Of a DNA stretch of 42,268 nucleotides, positions 1 to 42,268 are shown piece by piece. This DNA is from Epibacterium ulvae. GTDB lineage: Bacteria > Pseudomonadota > Alphaproteobacteria > Rhodobacterales > Rhodobacteraceae. The DNA lies in assembly GCF_018678075.1 (NCBI RefSeq), contig NZ_JAHHIR010000024.1, positions 1-42,268 of the forward strand. Direction: 5' to 3'. The first letter of the stretch is position 1. The number at the start of each line of letters is the position of its first letter. The notes under the pieces are model-generated. The model made no database searches, was not told where the DNA came from, and saw only the letters and a list, made by a program, of their open reading frames with translations. The position numbers and the translations under genes were made by a program.

Positions 1-101
1 GCCGGGCAGTGAACGCGTGGCTGGCCGTGGGACTTCGGAAAATACGGCTCAAGACGCGCCATCTGCGCATCCGACAGCCAGAAGAGATCAGACAGGTTCA
101 C
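1..101 (-). CDS. IS5-family transposase, N-terminal fragment
   Basis: The leftward reading frame begins with a GTG at 99-101 and gives VNLSDLFWLSDAQMARLEPY, followed by FPKSHGQPRV. This is the typical opening of IS5-family transposases of alphaproteobacteria (a DLFWL.D.QMARL.P.FPKSHG pattern). It is cut by the window edge after about 33 residues. An in-frame stop lies just upstream of the GTG, which supports GTG as the start. The DDE catalytic residues lie beyond the window, so it cannot be said whether the transposase is intact. Confidence 0.65.
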   Translation of the reverse strand, partial: MNLSDLFWLSDAQMARLEPYFPKSHGQPRVHCP

Positions 102-162
102 CGTTCAATTTTTCGGTCAGTGAATCATGCAAACAAACGGAAATCAATGGGTCCTGACCCTA
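1..162 (-). mobile_element. End of an IS5-like insertion sequence (partial)
   Basis: The leftward strand starts at about 162 with GGGTCAGGACCC, which resembles the terminal inverted repeat of IS5-family (IS427-like) elements. It runs through a short leader into the start of a transposase reading off the window edge. The element interrupts the PDC-sensor gene to its right: that gene's coding sequence ends in a TAG formed at the junction. Only one end of the element is in the window, so length and target duplication cannot be read. The family call rests on the transposase N-terminus plus the terminal motif. Confidence 0.7.
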
Positions 163-669
163 GTAATGACCCGAAGATTCATCCTGTTCAATATCACCAA
201 AGTGATAGGCCTCCGCGTTGACGCCATAGGTTTGGTTGAACTTGGCCTCGTCCCCCTGCCAGAAATCAGACGTTGTGTCCGACGCCGCGACGTTCAGACC
301 GTGCAGATCCATGATGAAGACTTCGGTGATATAGCCCTCGGACCTCTCAACCTGGTTGCGCAGGAAGTCAGCGGTTGTATTTGACAGCACCGGCGTGATG
401 GTCGGGGTCGCGGATTGGCCCACTTCGGCGCGCCATTGCGCGTCCAGCGTATCAATCATGGCTTGGTCGTAGTCGGCGGTTTTGTTGTTCAGCGCTTTGA
501 TGGCCGAAATCAACACTTCGGAATGGGCCCAGTCGCGGATGTTGGACTGCAGATAACGCTCCATCGCAGGGGCAAATTCATTGGCGAGAACCGGAGTAGA
601 CAGGGTGGCGGCGGTCAGTGTCAGGCTGGCGGCGGTTAGGGAACAATTTGTTGATTCGTTACTCTTCTA
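160..669 (-). pseudogene. Exported PDC/Cache-type sensor protein, truncated at both ends
   Basis: The longest ATG-initiated stretch (160-564, 134 aa) contains AEVGQSATP, DFLRNQVERSEGYITEVFIMD, HGLNVAASDTTSDFWQGDE and DIEQDESSGHY. This is the pattern of small periplasmic PDC-sensor proteins common in Rhodobacterales. Reading upstream in the same frame gives a signal-peptide-like run (LTAASLTLTAATLSTPVLANEF), but there is no ATG, GTG or TTG before a stop at 667-669. The normal start is therefore lost, or a frameshift lies near 640-647. At the C-terminus the family normally continues after DESSG.Y with a beta-strand segment. Here the frame stops exactly where the IS5-like element begins. The gene is probably inactive. 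Its original partner (chemoreceptor-like or other signalling) cannot be inferred. Confidence 0.7.
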
Positions 670-859
670 GGCTGGCCTATTTCGACTTGCTCCACCTAGC
701 CTTGGCCAAAAAGATTGGCTGATCGTTAACTCATCGCAAAACACAACTTAAGATGTGATATGCATACTGCGCGCACGCTGCAGCCACATTCCGCAATATG
801 TGGTTGTTGAAATCATACCATTCACCCAATGATTGCACAATCTTAGGTGGCGGGTCGCG

Positions 860-2263
860 TCAATAAGATAGGATCTTACCTGGGTTCATAATGTTATCGG
901 GATCCAGCGCGGATTTGATCGCGGCCATAAAGCGAATGGTTTCGCCCAGCTCGCGCGCCACATAGCTGCGTTTACCTTGCCCGACCCCGTGTTCGCCGGT
1001 GCAGGTGCCTTCCATCGCGATGGCGGTGTCGGCCAGCCATTTGAGGTACGAATCAGCGCGCTCCTGTTCGGCGGCGTTGCCCGGTTCCAGCAACAACAGC
1101 GCGTGGAAATTGCCGTCGCCCACGTGGCCGACCATGGGGGCCAGCAGGTCCAGCTCTTCTGCTTTGGCGCGGGCTAGGCTCACACATTCGGCCAGACGCG
1201 AGATTGGCACGCAGACATCGGTGGACAACCCTTTGGCACCGGGGCGCAAGGCGTGGCTGGCCCAATAGACATCATGGCGGGCCTGCCAAAGCTTGTTGCG
1301 CTCTTCGGCTGTTGAGGTGGCGGCGAAATCCTGACCTTCGAATTCTTCCGCGATGGAGGCGAACATGTCGCTTTGTTCTATCACCCCCGCGTCTGAGCCG
1401 TGAAATTCCAGCAACAGCAATGGCACTTCGGGCAGGTCGAGTTTTGAATAGGCCTTGGCGGCGCGCACGCTGAGCACATCCAACAGCTCGATCCGGGCGA
1501 CGGGAATGCCATATTGGATGGTCATCATCACCGCCTGACAGGCCGCTTCGACCGAAGGGAAGGAACAGCGGGCGGATCGGATCGCCTCGGGGACGCCTTG
1601 TAGGCGCAGAGTGAGCTCGGTGATAACACCGAGCGTGCCCTCAGATCCGATCAAAAGGCGGGCCATATCATAACCGGCCGAAGATTTCTTGGCCCGGGCG
1701 CCTGTGCGGATGATCGTTCCATCGGCCATCACCGCCTCAAGGCTGAGGATATTGTCCTTCATCGTGCCATAGCGCACTGCATTGGTGCCGGACGCGCGGG
1801 TTGCCGCCATGCCGCCCAGCGATGCATTGGCACCGGGATCGATGGGAAAGAACAGCCCCTGATCGCGCAAATGGGTGTTGAGCTGTTCACGCGTCACACC
1901 GGGCTGCACCACCACATCAAGGTCCGCCGCATGCACCGCCTTGATCTGGTTCATCTGGCTGAGATCAAGGGAAATCCCCCCGGCTGGTGCGTTCAGGTGT
2001 CCCTCAAGCGAGGAGCCGGTGCCAAAGGGGATCACCGGGACCTTGCGCAAAGCGCAGAGTTTCACAACCTCGGCCACCTCATCCGTTGAGGTAACAAAAA
2101 CAACCGCATCCGGGATCTGGTTAGCCATCGAGGTGGTGGTGTGACCGTGTTGTTCGCGCATCGACTGGCCAGTGTGCAAACGGTCCGCGAACCGATCCGA
2201 AAGGGCTGCGATAACCGTGGCGATGCCGGCCTCGTTACGGGGCAATGTGGTGATGGCGGCCAT
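860..2263 (-). CDS. FAD-linked D-lactate dehydrogenase (cytochrome type), GlcD/Dld family
   Basis: This 467-residue flavoprotein oxidises a D-2-hydroxy acid, most likely D-lactate to pyruvate, and passes electrons to the respiratory chain. The N-terminal FAD-binding domain (PCMH type) shows VIPFGTGSSLEGH near residues 98-110 and the PGVTREQLN and GANASLGGMAATRASGTNAVRYGT segments. The C-terminal FAD-oxidase domain ends with VGHVGDGNFH, CTGEHGVGQGKR and DPDNIMNPGKIL, all hallmarks of the GlcD/Dld/AIP2 family. The length matches single-subunit D-lactate dehydrogenases rather than the GlcDEF complex, and no glcE or glcF is adjacent. The start ATG has a GGAGAG ribosome-binding site. The specific substrate (lactate, glycolate or 2-hydroxyglutarate) cannot be fixed from sequence. 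Confidence 0.88.
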   Translation of the reverse strand: MAAITTLPRNEAGIATVIAALSDRFADRLHTGQSMREQHGHTTTSMANQIPDAVVFVTSTDEVAEVVKLCALRKVPVIPFGTGSSLEGHLNAPAGGISLDLSQMNQIKAVHAADLDVVVQPGVTREQLNTHLRDQGLFFPIDPGANASLGGMAATRASGTNAVRYGTMKDNILSLEAVMADGTIIRTGARAKKSSAGYDMARLLIGSEGTLGVITELTLRLQGVPEAIRSARCSFPSVEAACQAVMMTIQYGIPVARIELLDVLSVRAAKAYSKLDLPEVPLLLLEFHGSDAGVIEQSDMFASIAEEFEGQDFAATSTAEERNKLWQARHDVYWASHALRPGAKGLSTDVCVPISRLAECVSLARAKAEELDLLAPMVGHVGDGNFHALLLLEPGNAAEQERADSYLKWLADTAIAMEGTCTGEHGVGQGKRSYVARELGETIRFMAAIKSALDPDNIMNPGKILSY

Positions 2264-2293
2264 GTCGATCTCTCCCGGTCTTAAACACCCGCG

Positions 2294-2322
2294 AAAGATC
2301 GCATGTTAAGCATCTATGTCAA
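2294..2322 (-). promoter_or_regulatory. Candidate sigma-70 promoter of the D-lactate dehydrogenase gene
   Basis: Leftward, TTGACA (2317-2322) is followed after 17 bp by ATCTTT (2294-2299), about 30 bp ahead of the start codon. The -35 match is perfect and the -10 match is weak. Assigned by eye only. Confidence 0.35.
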
Positions 2323-2347
2323 TGGGTTGAACACCCGACACCTGTGG

Positions 2348-4132
2348 CTATTCGCCAAGCGCGATACCTTCGCGACGGGGATCTGCGGCACCTTTTAGCA
2401 CCTCTCCCACCTCAATCGCGTGGAGGCCAGAGTTGAGACTGCGGGCATTGACCTCAAACCCGGCGAGTTTCATCAAGGGCATAAGAACTTCGGCGCCGGT
2501 GCCCTCCTCCATGTCATAGGTGCCAAATCGGTTGACCAGATGCGGCATCGCCAACGCCTGTTGCAGCGGCATGTCCCAATCAGCCCACGCGATGATGGTT
2601 TTGGCGACATAGCCGATGATGCGGCTGCCACCGGGGGAGCCGATCACCAGCGCGGGCTTGCCGTCTTCCATCACGATGGTTGGCGCCATCGAGGAGCGCG
2701 GACGTTTGCCGGGCTCCAGTCGGTTGGCGATGGGCAGCCCGTCACGGTGGCTGCGGAAAGAGAAATCGGTCAGCTCATTGTTCAACAGGAACCCGCCCGC
2801 CATCAGACGCGAGCCAAAGGCGTTTTCGATTGTCGTCGTCATCGACAGCGCATTGCCATAAGCGTCTACGATGGAGATATGCGAGGTCGAGGGCAGTTCC
2901 AACGCTTCGTCATCGGCCAAGTTCAGCGCGTGGTCGAATTCTGGCGTTCCGGGTGCGACCTGCGTCAAGGCTTTTTTGCCGCCCAGCAAGCGCGCCCGCT
3001 TGGCCAAATAGGCGGGGTCCACCAGGCCATTAGTGGGGACCGGGACAAAGTCGCTGTCGGCCATATACCGGCCACGATCCGCAAAGGCGAGGCGCGAAGC
3101 ATCGCCGATCAGACGCCAGCTGTCAGGGTGTTGTTCGCCCAGCTCCGCCAGATCGTAATGCCCCAACATGCCGAGGATCTGCCCCACGGTCAGCGCCCCT
3201 GATGAAGGCGGGCCCATGCCGCAAACCTCAAATTCGCGGTAGCTGGCGCAGACTGGCGCGCGTTCCTTGACCTCGTAAATCGCCAGATCCATAGCCGACA
3301 GAACACCGGGATTGCCCGGTGCCGTGTTCACGGTTCTGACAATGTCAGCCGCCAGCGGACCTGTATAGATCGCATCGGCGCCATGGGTTGCAAGGGCCTG
3401 CAATGTCTCTGCATAGCGGGGGTTTTTCAGTGTTTCACCGGCTGTGATCGGCGTGCCACCGGGCAGGAAATATGCGGCTGTTGCGTCAAACCGCGACAGG
3501 CGTTCAGCATCGCGTTCAACCAATTGCGCCAATCGGGGCGAGACGGTGAAACCATCGCGCGCCAGATCGGTTGCGGCCTGAAACAAGGTCGGCCAATTCG
3601 CACGTCCCCAACGGCGGTGTGCGGTTTCCAGCAACGCGGGCGTGCCCGGCGTGCCAACAGATCGACCGCCAACCACAGCATCAAAGAATTTAAGCGGCTC
3701 GCCCGCATCATCCTGAAACAGGCGCGGTGTTGCGGCCAAAGGCGCGGTTTCGCGACCATCCAACGTTGTCAGCTCCCCGGTGGTGCCGTCATACCAGACC
3801 AGAAACGCACCACCGCCCAGACCCGAGGATTGCGGCTCCACCAGTCCCAGAACCACCTGGACGGCCACCATTGCATCCGCGGCCGTGCCGCCGGCGCGCA
3901 GCACCTCAGCGCCAGCTTCCACCGCCAGCGGGTTGGCGGCTGCGATCATCCAGTTCTCGGCCGTGACCTCTTGGCCTGCGTCCTTGGCTGCCAATGCTGC
4001 CTGCACGGCGGGTGACGCAAGAGCGAACGCCCCTTTGGTCGCAGCCTCAGGCGCAACCGCATCGGCGGCCTGTTGAGCAAATGCGGGCGCTGCCAACAGG
4101 CAGGCCAGAGCGCTGAGTGAGAGGATGCGCAT
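2348..4132 (-). CDS. ggt: Gamma-glutamyltransferase (glutathione hydrolase) precursor
   Basis: This 594-residue periplasmic Ntn-hydrolase cleaves gamma-glutamyl bonds of glutathione and related compounds and can transfer the glutamyl group. Residues 1-19 are a clear signal peptide ending in AFA. The proenzyme is expected to cut itself before Thr416 in the S-T-S-H-I-S motif, giving a large and a small subunit; that threonine is then the nucleophile. Other family signatures are GGTAADAMVAVQ and SGLGGGAF (substrate arginine-loop region), MGPPSSGA, and GSPGGSRI near the end. The length is normal for bacterial enzymes. A GGAGA ribosome-binding site precedes the ATG. It lies between the D-lactate dehydrogenase and btaB with gaps of 84 and 216 bp, so it probably has its own promoter. 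A role in glutathione salvage is inferred from the family. Confidence 0.93.
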   Translation of the reverse strand: MRILSLSALACLLAAPAFAQQAADAVAPEAATKGAFALASPAVQAALAAKDAGQEVTAENWMIAAANPLAVEAGAEVLRAGGTAADAMVAVQVVLGLVEPQSSGLGGGAFLVWYDGTTGELTTLDGRETAPLAATPRLFQDDAGEPLKFFDAVVGGRSVGTPGTPALLETAHRRWGRANWPTLFQAATDLARDGFTVSPRLAQLVERDAERLSRFDATAAYFLPGGTPITAGETLKNPRYAETLQALATHGADAIYTGPLAADIVRTVNTAPGNPGVLSAMDLAIYEVKERAPVCASYREFEVCGMGPPSSGALTVGQILGMLGHYDLAELGEQHPDSWRLIGDASRLAFADRGRYMADSDFVPVPTNGLVDPAYLAKRARLLGGKKALTQVAPGTPEFDHALNLADDEALELPSTSHISIVDAYGNALSMTTTIENAFGSRLMAGGFLLNNELTDFSFRSHRDGLPIANRLEPGKRPRSSMAPTIVMEDGKPALVIGSPGGSRIIGYVAKTIIAWADWDMPLQQALAMPHLVNRFGTYDMEEGTGAEVLMPLMKLAGFEVNARSLNSGLHAIEVGEVLKGAADPRREGIALGE

Positions 4133-4348
4133 GGGATTTCTCCGTTTGGGGGCAGTCGACGCCAGAAAAACGCGTTAACCAAGAATTGTCACGGGGTTTA
4201 TTTCACATGGCAATGAAATAGAACACAGAAACGGCGCCGGGATCGCTGTCACCGCCCAAGAATGCCGCATGTGGTTTCCCCATCCGAGTTCTAGCGCGTT
4301 CTAGTCAGACGGCCACGAATTGGGGCGATTTTTGTGTGGGAGCAGCCC

Positions 4349-4993
4349 TTAGGCAGCGTCGTCTTTGGTCAACTGCCCATAAAACGCGTAGTTGCGGTAG
4401 AGGCCTTGGACCACCAGCCTGTCCGTGTCTGCGCGACAGTCACGCATCGCAGCTTCAAGCGTGTCACGGGGGCTCACATGGAACCGTGCGAGCCAGGCCA
4501 ACAAAAGACGTTGGAACCAGCCGGGCAGGCCTGCGCTGTCGCCAAAATCCACCACATGCAAGCGTCCGCCGGGGGCCAGGTGCCGCTTTGCCTCTGTCAG
4601 CGCGCCCTGCCAATCGGGGATCATCGACAGGCTGTAGGAAAGAATGACGTGGTCGAAACCCTCCACATCAAACAGCGCCTTTGGTTCAAATTGGCAGGCA
4701 TCGCCCTGCGCCAGGGAGACATCCGCACCGAGTTTTGCGCGTGCGGTGGTCAGCATCTGGTCAGAGATATCCAGCCCGAACAGCTGCGCCTCAGGGTAGC
4801 GGTTACGGATCAGGGAGAGGTTGCGCCCGGTGCCGCAAGCGACCTCAAGCACCCGCTCACCGGGTTGGACATTCATGCCCTCGATCAGGTGATCGCGTCC
4901 CAGCAGGTAATACTTCCGCGTCACGTCATAGATCAGACGTTGGTAGCGATAGGTCTGATCCATCAAGGCGCTGTGTTCGGTAGTATCGCTCAT
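4349..4993 (-). CDS. btaB: BtaB-like SAM-dependent N-methyltransferase of betaine-lipid synthesis
   Basis: This 214-residue class I methyltransferase carries the SAM-binding motif VLEVACGTGRNL near residues 50-60 and an acidic post-I loop (LFGLDIS). It is the second enzyme of diacylglyceryl-trimethylhomoserine (DGTS) synthesis, which adds three methyl groups to the amine of diacylglyceryl-homoserine. The assignment rests mainly on context: its ATG overlaps the stop of btaA by 4 bp (ATGA), the arrangement expected of a two-enzyme pathway. By sequence alone it could be another small methyltransferase. The protein has no signal peptide and presumably works at the inner face of the membrane. Confidence 0.85.
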   Translation of the reverse strand: MSDTTEHSALMDQTYRYQRLIYDVTRKYYLLGRDHLIEGMNVQPGERVLEVACGTGRNLSLIRNRYPEAQLFGLDISDQMLTTARAKLGADVSLAQGDACQFEPKALFDVEGFDHVILSYSLSMIPDWQGALTEAKRHLAPGGRLHVVDFGDSAGLPGWFQRLLLAWLARFHVSPRDTLEAAMRDCRADTDRLVVQGLYRNYAFYGQLTKDDAA

Positions 4994-6213
4994 GATGCGG
5001 ACTTTCGATAGAGATGCACACCGCCGTAGATCGCCGAGCGATCGGTTTCAAACGCGGTTTGCGAGGCATCTGCGTCATAGGACCATTGATCCAGCGTTGC
5101 AGCCTGCACCCGGCCCGGCAGGATGTCGTCGGTGCCACCGGTGCGGAACAGCACCCGTGCGCCGGGTTTGGCGGTGCGGGTGATCTCGTCCCACAGCGCG
5201 TTGAGCTGCGCATCGGTCATCCAGTCCTGGGCGTCCAACAGAATATAGACCGTTTTCGACTGGTTCGGCGCCTGGGCCAGCACATCGGTGATCGAGCGGT
5301 TCCAGACCGTGGCACGCGCGGCTGCACTGCGCAACGCCTCAAAATTCTGCGGTTCGAGATAGGGCGGCACCGGACCGCTGCCGTCGGCCTTGTAAGCGCG
5401 GTTGGCGGCCTGCCAGGCAAAGTAATTCTCGGCGATGGGGAAGTCACAAAACAGCTTGCGGGTGCGTTCTTTTAGCACGGGGATGATGTCACCCCCGGCG
5501 TCGTCGGCCAGTTTGTCATATTGTGCGGGCGGGATCCCGAGGCCAAACAGCGAGGCACGGCGGCGGGCGAGGAATTTCACCAAACGCGTGTCATAAAGCG
5601 GCGCGATCTGGGTGTTGAAAAACGCCTCTTGCTCGGCCAGGGTCTTGGCCTCCAACAGTGGCTGGAAATCGACCCGCGTCACGCGGGCCAGCAGATGCAC
5701 GGCGCTTAGGAACCGGCCCAGCACGCCAAAGCGGTAAAATCCACGGGTAAACATGGAGATGCGCGATTTCAGCCCGTTGCGGCCACGCCAAAAGGCCTGC
5801 GCCTGCGCGTCCAGCTGTGGCAATACGTGGGTTTCCAGCAGGGCCCTGTTTTCACCCCGGTCCGCATGGCCAAAGATCGCGTAAAAGCTGTCGTAGTCCG
5901 GCACATGCGCGGCGGCGGCCAGTTTCAACCGGTTCAACTCAACATGCCAGGGTGACAGATCCACCGCGGTCAGCGAAGCAGGTTGGGTCGTCAGATAGGA
6001 CATCGCGTTGCAGCCGCCAGAGGCGATGCAGATGATGTGGTCGTCTTGGGTCAGCTGCAAGGCGGTCATGTCGCAGACCGGGTCTTCCCAGATTTGCGGA
6101 TAGACCAGACCACGAAACAGAAAGGCAAAGGCGCGTTCGGACAAAGTATCCAGAGAAAAAGACCGGTTTTCGTAAACCGCGTCTCCGATTGAGGTCGTAT
6201 GTGTCGCGCTCAT
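4990..6213 (-). CDS. btaA: BtaA, SAM:diacylglycerol 3-amino-3-carboxypropyl transferase
   Basis: This 407-residue DUF3419-family protein transfers the 3-amino-3-carboxypropyl group of S-adenosylmethionine to diacylglycerol, giving diacylglyceryl-homoserine, the first step of betaine-lipid (DGTS) synthesis. Recognisable family features are LVYPQIWEDPVCDMTAL in the N-terminal third, a SAM-binding IASGGCNAMSYL loop, AVDLSPWHVELNRLKLAA, and the C-terminal ARVLFRTGGTDDILPGR segment. The length is typical. It sits 12 bp downstream of plcP and overlaps btaB, forming one leftward operon. The diacylglycerol it uses would be supplied by the phospholipase encoded by plcP, so the three genes form a complete phosphorus-sparing lipid-exchange route. 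Confidence 0.92.
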   Translation of the reverse strand: MSATHTTSIGDAVYENRSFSLDTLSERAFAFLFRGLVYPQIWEDPVCDMTALQLTQDDHIICIASGGCNAMSYLTTQPASLTAVDLSPWHVELNRLKLAAAAHVPDYDSFYAIFGHADRGENRALLETHVLPQLDAQAQAFWRGRNGLKSRISMFTRGFYRFGVLGRFLSAVHLLARVTRVDFQPLLEAKTLAEQEAFFNTQIAPLYDTRLVKFLARRRASLFGLGIPPAQYDKLADDAGGDIIPVLKERTRKLFCDFPIAENYFAWQAANRAYKADGSGPVPPYLEPQNFEALRSAAARATVWNRSITDVLAQAPNQSKTVYILLDAQDWMTDAQLNALWDEITRTAKPGARVLFRTGGTDDILPGRVQAATLDQWSYDADASQTAFETDRSAIYGGVHLYRKSAS

Positions 6214-6225
6214 GCCTGCTCTTTT

Positions 6226-7035
6226 CTATTGGTTAACGGTGGTTTTTGTGTCGGCGCGCTTGCGCCGTTTTTGCCGCTTTTCCAGCAGCCGCAACCGGTT
6301 GTTGCGCGACTCCCAGTCGATCAAACGCAGATCGCCGTTGTCGTCCTCGACGATTGCGGTGCAGCTTTCGACCCAATCCCCGGTGTTTACATAGTGGATG
6401 TCGCCGATCTGGCGGATCGCTGCGTGGTGGATATGGCCGCAAATGACCCCGTCATAGCCGCGTTGGCGGGCGTCTTCTGACAGGGTTTCTTCGAATTTCC
6501 CGATGAAATTCACCGCCTGTTTGACCTGATGTTTGGCCCATTTCGACAGGGACCAATATTTGCGCGACCACAGGCCCCGCACCGAGTTGATCTTGGGGTT
6601 CAGCCAGATGAGCGCGGAATAGGCGCGGTCTCCGAAATAGGCGAGCCATTTGGCGTTGACGATGACCGTGTCGAATTGATCGCCATGGGTCACAAAGTAC
6701 CGCATCCCCTTGGCCGAGATGAATTCATCGTGGTCCCTGACCTCAATCCCTCCAAAATGGATGCCGGGAAAGCGGCGCATGACCTCATCATGATTGCCGG
6801 GAATGAACACCACACGGGTGCCTTGCCGGGCCTTTTCCAGGATGCACTGAATGACCGTGTTGTGCGAACTTGGCCAGTGCCAGCCACGTTGCAAGCGCCA
6901 TCCGTCCAGGATGTCGCCGACCAGATACAGCGTTTCGCACTGGTGCTTACCCAGAAAACCCACCAGCAGATCAGCGCGGCACCCTCGCGTTCCAAGATGG
7001 ACGTCAGAAATAAAAATTGCACGGTACGCTGTCAT
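6226..7035 (-). CDS. plcP: PlcP-type metallophosphoesterase (phospholipase C for lipid remodelling)
   Basis: This 269-residue calcineurin-like phosphoesterase has the full metal-binding set: D11-x-H13 (ISDVHLG), G40-D41, N81-H82-D (GNHDE), H117 (THGDQ) and H201-x-H203 (CGHIHH). It resembles LpxH, and many annotations call it UDP-2,3-diacylglucosamine diphosphatase. However, members of this subgroup next to betaine- or glyco-lipid synthesis genes are the PlcP phospholipases C, which degrade phospholipids to diacylglycerol during phosphate starvation in Roseobacters and rhizobia. Its position as first gene ahead of btaA and btaB strongly favours that role. The lysine/arginine-rich tail (KRQKRRKRAD) is a possible membrane-surface contact. 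A Pho-box-like sequence precedes it. Confidence 0.85.
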   Translation of the reverse strand: MTAYRAIFISDVHLGTRGCRADLLVGFLGKHQCETLYLVGDILDGWRLQRGWHWPSSHNTVIQCILEKARQGTRVVFIPGNHDEVMRRFPGIHFGGIEVRDHDEFISAKGMRYFVTHGDQFDTVIVNAKWLAYFGDRAYSALIWLNPKINSVRGLWSRKYWSLSKWAKHQVKQAVNFIGKFEETLSEDARQRGYDGVICGHIHHAAIRQIGDIHYVNTGDWVESCTAIVEDDNGDLRLIDWESRNNRLRLLEKRQKRRKRADTKTTVNQ

Positions 7036-7056
7036 AGAATGCTCAACTGAACGTTT

Positions 7057-7096
7057 TTAAATGAATTACAGCGGGAATGTGTCAACGTCATTACAG
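7057..7096 (-). promoter_or_regulatory. Pho-box-like promoter of plcP-btaA-btaB
   Basis: On the leftward strand CTGTAAT (7090-7096), four bases, then TTGACAC (7079-7085) form a 7-4-7 direct repeat like a PhoB box (consensus CTGTCAT twice). A further CTGTAAT lies at 7065-7071. The second half overlaps a TTGACA -35 (7080-7085) followed after 17 bp by ATTTAA (7057-7062), about 21 bp ahead of the plcP start. This is the geometry of PhoB-activated promoters. The second half-site matches the consensus at only 4 of 7 positions, so binding is inferred mainly from position and operon function. Confidence 0.5.
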
Positions 7097-7184
7097 CCCC
7101 CAAAATGTCTGAGAAAATTAGACTTCTAGCGCCTCATCGTATCAGCAAGCCATCAGCCAGCGGCGCAAAACGATGCCCCTGCCT

Positions 7185-8171
7185 TCACAACATCGAAGGC
7201 ACAACCAGATCCGGCGGGCGGTGGCCGTCTTCGAATGTTTTGATGTTGAGCAGGACTTTCTCACCCATCTCGACCCGGCCTTCGCGGGTAGCAGAGCCCA
7301 TATGCGGCAGCAGCACCACATTGGACAGCTCGCGCAGGCGAGGGTTTATTTCATGGCCGTTCTCATAGACGTCCAGCCCGGCGCCTGCGATCTCGGAAGC
7401 GCGCAGCATACGGGTCAGGGCGTTTTCATCGATCACCTCCCCGCGTGAGGTGTTGACGATCACCGCATCCGGTTTCAGCAGTTTCAGACGGCGCGCGTTC
7501 ATCAAGTGATAGGTCGAGGGCGTGGCCGGGCAGTTGACCGAGATCACATCCATCCGGGCCACCATCTGGTCGAGGCTTTCCCAATAGGTCGCCTCGAACC
7601 GGTCTTCGATATCGGCGTGCAGCCGACGACGGTTATGGTAGTGGACCTGCATCCCAAAAGCGGCGGCACGGCGCGCCACGGCCTGACCCACGCCGCCCAT
7701 GCCAAGGATCCCAATACGACGCCCCGCAAGACGACCGCCGAGCAGCGCAGTGGGCGCCCAGCCGGACCAGTCACCCTGTTGCATCAAGGCGAGACCTTCG
7801 GGAATGCGGCGCACCACGGCCATGATCAGCGCCATCGCCATATCGGCGGTGTCATCGGTCAAAACGCCGGGCGTGTTAGAGACCAGAATGCCCCGCTGGC
7901 GCGCGGTGGCGACATCGATGTGGTCAACGCCTGCACCATAATTGGCAACCAGCTTCAACTGCTCCCCCGCCTGCCCCAACAAGGCGGCGTCGATCGTGTC
8001 GGTGACCGTGGGCACAAGGATATCTGCACTTTGCACCGCTTCGATCAGCTCGGGTCGGGTCATCGGGGTGTCGTCATTGCGCAGGGTCACATTGAACAAT
8101 TCGCTTAGACGGGTTTCCACGGGGTCCGGCAACCGTCGCGTAACAACAACACTCAGTCGTTCTCTGGGCAC
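7185..8171 (-). CDS. D-2-hydroxyacid dehydrogenase (glyoxylate/hydroxypyruvate reductase family)
   Basis: This 328-residue NAD(P)-dependent enzyme probably interconverts glyoxylate and glycolate, or hydroxypyruvate and glycerate. The Rossmann motif GMGGVG is at residues 157-162, preceded by GRLAGRRIGIL. Catalytic Arg243 lies in VNTSRGEVID and catalytic His290 in LLPHMGSATREGR, with the acidic partner in the 265-275 segment around GLDVYE. The substrate-binding segment is VANYGAGVDHIDV. The start is a GTG at 8169-8171 with GGAGAG eight bases upstream. The NRRR after the second beta strand favours NADP over NAD. It is read in the same direction as plcP but with a 149-bp gap, so it is probably a separate unit. 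Confidence 0.87.
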   Translation of the reverse strand: MPRERLSVVVTRRLPDPVETRLSELFNVTLRNDDTPMTRPELIEAVQSADILVPTVTDTIDAALLGQAGEQLKLVANYGAGVDHIDVATARQRGILVSNTPGVLTDDTADMAMALIMAVVRRIPEGLALMQQGDWSGWAPTALLGGRLAGRRIGILGMGGVGQAVARRAAAFGMQVHYHNRRRLHADIEDRFEATYWESLDQMVARMDVISVNCPATPSTYHLMNARRLKLLKPDAVIVNTSRGEVIDENALTRMLRASEIAGAGLDVYENGHEINPRLRELSNVVLLPHMGSATREGRVEMGEKVLLNIKTFEDGHRPPDLVVPSML

Positions 8172-8378
8172 TTGGGGCTCTCCTCAGCTTTCCACAATGC
8201 GGTCTGCTGTGTCATGGTGACCGAGGACGCTGACGGGCACAAGAACCTAAGTTGTTTTGGTTGCAGCTTTCACGCCACTTCGCGTAAGAGACGCCACAAA
8301 CAGGCAGCACTGGCAACCGCAGCATCCACGCGCCTTGGGTAGGTCAATTGCGAAACACCGAAAAAGAGTGAGCAGGCA

Positions 8379-8918
8379 GTGACAGGATCGACAATTCAAC
8401 GCGCTGCAGGGGTACGCGGGCGCGCTTTGGTTTTTTCCCTTCTGTGTGTGGGGTTTTTTCTTGCATGTGTGGTGCCGGGAACGGCGAAGGAGCGGGGTCC
8501 GGTGACCAACCTGCCCCTGCCCCGGTTTGTCTCAATGAAAGCGGCCGAGGGCAATGTGCGCCGAGGGCCATCGCTGACCCATCGGATCGACTGGGTGTTC
8601 AAACGCCGGGGCATGCCGCTAGAGATCACGGCTGAATACGGCCATTGGCGCCGGGTGCGTGACCGCGATGGCGCCGGTGGTTGGGTGCATTATACGTTGT
8701 TGTCCGGGGCCCGTACGGTTTTGATCGAAAATGACATGACCCAGGTGTTCACCCGACCTGACACTCGCGCGCCTGTATCGGCCGCCTTTGAGCTGGGGGT
8801 GATTGCGCGTCTGGGGGAATGCAACACCGATTGGTGCAAAGTGACCGCAGGCGGTTATCGCGGTTGGGCACGCAAAGACCAGCTGTGGGGCGTCGCCCCA
8901 GATGAGCTGCGCGAATAA
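8379..8918 (+). CDS. Exported SH3-like domain protein
   Basis: The 179-residue protein opens with a hydrophobic signal/anchor segment (LVFSLLCVGFFLACVV, about residues 18-33). It carries two bacterial SH3-like modules. The first is around SMKAAEGNVRRGPSLTHRIDWVFKR.GMPLEI...YGHWRRVRDRDGAGGWVH, a typical NVR.GPS...W..V.D..G..GWVH pattern. The second is at VFTRPDT...CNTDWCKVTAGGYRGWARK. Proteins of this kind are common in Rhodobacterales and are thought to bind cell-wall or other periplasmic ligands; the precise role is unknown. The start is a GTG without a strong ribosome-binding site, so a nearby alternative start is possible. It is convergent with nothing and is followed by a 189-bp gap. Confidence 0.8.
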   Translation: MTGSTIQRAAGVRGRALVFSLLCVGFFLACVVPGTAKERGPVTNLPLPRFVSMKAAEGNVRRGPSLTHRIDWVFKRRGMPLEITAEYGHWRRVRDRDGAGGWVHYTLLSGARTVLIENDMTQVFTRPDTRAPVSAAFELGVIARLGECNTDWCKVTAGGYRGWARKDQLWGVAPDELRE

Positions 8919-9107
8919 CCACCCCGGCGCACGCTGTTTTTTGATGCAGTTGCCTGTGCCCGTGATGGGTCTTGCTGGCCCATGCTGCATGCTCTACTTG
9001 TCGCCAATTCACTTCATACGTTAAGCAAATGCCAACTGCCCTGCCCGTGCCAGTTGTGCGTGCGCAGGTCTGCGAGCAAACGTTTGAAATAAGTGAAAGG
9101 CGCGCCC

Positions 9108-10439
9108 ATGCCCGGCCCCAAAGTGATCCCGGTGATCGGAGATGAACAGCTGCCCGACCGGGTTGATACGGTTGTGATTGGCGGCGGTATTATTGGCGTT
9201 AGCACCGCGCTTGAGCTGGCTGAAAAAGGCCAGCGGGTGGCGCTGTGTGAAAAGGGTGGCATCGCGCAGGAGCAAAGTTCGCGCAATTGGGGTTGGGTGC
9301 GGATTTCGCGGCGTGACAAACGGGAGATTCCGCTGATGGCCGAGGCCTTGCGGATCTGGCCCAAGCTGAAAGAGCGCACCGGGCGGGATCTGGGGTATAC
9401 GCAGGCCGGCATCGCCTTTGCCTGTGAAACCGATGCTGAAATCGCCCAGTTTGAAAACTGGTCCGAGCATCTGAAACCCTTTCAGTTGGAATGTGGCTTT
9501 CGCAGCGGGCAGGATCTGGCAGATATGCTGCCCAGCGCCTCCGTGCGTCCCAAGGCGGTGTTCTACACCCCCACCGATGGGCGCGCCGAACCACAAAAAG
9601 CAGCCCCCGCAATTGCCGAAGCGGCCCGCGATCGCGGTGCGGCGATCCTGACCCAATGTGCGGTGCGCGGTGTGGAAAGCGCCGGTGGCCAGGTCAGCGG
9701 CGTGGTGACCGAACGCGGGCGCATCGCCTGTGATGCGGTGGTGCTGGCCGGCGGGGCTTGGTCGCGGCTCTTTTCTGGCAATCTGGGCATTGAATTGCCA
9801 CAGCTGAAGGTACTGAACACCGTGCTGCGCACCGCCCCCATCGAGGGCGGGCCTGAGACGTCTTATTGGGAAGAAGGGCTGGGTCTGCGCAAGCGTCAAG
9901 ATGGCGGCTATACGCTGGCCAATGGCACCTTGCACCACGCGGATATTGTCCCAGACAGCTTCCGTCTGGCGCGCGCGTTCCTGCCGGCGTTTCGCAAAAA
10001 CTGGCGCGCGCTGAAGCCGCGGGTAGGCACCAGGTTCCTGGAAGAAGCCCGCTATGCCCGGCGCTGGTCGATGGAGGATGTCACCCCGTTTGAACAGACC
10101 CGCGTGTTGGATCCCAAGCCAAGCGACGCTTTGGTACGGCAGATCCAGGCCACCGCCGCCAAACGGTTTTCCGTGTTCAAAGATGCCAAGATCGAACAGA
10201 CCTGGGCCGGGATGATTGATGTGACGCCCGATGCGGTGCCCGTGATCTCAGTCGTGGATACGTTGCCGGGGTTCTTTATCGCGACCGGGTTTTCCGGGCA
10301 TGGGTTTGGCATTGGTCCCGCTGCCGGTCGGTTGATGGCCGAGCTGGTGATGGGCGTCACCCCTTGTGTGGATCCAACCCCCTATCGGCTGTCCCGTTTC
10401 GCTGACGGAACGCCGATGATTGTGGACGCCGGGTTCTAG
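9108..10439 (+). CDS. FAD-dependent amine/amino-acid oxidoreductase of the DAO (DadA-like) family
   Basis: The protein (443 aa from this start) has an N-terminal FAD-binding VVIGGGIIGVSTALELAEKG motif and a second FAD-contacting segment DAVVLAGGAWS. The C-terminal GFFIATGFSGHGFGIGPAAG is typical of D-amino-acid dehydrogenases, sarcosine/glycine oxidases and related enzymes (PF01266). It oxidises an amino acid or secondary amine; the exact substrate cannot be read from sequence. An in-frame GTG exists at 9093, but the ATG at 9108 has GAAAGG at the right distance, so it is preferred. The gene is not in an obvious operon: it converges with aglK, whose stop lies 13 bp away. Confidence 0.82.
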   Translation: MPGPKVIPVIGDEQLPDRVDTVVIGGGIIGVSTALELAEKGQRVALCEKGGIAQEQSSRNWGWVRISRRDKREIPLMAEALRIWPKLKERTGRDLGYTQAGIAFACETDAEIAQFENWSEHLKPFQLECGFRSGQDLADMLPSASVRPKAVFYTPTDGRAEPQKAAPAIAEAARDRGAAILTQCAVRGVESAGGQVSGVVTERGRIACDAVVLAGGAWSRLFSGNLGIELPQLKVLNTVLRTAPIEGGPETSYWEEGLGLRKRQDGGYTLANGTLHHADIVPDSFRLARAFLPAFRKNWRALKPRVGTRFLEEARYARRWSMEDVTPFEQTRVLDPKPSDALVRQIQATAAKRFSVFKDAKIEQTWAGMIDVTPDAVPVISVVDTLPGFFIATGFSGHGFGIGPAAGRLMAELVMGVTPCVDPTPYRLSRFADGTPMIVDAGF

Positions 10440-10452
10440 CGGGTTCGGGGTC

Positions 10453-11538
10453 CTAAGGGCGCATGGATTGCCCGTTGTAAAACAGGTGCACCTTGTCCGG
10501 GTTTGCCCCCATGCGCACGCTTAGCCCGCGCAGCTCTTTGCGGTTGCCAGCAAGCTTGGCGATCAGCGCATCACCGCCCGAGGGCGCGTCAATATAGAGC
10601 AATGTCACCTCTCCCAGGGCTTCGGTGATATCGACGCGCGCCTCAAACAGGGATGGGCCGTCGGTTTCAAACAGATCCTCGGGGCGCACACCAATATTGA
10701 CCCTTTTGCCCTGATCCGCGGCAGTGGTGGCGATGTCCGACACCGCAATGCCGCCGCCATCCAATGCAACGGCGGTTTGCGCTCCGGTTTTGGTGATTTC
10801 GCCCGGCAAAAGGTTCATCGCAGGTGAGCCGATGAATTGCGCCACAAATTCATTTTCGGGACGTTCATACAGATCCAACGGAGTGCCAACCTGGGCGATA
10901 CCTTTGTTGGCCAGCACCACGATGCGGCTGGCCAGTGTCATCGCCTCCACCTGGTCATGAGTGACATAGATCATGGTACGATCGGGCATTGCTTCTTTGA
11001 GGCGCGCGATCTCAATTCGGGTGGCGACGCGCAGGGCGGCGTCCAGGTTTGAGAGCGGCTCGTCAAACAGATAGACCTTGGGATCGCGCACAATGGAACG
11101 GCCGATGGCGACCCGCTGACGTTGCCCGCCCGACAGTTCCTTGGGCAAACGATCCAGATAGCTGTCGAGCTGCAGAACCTTGGCGGCGTTTTCCACCGCT
11201 GCGTCGATCTCGGCCTTGGATTTCTTGGCGATTTTGAGCGCAAAGGCCATATTGTCGCGCACGGTCATATGTGGATAAAGCGCATAGGATTGAAACACCA
11301 TCGCGATGCCACGTTGGGCGGGGGGCGTGTCGTTCACCACATGCCCGTCGATTGTCAGCTCACCGCCTGAAATTTTCTCCAACCCGGCGATCATACGCAA
11401 CAGGGTGGATTTCCCGCATCCCGACGGGCCGACAAAGACGATCAACTCGCCCTGCTCGATCTCTAGGTTAATGTCGTGCAACACATTGACGCTTTTAGCA
11501 TAGGTCTTGGCGATGCCGCTTAGTTTCAGTTCAGCCAT
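10453..11538 (-). CDS. aglK: ABC transporter ATPase for alpha-glucosides (AglK/UgpC/MalK type)
   Basis: This 361-residue ATPase energises uptake through AglF and AglG. The Walker A motif GPSGCGKST is near residues 38-46, followed by the Q-loop ([13 protein letters not shown]), the signature [13 protein letters not shown], Walker [14 protein letters not shown] and switch His in [10 protein letters not shown]. The C-terminal third is the TOBE/OB regulatory region (FIGSPAMNLLPGE, VNIGVRPEDL) seen in MalK-like multi-sugar ATPases. It overlaps the end of aglA by 8 bp and closes the leftward operon. MalK-type ATPases can serve several importers, so sharing with other sugar systems is possible. Confidence 0.92.
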   Translation of the reverse strand: MAELKLSGIAKTYAKSVNVLHDINLEIEQGELIVFVGPSGCGKSTLLRMIAGLEKISGGELTIDGHVVNDTPPAQRGIAMVFQSYALYPHMTVRDNMAFALKIAKKSKAEIDAAVENAAKVLQLDSYLDRLPKELSGGQRQRVAIGRSIVRDPKVYLFDEPLSNLDAALRVATRIEIARLKEAMPDRTMIYVTHDQVEAMTLASRIVVLANKGIAQVGTPLDLYERPENEFVAQFIGSPAMNLLPGEITKTGAQTAVALDGGGIAVSDIATTAADQGKRVNIGVRPEDLFETDGPSLFEARVDITEALGEVTLLYIDAPSGGDALIAKLAGNRKELRGLSVRMGANPDKVHLFYNGQSMRP

Positions 11539-13192
11539 CTTCCTGCTCCTCCCGCTTTACAGCGATGCAATACTCCCACGCTCCCAGCGAAATCTGAGTG
11601 CCACGCAAATCAACCGCGCCATCCAGACCTGTGGCTGCATTCTCCCAAGAACCATCTGGCAAGGTCAGGGCGGCGTTATCCTCACCGAGGTTGAAGGCGC
11701 AGAACACCTCTTGGTTCGTGCTGGTGCGGTGAAAGCTCAGCACGTCCACGGCGACATCCATGCGGTCCTGCGCCCCGGTTCTGAGGGCGGGGAGTGCGGC
11801 GCGCACGGCGATGGCCTTGCGGTAGTGGTGCAAGACCGAACCCCGCGCGGCTTCCTGTAGATCCACAGCGATTTCGCGTTGATTTTCGCTGACGGGCAAC
11901 CAAGGTTTGACCGAGGCAAAGCCTGCGTTGTCGCCCGCCGTGTCCCAGACCATGGGCGTGCGACAACCATCGCGCCCTTTGAATTCGGGCCAGAATTCAA
12001 TGCCATAGGGATCTTGCAGATCCTCAAATGCCACCTCTGCTTCGGGCAGACCCAGCTCTTCGCCCTGATAGAGGCAGACCGAGCCGCGCAAGCACATCAA
12101 CAGGGCGGCATATGTGCGCAGGGCCGCATCGCTCAGCTGCCAGCGGCTGCCGTGGCGTACAACATCGTGGTTGGAAAAGGCCCAACAGGCCCAGGCGCCT
12201 TTGCCGATGGTGTCGAGGCGTGTGAACACCTCTTTGACCGCTTTGGCCGTGACCGGGTCGGGGCCCAGAAATTCAAAGGCGTAACACATGTGCATGCGAT
12301 CATCGCCCTGGGTGTATTCGCCCATAATCTCCAACCCACGCTGGGCATCGCCGACCTCACCCAGACAGGCGCGGGCGTTGTACTGATCGGTCAGACTGCG
12401 CAGCCGTTCCAGAAAGATCAGGTTCTCTGGCTGGTTCTTGGAATAGAGGTGACGCTGGTGATTGTATGGGTTCACCGTGGGGGCAATGCTGCCATTGCGT
12501 TCCTCGGGCGGCAGGGGCGGATTGCTGCGCAACTCCTTGTCGTGGAAGTAGAAATTAATCGTGTCCAGACGGAAGCCATCGACGCCCCGTTCCAACCAGA
12601 ACCGGGCAATGTCCAACAAGGCCTCTTGCACTGCGGCACAGTGAAAGTTCAGATCTGGCTGCGAGGTCAGGAAATTGTGCAGATAATATTGTTCACGCCG
12701 ACTGTCCCATTGCCAAGCAGAGCCGCCAAAGATCGACAGCCAATTGTTGGGCGGGGTGCCATCGGGCTGTGGGTCGGCCCAGACGTACCAATCGGATTTG
12801 GAGTTTGCGCGGTTGGCGCGGCTTTCGCCAAACCACGGGTGCTGGTCCGAGGTATGGGACAACACGAGGTCGATCATCACCTTGAGCCCCAGCTCATGGG
12901 CGCGCGCCAACAGGGCGTCGAAATCCGCAAGGCTGCCGAACATCGGGTCCACATCGCGGTAATCGCTGACGTCGTAGCCAAAATCCTTCATCGGGGATTT
13001 GAAAAAGGGCGAGATCCAGATCGCATCCACCCCGAGGGAGGCCACATAGGGCAGCCGGTTGGTGATCCCTTGCAGGTCGCCAATACCATCGCCGTTGCTG
13101 TCCTGAAAACTGCGTGGGTAGATTTGATAAATCACACCGCCCTGCCACCAATCAGTGTCCTGGGCCAGATGCGTGGAAGTTTGCACGTTCAT
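11531..13192 (-). CDS. aglA: Cytoplasmic alpha-glucosidase, glycoside hydrolase family 13
   Basis: This 553-residue GH13 enzyme hydrolyses imported alpha-glucosides (sucrose, maltose, trehalose-type or glucosylglycerol-type substrates). The family regions are visible: WWQGGVIYQIYPRSFQDSNGDGIGDL at the start, DLVLSHTSDQHPWF (region I), GVDGFRLDTINF with nucleophile Asp210 (region II), CLGEVGD with acid/base Glu279 (region III) and FSNHDVVRH with Asp343 (region IV). There is no signal peptide, which fits hydrolysis after uptake. It lies 9 bp after aglG and overlaps aglK, the order known from the Sinorhizobium agl operon. The exact alpha-glucoside cannot be deduced. Confidence 0.93.
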   Translation of the reverse strand: MNVQTSTHLAQDTDWWQGGVIYQIYPRSFQDSNGDGIGDLQGITNRLPYVASLGVDAIWISPFFKSPMKDFGYDVSDYRDVDPMFGSLADFDALLARAHELGLKVMIDLVLSHTSDQHPWFGESRANRANSKSDWYVWADPQPDGTPPNNWLSIFGGSAWQWDSRREQYYLHNFLTSQPDLNFHCAAVQEALLDIARFWLERGVDGFRLDTINFYFHDKELRSNPPLPPEERNGSIAPTVNPYNHQRHLYSKNQPENLIFLERLRSLTDQYNARACLGEVGDAQRGLEIMGEYTQGDDRMHMCYAFEFLGPDPVTAKAVKEVFTRLDTIGKGAWACWAFSNHDVVRHGSRWQLSDAALRTYAALLMCLRGSVCLYQGEELGLPEAEVAFEDLQDPYGIEFWPEFKGRDGCRTPMVWDTAGDNAGFASVKPWLPVSENQREIAVDLQEAARGSVLHHYRKAIAVRAALPALRTGAQDRMDVAVDVLSFHRTSTNQEVFCAFNLGEDNAALTLPDGSWENAATGLDGAVDLRGTQISLGAWEYCIAVKREEQEDG

Positions 13193-13201
13193 TTGTCTTT
13201 C

Positions 13202-14350
13202 CTATTTCACGGAACCGGCGAGAAGCCCGCGGACCAGGTATCTTTGCAATGTGAAGAAGACCGCCAGCGGCACCGCGATGGAGACAAAGGCGGATGTCGC
13301 CAGGATCTCCCAGTTGCCGCCACGGGTGCCGAGCAGCTCAACCAGTTTTTGGGTCATCACCGTGGTCTCTCCGGTGGCGTCCACCAAGAACACTTTGGCC
13401 ACCAGAAGGTCGTTCCAAGTCCACAGGAACTGGAAGATCGCAAAGGAGGCCAGCGCCGGGAAGCTGAGCGGCAGGATGATACGGGTGAAGATCTGATATT
13501 CGGTGGCCCCATCCACGCGGGCGTTTTCGATAATGTCGCGCGGCAGACCGACCATGTAATTGCGCAACAGATAAATCGCGAGCGGCAGACTAAAGCCGGT
13601 GTGGGCCATCCAGACGCCCAGATACCCTTTGCCGATGCCAATGCCGAGGTGCAGTTTCAACAAGGGGATCAAGGCCAGCTGCAACGGCACAACCAAGAGC
13701 GCGACGATGGCCGCAACCAACAGCGCCCGCCCCGGAAACTCCATCCACGCCAGCGCATACGCCGCAAATGCGGCAACCAGGATCGGGATGATCGTCGCCG
13801 GGATCGTCACCGTCAGGGTTGAGAAAAACGCTTGGCTCATCCCTTCGATATTGTCAGGGTCAAACAGGATGTTGCGGTAGTTGTTCAGGGTGAATTCAGG
13901 CGCAACCGTGGTGCCCAGAAACACTCGCTGGCCGCGCGACCCGGTAAAAGCCGCACTGTGTTCCATCCGGTAGCGCCCATTGGCCATCACGCTGATCGTG
14001 CCCCCCTTGCGCAGCTCTGCCACCTCGCCGGGGACAAAGGCATCGACAGCGCGCGATGAAATACCCCAGCTGCGGATTGTGGCGTCTTGTCCGTCCTCCA
14101 GCAGGGCGCCCTCGATCACGAACAGCGGGCCGTCTTGCACCTGTGTGTCCGGCGCTGCGGTGCGCAGGGTCACGGTCTGTTCGGACGGGAACAGGGATTT
14201 CCACCAACCGCTGGTGGAAATCTGGTCGGTCGTGCGAAAGGACGACACAAACAGCCCCAGGGTCGGAAACACCCAAAGAGCGACCAGAATGACAACAGAG
14301 ATATTGGTGACCCAAGTGAGGGTGGATTTGGTTCCGGCGATATTGTCCAT
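13202..14350 (-). CDS. aglG: Alpha-glucoside ABC transporter permease AglG
   Basis: This inner-membrane permease (382 aa from this start) has an N-terminal membrane span (ISVVILVALWVFPTLGLFVSSF). Unlike most family members it then has a periplasmic insert of roughly 100 residues, before a cluster of spans and the cytoplasmic EAA loop (ENARVDGATEYQIFTRIILPLSFPA). The long insert is a known peculiarity of AglG. An upstream in-frame ATG at 14374 would overlap aglF by 14 bp. The ATG at 14350, preceded by GAGGGAAAG, is preferred and leaves a 10-bp gap. It pairs with AglF. Confidence 0.9.
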   Translation of the reverse strand: MDNIAGTKSTLTWVTNISVVILVALWVFPTLGLFVSSFRTTDQISTSGWWKSLFPSEQTVTLRTAAPDTQVQDGPLFVIEGALLEDGQDATIRSWGISSRAVDAFVPGEVAELRKGGTISVMANGRYRMEHSAAFTGSRGQRVFLGTTVAPEFTLNNYRNILFDPDNIEGMSQAFFSTLTVTIPATIIPILVAAFAAYALAWMEFPGRALLVAAIVALLVVPLQLALIPLLKLHLGIGIGKGYLGVWMAHTGFSLPLAIYLLRNYMVGLPRDIIENARVDGATEYQIFTRIILPLSFPALASFAIFQFLWTWNDLLVAKVFLVDATGETTVMTQKLVELLGTRGGNWEILATSAFVSIAVPLAVFFTLQRYLVRGLLAGSVK

Positions 14351-14360
14351 TGTCTTTCCC

Positions 14361-15374
14361 TCAGCGCATTTCATTGCGGGCGTTGCGGACGTTCCAGACC
14401 AGGATCGGCAAAACCAGAACCATGATCACAATCGCCGCCGCCGACCCGACGCCCCAGTCATTGGCGCGAAACAGCTTGTCGAACATGTAGTTGGCGAGCA
14501 CCTGCGTCTCCCACTGGCCGTTGGTCATGGTGAAGACGATGTCGAACACTTTCAGCACCGTGATGGTGATGGTGGTCCAGACCACCAGAATGGTTGTTTT
14601 TATCTGCGGGACCTTGATTTTAAAGAAGATCTGCATCGGGCTGGCCCCGTCGACAATGGCGGCTTCAACCGTTTCTTCGGGAATACCGCGCAGGGCCGCC
14701 GACAGGATCACCATGGCAAAACCGGTCTGGATCCAGATCAGAACGAGCATTAAGAAGAAGTTGTTCCACACCGGCATGGTCAACCAGGTCAGCGGGGCCT
14801 CACCCCCCATGAACATATAGATCGCGTTGAAAATCCCGATTTGATCTTGATCTGCCGGGCGCACATCATAGACCAGTTTCCAGATCACCGAGGCCCCCAC
14901 GAACGAGATCGCCATCGGCATGAAAATCAGCGATTTGGCGATATTGCCCCAGCGGATACGATCGGTCAGTTGCGCGGCCAACAGGCCGAAACCGGTTGCG
15001 CCAGCCGGCACGACAAGAAGCCACAGTATATTGTTGCGCAGGGCTTCCCAGAATTTGGGTTCTTTTGACATCTGGACGTAATTGTCAAAACCAACCCATT
15101 GAATTCCCCCACCCGGAACGCGTTCCGTGAGTGAAAGCCGCAAAGTTTCAACCACCGGGTAGGCAAGATACACCCCCACCGCACAAAGCGCCGGAAAGAG
15201 AAAAAGCCACGGACGGACCAGATTGGCACGGTTGATGTTGCGACCCGCGTGAGGGCCGCGTGGGGGAAACAGGACCTTGTCCACAATCTGATTGGACAGG
15301 GCAAAATAGGCGACGCATGCGGTGACGCCAAAGATAATAATCGACAGCCCCTGAAGTGCCGGATGCATGGTCAT
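14361..15374 (-). CDS. aglF: Alpha-glucoside ABC transporter permease AglF
   Basis: This permease of about 337 residues starts with a membrane span (LSIIIFGVTACVAYFAL), followed by a positively charged loop and the main transmembrane block. The EAA-type coupling loop is visible as EETVEAAIVDGASPMQIFFKIKVPQI. It is the MalF-type partner of AglG. Several starts are possible (GTG at 15383, ATG at 15374 or 15368); the ATG at 15374 is chosen arbitrarily among close options. A stem-loop separates it from aglE. Confidence 0.9.
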   Translation of the reverse strand: MTMHPALQGLSIIIFGVTACVAYFALSNQIVDKVLFPPRGPHAGRNINRANLVRPWLFLFPALCAVGVYLAYPVVETLRLSLTERVPGGGIQWVGFDNYVQMSKEPKFWEALRNNILWLLVVPAGATGFGLLAAQLTDRIRWGNIAKSLIFMPMAISFVGASVIWKLVYDVRPADQDQIGIFNAIYMFMGGEAPLTWLTMPVWNNFFLMLVLIWIQTGFAMVILSAALRGIPEETVEAAIVDGASPMQIFFKIKVPQIKTTILVVWTTITITVLKVFDIVFTMTNGQWETQVLANYMFDKLFRANDWGVGSAAAIVIMVLVLPILVWNVRNARNEMR

Positions 15375-15412
15375 CACTCTCACTTTTTATGGTGGAATAC
15401 GGTTCGGAAATC

Positions 15413-15442
15413 AGGGCAGCAGGGGATGTACCGCGCTGCCCT
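15413..15442 (-). promoter_or_regulatory. Intercistronic stem-loop between aglE and aglF
   Basis: AGGGCAGC (15413-15420) and GCTGCCCT (15435-15442) form a perfect 8-bp stem with a 14-nt loop, 19 bp after the aglE stop. No T-run follows. Such hairpins after binding-protein genes usually protect the upstream mRNA, or partly terminate transcription, so that the binding protein is made in excess over the permeases. Confidence 0.6.
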
Positions 15443-15461
15443 GGAGGATTGTGTGAGGCTG

Positions 15462-16730
15462 CTATTTCAAGGCATCCCACGAGGCCTGGATTTCATCCGC
15501 CACCTGTTGTGCGGGTTTGCCACCGGCGTAGTCCACCATGCCGGTCCAGAACGCGCCAGCGCCAACACCGCCGGGCATCAAGTCCGACGCATCAAAGCGG
15601 AAAGTTGTGGCCCCCAGCAGGATCTCGTTCATTTTGCGCAGCGTCGGATCGGAGAACTTGGACGCGTCCACCCCTTTGTGCGGGGTCAGGAACCCTTGGC
15701 GTGCCATCCAGATTTCATGGGACGCAGGATCCTGGAAATAGGCGATCAGATCATGGGCGGCCTGATTTTCTTTGGTGATTGCCCAGACCGTGCCGGCGCC
15801 CAGAACCGGAGTGCCCAGATCCTTGTCCGCATAGGCTGGGAAGTAGAAAAAGTCCGCGTCCTCACCCACAATTGTGCCTTCGGGGAAGAAGGACGGGATG
15901 AAAGAAGCCTGGCGGTGCATGTAGCACTGTGGCGGTGCGTCAAACATGCCCTTGGGGCTGTCGCGGAAGTCTGTTGTGGCCACGGCCCCTGCGCCGCCCG
16001 CCACGTAATCCTCGTTTCGTGCAAAGGCGCCGAATTCCTCGATTGCGGCGACAACTTTGGGGTCGTTGAATTTCAATCCATTGCTGACCCAGGCGTCGTA
16101 ATCCGCTGGGCTCTGGGTGCGCAGCATCAGGTCCTCGACCCAATCGGTGGCCGGCCAACCGGTGGCGCCACCTGATCCCAGACCGATGCACCAGGGCGTT
16201 TCGCCGTCGGCAACGATCTGATCGGTCAGCGCTTTCAGCTCCTCCATCGTGGTCGGAACTTCATAGCCTGCGTCCTCAAAATTTTCCGGCAGATACCAGA
16301 CCAGCGATTTCACATCGACTTTGTAGAAGAAACCAAACAGATCTTTTGCACCATCAGGTCCGGCAAAAGTGCCCAGATCGACCCAGGATTGGCCCGCAGC
16401 ATAGTTTTCGCTAATCCAGTCGCCAGTGCCATCCGCAAGCGGTGTCAGGAACCCGCCCTTGGCCAGTTCCGCCGCCAGACCGGGCTGCGGGAAGATCGCG
16501 ATATTGGGGGCCGAGCCCGCCTCGGCATCAATGCGGATCTGCTGTTCGAAACTGTCAGAGCCCACATAGGACACAGTGTGACCGGTCGCGGCCTCGAACC
16601 CCTCCAGCACGGCCTCGACGTTCAATTGGTCCGGGCCAAGCCAGGGGCCAAACACGGTAAGATCTTCTGCCAAAACAGGGCCAGACATCACAGCCAGCGC
16701 CGCAGCGCCGCTCAAAATCGACGTTTTCAT
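15462..16730 (-). CDS. aglE: Alpha-glucoside ABC transporter substrate-binding protein AglE
   Basis: This periplasmic solute-binding protein (422 aa from this start) has a signal peptide MKTSILSGAAALAVMSGPVLA and the body of a family 1 sugar-binding protein (DLTVFGPWLGPDQ, EQQIRIDAEAGSAPNIAIFPQPG, GVGAGAFWTGMVDYAGG). It captures alpha-glucosides for AglFGK. A GTG 18 bp further upstream opens the frame, but the GGGAGGAG ribosome-binding site points to the ATG-ATG pair, and the second ATG has the better spacing. It is the first gene of the operon, behind a promoter with an AglR-type operator. Confidence 0.92.
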   Translation of the reverse strand: MKTSILSGAAALAVMSGPVLAEDLTVFGPWLGPDQLNVEAVLEGFEAATGHTVSYVGSDSFEQQIRIDAEAGSAPNIAIFPQPGLAAELAKGGFLTPLADGTGDWISENYAAGQSWVDLGTFAGPDGAKDLFGFFYKVDVKSLVWYLPENFEDAGYEVPTTMEELKALTDQIVADGETPWCIGLGSGGATGWPATDWVEDLMLRTQSPADYDAWVSNGLKFNDPKVVAAIEEFGAFARNEDYVAGGAGAVATTDFRDSPKGMFDAPPQCYMHRQASFIPSFFPEGTIVGEDADFFYFPAYADKDLGTPVLGAGTVWAITKENQAAHDLIAYFQDPASHEIWMARQGFLTPHKGVDASKFSDPTLRKMNEILLGATTFRFDASDLMPGGVGAGAFWTGMVDYAGGKPAQQVADEIQASWDALK

Positions 16731-16783
16731 CATTCTCCTCCCATACACGCAAAGCGCAAGAAATCAGCAAAGCGACTCATTAT

Positions 16784-16834
16784 TCAAAGCGCTTTGAGTC
16801 AGACTTGTAACGGAACCTCCCCTTGTATTGTCAA
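16784..16834 (-). promoter_or_regulatory. aglE promoter with LacI-type operator
   Basis: Leftward TTGACA (16829-16834), a 17-bp spacer and GTTACA (16806-16811) form a good -35/-10 pair. Immediately downstream, at about +2, lies the perfect 14-bp palindrome TCAAAGCGCTTTGA (16784-16797). It has the central CG and the symmetry typical of LacI-family operators. Repression by the divergently encoded AglR is the natural reading. Confidence 0.72.
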
Positions 16835-16948
16835 CAACAAATAGAGACTTCGTTATTTATCGCGTTATTTTCAGGAATTTTGCGCAAACCGATCACAAAG
16901 TCATTGACCCACCGGTTCCTCTTCCTGCAAAAGATGATACCAATATTT

Positions 16949-16958
16949 AAAGCGCTTT
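16949..16958. promoter_or_regulatory. Second LacI-type operator, just ahead of aglR
   Basis: The palindrome AAAGCGCTTT is the same core as the aglE operator (there CAAAGCGCTTTG). It lies 8 bp ahead of the aglR start codon. Repressor bound here would block the start of its own gene, suggesting autoregulation. Together with the site 150 bp away it could allow looping. Confidence 0.65.
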
Positions 16959-16965
16959 GGATGAT

Positions 16966-17994
16966 ATGAACCTCAAGACTCTTGCCGAACAACTGGGACT
17001 TTCTCAAACCACGGTCAGCCGGGCGCTGAACGGGTATCCAGAGGTGAGCGAAGCCACGCGACTGCGAGTGGAACAGGCGGCGGAGCAATTTGGCTACCGC
17101 CCCAACAGCCGTGCCAAAGGGTTGGCAACCGGACGTGCGATGATGATCGGCCACGTCATTCCGACCTCAAACAAACATGAGATGGTGAACCCGGTTTTTG
17201 GCGATTTTGTTGCCGGCGCATCCGAGGCCTACGCCAAGTTTGGCTACGATATGATGTTTGCACGGGTGCGCGACGGCAATACGGAACAGGCCTACCGGGA
17301 GCTGCTGGCCAAACGGGCGGTGGACGGCGTGGTGCTGCAAGGTCCGCTGATCAATGACAGCCGGATTGCCCTGTTGAACAAGATGGGCCTGCCCTTTGTC
17401 GTGCATGGACGCTCTACCGGTGTGAGCGCGCCCTATAGCTGGGTCGATGTGAACAACAAACGGGCTTTTCAACGGGCAACCGAGTTTCTGATTGATCTGG
17501 GCCATCGCCGCATTGCGTTGTTGAACGGGTTGGAGACGATGGATTTCGCCCAGCGACGTCGCGACGGCTATGTCACGGCTATGGAGGATCGCGGCGTGCC
17601 CGTGGATCCCGCGCTGATGCGCGCTCAGGAAATGACCGAGGTCTTTGGCCACCAGGAAACCATGGCAATGTTGGCGATGGATCACCCGCCGACCGCGATT
17701 TTGACATCCTCGATGATCACCGCAATCGGGGTGCGGCGCGCGATCGAAGAGTCTGGCCTCAAGATGGGGCGCGATATCTCGGTCATCACCCATGACGACG
17801 ACCTGTCGTATCTGAAAAACGGCCGAGACGTGCCGATCTTTACCGCGCTGCGCTCTTCCGTTCGCAACGCAGGCGAGATCGCAGCCGCCATGTTGGCCGA
17901 GCTGATCGACAGCCCCGACCAGCCGCCAATGAACCGGATGTTGGAAGCCGAACTGGTTGTCGGCAGCTCCACCGCCCCTGCCCCACGGGATTGA
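16966..17994 (+). CDS. aglR: LacI-family transcriptional regulator AglR
   Basis: This 342-residue repressor has an N-terminal helix-turn-helix and hinge (MNLKTLAEQLGLSQTTVSRA, then LNGYPEVSEATRLRVEQ and FGYRPNSRAKGLATGR), followed by a periplasmic-binding-protein-like ligand domain. The ATG at 16966 is preferred over a TTG at 16957 because it gives the standard N-terminus, and the TTG lies within the operator palindrome. It is divergent from aglE and only 4 bp ahead of the GH1 glucosidase gene, so it would control both transport and hydrolysis genes. The ligand is presumably a glucoside or its breakdown product. Confidence 0.9.
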   Translation: MNLKTLAEQLGLSQTTVSRALNGYPEVSEATRLRVEQAAEQFGYRPNSRAKGLATGRAMMIGHVIPTSNKHEMVNPVFGDFVAGASEAYAKFGYDMMFARVRDGNTEQAYRELLAKRAVDGVVLQGPLINDSRIALLNKMGLPFVVHGRSTGVSAPYSWVDVNNKRAFQRATEFLIDLGHRRIALLNGLETMDFAQRRRDGYVTAMEDRGVPVDPALMRAQEMTEVFGHQETMAMLAMDHPPTAILTSSMITAIGVRRAIEESGLKMGRDISVITHDDDLSYLKNGRDVPIFTALRSSVRNAGEIAAAMLAELIDSPDQPPMNRMLEAELVVGSSTAPAPRD

Positions 17995-17998
17995 AACC

Positions 17999-19321
17999 AT
18001 GCTCTTCAAACGCTCTGATTTTCCGACAGATTTCCAATTTGGCGTTGCAACCTCTGCTTATCAGATCGAGGGCCATGCCTTTGGCGGGGCGGGTGCAACC
18101 CATTGGGACACCTTTGCCGCAACCCCCGGCAATGTGGTGCGCGCAGAGGACGGGGCACAGGGGTGCGACCATTACCACCGCTACGGCGAAGACTTTGACC
18201 TGATCGCGGCGGCGGGGCTGGATTGTTATCGGTTTTCCACCAGCTGGGCGCGGGTGATGCCCGAGGGGCGTGGCACCGTGAACCAGGAGGGTCTGGATTA
18301 TTACGACCGGTTGACGGACGCGATGCTGGAGCGGGGGATCAAACCCTGCGCGACCCTCTATCACTGGGAGCTACCGGCCCCGCTGGCCGATCTGGGCGGG
18401 TGGCGCAACCGGGATATTGCCGGCTGGTTTGGTGATTTCGCCGAGGTGATCATGGGTCGTATCGGCGACCGTATGCACAGTGTTGCGCCGATCAACGAAC
18501 CCTGGTGTGTCAGCTGGTTGAGCCATTTTCTGGGCCACCACGCCCCCGGCCTGCGCGATATTCGCGCCACGGCCCACGCCATGCACCACGTGCTGCTGGC
18601 CCATGGCACCGCAATCGAGCGGATGCGCGGCATGGGGCTGGGAAACCTTGGCGCGATCTTCAATATGGAGTGGGCCGACCCGGTTGATGATAGTCCGGAG
18701 GCGCGCAAGGCCGCGGATACCTATGACGCCTATTACAACCGCTTCTTCCTGAGCGGGATCTTCCACAAACGCTATCCCGATCTGGTGCTCGAGGGGCTTG
18801 AACCCCATATGCCCACGGGCTGGCAGGATGATTTTGACACCATCGCCCAGCCGGTGGATTGGTGCGGGGTCAATTACTATACGCGCAAGCTGATCGCGCC
18901 CAACGACGGTCCCTGGCCGCACCACCACGAGGTCGACGGCCCGCTGCCCAAGACGCAGATGGGCTGGGAGATCTACCCGGAGGGGCTTTACAAATTCCTG
19001 AAACGCACCGCCGCGGAATATACCGGTGATCTGCCCCTTCACATCACCGAAAATGGCATGGCCAATGCGGATGTGATCACCGATGGCGCCATCCATGACA
19101 CCGCGCGGATTGACTACATCAACCAACATTTGGATGCGGTGCGAAAGGCGGTTGCAGACGGGGTGCCGGTGGAGGGTTACTTCCTGTGGTCGCTGCTGGA
19201 CAACTATGAATGGGCGCTGGGATATGAGAAACGCTTTGGCATGGTGCACGTGGATTTTGACACGATGAAACGCACGCCCAAGGCCTCGTTCCTGGCGCTC
19301 AAAGACGCGTTGGGGCGGTAA
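17999..19321 (+). CDS. GH1 beta-glucosidase
   Basis: This 440-residue family 1 glycoside hydrolase has acid/base Glu167 (in INEPW) and nucleophile Glu351 (in ITENG). The N-terminal FQFGVATSAYQIEG, LYHWELP, and the C-terminal GYFLWSLLDNYEWA and RFGMVHVDF segments are all diagnostic. It has no signal peptide, so it acts on imported glycosides or their phosphates; the length fits plain beta-glucosidases. Translation starts at the ATG 4 bp after the aglR stop; an in-frame upstream TTG lies within aglR and is rejected. A beta-glucosidase cotranscribed with the regulator of an alpha-glucoside operon suggests that the regulon handles a mixture of glucosides. Confidence 0.93.
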   Translation: MLFKRSDFPTDFQFGVATSAYQIEGHAFGGAGATHWDTFAATPGNVVRAEDGAQGCDHYHRYGEDFDLIAAAGLDCYRFSTSWARVMPEGRGTVNQEGLDYYDRLTDAMLERGIKPCATLYHWELPAPLADLGGWRNRDIAGWFGDFAEVIMGRIGDRMHSVAPINEPWCVSWLSHFLGHHAPGLRDIRATAHAMHHVLLAHGTAIERMRGMGLGNLGAIFNMEWADPVDDSPEARKAADTYDAYYNRFFLSGIFHKRYPDLVLEGLEPHMPTGWQDDFDTIAQPVDWCGVNYYTRKLIAPNDGPWPHHHEVDGPLPKTQMGWEIYPEGLYKFLKRTAAEYTGDLPLHITENGMANADVITDGAIHDTARIDYINQHLDAVRKAVADGVPVEGYFLWSLLDNYEWALGYEKRFGMVHVDFDTMKRTPKASFLALKDALGR

Positions 19322-19331
19322 AAACCGCCCC
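19312..19331. terminator. Hairpin between the GH1 gene and mtlK, possibly bidirectional
   Basis: GGGGCGGT (19312-19319) and ACCGCCCC (19324-19331) form a perfect 8-bp stem with an AAAA loop overlapping the GH1 stop codon. The converging mtlK gene ends 36 bp further on. There is no strong T-run on either strand, so it may be a weak or factor-assisted terminator. Confidence 0.55.
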
Positions 19332-19366
19332 GAAACATTCTATTCAAGCTGCGTCACAGATACAGT

Positions 19367-20860
19367 TTACGCCAGATAGCGCTGCAGGGTTGCCCGCGTG
19401 CCATCGGCCCACAGATGGGTCAGCCATTTGGTAAAAGCATCGCGGAACTGCGCGTTCTCGGCCAGATCACCGTAAATTTGCGGCTGTTCCAGCCATTTGG
19501 ACGGATCTGTTTGCGCCGCTTTGGCCAGATCATGGAGACGGTCCCAATCGGGGTCGTTGGCCTCGATCACGCTGCCGTCATCGCGGGTGCCTGCGCACAT
19601 GCGCGCCCAGAGCGCCTCAACCAGGCTGAGCCCCTCGATCGAGCCACCGGCGGCAAGGGAATCCGACAGGATTGGCAACAGGAAGCCGGTGTGGCGTGAC
19701 GACCCATCAAAAGCCACCCGCCGGGTTGTGTCACGGATCCGTGGGTTGCTGAACCGACCGCGTACCAGGGCCACGTAGTCTTTGACCGCCATGCCGGGCA
19801 CCGGCTTTACGGTGGGGGACATTTCTTCGGCCTGAACCTTGTCGAAAAACGCGCTGATGTCGGGGTCTGACATACAGTCAGAGATGGTTTCCAGCGACAG
19901 CAATTCACCGGCGTTGGCAAGAACCTGGTGGCCTGCGTTTAGGATGCGGATCTTCACCGCTTCATAGTTCTCAACAACATCGGTGAAGGTTGCGCCGACA
20001 TTTCCCCAAGCCGGGCGTCCGGCGCAGAAGTCATCCTCGATCACCCATTGGCGGTAGTTTTCATGGGTCACCGGCGCCGCATCGTCGATGCCAAGGCTTT
20101 GGGCCAGCGCGATCTCATCCGGGCCGGTGGCGGGCACGATGCAGTCCACCATCGAGTTCGGGAAAGACGCGTTTGCAGCGATCCATTCGCCCAGGACCGG
20201 GTCCTGCAGCTTGGCCAGCCCTACCACCAGATCACGGGTGATATAGCCGTTGCCCTGCAGGTTATCGCAGCTTTGCACCGTAAAGGGGCCAAGGCCGGCG
20301 GCGCGGCGCGCGGCAAAGGCTGCGGTAATCGAGCCAAAGGCCGTGGTTGGGCGAGTTGGGTTGATGACGTCCTTTTGCAGATCCGCGTGGCTCAGATCTG
20401 GCACACCGGTTGCAGGATCCAGGAAATAGCCGCCTTCGGTCACGGTCAGCGCGACAATGCGGATCTTGGGATCGGACATCGCCTGGATCAAGGGCGCGTT
20501 GCCGTCCACGATCGGCACATAGTCGATCATGGAGCCTGTGACCTCAGCGGAGGTGCCGCTGGGGTCCAGTTCGATAAGAGTGGTCAGGCAATCCTGCTTC
20601 AGCAGGCGGTCGCGCATGTGGGTGTCGTATTGACGTACGCCCGCTCCCAGGATTGCCCAGTTGTGCCCCTCACCTTTTTGCATCAGTTGGTGGGTATACC
20701 AGGCCTGATGAGCCCGGTGGAAGTTACCCAGCCCGATGTGCACAATGCCCGCAGTCAGGGAGGTGCGGTCATAGGTGGGGCGCGAAATAGCCTGAGGCAA
20801 CTGCGCCAGGCTTGCGTTGGACAGCTTAACAGCTGCCTTCTCATGATTTGTGTTGTCCAT
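19367..20860 (-). CDS. mtlK: Mannitol 2-dehydrogenase
   Basis: This 497-residue long-chain polyol dehydrogenase oxidises D-mannitol to fructose (family members also take arabinitol or sorbitol). It shows the N-terminal nucleotide-binding IVHIGLGNFHRAHQ, the SMVDCIVPAT segment, and the catalytic K303, N308 and H311 in VKIRILNAGHQVLA. The spacing K, +5, +8 matches the family. An open frame extends upstream to 21175, but that part is the reverse-phase reading of smoS. The ATG at 20858-20860 overlaps the smoS stop by one base (TGATG) and starts a family-typical N-terminus. It is the last gene of the polyol operon. Confidence 0.92.
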   Translation of the reverse strand: MDNTNHEKAAVKLSNASLAQLPQAISRPTYDRTSLTAGIVHIGLGNFHRAHQAWYTHQLMQKGEGHNWAILGAGVRQYDTHMRDRLLKQDCLTTLIELDPSGTSAEVTGSMIDYVPIVDGNAPLIQAMSDPKIRIVALTVTEGGYFLDPATGVPDLSHADLQKDVINPTRPTTAFGSITAAFAARRAAGLGPFTVQSCDNLQGNGYITRDLVVGLAKLQDPVLGEWIAANASFPNSMVDCIVPATGPDEIALAQSLGIDDAAPVTHENYRQWVIEDDFCAGRPAWGNVGATFTDVVENYEAVKIRILNAGHQVLANAGELLSLETISDCMSDPDISAFFDKVQAEEMSPTVKPVPGMAVKDYVALVRGRFSNPRIRDTTRRVAFDGSSRHTGFLLPILSDSLAAGGSIEGLSLVEALWARMCAGTRDDGSVIEANDPDWDRLHDLAKAAQTDPSKWLEQPQIYGDLAENAQFRDAFTKWLTHLWADGTRATLQRYLA

Positions 20861-21633
20861 CAGCTCATCCACTGTCCGCCATCGACGTTGTAAGTCTGGG
20901 CGACGACGTAATTGGCCTCTTCGCTGGCCAGAAACACCGCCATACCCACGAGATCTTCGGCACGACCCATGCGCCCAAACGGTACGCTGTCGCCGACTTC
21001 TTTCTTCTTTTGCCCCGGAGCCTTGCCTTCGTATTTCGCAAAAAAGGCATCGACCCCGTCCCAATGTTCGCCGTCGACCACGCCGGGGGCGATGGCATTG
21101 ACGTTGATACCGTGCTGGATCAGATCCAGACCGGCGGATTGGGTCAGGCTGATGGTCGCGGCTTTGGTGGCGCAATAGACCCCAACCAAAGCTTCACCGC
21201 GACGACCGGCCTGGCTGGCCAAATTGATAATTTTGCCGCCCTGCCCGCGCGCAATCATGTGACGGGCCACCGCTTGCAAGGTGAACAGCGTGCCCGAGAC
21301 GTTGACATCAAACACACGGTCATAGTCCTGGCGCGTGATCTCCACGATGGGCGCGGCGGTAAAAAGGGCTGCGTTGTTGATCAGGATGTCGATCTGACCG
21401 AGGGTGTCGATCACCTCGTTCACAGCCTGATCAATGCTGTCTTGGCGGGTGACATCCAAAGCCACCGCATGCGCCGCCGGACCAAGGTCCCGTGCGACGC
21501 GTTTGGCTGCGTCAAAATTGATGTCGGCAATGGCCACATTGGCGCCTTCACGGACATAGGCCTGGGCAAACGCCAGTCCTATGCCACGTGCCGCGCCTGT
21601 GATCAGCGCGCATTTGCCCGCCAGTCGCATCAT
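20860..21633 (-). CDS. smoS: Sorbitol (L-iditol 2-) dehydrogenase, SDR family
   Basis: This 257-residue short-chain dehydrogenase has the NAD-binding TGAARGIG (residues 12-19), an Asp at the end of beta-2 favouring NAD (IADINF), NNAA at 86-89, and the triad S140, Y153, K157. It closely follows the pattern of Rhodobacter SmoS, including the [18 protein letters not shown] insert and the [13 protein letters not shown]-terminus. It oxidises sorbitol to fructose (and galactitol to tagatose in the family). Its ATG overlaps the smoK stop by 4 bp. Confidence 0.92.
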
Positions 21634-22634
21634 TCGACCCGCAAACCTTGTTGGTCAAACTTGTGCAGTTGGTCCATTTGCGGCGTCAGATAGATCGTGT
21701 CGCCATGGCGTGCTTCGATGTCACCGGTGATACGCACGGTGATCATCTCGCCCAAACCAGTGTCATGCACGTGAATGAACGTGTCAGAGCCGAGGTGCTC
21801 TGCAACGCCAACCCGACCTTTCCACATGCCGTCGGTCTTGCTGACGTCGATGTGTTCAGGACGGATACCAACACCCGTTGCACCCAGCTTTTGCGCCTCT
21901 TCCCCGTGGATGATGTTCATCTTGGGAGAGCCGATAAAGCCCGCAACAAATTCATTGCGCGGTTTGTGGTACAGCTCCAACGGGCTGCCGACCTGTTCGA
22001 TATGACCGGCGCGCAGCACCACGATCTTGTCCGCCATGGTCATGGCTTCGACCTGATCGTGGGTCACATAGATCATCGTGGTCTTCAGGCGCTCGTGCAG
22101 CTCGCTGATTTCAAGGCGCATGCCAACCCGCAGGGCCGCATCCAAGTTCGACAAAGGTTCGTCGAACAGAAAGGCCGAGGGTTCACGCACAATCGAACGA
22201 CCAATCGCCACTCGCTGACGCTGACCACCCGACAGCTGGCCCGGCTTGCGGTCCAGATAGTCGGTCAGGTTCAACGCTTTGGCAGCAGCTTCGATCCGAC
22301 GATTTTGCTCGTCCTCGGGCATTTTCGCCATCTTCATCGGGAAGGCGATATTTTTGCGCACCGACATATGCGGATACAAAGCGTAGCTCTGGAACACCAT
22401 GGCCAGACCGCGTTTTGCAGGCGGCACTTCGGTGGCATCGGCATCATCGATCACAATGCGACCGCTGGTGGTGTCTTCCAGACCTGCGATCAGGCGCAAC
22501 AGGGTGGATTTACCGCAGCCCGACGGGCCAACAAACACTGTAAATTCACCGTCTTCGATGGTCAGGTCCAGTGGCGGAATAACTTCGACCTCGCCAAACT
22601 TTTTCTGGACTTTCTCAAGTACAATACGTCCCAT
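21630..22634 (-). CDS. smoK: Polyol ABC transporter ATPase
   Basis: This 334-residue ATPase of the MalK/UgpC class shows Walker [10 protein letters not shown], signature [13 protein letters not shown], Walker [13 protein letters not shown] and H-switch [16 protein letters not shown]-terminal TOBE-like region ([24 protein letters not shown]) follows. It drives the SmoEFG importer for sorbitol and mannitol. It lies 11 bp after smoG and overlaps smoS. Confidence 0.92.
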
Positions 22635-22645
22635 AAGTCTATTCC

Positions 22646-23476
22646 TTATTTCACGGCGCCGAAGGTCAGGCCGCTGACAAGTTGTTTCTGGCTGAACCAG
22701 CCCAAGATCAGGATCGGCGCAATCGCCATCGTCGATGCCGCGCTAAGCTTGGCGTAGAACAGGCCTTCCGGGCTGGAATAGCTTGCAATGAACGCTGTCA
22801 GCGGTGCCGCTTTGGCGGCTGTCAGGTTCAAGGTCCAGAAGGCTTCGTTCCAGGCCAGGATGACGTTCAACAGCAAGGTCGATGCAATGCCGGGGATCGC
22901 CATGGGGGTCAGGATGTGGATCACTTCCTCTTTGAGAGAGGCGCCATCCATACGGGCCGCTTCCAGGATCTCACCAGGGATTTCCTTGAAGTAGGTGTAA
23001 AGCATCCAGACAATGATCGGCAGGTTGATCAGCATCAGCACGATCATCAGACCAATTTTGGTATCCAGCAGACCCATTCTGATAAAGATCAGATAAATCG
23101 GATACAGAACACCAACCGCTGGCAACATCTTGGTGGAGAGCATCCACAACAGGATGTCTTTGGTGCGCTTACTGGGCACAAAGGCCATCGACCAGGCTGC
23201 CGGAATAGCGATGATAATGCCTAATACGGTGGACCCGCCGGCGATAATGATCGAATTCCACAAAAAGCGCGCATAGTCAGAGCGCTCTAGGACGGTCGCG
23301 TAGTTTTCTAAGGTCCAGTCAAACCCCAAAAAGACGGGAGGGTCTGCAATCGCCACCGCTTCGGTTTTGAAACTGGTGAGAATGGTCCACAGGATCGGAA
23401 AGAAGATCAGCAAGCCAACGGCCCAAGCGGCGGTCGTATTGATGATTTTTCGTTTTTGCGTAACTGCACGTGCCAT
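22646..23476 (-). CDS. smoG: Polyol ABC transporter permease SmoG
   Basis: This 276-residue MalG-type permease has about six membrane spans and the EAA loop [23 protein letters not shown]. The C-terminal [11 protein letters not shown] is typical of this branch. It forms the channel with SmoF. Its start is 12 bp after the smoF stop. Confidence 0.91.
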
Positions 23477-23488
23477 ATGGGTGCCTCC

Positions 23489-24355
23489 TCACGCGTCCAG
23501 ATTTTTGCCGACGATGCGCATCAGGAAGATGGCAACGATATTGGCAAGAATGATTGCATAGACACCACCAGCAGAGCCCAGTCCGATGTTCTGGCTTTCA
23601 AGCACGCGCTGGAAAATCAGATAGGTCAGGGTTTTGGTACCAAAGGCACCCTGGGTGGTGACGAAGATCTCTGCAAAGATCGACAACAAGAAGATCGTTT
23701 GGATCAGCAACACAATGGTGATCGCACGGCCCAGGTGGGGCAAAACGATATAGCCAAAGCGTGCCAGCGGGGTTGCACCATCCATTTCAGATGCTTCCAG
23801 CTGTTCGCCGTCCAAAGATTGGATCGCGGTCAGCAGGATCAGGGTCGCAAAGGGCAGCCATTGCCAGCTGACGATCAAGATGATCGATTCCAGCGAGGCT
23901 TCGGTCAGCCAGACCATGGGTTCAGCGCCAAAGAACTTCCACAGATGGGCGAACAGACCGTTCACCGGATCCATGAACATGTTCTTCCACACCAACGCCG
24001 AAACGGTAGGCATCACAAAGAACGGCGCGATCACCAGGATCCGTACGATACCTTGGCCCCACATGGGCTGGTTCAACAGAATGGCGAGCAAAACGCCCAG
24101 CACGATGGTGATAATCAGAACACCGCCAACAATTGTGAGCGTTGTCCAGACGGACGGCCAAAACGAGCTTGAGGTTACAAAGCGGACGTAGTTGTCAAAA
24201 CCAACCCAGCCGAGGTCACCTCCACGTAGCGGCAGATATTTCTTGAACGAAAACCACAGGGTCATCGTGAGCGGGACGAGCATCCAGCCCAGAAGCAAGA
24301 CGACCGCCGGGGCCATCATCAGGCGGGCTGCGGATCGGGAATGCTGTGTGGCCAT
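23489..24355 (-). CDS. smoF: Polyol ABC transporter permease SmoF
   Basis: This 288-residue MalF-type permease has a first span near residues 11-31 (LMMAPAVVLLLGWMLVPLTM), a periplasmic FDNYVRFV segment, and the coupling loop EQLEASEMDGATPLARFGYIVLPHL. It is the partner of SmoG. A 113-bp gap with a stem-loop separates it from smoE, a larger spacing than elsewhere in the operon. Confidence 0.91.
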   Translation of the reverse strand: MATQHSRSAARLMMAPAVVLLLGWMLVPLTMTLWFSFKKYLPLRGGDLGWVGFDNYVRFVTSSSFWPSVWTTLTIVGGVLIITIVLGVLLAILLNQPMWGQGIVRILVIAPFFVMPTVSALVWKNMFMDPVNGLFAHLWKFFGAEPMVWLTEASLESIILIVSWQWLPFATLILLTAIQSLDGEQLEASEMDGATPLARFGYIVLPHLGRAITIVLLIQTIFLLSIFAEIFVTTQGAFGTKTLTYLIFQRVLESQNIGLGSAGGVYAIILANIVAIFLMRIVGKNLDA

Positions 24356-24423
24356 GACACACCTCCATTGTTCGCGGACGATAGGTTCCGCATTTGATTA
24401 TGTTGGCCGATTTTAAAGAAGGG

Positions 24424-24455
24424 GCCGGTGAACCACCCTAGGGTCATCCACCGGC
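24424..24455 (-). promoter_or_regulatory. Intercistronic stem-loop between smoE and smoF
   Basis: GCCGGTG (24424-24430) pairs with CACCGGC (24449-24455). The loop contains the self-complementary ACCCTAGGGT (24435-24444), so the RNA can form two stacked or alternative stems. On the coding strand it is followed by CCCCTTCTTT, a weak U-run, so it could act as a partial terminator as well as an mRNA-stabilising end for smoE. Confidence 0.6.
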
Positions 24456-24468
24456 GGAGGAAGGGAGA

Positions 24469-25770
24469 TTAGTAGCCTGCGGCTTCCATCTCATCCACGG
24501 TCAGGGCTTGCGCCTTGGCCAGGGCTTCTGCAGGGGTCTGTTGACCGGCCAGTGCGGCCGAGAACTCTTGCCCTACTTGGGTTGCGATACCGGCAAACTC
24601 CGGAATAGCTGCGAATTGAACACCAACATATGGAACCGGATCAACTGTTGGGTTTACCGGATCTGCCGACAGGATGCTTTCCAGCGTCATTTTGGCAAAA
24701 GGCACAGCCTGGTAGTTCGGGTTCTCATAGAGAGAGGTACGCGCACCGGGCGGTACATTGGCCCAACCTTCTTTGGCTGCGACCAGCTCGATATAGGCTT
24801 TGGATGTTGCCCACTGGATGAATTCCTTGGCAGCACCTTCTTTTTGAGTGCCTGCGGGGATGGCCAATGCCCATGCCCAGAGCCAGTTACCGCGTTTGCC
24901 CAGACCCGTGTCAGGTGCCAGTGCAAAGCCGACCTTGTCGGCCACGGTGGAGTCATCAGGATTGGTCACAAAGGACGCCGCAACGGTTGCGTCGATCCAC
25001 ATGCCGCATTTACCCTGTTGGAACAGCGACAGGTTTTCGTTGAAACCGTTGTTAGACGCACCTGGAGGGCCCGCATCGTTCATCAGATCGATGTAGAAGT
25101 TCAGCGTGTTGGACCAGGCTTCGCTGTCAAACTGAGGCTTCCAGTTTTCGTCGAACCAACGTGCACCAAACGCGTTCGAGGTCGCGGTGAGGAACGCCAT
25201 GTTCTCGCCCCAACCGGCTTTGCCGCGCAGACAGATGCCGTAGATTTCGTTTTCTTTGTCGGTCATCTTGCGCGCAGCGTCTGCAACGACTTCCCAGGTG
25301 GGAGCGTCAGGCATTTCGATGCCTGCTTTTTCCATCAGGTCCGTGCGATACATGATCATGGAGCTTTCGCCGTAGAAAGGCGCAGCATAAAGCGTGCCGT
25401 CCAGCGAAAGACCACCACGCATGGCGGGCAGGATGTCGTCTGCGTCATATTCAGCAGGCAGGTCGTCCAGCGACACGAGCCAGCCGTTTTTGGCCCAGAT
25501 CGGTGTTTCGTACATGCCGATGGTCATAATGTCGAACTGACCACCTTTGGCCGAGATGTCGGTGGTCACACGCTGGCGGAGAACGTTCTCTTCCAGGGTA
25601 ACCCACTCAACTTCGTGACCGGTTTGCGCAGTGAAATCATCGGTAAGACCCTGCATGCGGATCATGTCACCGTTGTTCACCGTGGCGATGGTAATTGTAT
25701 CCGCCATTGCGCCGCTTGCGGCCAATGCTGATACGGCAACCGCCGCACTGAATGCGTTCTTGAGATACAT
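24469..25770 (-). CDS. smoE: Polyol ABC transporter substrate-binding protein
   Basis: This 433-residue periplasmic binding protein has a signal peptide ending in GAMA (about residue 23). Its body has the pattern of polyol-binding proteins: TIATVNNGDMIRMQGLTDDF, the GMYETPIWAKNGWL segment, and LFQQGKCGMWIDATVAA. It delivers sorbitol/mannitol to SmoFGK. A strong AGGGAGGA ribosome-binding site precedes the ATG. It is the first gene of the transport operon and lies 131 bp behind the regulator gene, with an operator in the gap. Confidence 0.92.
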   Translation of the reverse strand: MYLKNAFSAAVAVSALAASGAMADTITIATVNNGDMIRMQGLTDDFTAQTGHEVEWVTLEENVLRQRVTTDISAKGGQFDIMTIGMYETPIWAKNGWLVSLDDLPAEYDADDILPAMRGGLSLDGTLYAAPFYGESSMIMYRTDLMEKAGIEMPDAPTWEVVADAARKMTDKENEIYGICLRGKAGWGENMAFLTATSNAFGARWFDENWKPQFDSEAWSNTLNFYIDLMNDAGPPGASNNGFNENLSLFQQGKCGMWIDATVAASFVTNPDDSTVADKVGFALAPDTGLGKRGNWLWAWALAIPAGTQKEGAAKEFIQWATSKAYIELVAAKEGWANVPPGARTSLYENPNYQAVPFAKMTLESILSADPVNPTVDPVPYVGVQFAAIPEFAGIATQVGQEFSAALAGQQTPAEALAKAQALTVDEMEAAGY

Positions 25771-25842
25771 CCGTGTCCTCCCTAGTTGTCTGGATGTCGT
25801 GCTAAAACGCTACCTTCAAAAGCACTTCGCGTCAATTTTATT

Positions 25843-25856
25843 TTTACGCGCGTAAA
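25843..25856. promoter_or_regulatory. Operator palindrome upstream of smoE
   Basis: TTTACGCGCGTAAA is a perfect 14-bp palindrome with the central CG typical of LacI-family sites. It lies in the 131-bp gap between the regulator gene and smoE, upstream of a weak TTGACG -35. A near copy precedes the regulator gene, so this is very probably its binding site. The location upstream of the -35 leaves open whether the regulator represses or activates. Confidence 0.68.
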
Positions 25857-25901
25857 TTTTTAAAGATTTTCCCAAGTGCTAACAAGTAGTTACCAGCACA
25901 A

Positions 25902-26933
25902 TTACGCAGAACCTCGCATGACCAATTTTCCATCAAAAAGTGTCTCTTCGCGCATTTTTTCAGCGGATCCCGACTCAATCACCTCAAAAAGTGATTCAGC
26001 GCTTTTTGTGGCAATCGACTCATAGTCTTGGGACACTGTTGTGAGGGTCGGACAAGTGTAACGCGAGAACGGATGGTCATCGTGCCCTGCCACACGCAAG
26101 GCGCACCCGTCGCCCAAACCAACCCGCATACCCTTTTGATATGCCGCTGACAGAAATCCAATCGCCAGACGGTCATTGCTGCATAGAACAGTGTCCGTTG
26201 GCAGACTGCGCTCTTCCAAAACCCGGGAACCTTCGCGGAAACCGATCGCCTCGAACTCCCAGCCGTCGCCGTCCACCTGGATCAGCTGCGGCTCATGACC
26301 CAAGGCTTCCATTGCCGCGACATAGGCCTGACGGCGCTTGAACGCATTTGGATTGCTAGGCAGTCGCATCTCAAAGAACGACGGAGGCTCACCTGTGCGG
26401 CACAGATAATCCACAATCAAATTAATGCTTTGCTGATTGTTAGACCCAACAAAAGCCTCACCGATAGTTTCAAGATTAGCGTCAAACAGAACCGTTGGGA
26501 CATCCTGACTGAACTCCGCAATCCGTTCGGGGTCTGATCCGCGGCCAAGGGGGGCCAACAAGACGCCAGCGGGCTTCATCAGCCGAAGACTGTTCAGGTT
26601 CTCAACCTCCAGATCTGCGTCCCCGTGTGAGCCCAACAGAACCGGCCGGTATCCAGCCGCGATCACCAGATCCTCCATGTGACGCGCCATTTCGGCAAAG
26701 AACGGGTCCGCAAGGTAGGGAACGATCACGCCGATGTTCTTGGTCAGACGTCGGTTCTGATTGATCGCGTACATATTCGGCTGGTAATCGAACTGATCCA
26801 ACGCGCGCTCAATGCGCTCACGCGTTGTTGCCCGCACACTGGTCGGGTCGTTAAAATACTTCGATATTGTTGGCCTGGAGATGCCACTGACGCTGGCAAA
26901 CTCCTCCATATTTTTGATTTTCGGTTCACTCAT
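25902..26933 (-). CDS. LacI-family regulator of the polyol operon
   Basis: This 343-residue regulator has an N-terminal HTH (MEEFASVSGISRPTISKYFN, then DPTSVRATTRERIERALDQF and YQPNMYAINQNRR) and a LacI/periplasmic-binding-type effector domain (IGVIVPYLADPFFAEMARHM, VLCSNDRLAIGFLSA, CPTLTTVSQDY). It is read in the same direction as smoE and lies directly upstream, with matching operators ahead of both genes. The effector is presumably sorbitol or mannitol. Note the unusual ISKYFND in place of the common VSRALN in the recognition region, which fits a TTTACGCGCG-type site different from the AglR site in this window. Confidence 0.88.
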   Translation of the reverse strand: MSEPKIKNMEEFASVSGISRPTISKYFNDPTSVRATTRERIERALDQFDYQPNMYAINQNRRLTKNIGVIVPYLADPFFAEMARHMEDLVIAAGYRPVLLGSHGDADLEVENLNSLRLMKPAGVLLAPLGRGSDPERIAEFSQDVPTVLFDANLETIGEAFVGSNNQQSINLIVDYLCRTGEPPSFFEMRLPSNPNAFKRRQAYVAAMEALGHEPQLIQVDGDGWEFEAIGFREGSRVLEERSLPTDTVLCSNDRLAIGFLSAAYQKGMRVGLGDGCALRVAGHDDHPFSRYTCPTLTTVSQDYESIATKSAESLFEVIESGSAEKMREETLFDGKLVMRGSA

Positions 26934-27518
26934 TCAAGTTCTGAGCCTTCTTTCCTCCAACACCGGCTTGGATCCTACTCCCATCCTCACCAACGCACAC
27001 ACGTGTTATATTTACGCGCGATAATTTTTACAATGTCACATTCGACGCCTTCGGCAAAGCCGTTTAAGGTTCGACGCCCAGTTTTCATCGAAATCGCGCA
27101 GCTGTTCCTAGGGTATAGCCCCATCGCAGAGTTCTACAATCAGATCGGACAAATAGCGTCACATACCCGCAAAGCCATACTTCACTGCAGCTGGAGACTT
27201 CAAACGAGATCAAAACCTTAAAAACGGCTCACGACAGACACACAACCATGCCACCGGACTGCGCGCGCCCTTTCACAATCGGCGCTGATCGCTCCCCAGC
27301 CTCAGGGAGCAATTGGGGCCACAAAAAACCTCGTGAGGCTTGCAGAAAGCAGCATTCATGAGCCGCATTGCACCAAAGATGCTGATCCGGTTTCCAGAAA
27401 TTGATGATCCGCCCATCTGTGGGCTTGAGCTGCCACAAGACACCATGGCAGTGGGGACAAGCCCCCTGTAGCGTGCCATATGCGCGGCAACGGTCCGCCC
27501 AGACCAACGGAGACGAGT
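26934..27518. other. Intergenic stretch, 585 bp, with one operator and no convincing gene
   Basis: Apart from the operator at 27011-27024, this region holds only short weak frames. One is rightward (27033-27221, 62 codons; contains VFIEIAQLFLGYSPIAEFYNQ). One is leftward (27229-27507, 92 codons; contains CPHCHG). Neither matches a family I recognise. No RNA gene or terminator is obvious. It may be remnant sequence linked to the decayed sulfatase gene that follows. Confidence 0.5.
27011..27024. promoter_or_regulatory. Second copy of the polyol operator, upstream of the regulator gene
   Basis: TTTACGCGCGATAA matches the smoE-proximal palindrome TTTACGCGCGTAAA at 12 of 14 positions. It lies 78 bp ahead of the regulator's start codon, suggesting autoregulation. 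Confidence 0.6.
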
Positions 27519-29163
27519 TTGAATATCCCGTTCATCATATACGACCAACTGCGTTTTGACTATCTGAGCTGCGCGGGCCATCCGTCGTTACACACGCCAA
27601 ATTTTGATCGCGTCGCACACCGCGGGGTGCGGTTTACCATCGCCTATGTGCAATCGCCGATCTGCGGCGCGTCAAGGATAAGCTTTTACACCTGGCGCTA
27701 TGCCTCCTCTCATGGGGCGCAAAGGAACGGGTTCCCGCTCCGGGTCGAGGAGGCGACGCTCGGCGATCACCTGCGTGAACGTGGGATAGCCTGTTGGCTG
27801 TTGGGCAAGACCCATATGAAGGTCGGCGCCAAAGGCATGGAGCGCCCCTGGGCCTTGCCCCCGGCAGCACCATCGGCGCGCGGCAGGCGGACTGTGGTTT
27901 TGACCCCTGGGCCCGCGATGATGGTCTGTGGGGCGCCGGGCCGGATGGGTTTTATGACCAGAAACGCTCTCCCTATAACGAATACCTGAAGTCAAAAGGC
28001 TACGATGGGGACAACCCCCTGGGCCGATTATGCCAATGCAAGCGTCGAAGAGGGTGAGATCGCCAGCGGTTGGATGTTTGACAACGCCGACAAACCCGCA
28101 AACATCCGCGAAGAGGACAGCGAAACACCCTGGCTGACGTCTGAGGCCATCAAATTCGTGGACCAAGCCACGGGCCCACGGTGCGCGCATGTGTCCTTTA
28201 TCAAGCCGCACTGGCCCTATATTGCGCCTGCCCCCTATCACGACATGTATGGGGTCAAAGACATCAAACCGGTGCAACGCGCAGCCACCGAATTGCAAGA
28301 TCCCCACCCGGTTCTGGCCGCCTATCACGACACCCGCGTGGCCGATGCGTTTCAACAAGAAAGCGTCCGCGACAAGGTGATCCCCGCCTATATGGGGCTG
28401 ATCAAACAATGCGACGACCAGTTGGGACGTCTGTTGGATCATCTGGAGGCCAGCGGGCAGATGGGCGACACGATGATCGTCCTGACCTCTGATCACGGCG
28501 ATTATCTGGGCGATCACTGGCTGGGGGAGAAAAATTTCTTCCACGAAGCCTCGGGCAAGATTCCGATGATCGTCTGCGATCCACGCACCGAGGCTGACGC
28601 CACGCGCTGCACGACATGTGATGCTCTGGTCGACGCCATCGATTTGGCGGCCACTTTTGTTGATGTTGCAGGCGACACTCTGCCCGATCCTATCCTCGTA
28701 GGGCGCTCGCTTTTGCCTTGGCTGCACGGTGAGGATTCGCAGGACTGGCGCGATTATGTCATCAGCGAATACGATTATCCGCTACGCCGCGTGCGGCAGC
28801 GCTTGGTGTTTCCAACCGCGATGCGCGCATGTTCATGGTGTTTGATGGCCGCTGGAAACTGATCCATTTCGAAGGCGGCTTCCGGCCCATGTTGTTCGAC
28901 CTGAAAAACGACCCCGAGGAATTTACCGATCTTGGCGCGGACCCGCCCATAAAGATGAGATCGCGCGTATGTATCGCCATTTGTCCAAATGGGGGCTGCG
29001 CATGTCGCAACGGGTCACCATGTCTGATGACGATATCGCCGCCTCTCGCGGTCGCTCAGCCCGGCGCAGCATCCTGCCGTTTCTGGTCGATGGCAGCGAA
29101 GTGGACGCGGAATTAACGCAGACCTATCGCAGACCGGCACGCCAGATGCATTTCAAGGACTGA
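27519..29163 (+). pseudogene. Sulfatase/phosphonate-monoester-hydrolase-like gene with four frameshifts
   Basis: Five open pieces in shifting frames add up to a roughly 545-residue alkaline-phosphatase-superfamily hydrolase. They include IPFIIYDQLRFDYLSCAGHP, GKTHMK, RDDGLWGAGPDGFYDQKRSP, FIKPHWPYI, LTSDHGDYLGDHWLGEKNFFH, FMVFDGRWKLIHFEGGFRP and LRMSQRVT. The frame breaks lie at about 27845-27848 (two extra C), 28015-28019 (one extra C), 28776-28778 (one T missing) and 28941-28947 (one C missing). The active-site motif is also altered: C-G-A-S-R where C-x-P-S-R is expected, and W where the following FYTGRY has G. A TTG start with GGAG upstream fits. All breaks lie in short homopolymer runs, so sequencing error must be considered, but the altered motif argues for true decay. 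Confidence 0.85.
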
Positions 29164-29584
29164 CTTCTGCGCCAGCGCGTCTGACTGGACTTAATTTTGG
29201 AACGCATTGGCTCCAACCTTCAAACACATTCTCACTGTCCATTGACAGCCTGGAAGTCGTAAACGCCGACTTTACCTAGATCAACCTAGTGGGTGGCCTG
29301 GAGGCATCAAAATCGGGAATACTCAAATCCCCACGGTAGGAAAACGCAGAGGCCACTAAATCGAAGTCCTCGCCATTTTATAGACGATGAGCTGCTCATC
29401 ACCTTTGACCGTCATGCGTGGCTTACGTTCCACAATACTACCCAAGGCATCAGACTAGCAAAAAATCACAATAGCTGCTGGATGACCATTTGTCGCAACG
29501 TGCTCTCAGCATGCAGTGTTTGCCCACAACCGTTCCTTGCGCAAAACAGTGGCACTGAACAACGCAACGCAAATCTATAGGGGT
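29164..29584. other. Intergenic stretch, 421 bp, no gene recognised
   Basis: The sequence is less GC-rich than its neighbours and contains only short frames without family resemblance. It separates the sulfatase pseudogene from the convergent end of the GAK operon. I see no clear terminator hairpin for either side and no RNA gene. Confidence 0.5.
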
Positions 29585-29854
29585 TCAGGAAACGCTGGGG
29601 TTGGTTTTCTTGGCTGCAGCAGAAGCCTGTTCTGTCCACGTAAGGCGGATGTCCACGCTGCAGCGGCCGTCGGTTCTATCGGCTTTGATCATCAGGCTCA
29701 GCAATTTGTCCAACGGCAGGGTCAGCGCGTTGTCATCGTCGTTCAGCGTCAGCTCGCCCTTGCCGATGGCCTTGGTCAGCGCTTCCAAGAGCGCTTTGAC
29801 TGATTTTCTATCCTGCAAAGACTCGTGCAGAAACTTGCCATCTGGGTGATCCAT
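29585..29854 (-). CDS. Small amphi-Trp domain protein of the GAK cluster
   Basis: This 89-residue cytoplasmic protein has a charged N-terminal helix (LQDRKSVKALLEALTKAIGKG) followed by alternating strands: GELTLNDDDNALTLPLDK, then LSLMIKADR and CSVDIRLTWTEQ. The pattern of short amphipathic strands ending in a conserved W.E fits the amphi-Trp domain, which recurs in GAK gene clusters. It is the last gene of the leftward operon, 12 bp after the phosphatase gene. It has no catalytic residues I can see, so it may be the carrier, substrate or scaffold of the system; that is inference. The tail (ASAAAKKTNPSVS) is serine/threonine/lysine-rich and could be a modification target. Confidence 0.75.
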   Translation of the reverse strand: MDHPDGKFLHESLQDRKSVKALLEALTKAIGKGELTLNDDDNALTLPLDKLLSLMIKADRTDGRCSVDIRLTWTEQASAAAKKTNPSVS

Positions 29855-29866
29855 GATCCATCCGTT

Positions 29867-31210
29867 TTATCGCGCAAACAATTCGGGTTTGAAGTGTTTG
29901 GCCTTGGGGTAATCCACACTCAGACCAACTACGTCGCCACTTGGATAGATCAATGTGGCGCCAACGCCAATGCCTTGTAACCCTTCAAGCGCCCGCGAAG
30001 CGCGGTCCAAGGTGACGTCGCCTTCGAGGTGAAGCAGACCGTTCTTGGTCAAAATCCGCTGCCCTGCGTGATTGTTCACATGGCCCTGCACGACCATTTT
30101 GATGCCCATACGAAACAGTGCGTCTACGCCGTGGGAGGTCAGCTGCTTGTCGGTCCGACGGTATTTCGTGCGCACCATATTGGCCACTTCACCCGTGTAA
30201 AACCGGAACGGGCCCATATGGGCGTCTCGCAGGAACTTGCGGTTCACTGCGTCTGGGCCTTCCTCGGCCAACATCTGGCTCATGCGATCGCATAGTCCTG
30301 CGTGTACAAACAGCAGCGACCCGCTGCGTTTGACGGCTTTCATCTGCTGGAAGAACCAATTGTAGGCCCCCGTCTCATCCAGGAAAAGCCTGCGGCACTG
30401 CATGATCGCCGCATAGGTCTGCCGCATCGTCAGGCCGGCCCGTGCGATGGCTGCATCAAATCCTGCGACCTTTTCATCCATTTTGCAGAGTTCTTTTTGC
30501 ACGATTTCGGCCGACAAAAAGCCCCCTGCCTCTGCCGGAAACCGCTCAAACCAATCGTTATCCGGGAACAGTTTCGCGCGGCACGTCGCCTCATCCGGGA
30601 CGGAGGCCGTGATATCTGTCAGATCAAACCGGTTGCTGATTTCACACAAAAGCGGGATGGCTTTGCGCGCCATTCGGACAAACAGATGTTCCGTCAGAGA
30701 TGTGCGCGGCAGGTCCAACGCCGCTAAGGCCACGAACAAGCGCAGATCATGGTTGCCGGCCAGAAGATGGACGTCGGCATCCGTGGACAACAAAGCCCCG
30801 ATTGCATCCAGCAAGTCCAGATTGCTTGGCCCTTTGTCCAGGCAATCGCCGCCGATAACGATCTGAGCGCGGTGGCCAAAATCCGTCAGCTCAAATGCGC
30901 GGATGCCCAGTCCCGTTCGACGAATGGTGCCAGCCGCAACAAGTGAGCGCAAAAAGCCCTCGGCGTCGGCATGAGGGTCCGAGATAAAGACCACCGGACG
31001 CTCCGGCCACGCCCATGGCCCATGCGACGCAGCGGCGCGAATGCTGTTTTGCACGTTCAGCAGGCTGTTGCGGCTGCCGCTCGCGGAATGCGTCTGATCC
31101 AGCGGCCACACTTCGCAATCGGTTGGCAGGTGATGAAGTTCTGAAAACTCGTCAAACACGGTGGGGAGGAGGTTTTGGTGGCTGTCCAGCTGAGGTAATA
31201 TTTCGACCAC
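29867..31210 (-). CDS. PPP-type metallophosphatase (calcineurin-like) of the GAK cluster
   Basis: This 447-residue protein has the metal-binding motifs of serine/threonine phosphatases of the PPP superfamily: D78-x-H80 (ISDPHAD), GGDCLDKGPSN with D122, and AGNHD with N153-H154. C-terminal histidines follow in LLFVHAGLCDRM and VVQGHVNNHAG. The region between the GNHD motif and these histidines is longer than in minimal PPP enzymes. The gene starts with GTG, 12 bp after the histidine phosphatase, and is followed after 12 bp by the amphi-Trp gene. A natural role is to remove phosphate placed by the HprK-like or APH-like kinase of the same operon. A small-molecule substrate (for example a dinucleotide, as in ApaH) is also possible. 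Confidence 0.82.
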   Translation of the reverse strand: MVEILPQLDSHQNLLPTVFDEFSELHHLPTDCEVWPLDQTHSASGSRNSLLNVQNSIRAAASHGPWAWPERPVVFISDPHADAEGFLRSLVAAGTIRRTGLGIRAFELTDFGHRAQIVIGGDCLDKGPSNLDLLDAIGALLSTDADVHLLAGNHDLRLFVALAALDLPRTSLTEHLFVRMARKAIPLLCEISNRFDLTDITASVPDEATCRAKLFPDNDWFERFPAEAGGFLSAEIVQKELCKMDEKVAGFDAAIARAGLTMRQTYAAIMQCRRLFLDETGAYNWFFQQMKAVKRSGSLLFVHAGLCDRMSQMLAEEGPDAVNRKFLRDAHMGPFRFYTGEVANMVRTKYRRTDKQLTSHGVDALFRMGIKMVVQGHVNNHAGQRILTKNGLLHLEGDVTLDRASRALEGLQGIGVGATLIYPSGDVVGLSVDYPKAKHFKPELFAR

Positions 31211-31222
31211 CTATTCGGTCCC

Positions 31223-31921
31223 CTAATCGACTTCGTTTTCCGATCGTTTGCGGTGCTTCCAATCACCGGCATAGTGGGACCATGTACCCTGCGCACTGTA
31301 ACGGAACAGTAACGGTTTGGCGTGGAACATGCTGAGGCGCGGAATTTCTTCACGCGCAAGAAGGCCAAGTTTAAACGCTGCATGACGAAATGATGCGCCA
31401 TGCCCGAAAAACAGGGTCAAATCGGGGTTTGAACCGGTCTCAGTTTCATCCATGATACGTTGGATATACTGCGCGACACGGGTTCCAGCCTCCATCAGAG
31501 ACTCGGCCCCATGAAGCGGCAATCGGTAGTCGCTGTCAGATTTCCAGCCCCGCGGCGGCGCATCAACCCTTGGGTCTTCGCGCAAGACAGTTTCGATTTC
31601 CGTGAGCGTCAGGTTGGCAGCGCTGCCAACAGAACGTTCCGACAGGTCCGGCACCTGTGTGATGGATGCCCCCTGCCCTAACCCGCCTAGATTACCCAGC
31701 GCGACCTTGGCCGTCTGCCAGGCGCGCAACTGCAACGACGAGTGCACCTGCGGGTCCAACGTCCAGCCGTTTTCCTGTACAAAATCCGCGAGTTCCAAAC
31801 CGCAGGCCGCAGCCTGTTGCATACCTTCATCGGTCAAAGGATAGGGTTGCAACGCCGAAGGACACCCCGGTTTCTGATGGTAGGCCCCGTGACGGATGAA
31901 TGCTACGTATCTGTCCGTCAA
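31223..31921 (-). CDS. Histidine phosphatase superfamily protein of the GAK cluster
   Basis: This 232-residue protein opens with FIRHGAYH, giving the phosphoacceptor H11 in the R-H-G motif. It also has LTDEGMQQA, SSLQLRAWQTA (R of the second active-site pair) and FGHGASFRHAAF with the second catalytic histidine. This is the phosphoglycerate-mutase-like/SixA-like phosphatase fold. The start overlaps the stop of the HprK-like gene by 4 bp. Substrate unknown; SixA-type members act on phosphohistidine in proteins, others on small phosphates. Confidence 0.8.
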   Translation of the reverse strand: MTDRYVAFIRHGAYHQKPGCPSALQPYPLTDEGMQQAAACGLELADFVQENGWTLDPQVHSSLQLRAWQTAKVALGNLGGLGQGASITQVPDLSERSVGSAANLTLTEIETVLREDPRVDAPPRGWKSDSDYRLPLHGAESLMEAGTRVAQYIQRIMDETETGSNPDLTLFFGHGASFRHAAFKLGLLAREEIPRLSMFHAKPLLFRYSAQGTWSHYAGDWKHRKRSENEVD

Positions 31922-33021
31922 TTTTGCGCACCCTTGGCGGAGAACAGCGTCTGGCCAAATGCGGCCATTGCATCAAAATCCACCTTGCCGGTCACTTCCT
32001 TGACCCGAACGCCCGCCAAAGCTTGCAGGTAATCTGAGGCAATACAGGGTTCAAAATCCCGCAGGAATTCTTGGTTCGGTTTTTGATAGAAAGGACCGGC
32101 GCTTTTCATGATCGCGCTCAGAAGATCGGGGCGCTCTGCCAAATCAACCTCTACCAATTGTGTATCCGCCGCCGCATCACGGCTCCAGTTCAACACCCAA
32201 AAATCAGTGAGCGGCGCATCATATTGCACCCGGTCGGGGCCATAAATGTCCGCGACAATCAGGTCGTATTTTTCTTCGAGCTCCCACAGATCACCAGATG
32301 GCATCTCAGCAAGTTCTGCCAAGCGTTCCGTGGTGAGCATTCTATGCAAACGCGAATTGTGCAGGATCGTGCCCGGATTGATCCGTGGTTCTTTTGGAAT
32401 GCCAAGGGCCTTTGGAAACGGCTGCTCGGCTTGCACCAACAAACGATCATTGCTGACAAATGACACGCCGGGCATATCCATAAACCGCAGCATTGACGTT
32501 GATTTTCCGCCGCCGGACAGACCCGCAACCGCGAGGCTACGCGCTCCATTGGTGACGGCGGCGGCGTGACAAATCTGCCATCCCGCACACAGGCCTATGT
32601 TCAGAATTTGGGTGTTGAGGAAATTCACCACCTGATTTGAATGCGCGCCACAGGGACCAAATGCGACCACTGCATCCGTGGACTGCAAGAAGGTCACGCC
32701 GGTACGCTGCTTGTACACAAGACGACCGTCGTCGAGGTCGAAAATCGCGTCCTTCCGCCCTGTTTTTCCCGGTTCACGCGCCCAGTCGATCCAATCTGGC
32801 GGATCACGCAAAGCCTGCCCATCCAAGACTTCAACCGTTGCATCTGCCTCACCCGGAGCAACCAGCGCATAACGATAATACTGCTTCAGCTCTTCATAAA
32901 GCGGCGCGGCGCAGATCAGTTTTACCCGAATATGACCAACACCGATCCAAATCGGGTCGGACTTGGCCAGCACACTGCGATCAAGTTGCCCCAAGACGTC
33001 GGCACATGTCTGAACACTCAT
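31918..33021 (-). CDS. HprK-related kinase B of the GAK cluster
   Basis: This 367-residue P-loop kinase has Walker A GLSGGGKST at residues 167-175, preceded by the HprK-like ICHAAAVTNGARSLAVAG and followed by FVSNDRLLV, which takes the place of the HprK acidic pair. In HPr kinase/phosphatase this fold phosphorylates a serine on the carrier HPr. The present branch (HprK-related kinase B) lacks the HPr context and occurs with ATP-grasp, CofD-like and amphi-Trp genes. The 160 residues before the P-loop form a separate domain with GVGHIRVKLICAAPLYEELKQYYR that could recognise the target. It overlaps both neighbouring genes by 4 bp. The target is unknown; the amphi-Trp protein is one candidate. 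Confidence 0.82.
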   Translation of the reverse strand: MSVQTCADVLGQLDRSVLAKSDPIWIGVGHIRVKLICAAPLYEELKQYYRYALVAPGEADATVEVLDGQALRDPPDWIDWAREPGKTGRKDAIFDLDDGRLVYKQRTGVTFLQSTDAVVAFGPCGAHSNQVVNFLNTQILNIGLCAGWQICHAAAVTNGARSLAVAGLSGGGKSTSMLRFMDMPGVSFVSNDRLLVQAEQPFPKALGIPKEPRINPGTILHNSRLHRMLTTERLAELAEMPSGDLWELEEKYDLIVADIYGPDRVQYDAPLTDFWVLNWSRDAAADTQLVEVDLAERPDLLSAIMKSAGPFYQKPNQEFLRDFEPCIASDYLQALAGVRVKEVTGKVDFDAMAAFGQTLFSAKGAQN

Positions 33022-33899
33022 GTCGAAACCTTTTTGATCACGGCATCAGCCACCATTGCTGCGGCATCCACGCCGCAGCCTTCCTTGGCCCCTCTGAAGC
33101 CGCCAAAGGCCGACACTTCAAACACAATGGGTCCGGTTTCGGTCAAAGCGACATCGACAGTTGTAAAGGTCAGCCCAAACGGTTCCTGCGCCTTGCGCGC
33201 CAGTTTGATCAGCGCCGCATCCGGTTCAAATGGCGCATATTTTCCGCCGCTGTGGATGGTGGTGTTCCATGTGTCGGATCCCGAAACACGCGCATAGGTG
33301 CAGACGTAGTCCCCGTCCAGAAACACCATGCCCAGATCCTGACCGGACAGGTCCAGTTTCTGCTGGATGTACATCATCGGGTTTTCTTTGGCGAATGCGG
33401 CGATGGCGGCTTCGGCGTCGGTGCCATCTTCGATGATTTCCATGCCACGAGCCTTGGTCGAATAGAGCGGTTTGAAAACTGCGCTGCCAAAACGTTTGAC
33501 AGCATCGCGCGCCGCCGCGTGGTCTTCGGTGATCACGGTCGGTGGCATTGGCGCATCAGCTGCCCGCAAGGACACGGTACAGGCCAGGCGGTCGATCAGC
33601 CGAATAATCGCCTCGGGATTGCTGAACACACGCACGCCGCGCGCCTCAGCTATGCGCAGCAGCTCGAGCCGGTCTAAAACATCCGGGCTATAGGTCTCAT
33701 TGATTTTTTTGACGATCAACGCGTCATAGGTACAAAGGTCTTCCCCTGCGTACATGAGCTGCAGGGTTTCCGTGTCGAGCGACACCTTGGCCATATCAAT
33801 GACGGTGCGAAACCCGGTGCGCTCTTCGACAGCATCAGCAAGGGCTTCGGTTGACCATTTACCAGGCGTGCCAATTATTCCGATCCGCAAATCAGTCAA
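33018..33899 (-). CDS. RimK-like ATP-grasp ligase of the GAK cluster
   Basis: This 293-residue enzyme is of the ATP-grasp fold. The pre-ATP-grasp domain ends with the dispensable-helix signature FSNPEAIIRLIDR. The first ATP lysine is K143 in AVFKPLYSTKARGMEI, the second is in MMYIQQKLD, and the metal-binding end is FEVSAFGGFRG with E261. In RimK and D-Ala ligases the last motif is E-x-N. Here the N position is Ser (E-V-S), an unusual change seen directly in the sequence that may be a feature of this branch. The family makes amide or peptide bonds via an acyl phosphate, so it may join an amino acid or acid to a protein or small molecule. It overlaps its neighbours by 8 bp and 4 bp. Confidence 0.82.
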   Translation of the reverse strand: MTDLRIGIIGTPGKWSTEALADAVEERTGFRTVIDMAKVSLDTETLQLMYAGEDLCTYDALIVKKINETYSPDVLDRLELLRIAEARGVRVFSNPEAIIRLIDRLACTVSLRAADAPMPPTVITEDHAAARDAVKRFGSAVFKPLYSTKARGMEIIEDGTDAEAAIAAFAKENPMMYIQQKLDLSGQDLGMVFLDGDYVCTYARVSGSDTWNTTIHSGGKYAPFEPDAALIKLARKAQEPFGLTFTTVDVALTETGPIVFEVSAFGGFRGAKEGCGVDAAAMVADAVIKKVST

Positions 33900-35529
33900 T
33901 GAATAGCTCCTTGATGGGTAGTTTTAATCTGTGTTCGCCGCCTTGGGGACATGCCAAGGCGACTTCCAAAAGGTAGCGCGCACGTTCGAACATGCGCTGC
34001 GCGTGTGAATTGTCCAAAACGAACCGGGTCGAGGTGGCAAAAGATCGGGCCAGCCCCAAAGCCAGCCGGTATTCGAACGTTTTGTCATTTTGTGAGCGGG
34101 CGAATTTGCGAACCGTGGCGTGGAATTCAGATGCGACCAAGGCAACCCGACGCCGGATCAGCGGATCCTGAACCTGGAGCCGGTAGTTCGACACCATAAA
34201 GACAGAAACATCCTGCACGTAATCCATGGACCTGGACCGGTGCAGATCGATGAAATGCACTTTCTTTTCCTCAGAGTCATAAATCACGTTGTCGAGGTTG
34301 AAATCCCCGTGGATATGCACGGAAAACGGCGCAGGTAGGTCTTTTTCCCGCGCGTGTGCCTGCTCGACGAGATCCCCGAACTTGGGCAGCGACAACGCCC
34401 CAATACGCGATGCGCGGGATGCAAATTCGGGATGGACCCGCCAGATATCCTTCATCCGACGCGCCAATTGCTCCATTGACGCCATCTGGGCCGCCTCGCT
34501 GGTGCGGGTGCGTTTCCAGACATCGCGCAGCGTGCGGGACAGGGCCGTTTGCGCCTCGCTCAGCATCGCGTCGCTTTCATTCAGCAGAATATTCTCAAAA
34601 GTCTCGCCCTTGAGATACTCAATGAGCAGCGCCGCCGATTTGCCGCTCTTTTTGTAGGACAGGATCTTGGGCGCGAGGCCCGGATAGATCGAATGCCAGC
34701 TGCGCACACCCGCACGTTCTTCGCGCACTTTGTTCAGCTCTCCGTCTTTGAAAACGGCCGTGAAATCATCGCCGTATTCCGAACGCCCGCGCACACTGGA
34801 AATCGCGCTTCCGGACCGGGTTTCGGCAATGGGTTCCAGCTCAAGGCTTTCGCCGGTGATCTCCCCATCTGACAGCATGTCCCGCAATGCGAAATACCGA
34901 TCAAAGTGGACGGATTGCCCGATGTTCACCGACAAAATCGCCTCGCTGATACCCTGCAGCGCGTCGCCCATGCGGTGCACCTCATAGGCCGCAAGCAGCG
35001 CGTTGGCCAAATCCTCGGTGTGCTTGGTCTTGCTCATGTCGCGCGTGTAGGTGCGAAACAAACGATCGTAAATGTCATCTAACTTGGACTTGCCATGCCC
35101 GATCTCAATCGCTTTGGAGCTGTCTTGGGCCTCAAAGGCGGGCAAGATTTCCTTGATGCTTTTGCGCACCGATTTGATTGCTTTGGGATAGGCTTCATGG
35201 CGCAGCAACCCGGGATGGTGCACCTTTTCCGCATGTTCCAAACTGCGGCGCGACATACGGGCGATCAGATCCAGATTCCGCGCGGCATAGGCGCTGTTTT
35301 GCAGCAAAAGACGACGATTGGCCGAGACTTTCTTGCGCGTAAGCCCTTGGATACTCGCGCTTTGGACGCGGTTCCAAAGATTGTAGGAGTAACCTGCACG
35401 CAAAATGACCTTTTGTGCGACAGACGCGTCAGGGCATTCATAAAACCGCTGAAGATTGCTGAGCTGCCCATCCAGTTCAGCACACAAAAGACGCAGGTTT
35501 TCTTCCGCAGCGCGGGGCAGATCAACCAT
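33892..35529 (-). CDS. PhoU-like / APH-like kinase fusion of the GAK cluster
   Basis: The 545-residue protein has two parts. Residues about 1-215 are all-helical with PhoU-like repeats (RNLDLIARMSRRSLEHAEKV, and later AYEVHRMGDALQGISEAIL). Residues about 240-500 form a kinase of the aminoglycoside/choline phosphotransferase type. This part has AVFKDGELNKVREERAG and LIEYLKGETFENIL in the N-lobe, the catalytic loop H407-G-D409-F-N-L-D-N414 and metal-binding Asp428 in FIDLHRS. The catalytic residues are intact, so it should transfer phosphate to a small molecule or protein. The PhoU-like half suggests metal-cluster binding or phosphate sensing, which is inference. It overlaps the NUDIX gene and the ATP-grasp gene by 8 bp each. 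Confidence 0.78.
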   Translation of the reverse strand: MVDLPRAAEENLRLLCAELDGQLSNLQRFYECPDASVAQKVILRAGYSYNLWNRVQSASIQGLTRKKVSANRRLLLQNSAYAARNLDLIARMSRRSLEHAEKVHHPGLLRHEAYPKAIKSVRKSIKEILPAFEAQDSSKAIEIGHGKSKLDDIYDRLFRTYTRDMSKTKHTEDLANALLAAYEVHRMGDALQGISEAILSVNIGQSVHFDRYFALRDMLSDGEITGESLELEPIAETRSGSAISSVRGRSEYGDDFTAVFKDGELNKVREERAGVRSWHSIYPGLAPKILSYKKSGKSAALLIEYLKGETFENILLNESDAMLSEAQTALSRTLRDVWKRTRTSEAAQMASMEQLARRMKDIWRVHPEFASRASRIGALSLPKFGDLVEQAHAREKDLPAPFSVHIHGDFNLDNVIYDSEEKKVHFIDLHRSRSMDYVQDVSVFMVSNYRLQVQDPLIRRRVALVASEFHATVRKFARSQNDKTFEYRLALGLARSFATSTRFVLDNSHAQRMFERARYLLEVALACPQGGEHRLKLPIKELFID

Positions 35530-35983
35530 TTAAGACGCCTACGTATGTGGGTGCAGCTGTATCCGTCAAAACACGCACATAGGATGGTTTGAACAGATGA
35601 GCGTCCGAAGTCAAATCAGCCCAGATCGTGGCCGTTTGCGATGGGTCGGGATGTGGACCCACCTGCGGCACATACCCCTCGGGCAAGCTGCATTCAAACA
35701 GGAATTCAATCTGGTGGCGTAGCCCATCCCGTTTCACTTTTTGGACCTCGGCAACATGCAGCAATCCATGAACCGCAACCTCTGCTCCGATTTCCTCCGC
35801 GCATTCACGTCGCACACAGTCTTCCAGGGTTTCTCCAAGCTCTTGCTTGCCGCCCGGCAGGGTCAGATATTGTCCGCGCGCGGGGCGTTCTTTTAATTGC
35901 ACCAACAAGCTGTTGTCCCTTCGGATCACCGCCCGAGCCGTTGGGCGGATCGGATCGATAAATTTAGTCATTGTGTCATCCAT
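35522..35983 (-). CDS. NUDIX hydrolase of the GAK cluster
   Basis: This protein of about 153 residues carries a full NUDIX box: GGKQELGETLEDCVRRECAE continuing EIGAEV, with the REC-AEE-G core intact. It hydrolyses a nucleoside diphosphate linked to another group. An upstream in-frame start at 36136 would run into the divergent CofD-like gene and encodes unlikely sequence. The ATG at 35983 or the ATG at 35971 is preferred; neither has a strong ribosome-binding site. It is the first gene of the leftward GAK operon. Since CofD-type enzymes use GDP-activated donors, a NUDIX enzyme that removes or recycles such donors would fit the cluster. Confidence 0.83.
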   Translation of the reverse strand: MDDTMTKFIDPIRPTARAVIRRDNSLLVQLKERPARGQYLTLPGGKQELGETLEDCVRRECAEEIGAEVAVHGLLHVAEVQKVKRDGLRHQIEFLFECSLPEGYVPQVGPHPDPSQTATIWADLTSDAHLFKPSYVRVLTDTAAPTYVGVLNG

Positions 35984-36048
35984 CTGGTGATATACCCGTT
36001 GGAAAACGGAATTATTACAATGCCCCAAGGGGTCGGAGGCTTTTAACC
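35984..36048. promoter_or_regulatory. Divergent promoter gap between the NUDIX and CofD-like genes
   Basis: These 65 bp must hold the start signals for both arms of the GAK cluster. Leftward, TTGTAA (36015-36020) and GTATAT (35990-35995) with a 19-bp spacer are a weak candidate, and would give a very short leader. Rightward, the clear element is the GGAGG ribosome-binding site at 36035-36039. The compact gap implies coordinated expression. Confidence 0.4.
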
Positions 36049-37236
36049 ATGCCAGACCTGAAAATCGCCCGCAATGTGCATTTCCCGGATGCATTGAGGA
36101 TCGCGCGTGCCAAAAGCCTGCCAAACCTGGGGCCAAGGCTACTGTTCTTCAGCGGCGGTTCAGCGTTGAATGGGATATCACGGCGGCTGAAATATTACAC
36201 GCATAACTCTTGCCACCTGATCACCCCGTTTGACAGCGGCGGCAGCTCGCAAGTGTTGCGCGAAGCCTTTGACATGCCGGCCGTCGGTGATCTGCGCTCC
36301 CGGTTGATGGCCCTTGCGGATGAGACGGAACTGGGACAGCCGGATATTTTCCAGTTGTTCACTTATCGATTTTCGAAAGAGGCCAAAAACCGCGACCTTG
36401 AGAATGAGTTCGCATCGGTGCTGTCTGGAGAACATGATTTGATGCACGCAGTGTCGCAGCCGATGCGCAGTCTGATCCTGTCGCAGCTGCGTGTCTTTGC
36501 GCAGCACAAACCGGATGATTTCTGCCTCAAGGGTGCAAGCCTTGGAAACCTGATCCTTGCGGGCGGCTATCTAGCGAATGAGCGCGCCTTGGAGCCGGTG
36601 CTGTTTTTGATGTCGAAAATGGTTGCCGTGCAAGGAACCGTGCGCTCCATTGTGGATCGCAATCTCGACCTTGGGGCGCGTTTGGCAGACGGCACGACAA
36701 TTGTTGGCCAGCGCCAAATCACCGGCAAGGAAGTCGCGCCCATCTCCTCTCCGATCGAGGATCTGTATTTCGTTCAAAACGGAGAGGCGATCGCGGGCAA
36801 AGACGTCAAGCTTCCAAAGCGAAACCGAAAACATATCGAACACGCCGACCTGATCTGCTACCCGCCGGGCAGCCTTTATACCAGCGTCATCGCCAATCTT
36901 CTGCCGCGTGAAACAGGGCGAACGATTGCGCGGCAAGGCGTTCCAAAAGTCTACATTCCCAGCCTTGGCCAAGACCCGGAATGTGTGGGAATGGATCTGT
37001 CGGACCGGGTTACGGCCTTGTTGAAAACACTGTGCTTGGATGCCGGTGCAGACTGCCGCGCGAGCGATCTGATTTCCGCCGTGATCTGCGATCAGGACGC
37101 CGTCGATGCAAGCGAACTGAAAGACATGTCCAAGACCCACAACATTCCCTATGTCGCCCTGCCCCTGCGCCACAAAAGTGAGATGGAAAAATACAACCCC
37201 GAGCGGGTGTGCGACGCGCTTTTGTCCTTGATCTGA
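36049..37236 (+). CDS. CofD/YvcK-like protein of the GAK cluster
   Basis: This 395-residue protein has the glycine-rich start of the CofD fold (LLFFSGGSALNGISRRLK), ITPFDSGGSSQVLREAFDMP with the conserved D-S-G-G-S-S, AVGDLRSRLMALAD, LKGASLGNLILAGGYL, and DLICYPPGSLYTSVIANLL. CofD moves a phospho-lactyl-type group from a GDP-linked donor to the F420 precursor. YvcK relatives bind UDP-sugars or act in cell-wall control. Nothing else here suggests F420 synthesis, so a different acceptor is likely. It starts at ATG 36049, with GGAGG nine bases before; an upstream frame to 35971 is not needed. It is divergent from the other GAK genes. Confidence 0.84.
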   Translation: MPDLKIARNVHFPDALRIARAKSLPNLGPRLLFFSGGSALNGISRRLKYYTHNSCHLITPFDSGGSSQVLREAFDMPAVGDLRSRLMALADETELGQPDIFQLFTYRFSKEAKNRDLENEFASVLSGEHDLMHAVSQPMRSLILSQLRVFAQHKPDDFCLKGASLGNLILAGGYLANERALEPVLFLMSKMVAVQGTVRSIVDRNLDLGARLADGTTIVGQRQITGKEVAPISSPIEDLYFVQNGEAIAGKDVKLPKRNRKHIEHADLICYPPGSLYTSVIANLLPRETGRTIARQGVPKVYIPSLGQDPECVGMDLSDRVTALLKTLCLDAGADCRASDLISAVICDQDAVDASELKDMSKTHNIPYVALPLRHKSEMEKYNPERVCDALLSLI

Positions 37237-37344
37237 CGCGTCCACACGCGACGATCAGCAGGTTCATTTGAAACTAACGAAAAAACCTTCACCAAAGCGT
37301 CACGCAATCTTCTCAAGAATCAAGAAATTAGACCTCCATGAATG

Positions 37345-37360
37345 ACTTTCGTTCGAAAGT
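37345..37360. promoter_or_regulatory. Inverted repeat upstream of the iron/phosphonate-type importer
   Basis: ACTTTCG (37345-37351) and CGAAAGT (37354-37360) flank TT, giving a 7-bp-arm inverted repeat 22 bp before the binding-protein gene. The TTTCG..CGAAA form resembles sites of DeoR-type and other repressors. No regulator gene is adjacent. It is placed to block transcription start. Confidence 0.5.
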
Positions 37361-37381
37361 TGACCTCTCTGGAGATGTGCG

Positions 37382-38350
37382 ATGAAATCCCTTCTGACAG
37401 CCGCAGCCTTTGCCTGCGTCGCCTCTGCAAGCTTTGCGGATACGCTGACCCTTTATACGTCCCAGCCGAACGCGGACGCACAAAAGACCGTGGATGCTTT
37501 CATGGCTGCCAACCCCGGCACCGAAGTTGAATGGGTGCGCGACGGCACAACAAAACTGATGGCGCGTCTGCGGGCCGAAATCGAAGCCGGCAACCCGCAG
37601 CCTGACGTATTGCTGATCGCTGATACCGTAACTTTGGAAGGCATGGCCCAAGACGGTCTGCTGATCGCATATCAATCTCCAGAAGCTGCGGCTTATGATC
37701 CTGCTCTGTTTAGCGCGGAAGGGTTCTACCACTCTACCAAGCTGATCACCACGGGCATCGTCTACAACAGCGGCGCAGAAAAAGCGCCTGCCTCCTGGGC
37801 CGATCTGAAAGACGAAGCGCTGAAGGGTCAAATCGCAATGCCGTCGCCGCTCTATTCTGGTGCTGCATTGATCCACCTGGCGACGCTGACAGGCGACGAA
37901 ACCCTGGGTTGGGAGTACTACTCCGAGTTGGCCACGAACGAAGCCCGCGCCCAAGGCGGCAATGGCGGCACCTTCAAAGCGGTTGCGGCAGGCGAAAAGC
38001 CCTATGGCATGGTTGTCGACTTCCTGGCGATCCGCAACAAAGCAGAAGGCTCCCCGGTCGAATTCGTCTTCCCCGAAGAAGGCGTATCCTATGTGACCGA
38101 GCCTGTTGCGATCATGTCTTCGGCCAAAAACGTGGAAAGCGCGCAAAAGTTCGTTGATTTCGTACTGAGCCAAGCGGGCCAGGATCTGGTGCTCGACATG
38201 GGTTACATCCCAGCGCGCAACGACATGGGCGTGCCTGCTGGCTTCCCTGCGCGCGAAAACATCAAGCTGATGGCATTTGACCCGGCGGTTGCGCTGGAAA
38301 ACGCCGAAGCAAACAAAGCGAAATTCGCTGACCTCTTTGGCGCCAACTAA
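37382..38350 (+). CDS. ABC transporter substrate-binding protein, iron(III)/phosphonate type
   Basis: This 322-residue protein has a signal peptide (MKSLLTAAAFACVASASFA). Its mature part starts DTLTLYTSQPNADAQKTVDAF, the opening of FbpA/AfuA/PhnS-like periplasmic binding proteins. Other family segments are ARLRAEIEAGNPQPDVLLIAD, KAPASWADLKDEALKGQIAMPSP and GQDLVLDMGYIPAR. The tyrosine pair of iron-binding FbpA is not securely located, so the ligand could be Fe(III), 2-aminoethylphosphonate or a sugar/glycerol phosphate. A GGAG ribosome-binding site precedes the ATG. Its stop overlaps the permease start (TAATG). It lies 145 bp after the CofD-like gene. Confidence 0.83.
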   Translation: MKSLLTAAAFACVASASFADTLTLYTSQPNADAQKTVDAFMAANPGTEVEWVRDGTTKLMARLRAEIEAGNPQPDVLLIADTVTLEGMAQDGLLIAYQSPEAAAYDPALFSAEGFYHSTKLITTGIVYNSGAEKAPASWADLKDEALKGQIAMPSPLYSGAALIHLATLTGDETLGWEYYSELATNEARAQGGNGGTFKAVAAGEKPYGMVVDFLAIRNKAEGSPVEFVFPEEGVSYVTEPVAIMSSAKNVESAQKFVDFVLSQAGQDLVLDMGYIPARNDMGVPAGFPARENIKLMAFDPAVALENAEANKAKFADLFGAN

Positions 38351-40053
38351 TGACGCCGCTTAAAGGTTTTGGAAGCAGCCGGTCCGAGGGTCGGCTGCTT
38401 TCTATAGTGCTCCTCATTGCGATCACGCTGACCTTGACGCCTGTGGTACGCCTGTTTGTCGAAGGCGTGACGGACGGCGACCAGCTCAGCCTGAACCTTA
38501 TGCAAGAGGTGCTGCGCGACGACACAACCCGCACCGCATTGCTGCATTCCCTGATCACCGCCGGATTAGGCACGCTGGTGTCAGTCGTGATTGGCGGGGC
38601 CTTTGCGTTTCTGGTGGCGCTTACGGATCTGCGGGCCAAAGCGGCCTTGGTCTTTTGTCTTATGATCCCGATGATGATCCCTCCGCAGATCACCGCCCTG
38701 TCGTGGACGCAGATCATGGGTCCGTCCTCTGTTCTGTTGAAAACGCTGGGCATGGCACCGCCGCTTGGCGCGCCGCAGCCGCTTTATTCCCCTCAGGGTA
38801 TCATTTTGCTGTTGGGCATTCAGCATACATCGATCATTTTTCTGACGCTGCGCGCAGGACTGCGTGCCATCCCGCAAGACGTGGTTGAGGCCGCGCGTAT
38901 CAGCGGTGCCAAGGGGCTGCGGGTCTGGTGGCAGATCATCGTGCCGCTGTGCCTGCCCAGTCTGGCGGCCGGCATCGCCATCACCTTTGTGACCGCTTTG
39001 GGGAACTTTGGCATTCCGGCAATGCTTGGCATCCCGGCGGGTTATGTGACCCTGCCGACGCTGATTTATCAAAAACTGGCCGGGCTCGGCACCAACGTCC
39101 TGGCAGAGGTCGCCGTATTAGCCATATTGATCGGCGCCGTCGCCATCTGCGGCATTCTCATCCAACGGTTCTTTCAGTCTCGCCAACGGGTGCATCTGGT
39201 CGGCTCCACCTCACGCCCCCTTGCGATCCCGCTGGGTCCGGCGCGGCTGGCAACTGAATGCAGCTTGTGGCTGGTGGTCGCCGCCATCTTAGTGCTGCCC
39301 ATGTTGGGTCTTCTTGCGACATCCCTGGTGCCGGCCTATGGCGTTCCGTTGCGATTGGATACGATGACCTTGTCCTCATGGCATGAAGCCCTGTTCCGCC
39401 AACCCGCCACCCGCCGCGCATTTGTGAATTCCTTCAACCTGTCATTTGGCGCAGCACTGGCGTTGATCGCAATCTGCCTGCCCCTGGCCTGGTTGATGGA
39501 GCGTAATCCCACCCGATTGGGCCGCCTGTTCGATGGGCTTGTGGATCTGCCCTATGCGTTGCCCGGCGTGGTGCTGGCCATTGCCATGATCCTGTTGTTG
39601 ATCAATCTCCCGTTCACAGAGGCGACGCTTTATGGGACGATTTGGATCATCTTTCTGGCCTATCTTGCGCGGTTCATGACCGTCATGTTCCGCCCCATTC
39701 AAGCCAGCATCCGCCAGTTGGATCCGGCAATGAACGAGGCCGCGCAATCCGTCGGGGCCTCCCTGTTTCAGCGCCTGCGCTCCATCATTTTACCGCTTTC
39801 GGCCCCTGCGGCGGTCGCCGGTGCGATCCTGGTGTTTCTGACCGCCTTTAACGAGCTGACCGTATCCGCCCTGTTGTGGTCGTCGGGGACCGAAACCCTG
39901 GGTGTGATGATCTTTAACCTTGATGACAGTGGCGAAACCGTCATGGCCTCGGCGCTGGCGATGACCATTGTGCTGGTTGTCATGGTCTTGATGGGGGCAA
40001 TCCAGCTTGCGGCCCGTCACCTTCCAAAAGGAGTTGTCCCGTGGCAGACATAA
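38350..40053 (+). CDS. Fused double-domain ABC permease, FbpB type
   Basis: The 567-residue inner-membrane protein consists of two permease halves of about 280 residues. Each has its own coupling loop: VVEAARISGAKGLRVWWQII in the first half and NEAAQSVGASLFQRLRSIIL in the second. About 12 membrane spans are expected. Such tandem permeases are typical of the Fe(III)/2-aminoethylphosphonate/thiamine branch of importers, supporting the family call made from the binding protein. Its 3' end overlaps the ATPase gene by 13 bp. Confidence 0.9.
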   Translation: MTPLKGFGSSRSEGRLLSIVLLIAITLTLTPVVRLFVEGVTDGDQLSLNLMQEVLRDDTTRTALLHSLITAGLGTLVSVVIGGAFAFLVALTDLRAKAALVFCLMIPMMIPPQITALSWTQIMGPSSVLLKTLGMAPPLGAPQPLYSPQGIILLLGIQHTSIIFLTLRAGLRAIPQDVVEAARISGAKGLRVWWQIIVPLCLPSLAAGIAITFVTALGNFGIPAMLGIPAGYVTLPTLIYQKLAGLGTNVLAEVAVLAILIGAVAICGILIQRFFQSRQRVHLVGSTSRPLAIPLGPARLATECSLWLVVAAILVLPMLGLLATSLVPAYGVPLRLDTMTLSSWHEALFRQPATRRAFVNSFNLSFGAALALIAICLPLAWLMERNPTRLGRLFDGLVDLPYALPGVVLAIAMILLLINLPFTEATLYGTIWIIFLAYLARFMTVMFRPIQASIRQLDPAMNEAAQSVGASLFQRLRSIILPLSAPAAVAGAILVFLTAFNELTVSALLWSSGTETLGVMIFNLDDSGETVMASALAMTIVLVVMVLMGAIQLAARHLPKGVVPWQT

Positions 40054-41084
40054 ATTTGCGCGCCGTTGAAAAACACTTTGACGGCGTCCCTGCCCTGCAT
40101 GCCATTTCCGCCACGTTTCAAGACGGTGAGTTCGTGGCCCTGCTGGGTCCGTCCGGATGCGGCAAGTCAACACTGCTGCGTTTGATCGCCGGGTTTGAGA
40201 TGCCTTCGGCAGGCGCGATCGCAATTGGAGCGACTGAGATGTCCAATGGTCAGACCGGACATAATGTTCCCCCTGAGGAACGCAATATCGGCTTTGTGTT
40301 CCAGTCCTACGCGTTGTGGCCGCATATGACCGTGCGTCGAAATGTGTCCTATCCGCTGGAAGTGCGACGAACGAACAAGGCAACCTTGCGCGAACAGACC
40401 GACGCCGCGCTCAGCGCGACCAGTTTGATACCCTATGCAGACCGCATGCCATCCGAACTGTCCGGCGGTCAGCGCCAGCGCGTTGCCCTTGCGCGCTGTC
40501 TGGTCTCCAACCCCAATGCGGTGCTGCTTGATGAACCGTTGGCAAATCTGGACGTGGCGTTGCGTGCTTCGATGCAAGACGTGTTCTCGGATTTCCACCG
40601 CCGCACCGGCGCGACGATGGTCTATGTGACCCATGATCAGAGCGAAGCCATGGCGATGGCAGATCGTATCGCGGTAATGTCAGAAGGGCGCATCGTTCAA
40701 TTTGACACGCCACAAGCGCTCTATGCACAGCCGCGCAGCCGTTTTGTGGCTGGGTTTGTCGGTGAAGGCACCGTTTTGCCGATTTCAGAAGTCGCGCGAG
40801 ACGACGCGTGCGTCACCGCCAAACTGTTTGGAGCCAAAATCGCCATCCAGACCGACAGCCCGAACCCGGATCTGATCTGCCTGCGGCCTGAAAACATAGA
40901 GATCTCTGAGACGGGTGACATACGTGCTATCGTACAGCGCAGCACCTATCTGGGTGGGCGCTATCGTCTGACACTTGAGGCATCTTCCGGTGCGCAACTG
41001 ATCGCAGAAAGCCGCGCGCATTTTCCAGTTGGGACACAGCTGGGCGTCTCGGTTCATGCGCCTTGGGCGTTTGCTGAGACGTAA
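40041..41084 (+). CDS. ABC transporter ATPase, FbpC/PotA type
   Basis: This 347-residue ATPase shows Walker [11 protein letters not shown]-loop FVFQSYALWPHMTV, signature [13 protein letters not shown], Walker B VLLDEPLANLDVAL and H-switch YVTHDQSEAMAMAD. A C-terminal TOBE-like region (ICLRPENIEI, VQRSTYLGGRYRLTLE) follows. It powers the preceding permease. It starts with GTG inside the permease gene, so the two are translationally coupled. The dedicated operon position suggests that it does not serve other importers. Confidence 0.91.
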   Translation: MADINLRAVEKHFDGVPALHAISATFQDGEFVALLGPSGCGKSTLLRLIAGFEMPSAGAIAIGATEMSNGQTGHNVPPEERNIGFVFQSYALWPHMTVRRNVSYPLEVRRTNKATLREQTDAALSATSLIPYADRMPSELSGGQRQRVALARCLVSNPNAVLLDEPLANLDVALRASMQDVFSDFHRRTGATMVYVTHDQSEAMAMADRIAVMSEGRIVQFDTPQALYAQPRSRFVAGFVGEGTVLPISEVARDDACVTAKLFGAKIAIQTDSPNPDLICLRPENIEISETGDIRAIVQRSTYLGGRYRLTLEASSGAQLIAESRAHFPVGTQLGVSVHAPWAFAET

Positions 41085-41163
41085 AGAGCCCTTGGGTAAT
41101 GTTTGCGAGGGTGTCCTGCAAACGATAGGCGGAAGGCCCCGCAACAGGAACCTTCCAGATTAT

Positions 41164-41983
41164 CTATTCAGCCAAAACTTCAACTCGTACGTTGATAAAG
41201 TCGATACCGTTGTCCGGCGTGTCGGGCGCTTTGGGCGATCCAAAGGTCTTCCTGTTCACGTGGAGGGCCAGCATGCCGAAGTTATTGGCTTCGCTGCCTT
41301 GATCGACGGTGCTGAAATGGCTGACCTCTTGCCCATCCGCACTCAACGCGCCTGAGACTTCGATACCTTCGGCCAGTTTGGTAACCTTCAAAGTGCCGGT
41401 GTAGGATTTGCCCGCTTCAAACTGATAAGCTTCTCCACCGCCATCAAGACGCGCGTAGTGATGTACAGCCGACAAGATCAAAGTTCTCGCTTGGCGGACG
41501 ATCCGTGCGCAAGTTGAACAGCCCTTCGCCCAACCGTTCGGTCAGGACAGGTTCCGCCGGTTTCTCAACCGATGTGCCGCAGCCTTAAGCCGCAATTTCT
41601 TCAACACTGTTCCAGCTGTTGCTGCCATTGCCGTTGCCTTCAATCCGAACGTAACGGACCTGAACGGCATCAAACTCAAAGGGTTCGAAATCAAGCGTTG
41701 TGCCTGTCGTCTCCCGCGCAGGCACAGTTGTTTCAAAATTTGTACCGTCGGTTGAAGCCTGAATGGAGAACGCGGACTTGCGGCTGTCTCCCTTGTACCA
41801 AGTGACACCAGGCAATTTTAGCGCCTGCGTAGCCACTAGATCCAGCGTCAGATGTTTTGGAGTGCCCATAGATTCATTGGACCAACGCGATTCGGAATCA
41901 AGAACCCCATCGATGGAATTCTCTGGACCGCGTGTCGTCATATTGCCCATCATCCGTTGCCGAAATGATTGTCAGCTACCCGG
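41164..41983 (-). pseudogene. Remnant of a polysaccharide-active or adhesive protein with F5/8 type C domain
   Basis: Leftward, three frames join into one protein piece. At 41950-41983 TIISATDDG leads, after a one-base shift in a G run, into the frame at 41585-41953. That frame has NMTTRGPENSIDGVL, ESRWSNES, KGDSRKSAFSIQASTDGTNFE and VQVRYVRIEGNGNGSNSWNS, a typical discoidin/CBM32-like fold. A TAA at 41585-41587 replaces an expected Tyr codon (EEIAA-stop-GCG). Reading through continues as GTSVEKPAEPVLTERLGEGL and then, after another shift near 41478, into VHHYARLDGGGEAYQFEAGK and FGMLALHVNRKTFGSPKAPD. The N-terminal part is missing. The parent could have been an alginate- or other polysaccharide-degrading enzyme. 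Confidence 0.7.
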
Positions 41984-42009
41984 TTGCATCGCAGGCCACA
42001 TTTGCGGAG

Positions 42010-42268
42010 GCCTATCCTCCCAGTACCGATGCCGCACCAAAGCAGATGGGGTGGATGGCTCCTGCTCCATCGGCGTCGCAATGCGCCATAGTGCAGTTGT
42101 AATGAACTGCTCAGAGAGGAGCCACCCAATGCAAGTTACAACAGTTGGTCTCGATTTAGCCAAGAACGTCTTTCAGATCCACGGGATCACCCAAGACGGC
42201 GAAGTCGCGTTTAATCGCCCGCTGCGGCGCGCTCAGATGCTATCATCCTTTTAGCGTTTGCCACACTC
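42010..42268 (+). mobile_element. Start of an IS110-family insertion sequence (partial)
   Basis: The region ahead of the transposase start resembles the 5' non-coding end of IS110-family elements, and the element runs off the window edge. IS110 elements have no obvious inverted repeats, so the left boundary is approximate; the polysaccharide-gene remnant ends around 41985. Confidence 0.6.
42129..42268 (+). pseudogene. IS110-family transposase, N-terminal fragment with early stop
   Basis: The frame opens MQVTTVGLDLAKNVFQIHGI and FNRPLRRAQML, the standard N-terminus of IS110 (DEDD) transposases, with the first catalytic Asp in GLDLAK. An in-frame TAG at 42252-42254 follows SSF, where the family has FFE, and RLPH continues in frame after it. 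So a point change (GAG to TAG) has probably killed the gene. A GAGAGGAG ribosome-binding site precedes the ATG. The rest is outside the window. Confidence 0.75.

Follow-up and report, generated by a model that had tools for sequence, protein, structure and literature searches.

The 42,268-nucleotide stretch of Epibacterium ulvae DNA analysed here (the window) holds, at positions 29585-37236, a cluster of eight genes that, judging from family models, belongs to the catalogued, unexplained GAK system. Four of these genes, encoding a PhoU-APH kinase (A), an ATP-grasp ligase (G), an HprK-related kinase (K) and an amphi-Trp protein (W), form an invariant core in the loci examined, and the remaining ones are optional. 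We tentatively favour, while keeping considerable doubt, a reading of the cluster as a small-molecule pathway and not as a protein-tag circuit, in which a phosphorylated amino-acid conjugate would be made with W as a non-catalytic partner.

According to the record titles, the gene set is conserved as a unit in distantly related proteobacteria, most of them marine, and it is sometimes plasmid-borne; behind such clusters there may be an unknown metabolite or signal. The split into core and accessory genes singles out A, G, K and W for first study, and the HxS motif of W is a precise residue-level handle on the protein-modification idea.

Gene content and family assignments

All eight reading frames are open, as the preliminary description of this DNA had it, and the conserved active-site motifs of the encoded proteins are present (Table 1). 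Seven genes lie on the minus strand in the order NUDIX hydrolase (N), A, G, K, histidine phosphatase (H), PPP phosphatase (P) and W, adjoining genes overlapping by 4-8 bases or being separated by 12-base gaps, while the CofD-like gene (C) is divergent from them on the plus strand.

Table 1. Genes of the Epibacterium ulvae GAK cluster, with model scores in bits and occurrence in untruncated loci or genomes.
Gene	Product and features	Position	Strand	Matches	Occurrence
W	Amphi-Trp domain protein, 89 aa; N-terminal-proximal motif F8-x-H10-x-S12-L-Q-D; W73	29585..29854	-	TIGR04354 (amphi-Trp) 58.2, cut-off 31; PF20068 30.1, cut-off 27	74/74
P	PPP/calcineurin-like metallophosphoesterase, 447 aa; SDPHAD, GGDCLDKG and GNHD stretches	29867..31210	-	PF00149 27.2, cut-off 21.5; ApaH similarity weak	68/74
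H	Histidine phosphatase, 232 aa; RHG and GHGA stretches	31223..31921	-	PF00300 58.9	67/74
K	HprK-related kinase B, 367 aa; P-loop GLSGGGKST, H152, D192; PEPCK-like along full length	31918..33021	-	HprK_rel_B 307, cut-off 200	74/74
G	GAK ATP-grasp, 293 aa; RimK/MptN-like amide ligase family	33018..33899	-	TIGR04356 (grasp_GAK) 454, cut-off 300; MptN 140; RimK family 96; PDB relatives mainly RimK/LysX-type ligases	
A	PhoU-like domain and APH-type kinase fusion, 545 aa; HGDFNLDN, FIDLHR	33892..35529	-	PF01636 44.7; PF01895 27.8	74/74; 13/398 genomes, all with G
N	NUDIX hydrolase; probable start codon 35983 or 35971	35522..36136 (ORF)	-	PF00293 53; Nudix box read in sequence	45/74
C	GAK CofD-like (YvcK/UPF0052-like) protein; probable start ATG 36049	35971..37236 (ORF)	+	TIGR04357 (CofD_rel_GAK) 471, cut-off 340; 5 PDB matches including UPF0052 proteins	45/74 locally; 10/20 genomes

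The GAK name and the family assignments proposed earlier agree with the family-model search, in which four cluster proteins exceeded the curated cut-offs of all four NCBIfam models of the system (TIGR04354, TIGR04355, TIGR04356 and TIGR04357). The cluster does not differ in kind from the catalogued system, where A, P and H bear generic names only, and which presumably also has deltaproteobacterial versions and a XXXCH domain. Pfam searches of the cluster proteins matched APH and PhoU (both in the 545-aa protein), NUDIX, His_Phos_1, Metallophos, RimK and CofD, and gave no match for K. Among known defence models (PADLOC, E 1e-5) seven of the eight proteins had no match, the NUDIX protein scoring 40 bits against the candidate defence model PDC-S07. 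The eight-gene cluster had been called complete; its eight genes are indeed there, but a ninth associated gene, a SixA-NUDIX fusion (S) found in 30 of 74 loci, had been missed and lies on another contig of the Epibacterium ulvae genome. Literature searches gave no paper describing a role of the GAK system, as had been supposed.

Distribution and invariant core

In a phylum sample of 398 genomes, G (E 1e-60 or better) was detected in 14, in 13 of them above the curated cut-off; the gene of G033 is a partial one at a contig end. All 13 genomes with A are within these 14, as are 13 of the 15 genomes with P. The other two (G140 and G184) are incomplete assemblies (completeness 87 and 84) from a genus with cluster-bearing members, and a 3.9-kb contig of G184 bears K-S-H-P-W. 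Despite their generic annotation, A is confined to cluster genomes in this sample and P nearly so. W occurs in 12 of the 14 genomes with G vs 9 of the 384 others, G184 being one of the nine (Fisher p 9e-16), and the co-occurrence exceeds chance.

For the gene-neighbourhood comparison, 100 loci were retrieved via G, 80 of them being the best 80 of at least 493 G relatives and skewed to Rhodobacterales; removal of 6 duplicates left 94 distinct loci, and dropping 20 with short flanks left 74 untruncated ones. G is present in 74/74 by construction, because every locus was picked by it. A, K and W are each present in all 74 as well, so that the genes do co-occur elsewhere, as had been predicted, and no further conserved neighbour gene was found beyond the cluster in this comparison. 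Besides the window, the phylum sample contributed 13 loci (L022-L034), of which two (L027 and L034) are truncated within the core where their contigs end; A, G, K and W are all present in the remaining 11. The core is retained in L109, where the gene order is reshuffled (GHPAKSW), and in the six of 74 loci where H and P are jointly missing. Neither H nor P was found elsewhere in the five searchable genomes of these six; the two genes were lost jointly, as a pair. The closed modification/demodification circuit proposed in the preliminary description is only partly supported: the family assignments and the co-occurrence agree with it, but it is not closed, because H and P are both absent from these six loci and the search for C in 20 cluster genomes failed to find it in 10. 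The tree was built rapidly and has several long branches.

Kinases, ligase and a putative small-molecule pathway

In the pathway that we propose, the substrate would be a small compound with a carboxylate or hydroxyl group; A and the PEPCK/HprK-type kinase K would phosphorylate it, and G, a ligase of the RimK/MptN type, would attach an amino acid to it through an amide bond, with glutamate as the default guess. W would be an obligate non-catalytic partner that binds an intermediate or holds the enzymes together, and the H and P pair, the NUDIX and SixA-NUDIX proteins and the YvcK-type protein C may perform optional trimming, recycling or activation steps. Substrate class, step order and the role of W are inferred. 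The nearest described relatives of the enzymes mostly act on small molecules (MptN for G, APH for A, phosphoglycerate mutase and alpha-ribazole phosphatase, both model matches, for H, YvcK for C and DIPPs for S), and in K, A and G alike the catalytic stretches are conserved in 95% or more of the aligned rows; we counted both for a small-molecule pathway, together with the conservation of the core. Counting against it, no compound is named by substrate, gene neighbour or phenotype; among the relatives of G, RimK and LysX act on proteins or work with a carrier protein, and the substrate of HprK is a protein.

K has a P-loop catalytic domain of the HPr kinase/phosphorylase type, and its model aligns with both HprK and PEPCK, retaining the P-loop, His and Asp (the alignments used for the folds include 60 of 72 listed references for K and 68 of 73 for W). 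The alignment with PEPCK spans the whole length (residues 2-367), whereas HprK matches only residues 147-367, even when the longer HprK chains 1ko7 and 1knx are taken; among the alignments listed, the N-terminal half of K is covered by PEPCK but by no HprK. The full-length alignment was likewise counted for a small-molecule substrate, but its rmsd is 4-5 A, and function does not follow from a common fold. When H152 is set on the metal-binding His of PEPCK (a hand alignment), position 133 of K is Asn, in contrast to the Lys of PEPCK.

Apart from its own, the best-scoring model for G is MptN (140.4 bits vs a cut-off of 350), the tetrahydromethanopterin:glutamate ligase; G reaches 96.4 of 143.4 with rimK_fam and 79 of 276 with LysX. 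Although similar to these ligases along most of its length, G falls far under their cut-offs, including those of MptN and RimK alpha-L-glutamate ligase, and the Arg of the RimK DxR and HRGG stretches is not kept in the alignment; therefore, glutamate as the amino acid is a guess. Among solved structures, G has 12 relatives at E 0.01 or better, all of them RimK/LysX-type or other ATP-grasp proteins or cyanophycin synthase, with no inositol phosphate kinase in the list.

This last result counts against a quite improbable alternative, in which the cluster would make and break a highly phosphorylated pyrophosphoryl or nucleotide signal, as a bacterial counterpart of the logic of PPIP5K (ATP-grasp and histidine phosphatase) and diphosphoinositol polyphosphate phosphohydrolases (DIPPs; NUDIX). 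Such a messenger would fit the NUDIX domain of S, which among solved structures is closest to DIPPs (8.5e-12), the weak similarity of P to ApaH and the PhoU domain of A. However, S and N occur in only 30 and 45 of the 74 loci, and the DIPP-like part is therefore not core. A DUF3419 gene and a metallophosphoesterase gene of the window, which we take to be phosphate-starvation lipid genes, may also be counted for such a messenger, but they lie more than 22 kb away from the cluster.

A bolder form of the small-molecule pathway, which we regard as unlikely, would make A-G-K-W a new kind of biosynthetic module, in which a dedicated amphi-Trp protein would offer a small molecule to both kinases and to the ATP-grasp ligase, the product being an undescribed phosphorylated amino-acid conjugate that serves marine proteobacteria as cofactor, signal or osmolyte, at a level set by the detachable phosphatase pair.

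The amphi-Trp protein

In 86 aligned cluster W proteins the only positions without any replacement are F8, G33 and W73, none of which has a nucleophilic side chain; H10 and S12 are each kept in 84 and replaced in 2, and in the loci with a replacement K still has its P-loop lysine, H152 and D192. The last residue and the tail length also vary. The proposal that the amphi-Trp protein carries a tag is, as worded, not supported by this pattern, and we counted the lack of a conserved last residue and of an invariant nucleophile for the small-molecule pathway. A loose [PLI]x[VI] ending, common to 57 of the 86 tails, may serve for attachment or docking and counts against that pathway, and H10 or S12 may be modified in most lineages, or a chain end may bear a tag.

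The cluster resembles LysW-type carrier pathways in its logic, combining an ATP-grasp enzyme, a kinase and a small protein. The hallmark of LysW-like carriers is presumably a conserved C-terminal attachment residue, and W differs in having neither a conserved last residue nor an invariant nucleophilic side chain.

A rather unlikely alternative, which narrows the idea of the preliminary description, is a protein-modification circuit in which W would be a small phosphocarrier- or HPr-like target, phosphorylated at H10 or S12 by K (and A) and extended with amino acids by G, with H, P and the SixA domain removing the phosphates. W is present in every full locus, and its F-x-H-x-S-L-Q-D motif is near-invariant in the cluster, while H and S are missing from 8/8 amphi-Trp proteins of genomes without a detected cluster, as expected of a modification site and counting against the small-molecule pathway. 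HprK and SixA have known protein substrates, and RHG is retained by most of the gammaproteobacterial SixA domains listed. In L022, W lacks both H10 and S12, the H gene is missing and Ala replaces S169 in the P-loop of K, as expected if the target was lost there.

CofD-like protein and plasmid-borne loci

The presence of C, a member of the CofD superfamily, and the similarity of G to MptN/CofF mirror the logic of F420 synthesis, in which C would perform a phosphodiester transfer and G a subsequent glutamylation, and one of the ten genomes with C (G158) has CofE. We nevertheless consider an F420-like cofactor very improbable, given the ten cluster genomes in which C was not found; moreover, CofE was not found in the other 9/10 genomes with C, that of Epibacterium ulvae included, and the second-best model and the PDB matches of C are YvcK/UPF0052 and not CofD proper.

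GAK clusters are present in 5 of 72,556 plasmid records (PLSDB). According to the PLSDB/RefSeq annotation, a Qingshengfaniella plasmid carries all eight genes, ordered as they are here, and a Tritonibacter plasmid six of the eight, without the CofD-like and NUDIX genes.

Identity and layout of the cluster

The preliminary description had placed a GAK cluster at positions 29585 to 37236 of the window, where it is indeed present, and family-model searches bear out its identity: four of its proteins fall into GAK or amphi-Trp families of NCBIfam, well above the curated cut-offs, and Pfam matches back the assignments of the remaining ones. The genes for a NUDIX hydrolase (N), a PhoU-APH kinase (A), the GAK ATP-grasp protein (G), the HprK-related kinase B (K), a histidine phosphatase (H), a PPP/calcineurin-like metallophosphoesterase (P) and the amphi-Trp protein (W) form one leftward, tightly packed unit, with overlaps of 4–8 bases or gaps of 12, while the gene for the GAK CofD-like protein (C) is divergent from N, its start lying about 65 bases from the probable start of N. 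Identical gene order and names are found on annotated plasmids from other species. The cluster is a real member of the GAK system, which is catalogued but without an explained role. Our literature search, with subscription journals mostly outside its reach, retrieved no paper on this system or its role, and the matches listed for related themes held nothing on it; by passage search, two ATP-grasp papers do not mention HprK, CofD, amphi or PhoU (PMC4431377) and HprK, CofD, GAK or amphi-Trp (PMC8939145). The name thus rests on NCBIfam.

After its own model, G scores best with MptN. Down to E 0.01, 12 relatives have solved structures: RimK/LysX-type proteins, cyanophycin synthase and two other ATP-grasp proteins (5i47 and 7drm), with no inositol-phosphate kinase among them; G is most likely an amide ligase. 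K has a PEPCK-like architecture.

Core and accessory genes

With 80 named loci added (the best 80 of 493 relatives), the set reached 100 loci, 94 of them distinct and 74 with full flanks, every one found through G. In these G-selected full-flank loci, A, K and W are each present in 74/74. P accompanies them at 68 loci, H at 67, C and N at 45 apiece, and a ninth gene, S, a fusion of SixA and NUDIX domains, at 30. C went undetected in 10 of the 20 cluster genomes (9/19 when limited to genomes at least 90% complete) and is therefore accessory, like the other non-core genes; A, G, K and W constitute the four-gene core.

G occurs in 14 of the 398 sampled genomes of the phylum and in 7 of the 149 of the family, E. 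ulvae being among them in both cases. All 13 phylum genomes with A are among those 14; in the fourteenth, A was not found and the locus is broken off by a contig end (G033). P is present in 15, 13 of them also with G and two (G140 and G184) being incomplete assemblies, and G184 carries K-S-H-P-W together on one small contig. Because of this near-exclusive co-occurrence with G, A and P seem dedicated to the cluster, a tie concealed by their generic database names. The expected co-occurrence of the cluster genes elsewhere is therefore confirmed, in this sample as in the full-flank loci.

The phosphatase pair and the ninth gene

Of the 74 full-flank loci, 67 hold both H and P, 6 hold neither, and 1 lacks H alone. 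The two go together and are dispensable, which argues against the closed modification/demodification circuit proposed initially. On the A+G+K tree, P must have changed a minimum of 5 times and H a minimum of 6, which indicates that their joint loss was repeated. Neither was found elsewhere in the 5 of the 6 pair-less genomes that were searched (all but that of L061); weak PPP matches (37–49 bits) are in place at loci L055, L058 and L061. S lies within 5 of the 6 pair-less loci, and may compensate for the missing phosphatases.

K and H flank S in many gammaproteobacteria, and in some Rhodobacterales S adjoins C; the E. ulvae copy adjoins genes read as urease genes. The SixA motif of this copy is CHG, not RHG, and RHG is also missing from 8 of the 9 Rhodobacterales S proteins with a visible motif. 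As this motif is not kept, their SixA domain may be inactive.

The amphi-Trp protein

F8, G33 and W73 are invariant in all 86 cluster W proteins, and F-x-H-x-S-L-Q-D is nearly so (H10 and S12 in 84/86 each). The histidine and serine are missing from 8/8 amphi-Trps of genomes without a detected cluster, so that the HxS motif is specific to the GAK system. W, or a small molecule, had been thought to carry a tag. However, S12 is replaced by Ala in L022 and L023, and H10 by Tyr in L022 and L094, while the catalytic Lys, His and Asp of K are intact at these three loci, so that a single obligatory phospho-acceptor residue in W is unlikely. W may have a binding role, or it may carry a modification lost in some lineages; such a loss would agree with L022, which also lacks H and has S169A in K, but L023 keeps both H and S169. 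The predicted structure of W has one helix and four strands, and structure comparison gave no clear PDB match.

Spread of the cluster

Members of Tritonibacter, Phaeobacter and Roseibium are scattered over several parts of the A+G+K tree, and 5 records place the ATP-grasp of the cluster on a plasmid; the cluster thus probably moves between lineages. One record titled Halobacteria archaeon MAG (L084) holds a cluster close to proteobacterial ones, its ATP-grasp being 66% identical to that of the window; given the archaeal title, this may be a contaminant contig. Relative to the literature searched, the analysis adds a four-gene core, a ninth gene (S), two families (A and P) that look dedicated to the cluster, the recurrent paired loss of H and P, a PEPCK-like architecture for K, and a cluster-specific HxS in W.

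Neighbouring genes

Features outside the cluster
Feature	Position	Strand	Remarks
S of the E. ulvae genome	L184, 8356-9342	-	contig other than that of the window
DUF3419 protein and adjoining metallophosphoesterase	4990-7035	-	domain matches
Sulfatase pieces, different frames	27480-29116	+	27480-27989 and 28005-28862 match PF00884
ABC transporter	37382-41084	+	related to 2-aminoethylphosphonate importers; PhnS2/PhnU2 models, under cut-off
ORF beside the F5/8 type C ORF, other frame	41164-41481	-	without Pfam match
F5/8 type C domain ORF	41585-41953	-	Pfam
Contig end	42130-42254	+	listed ORF without Pfam match

The ABC transporter directly adjoins the GAK cluster; its binding protein is present in 2 of the 100 cluster loci. 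As its pieces lie in different frames, the sulfatase gene looks broken or bears a sequencing error, and the F5/8 type C ORF and its neighbour are perhaps one disrupted gene, to judge by their reading frames. The contig end reads like what we presume to be the start of an IS110-type transposase, and the DUF3419 protein and its adjoining metallophosphoesterase we take to be the BtaA/PlcP phosphate-starvation lipid pair.
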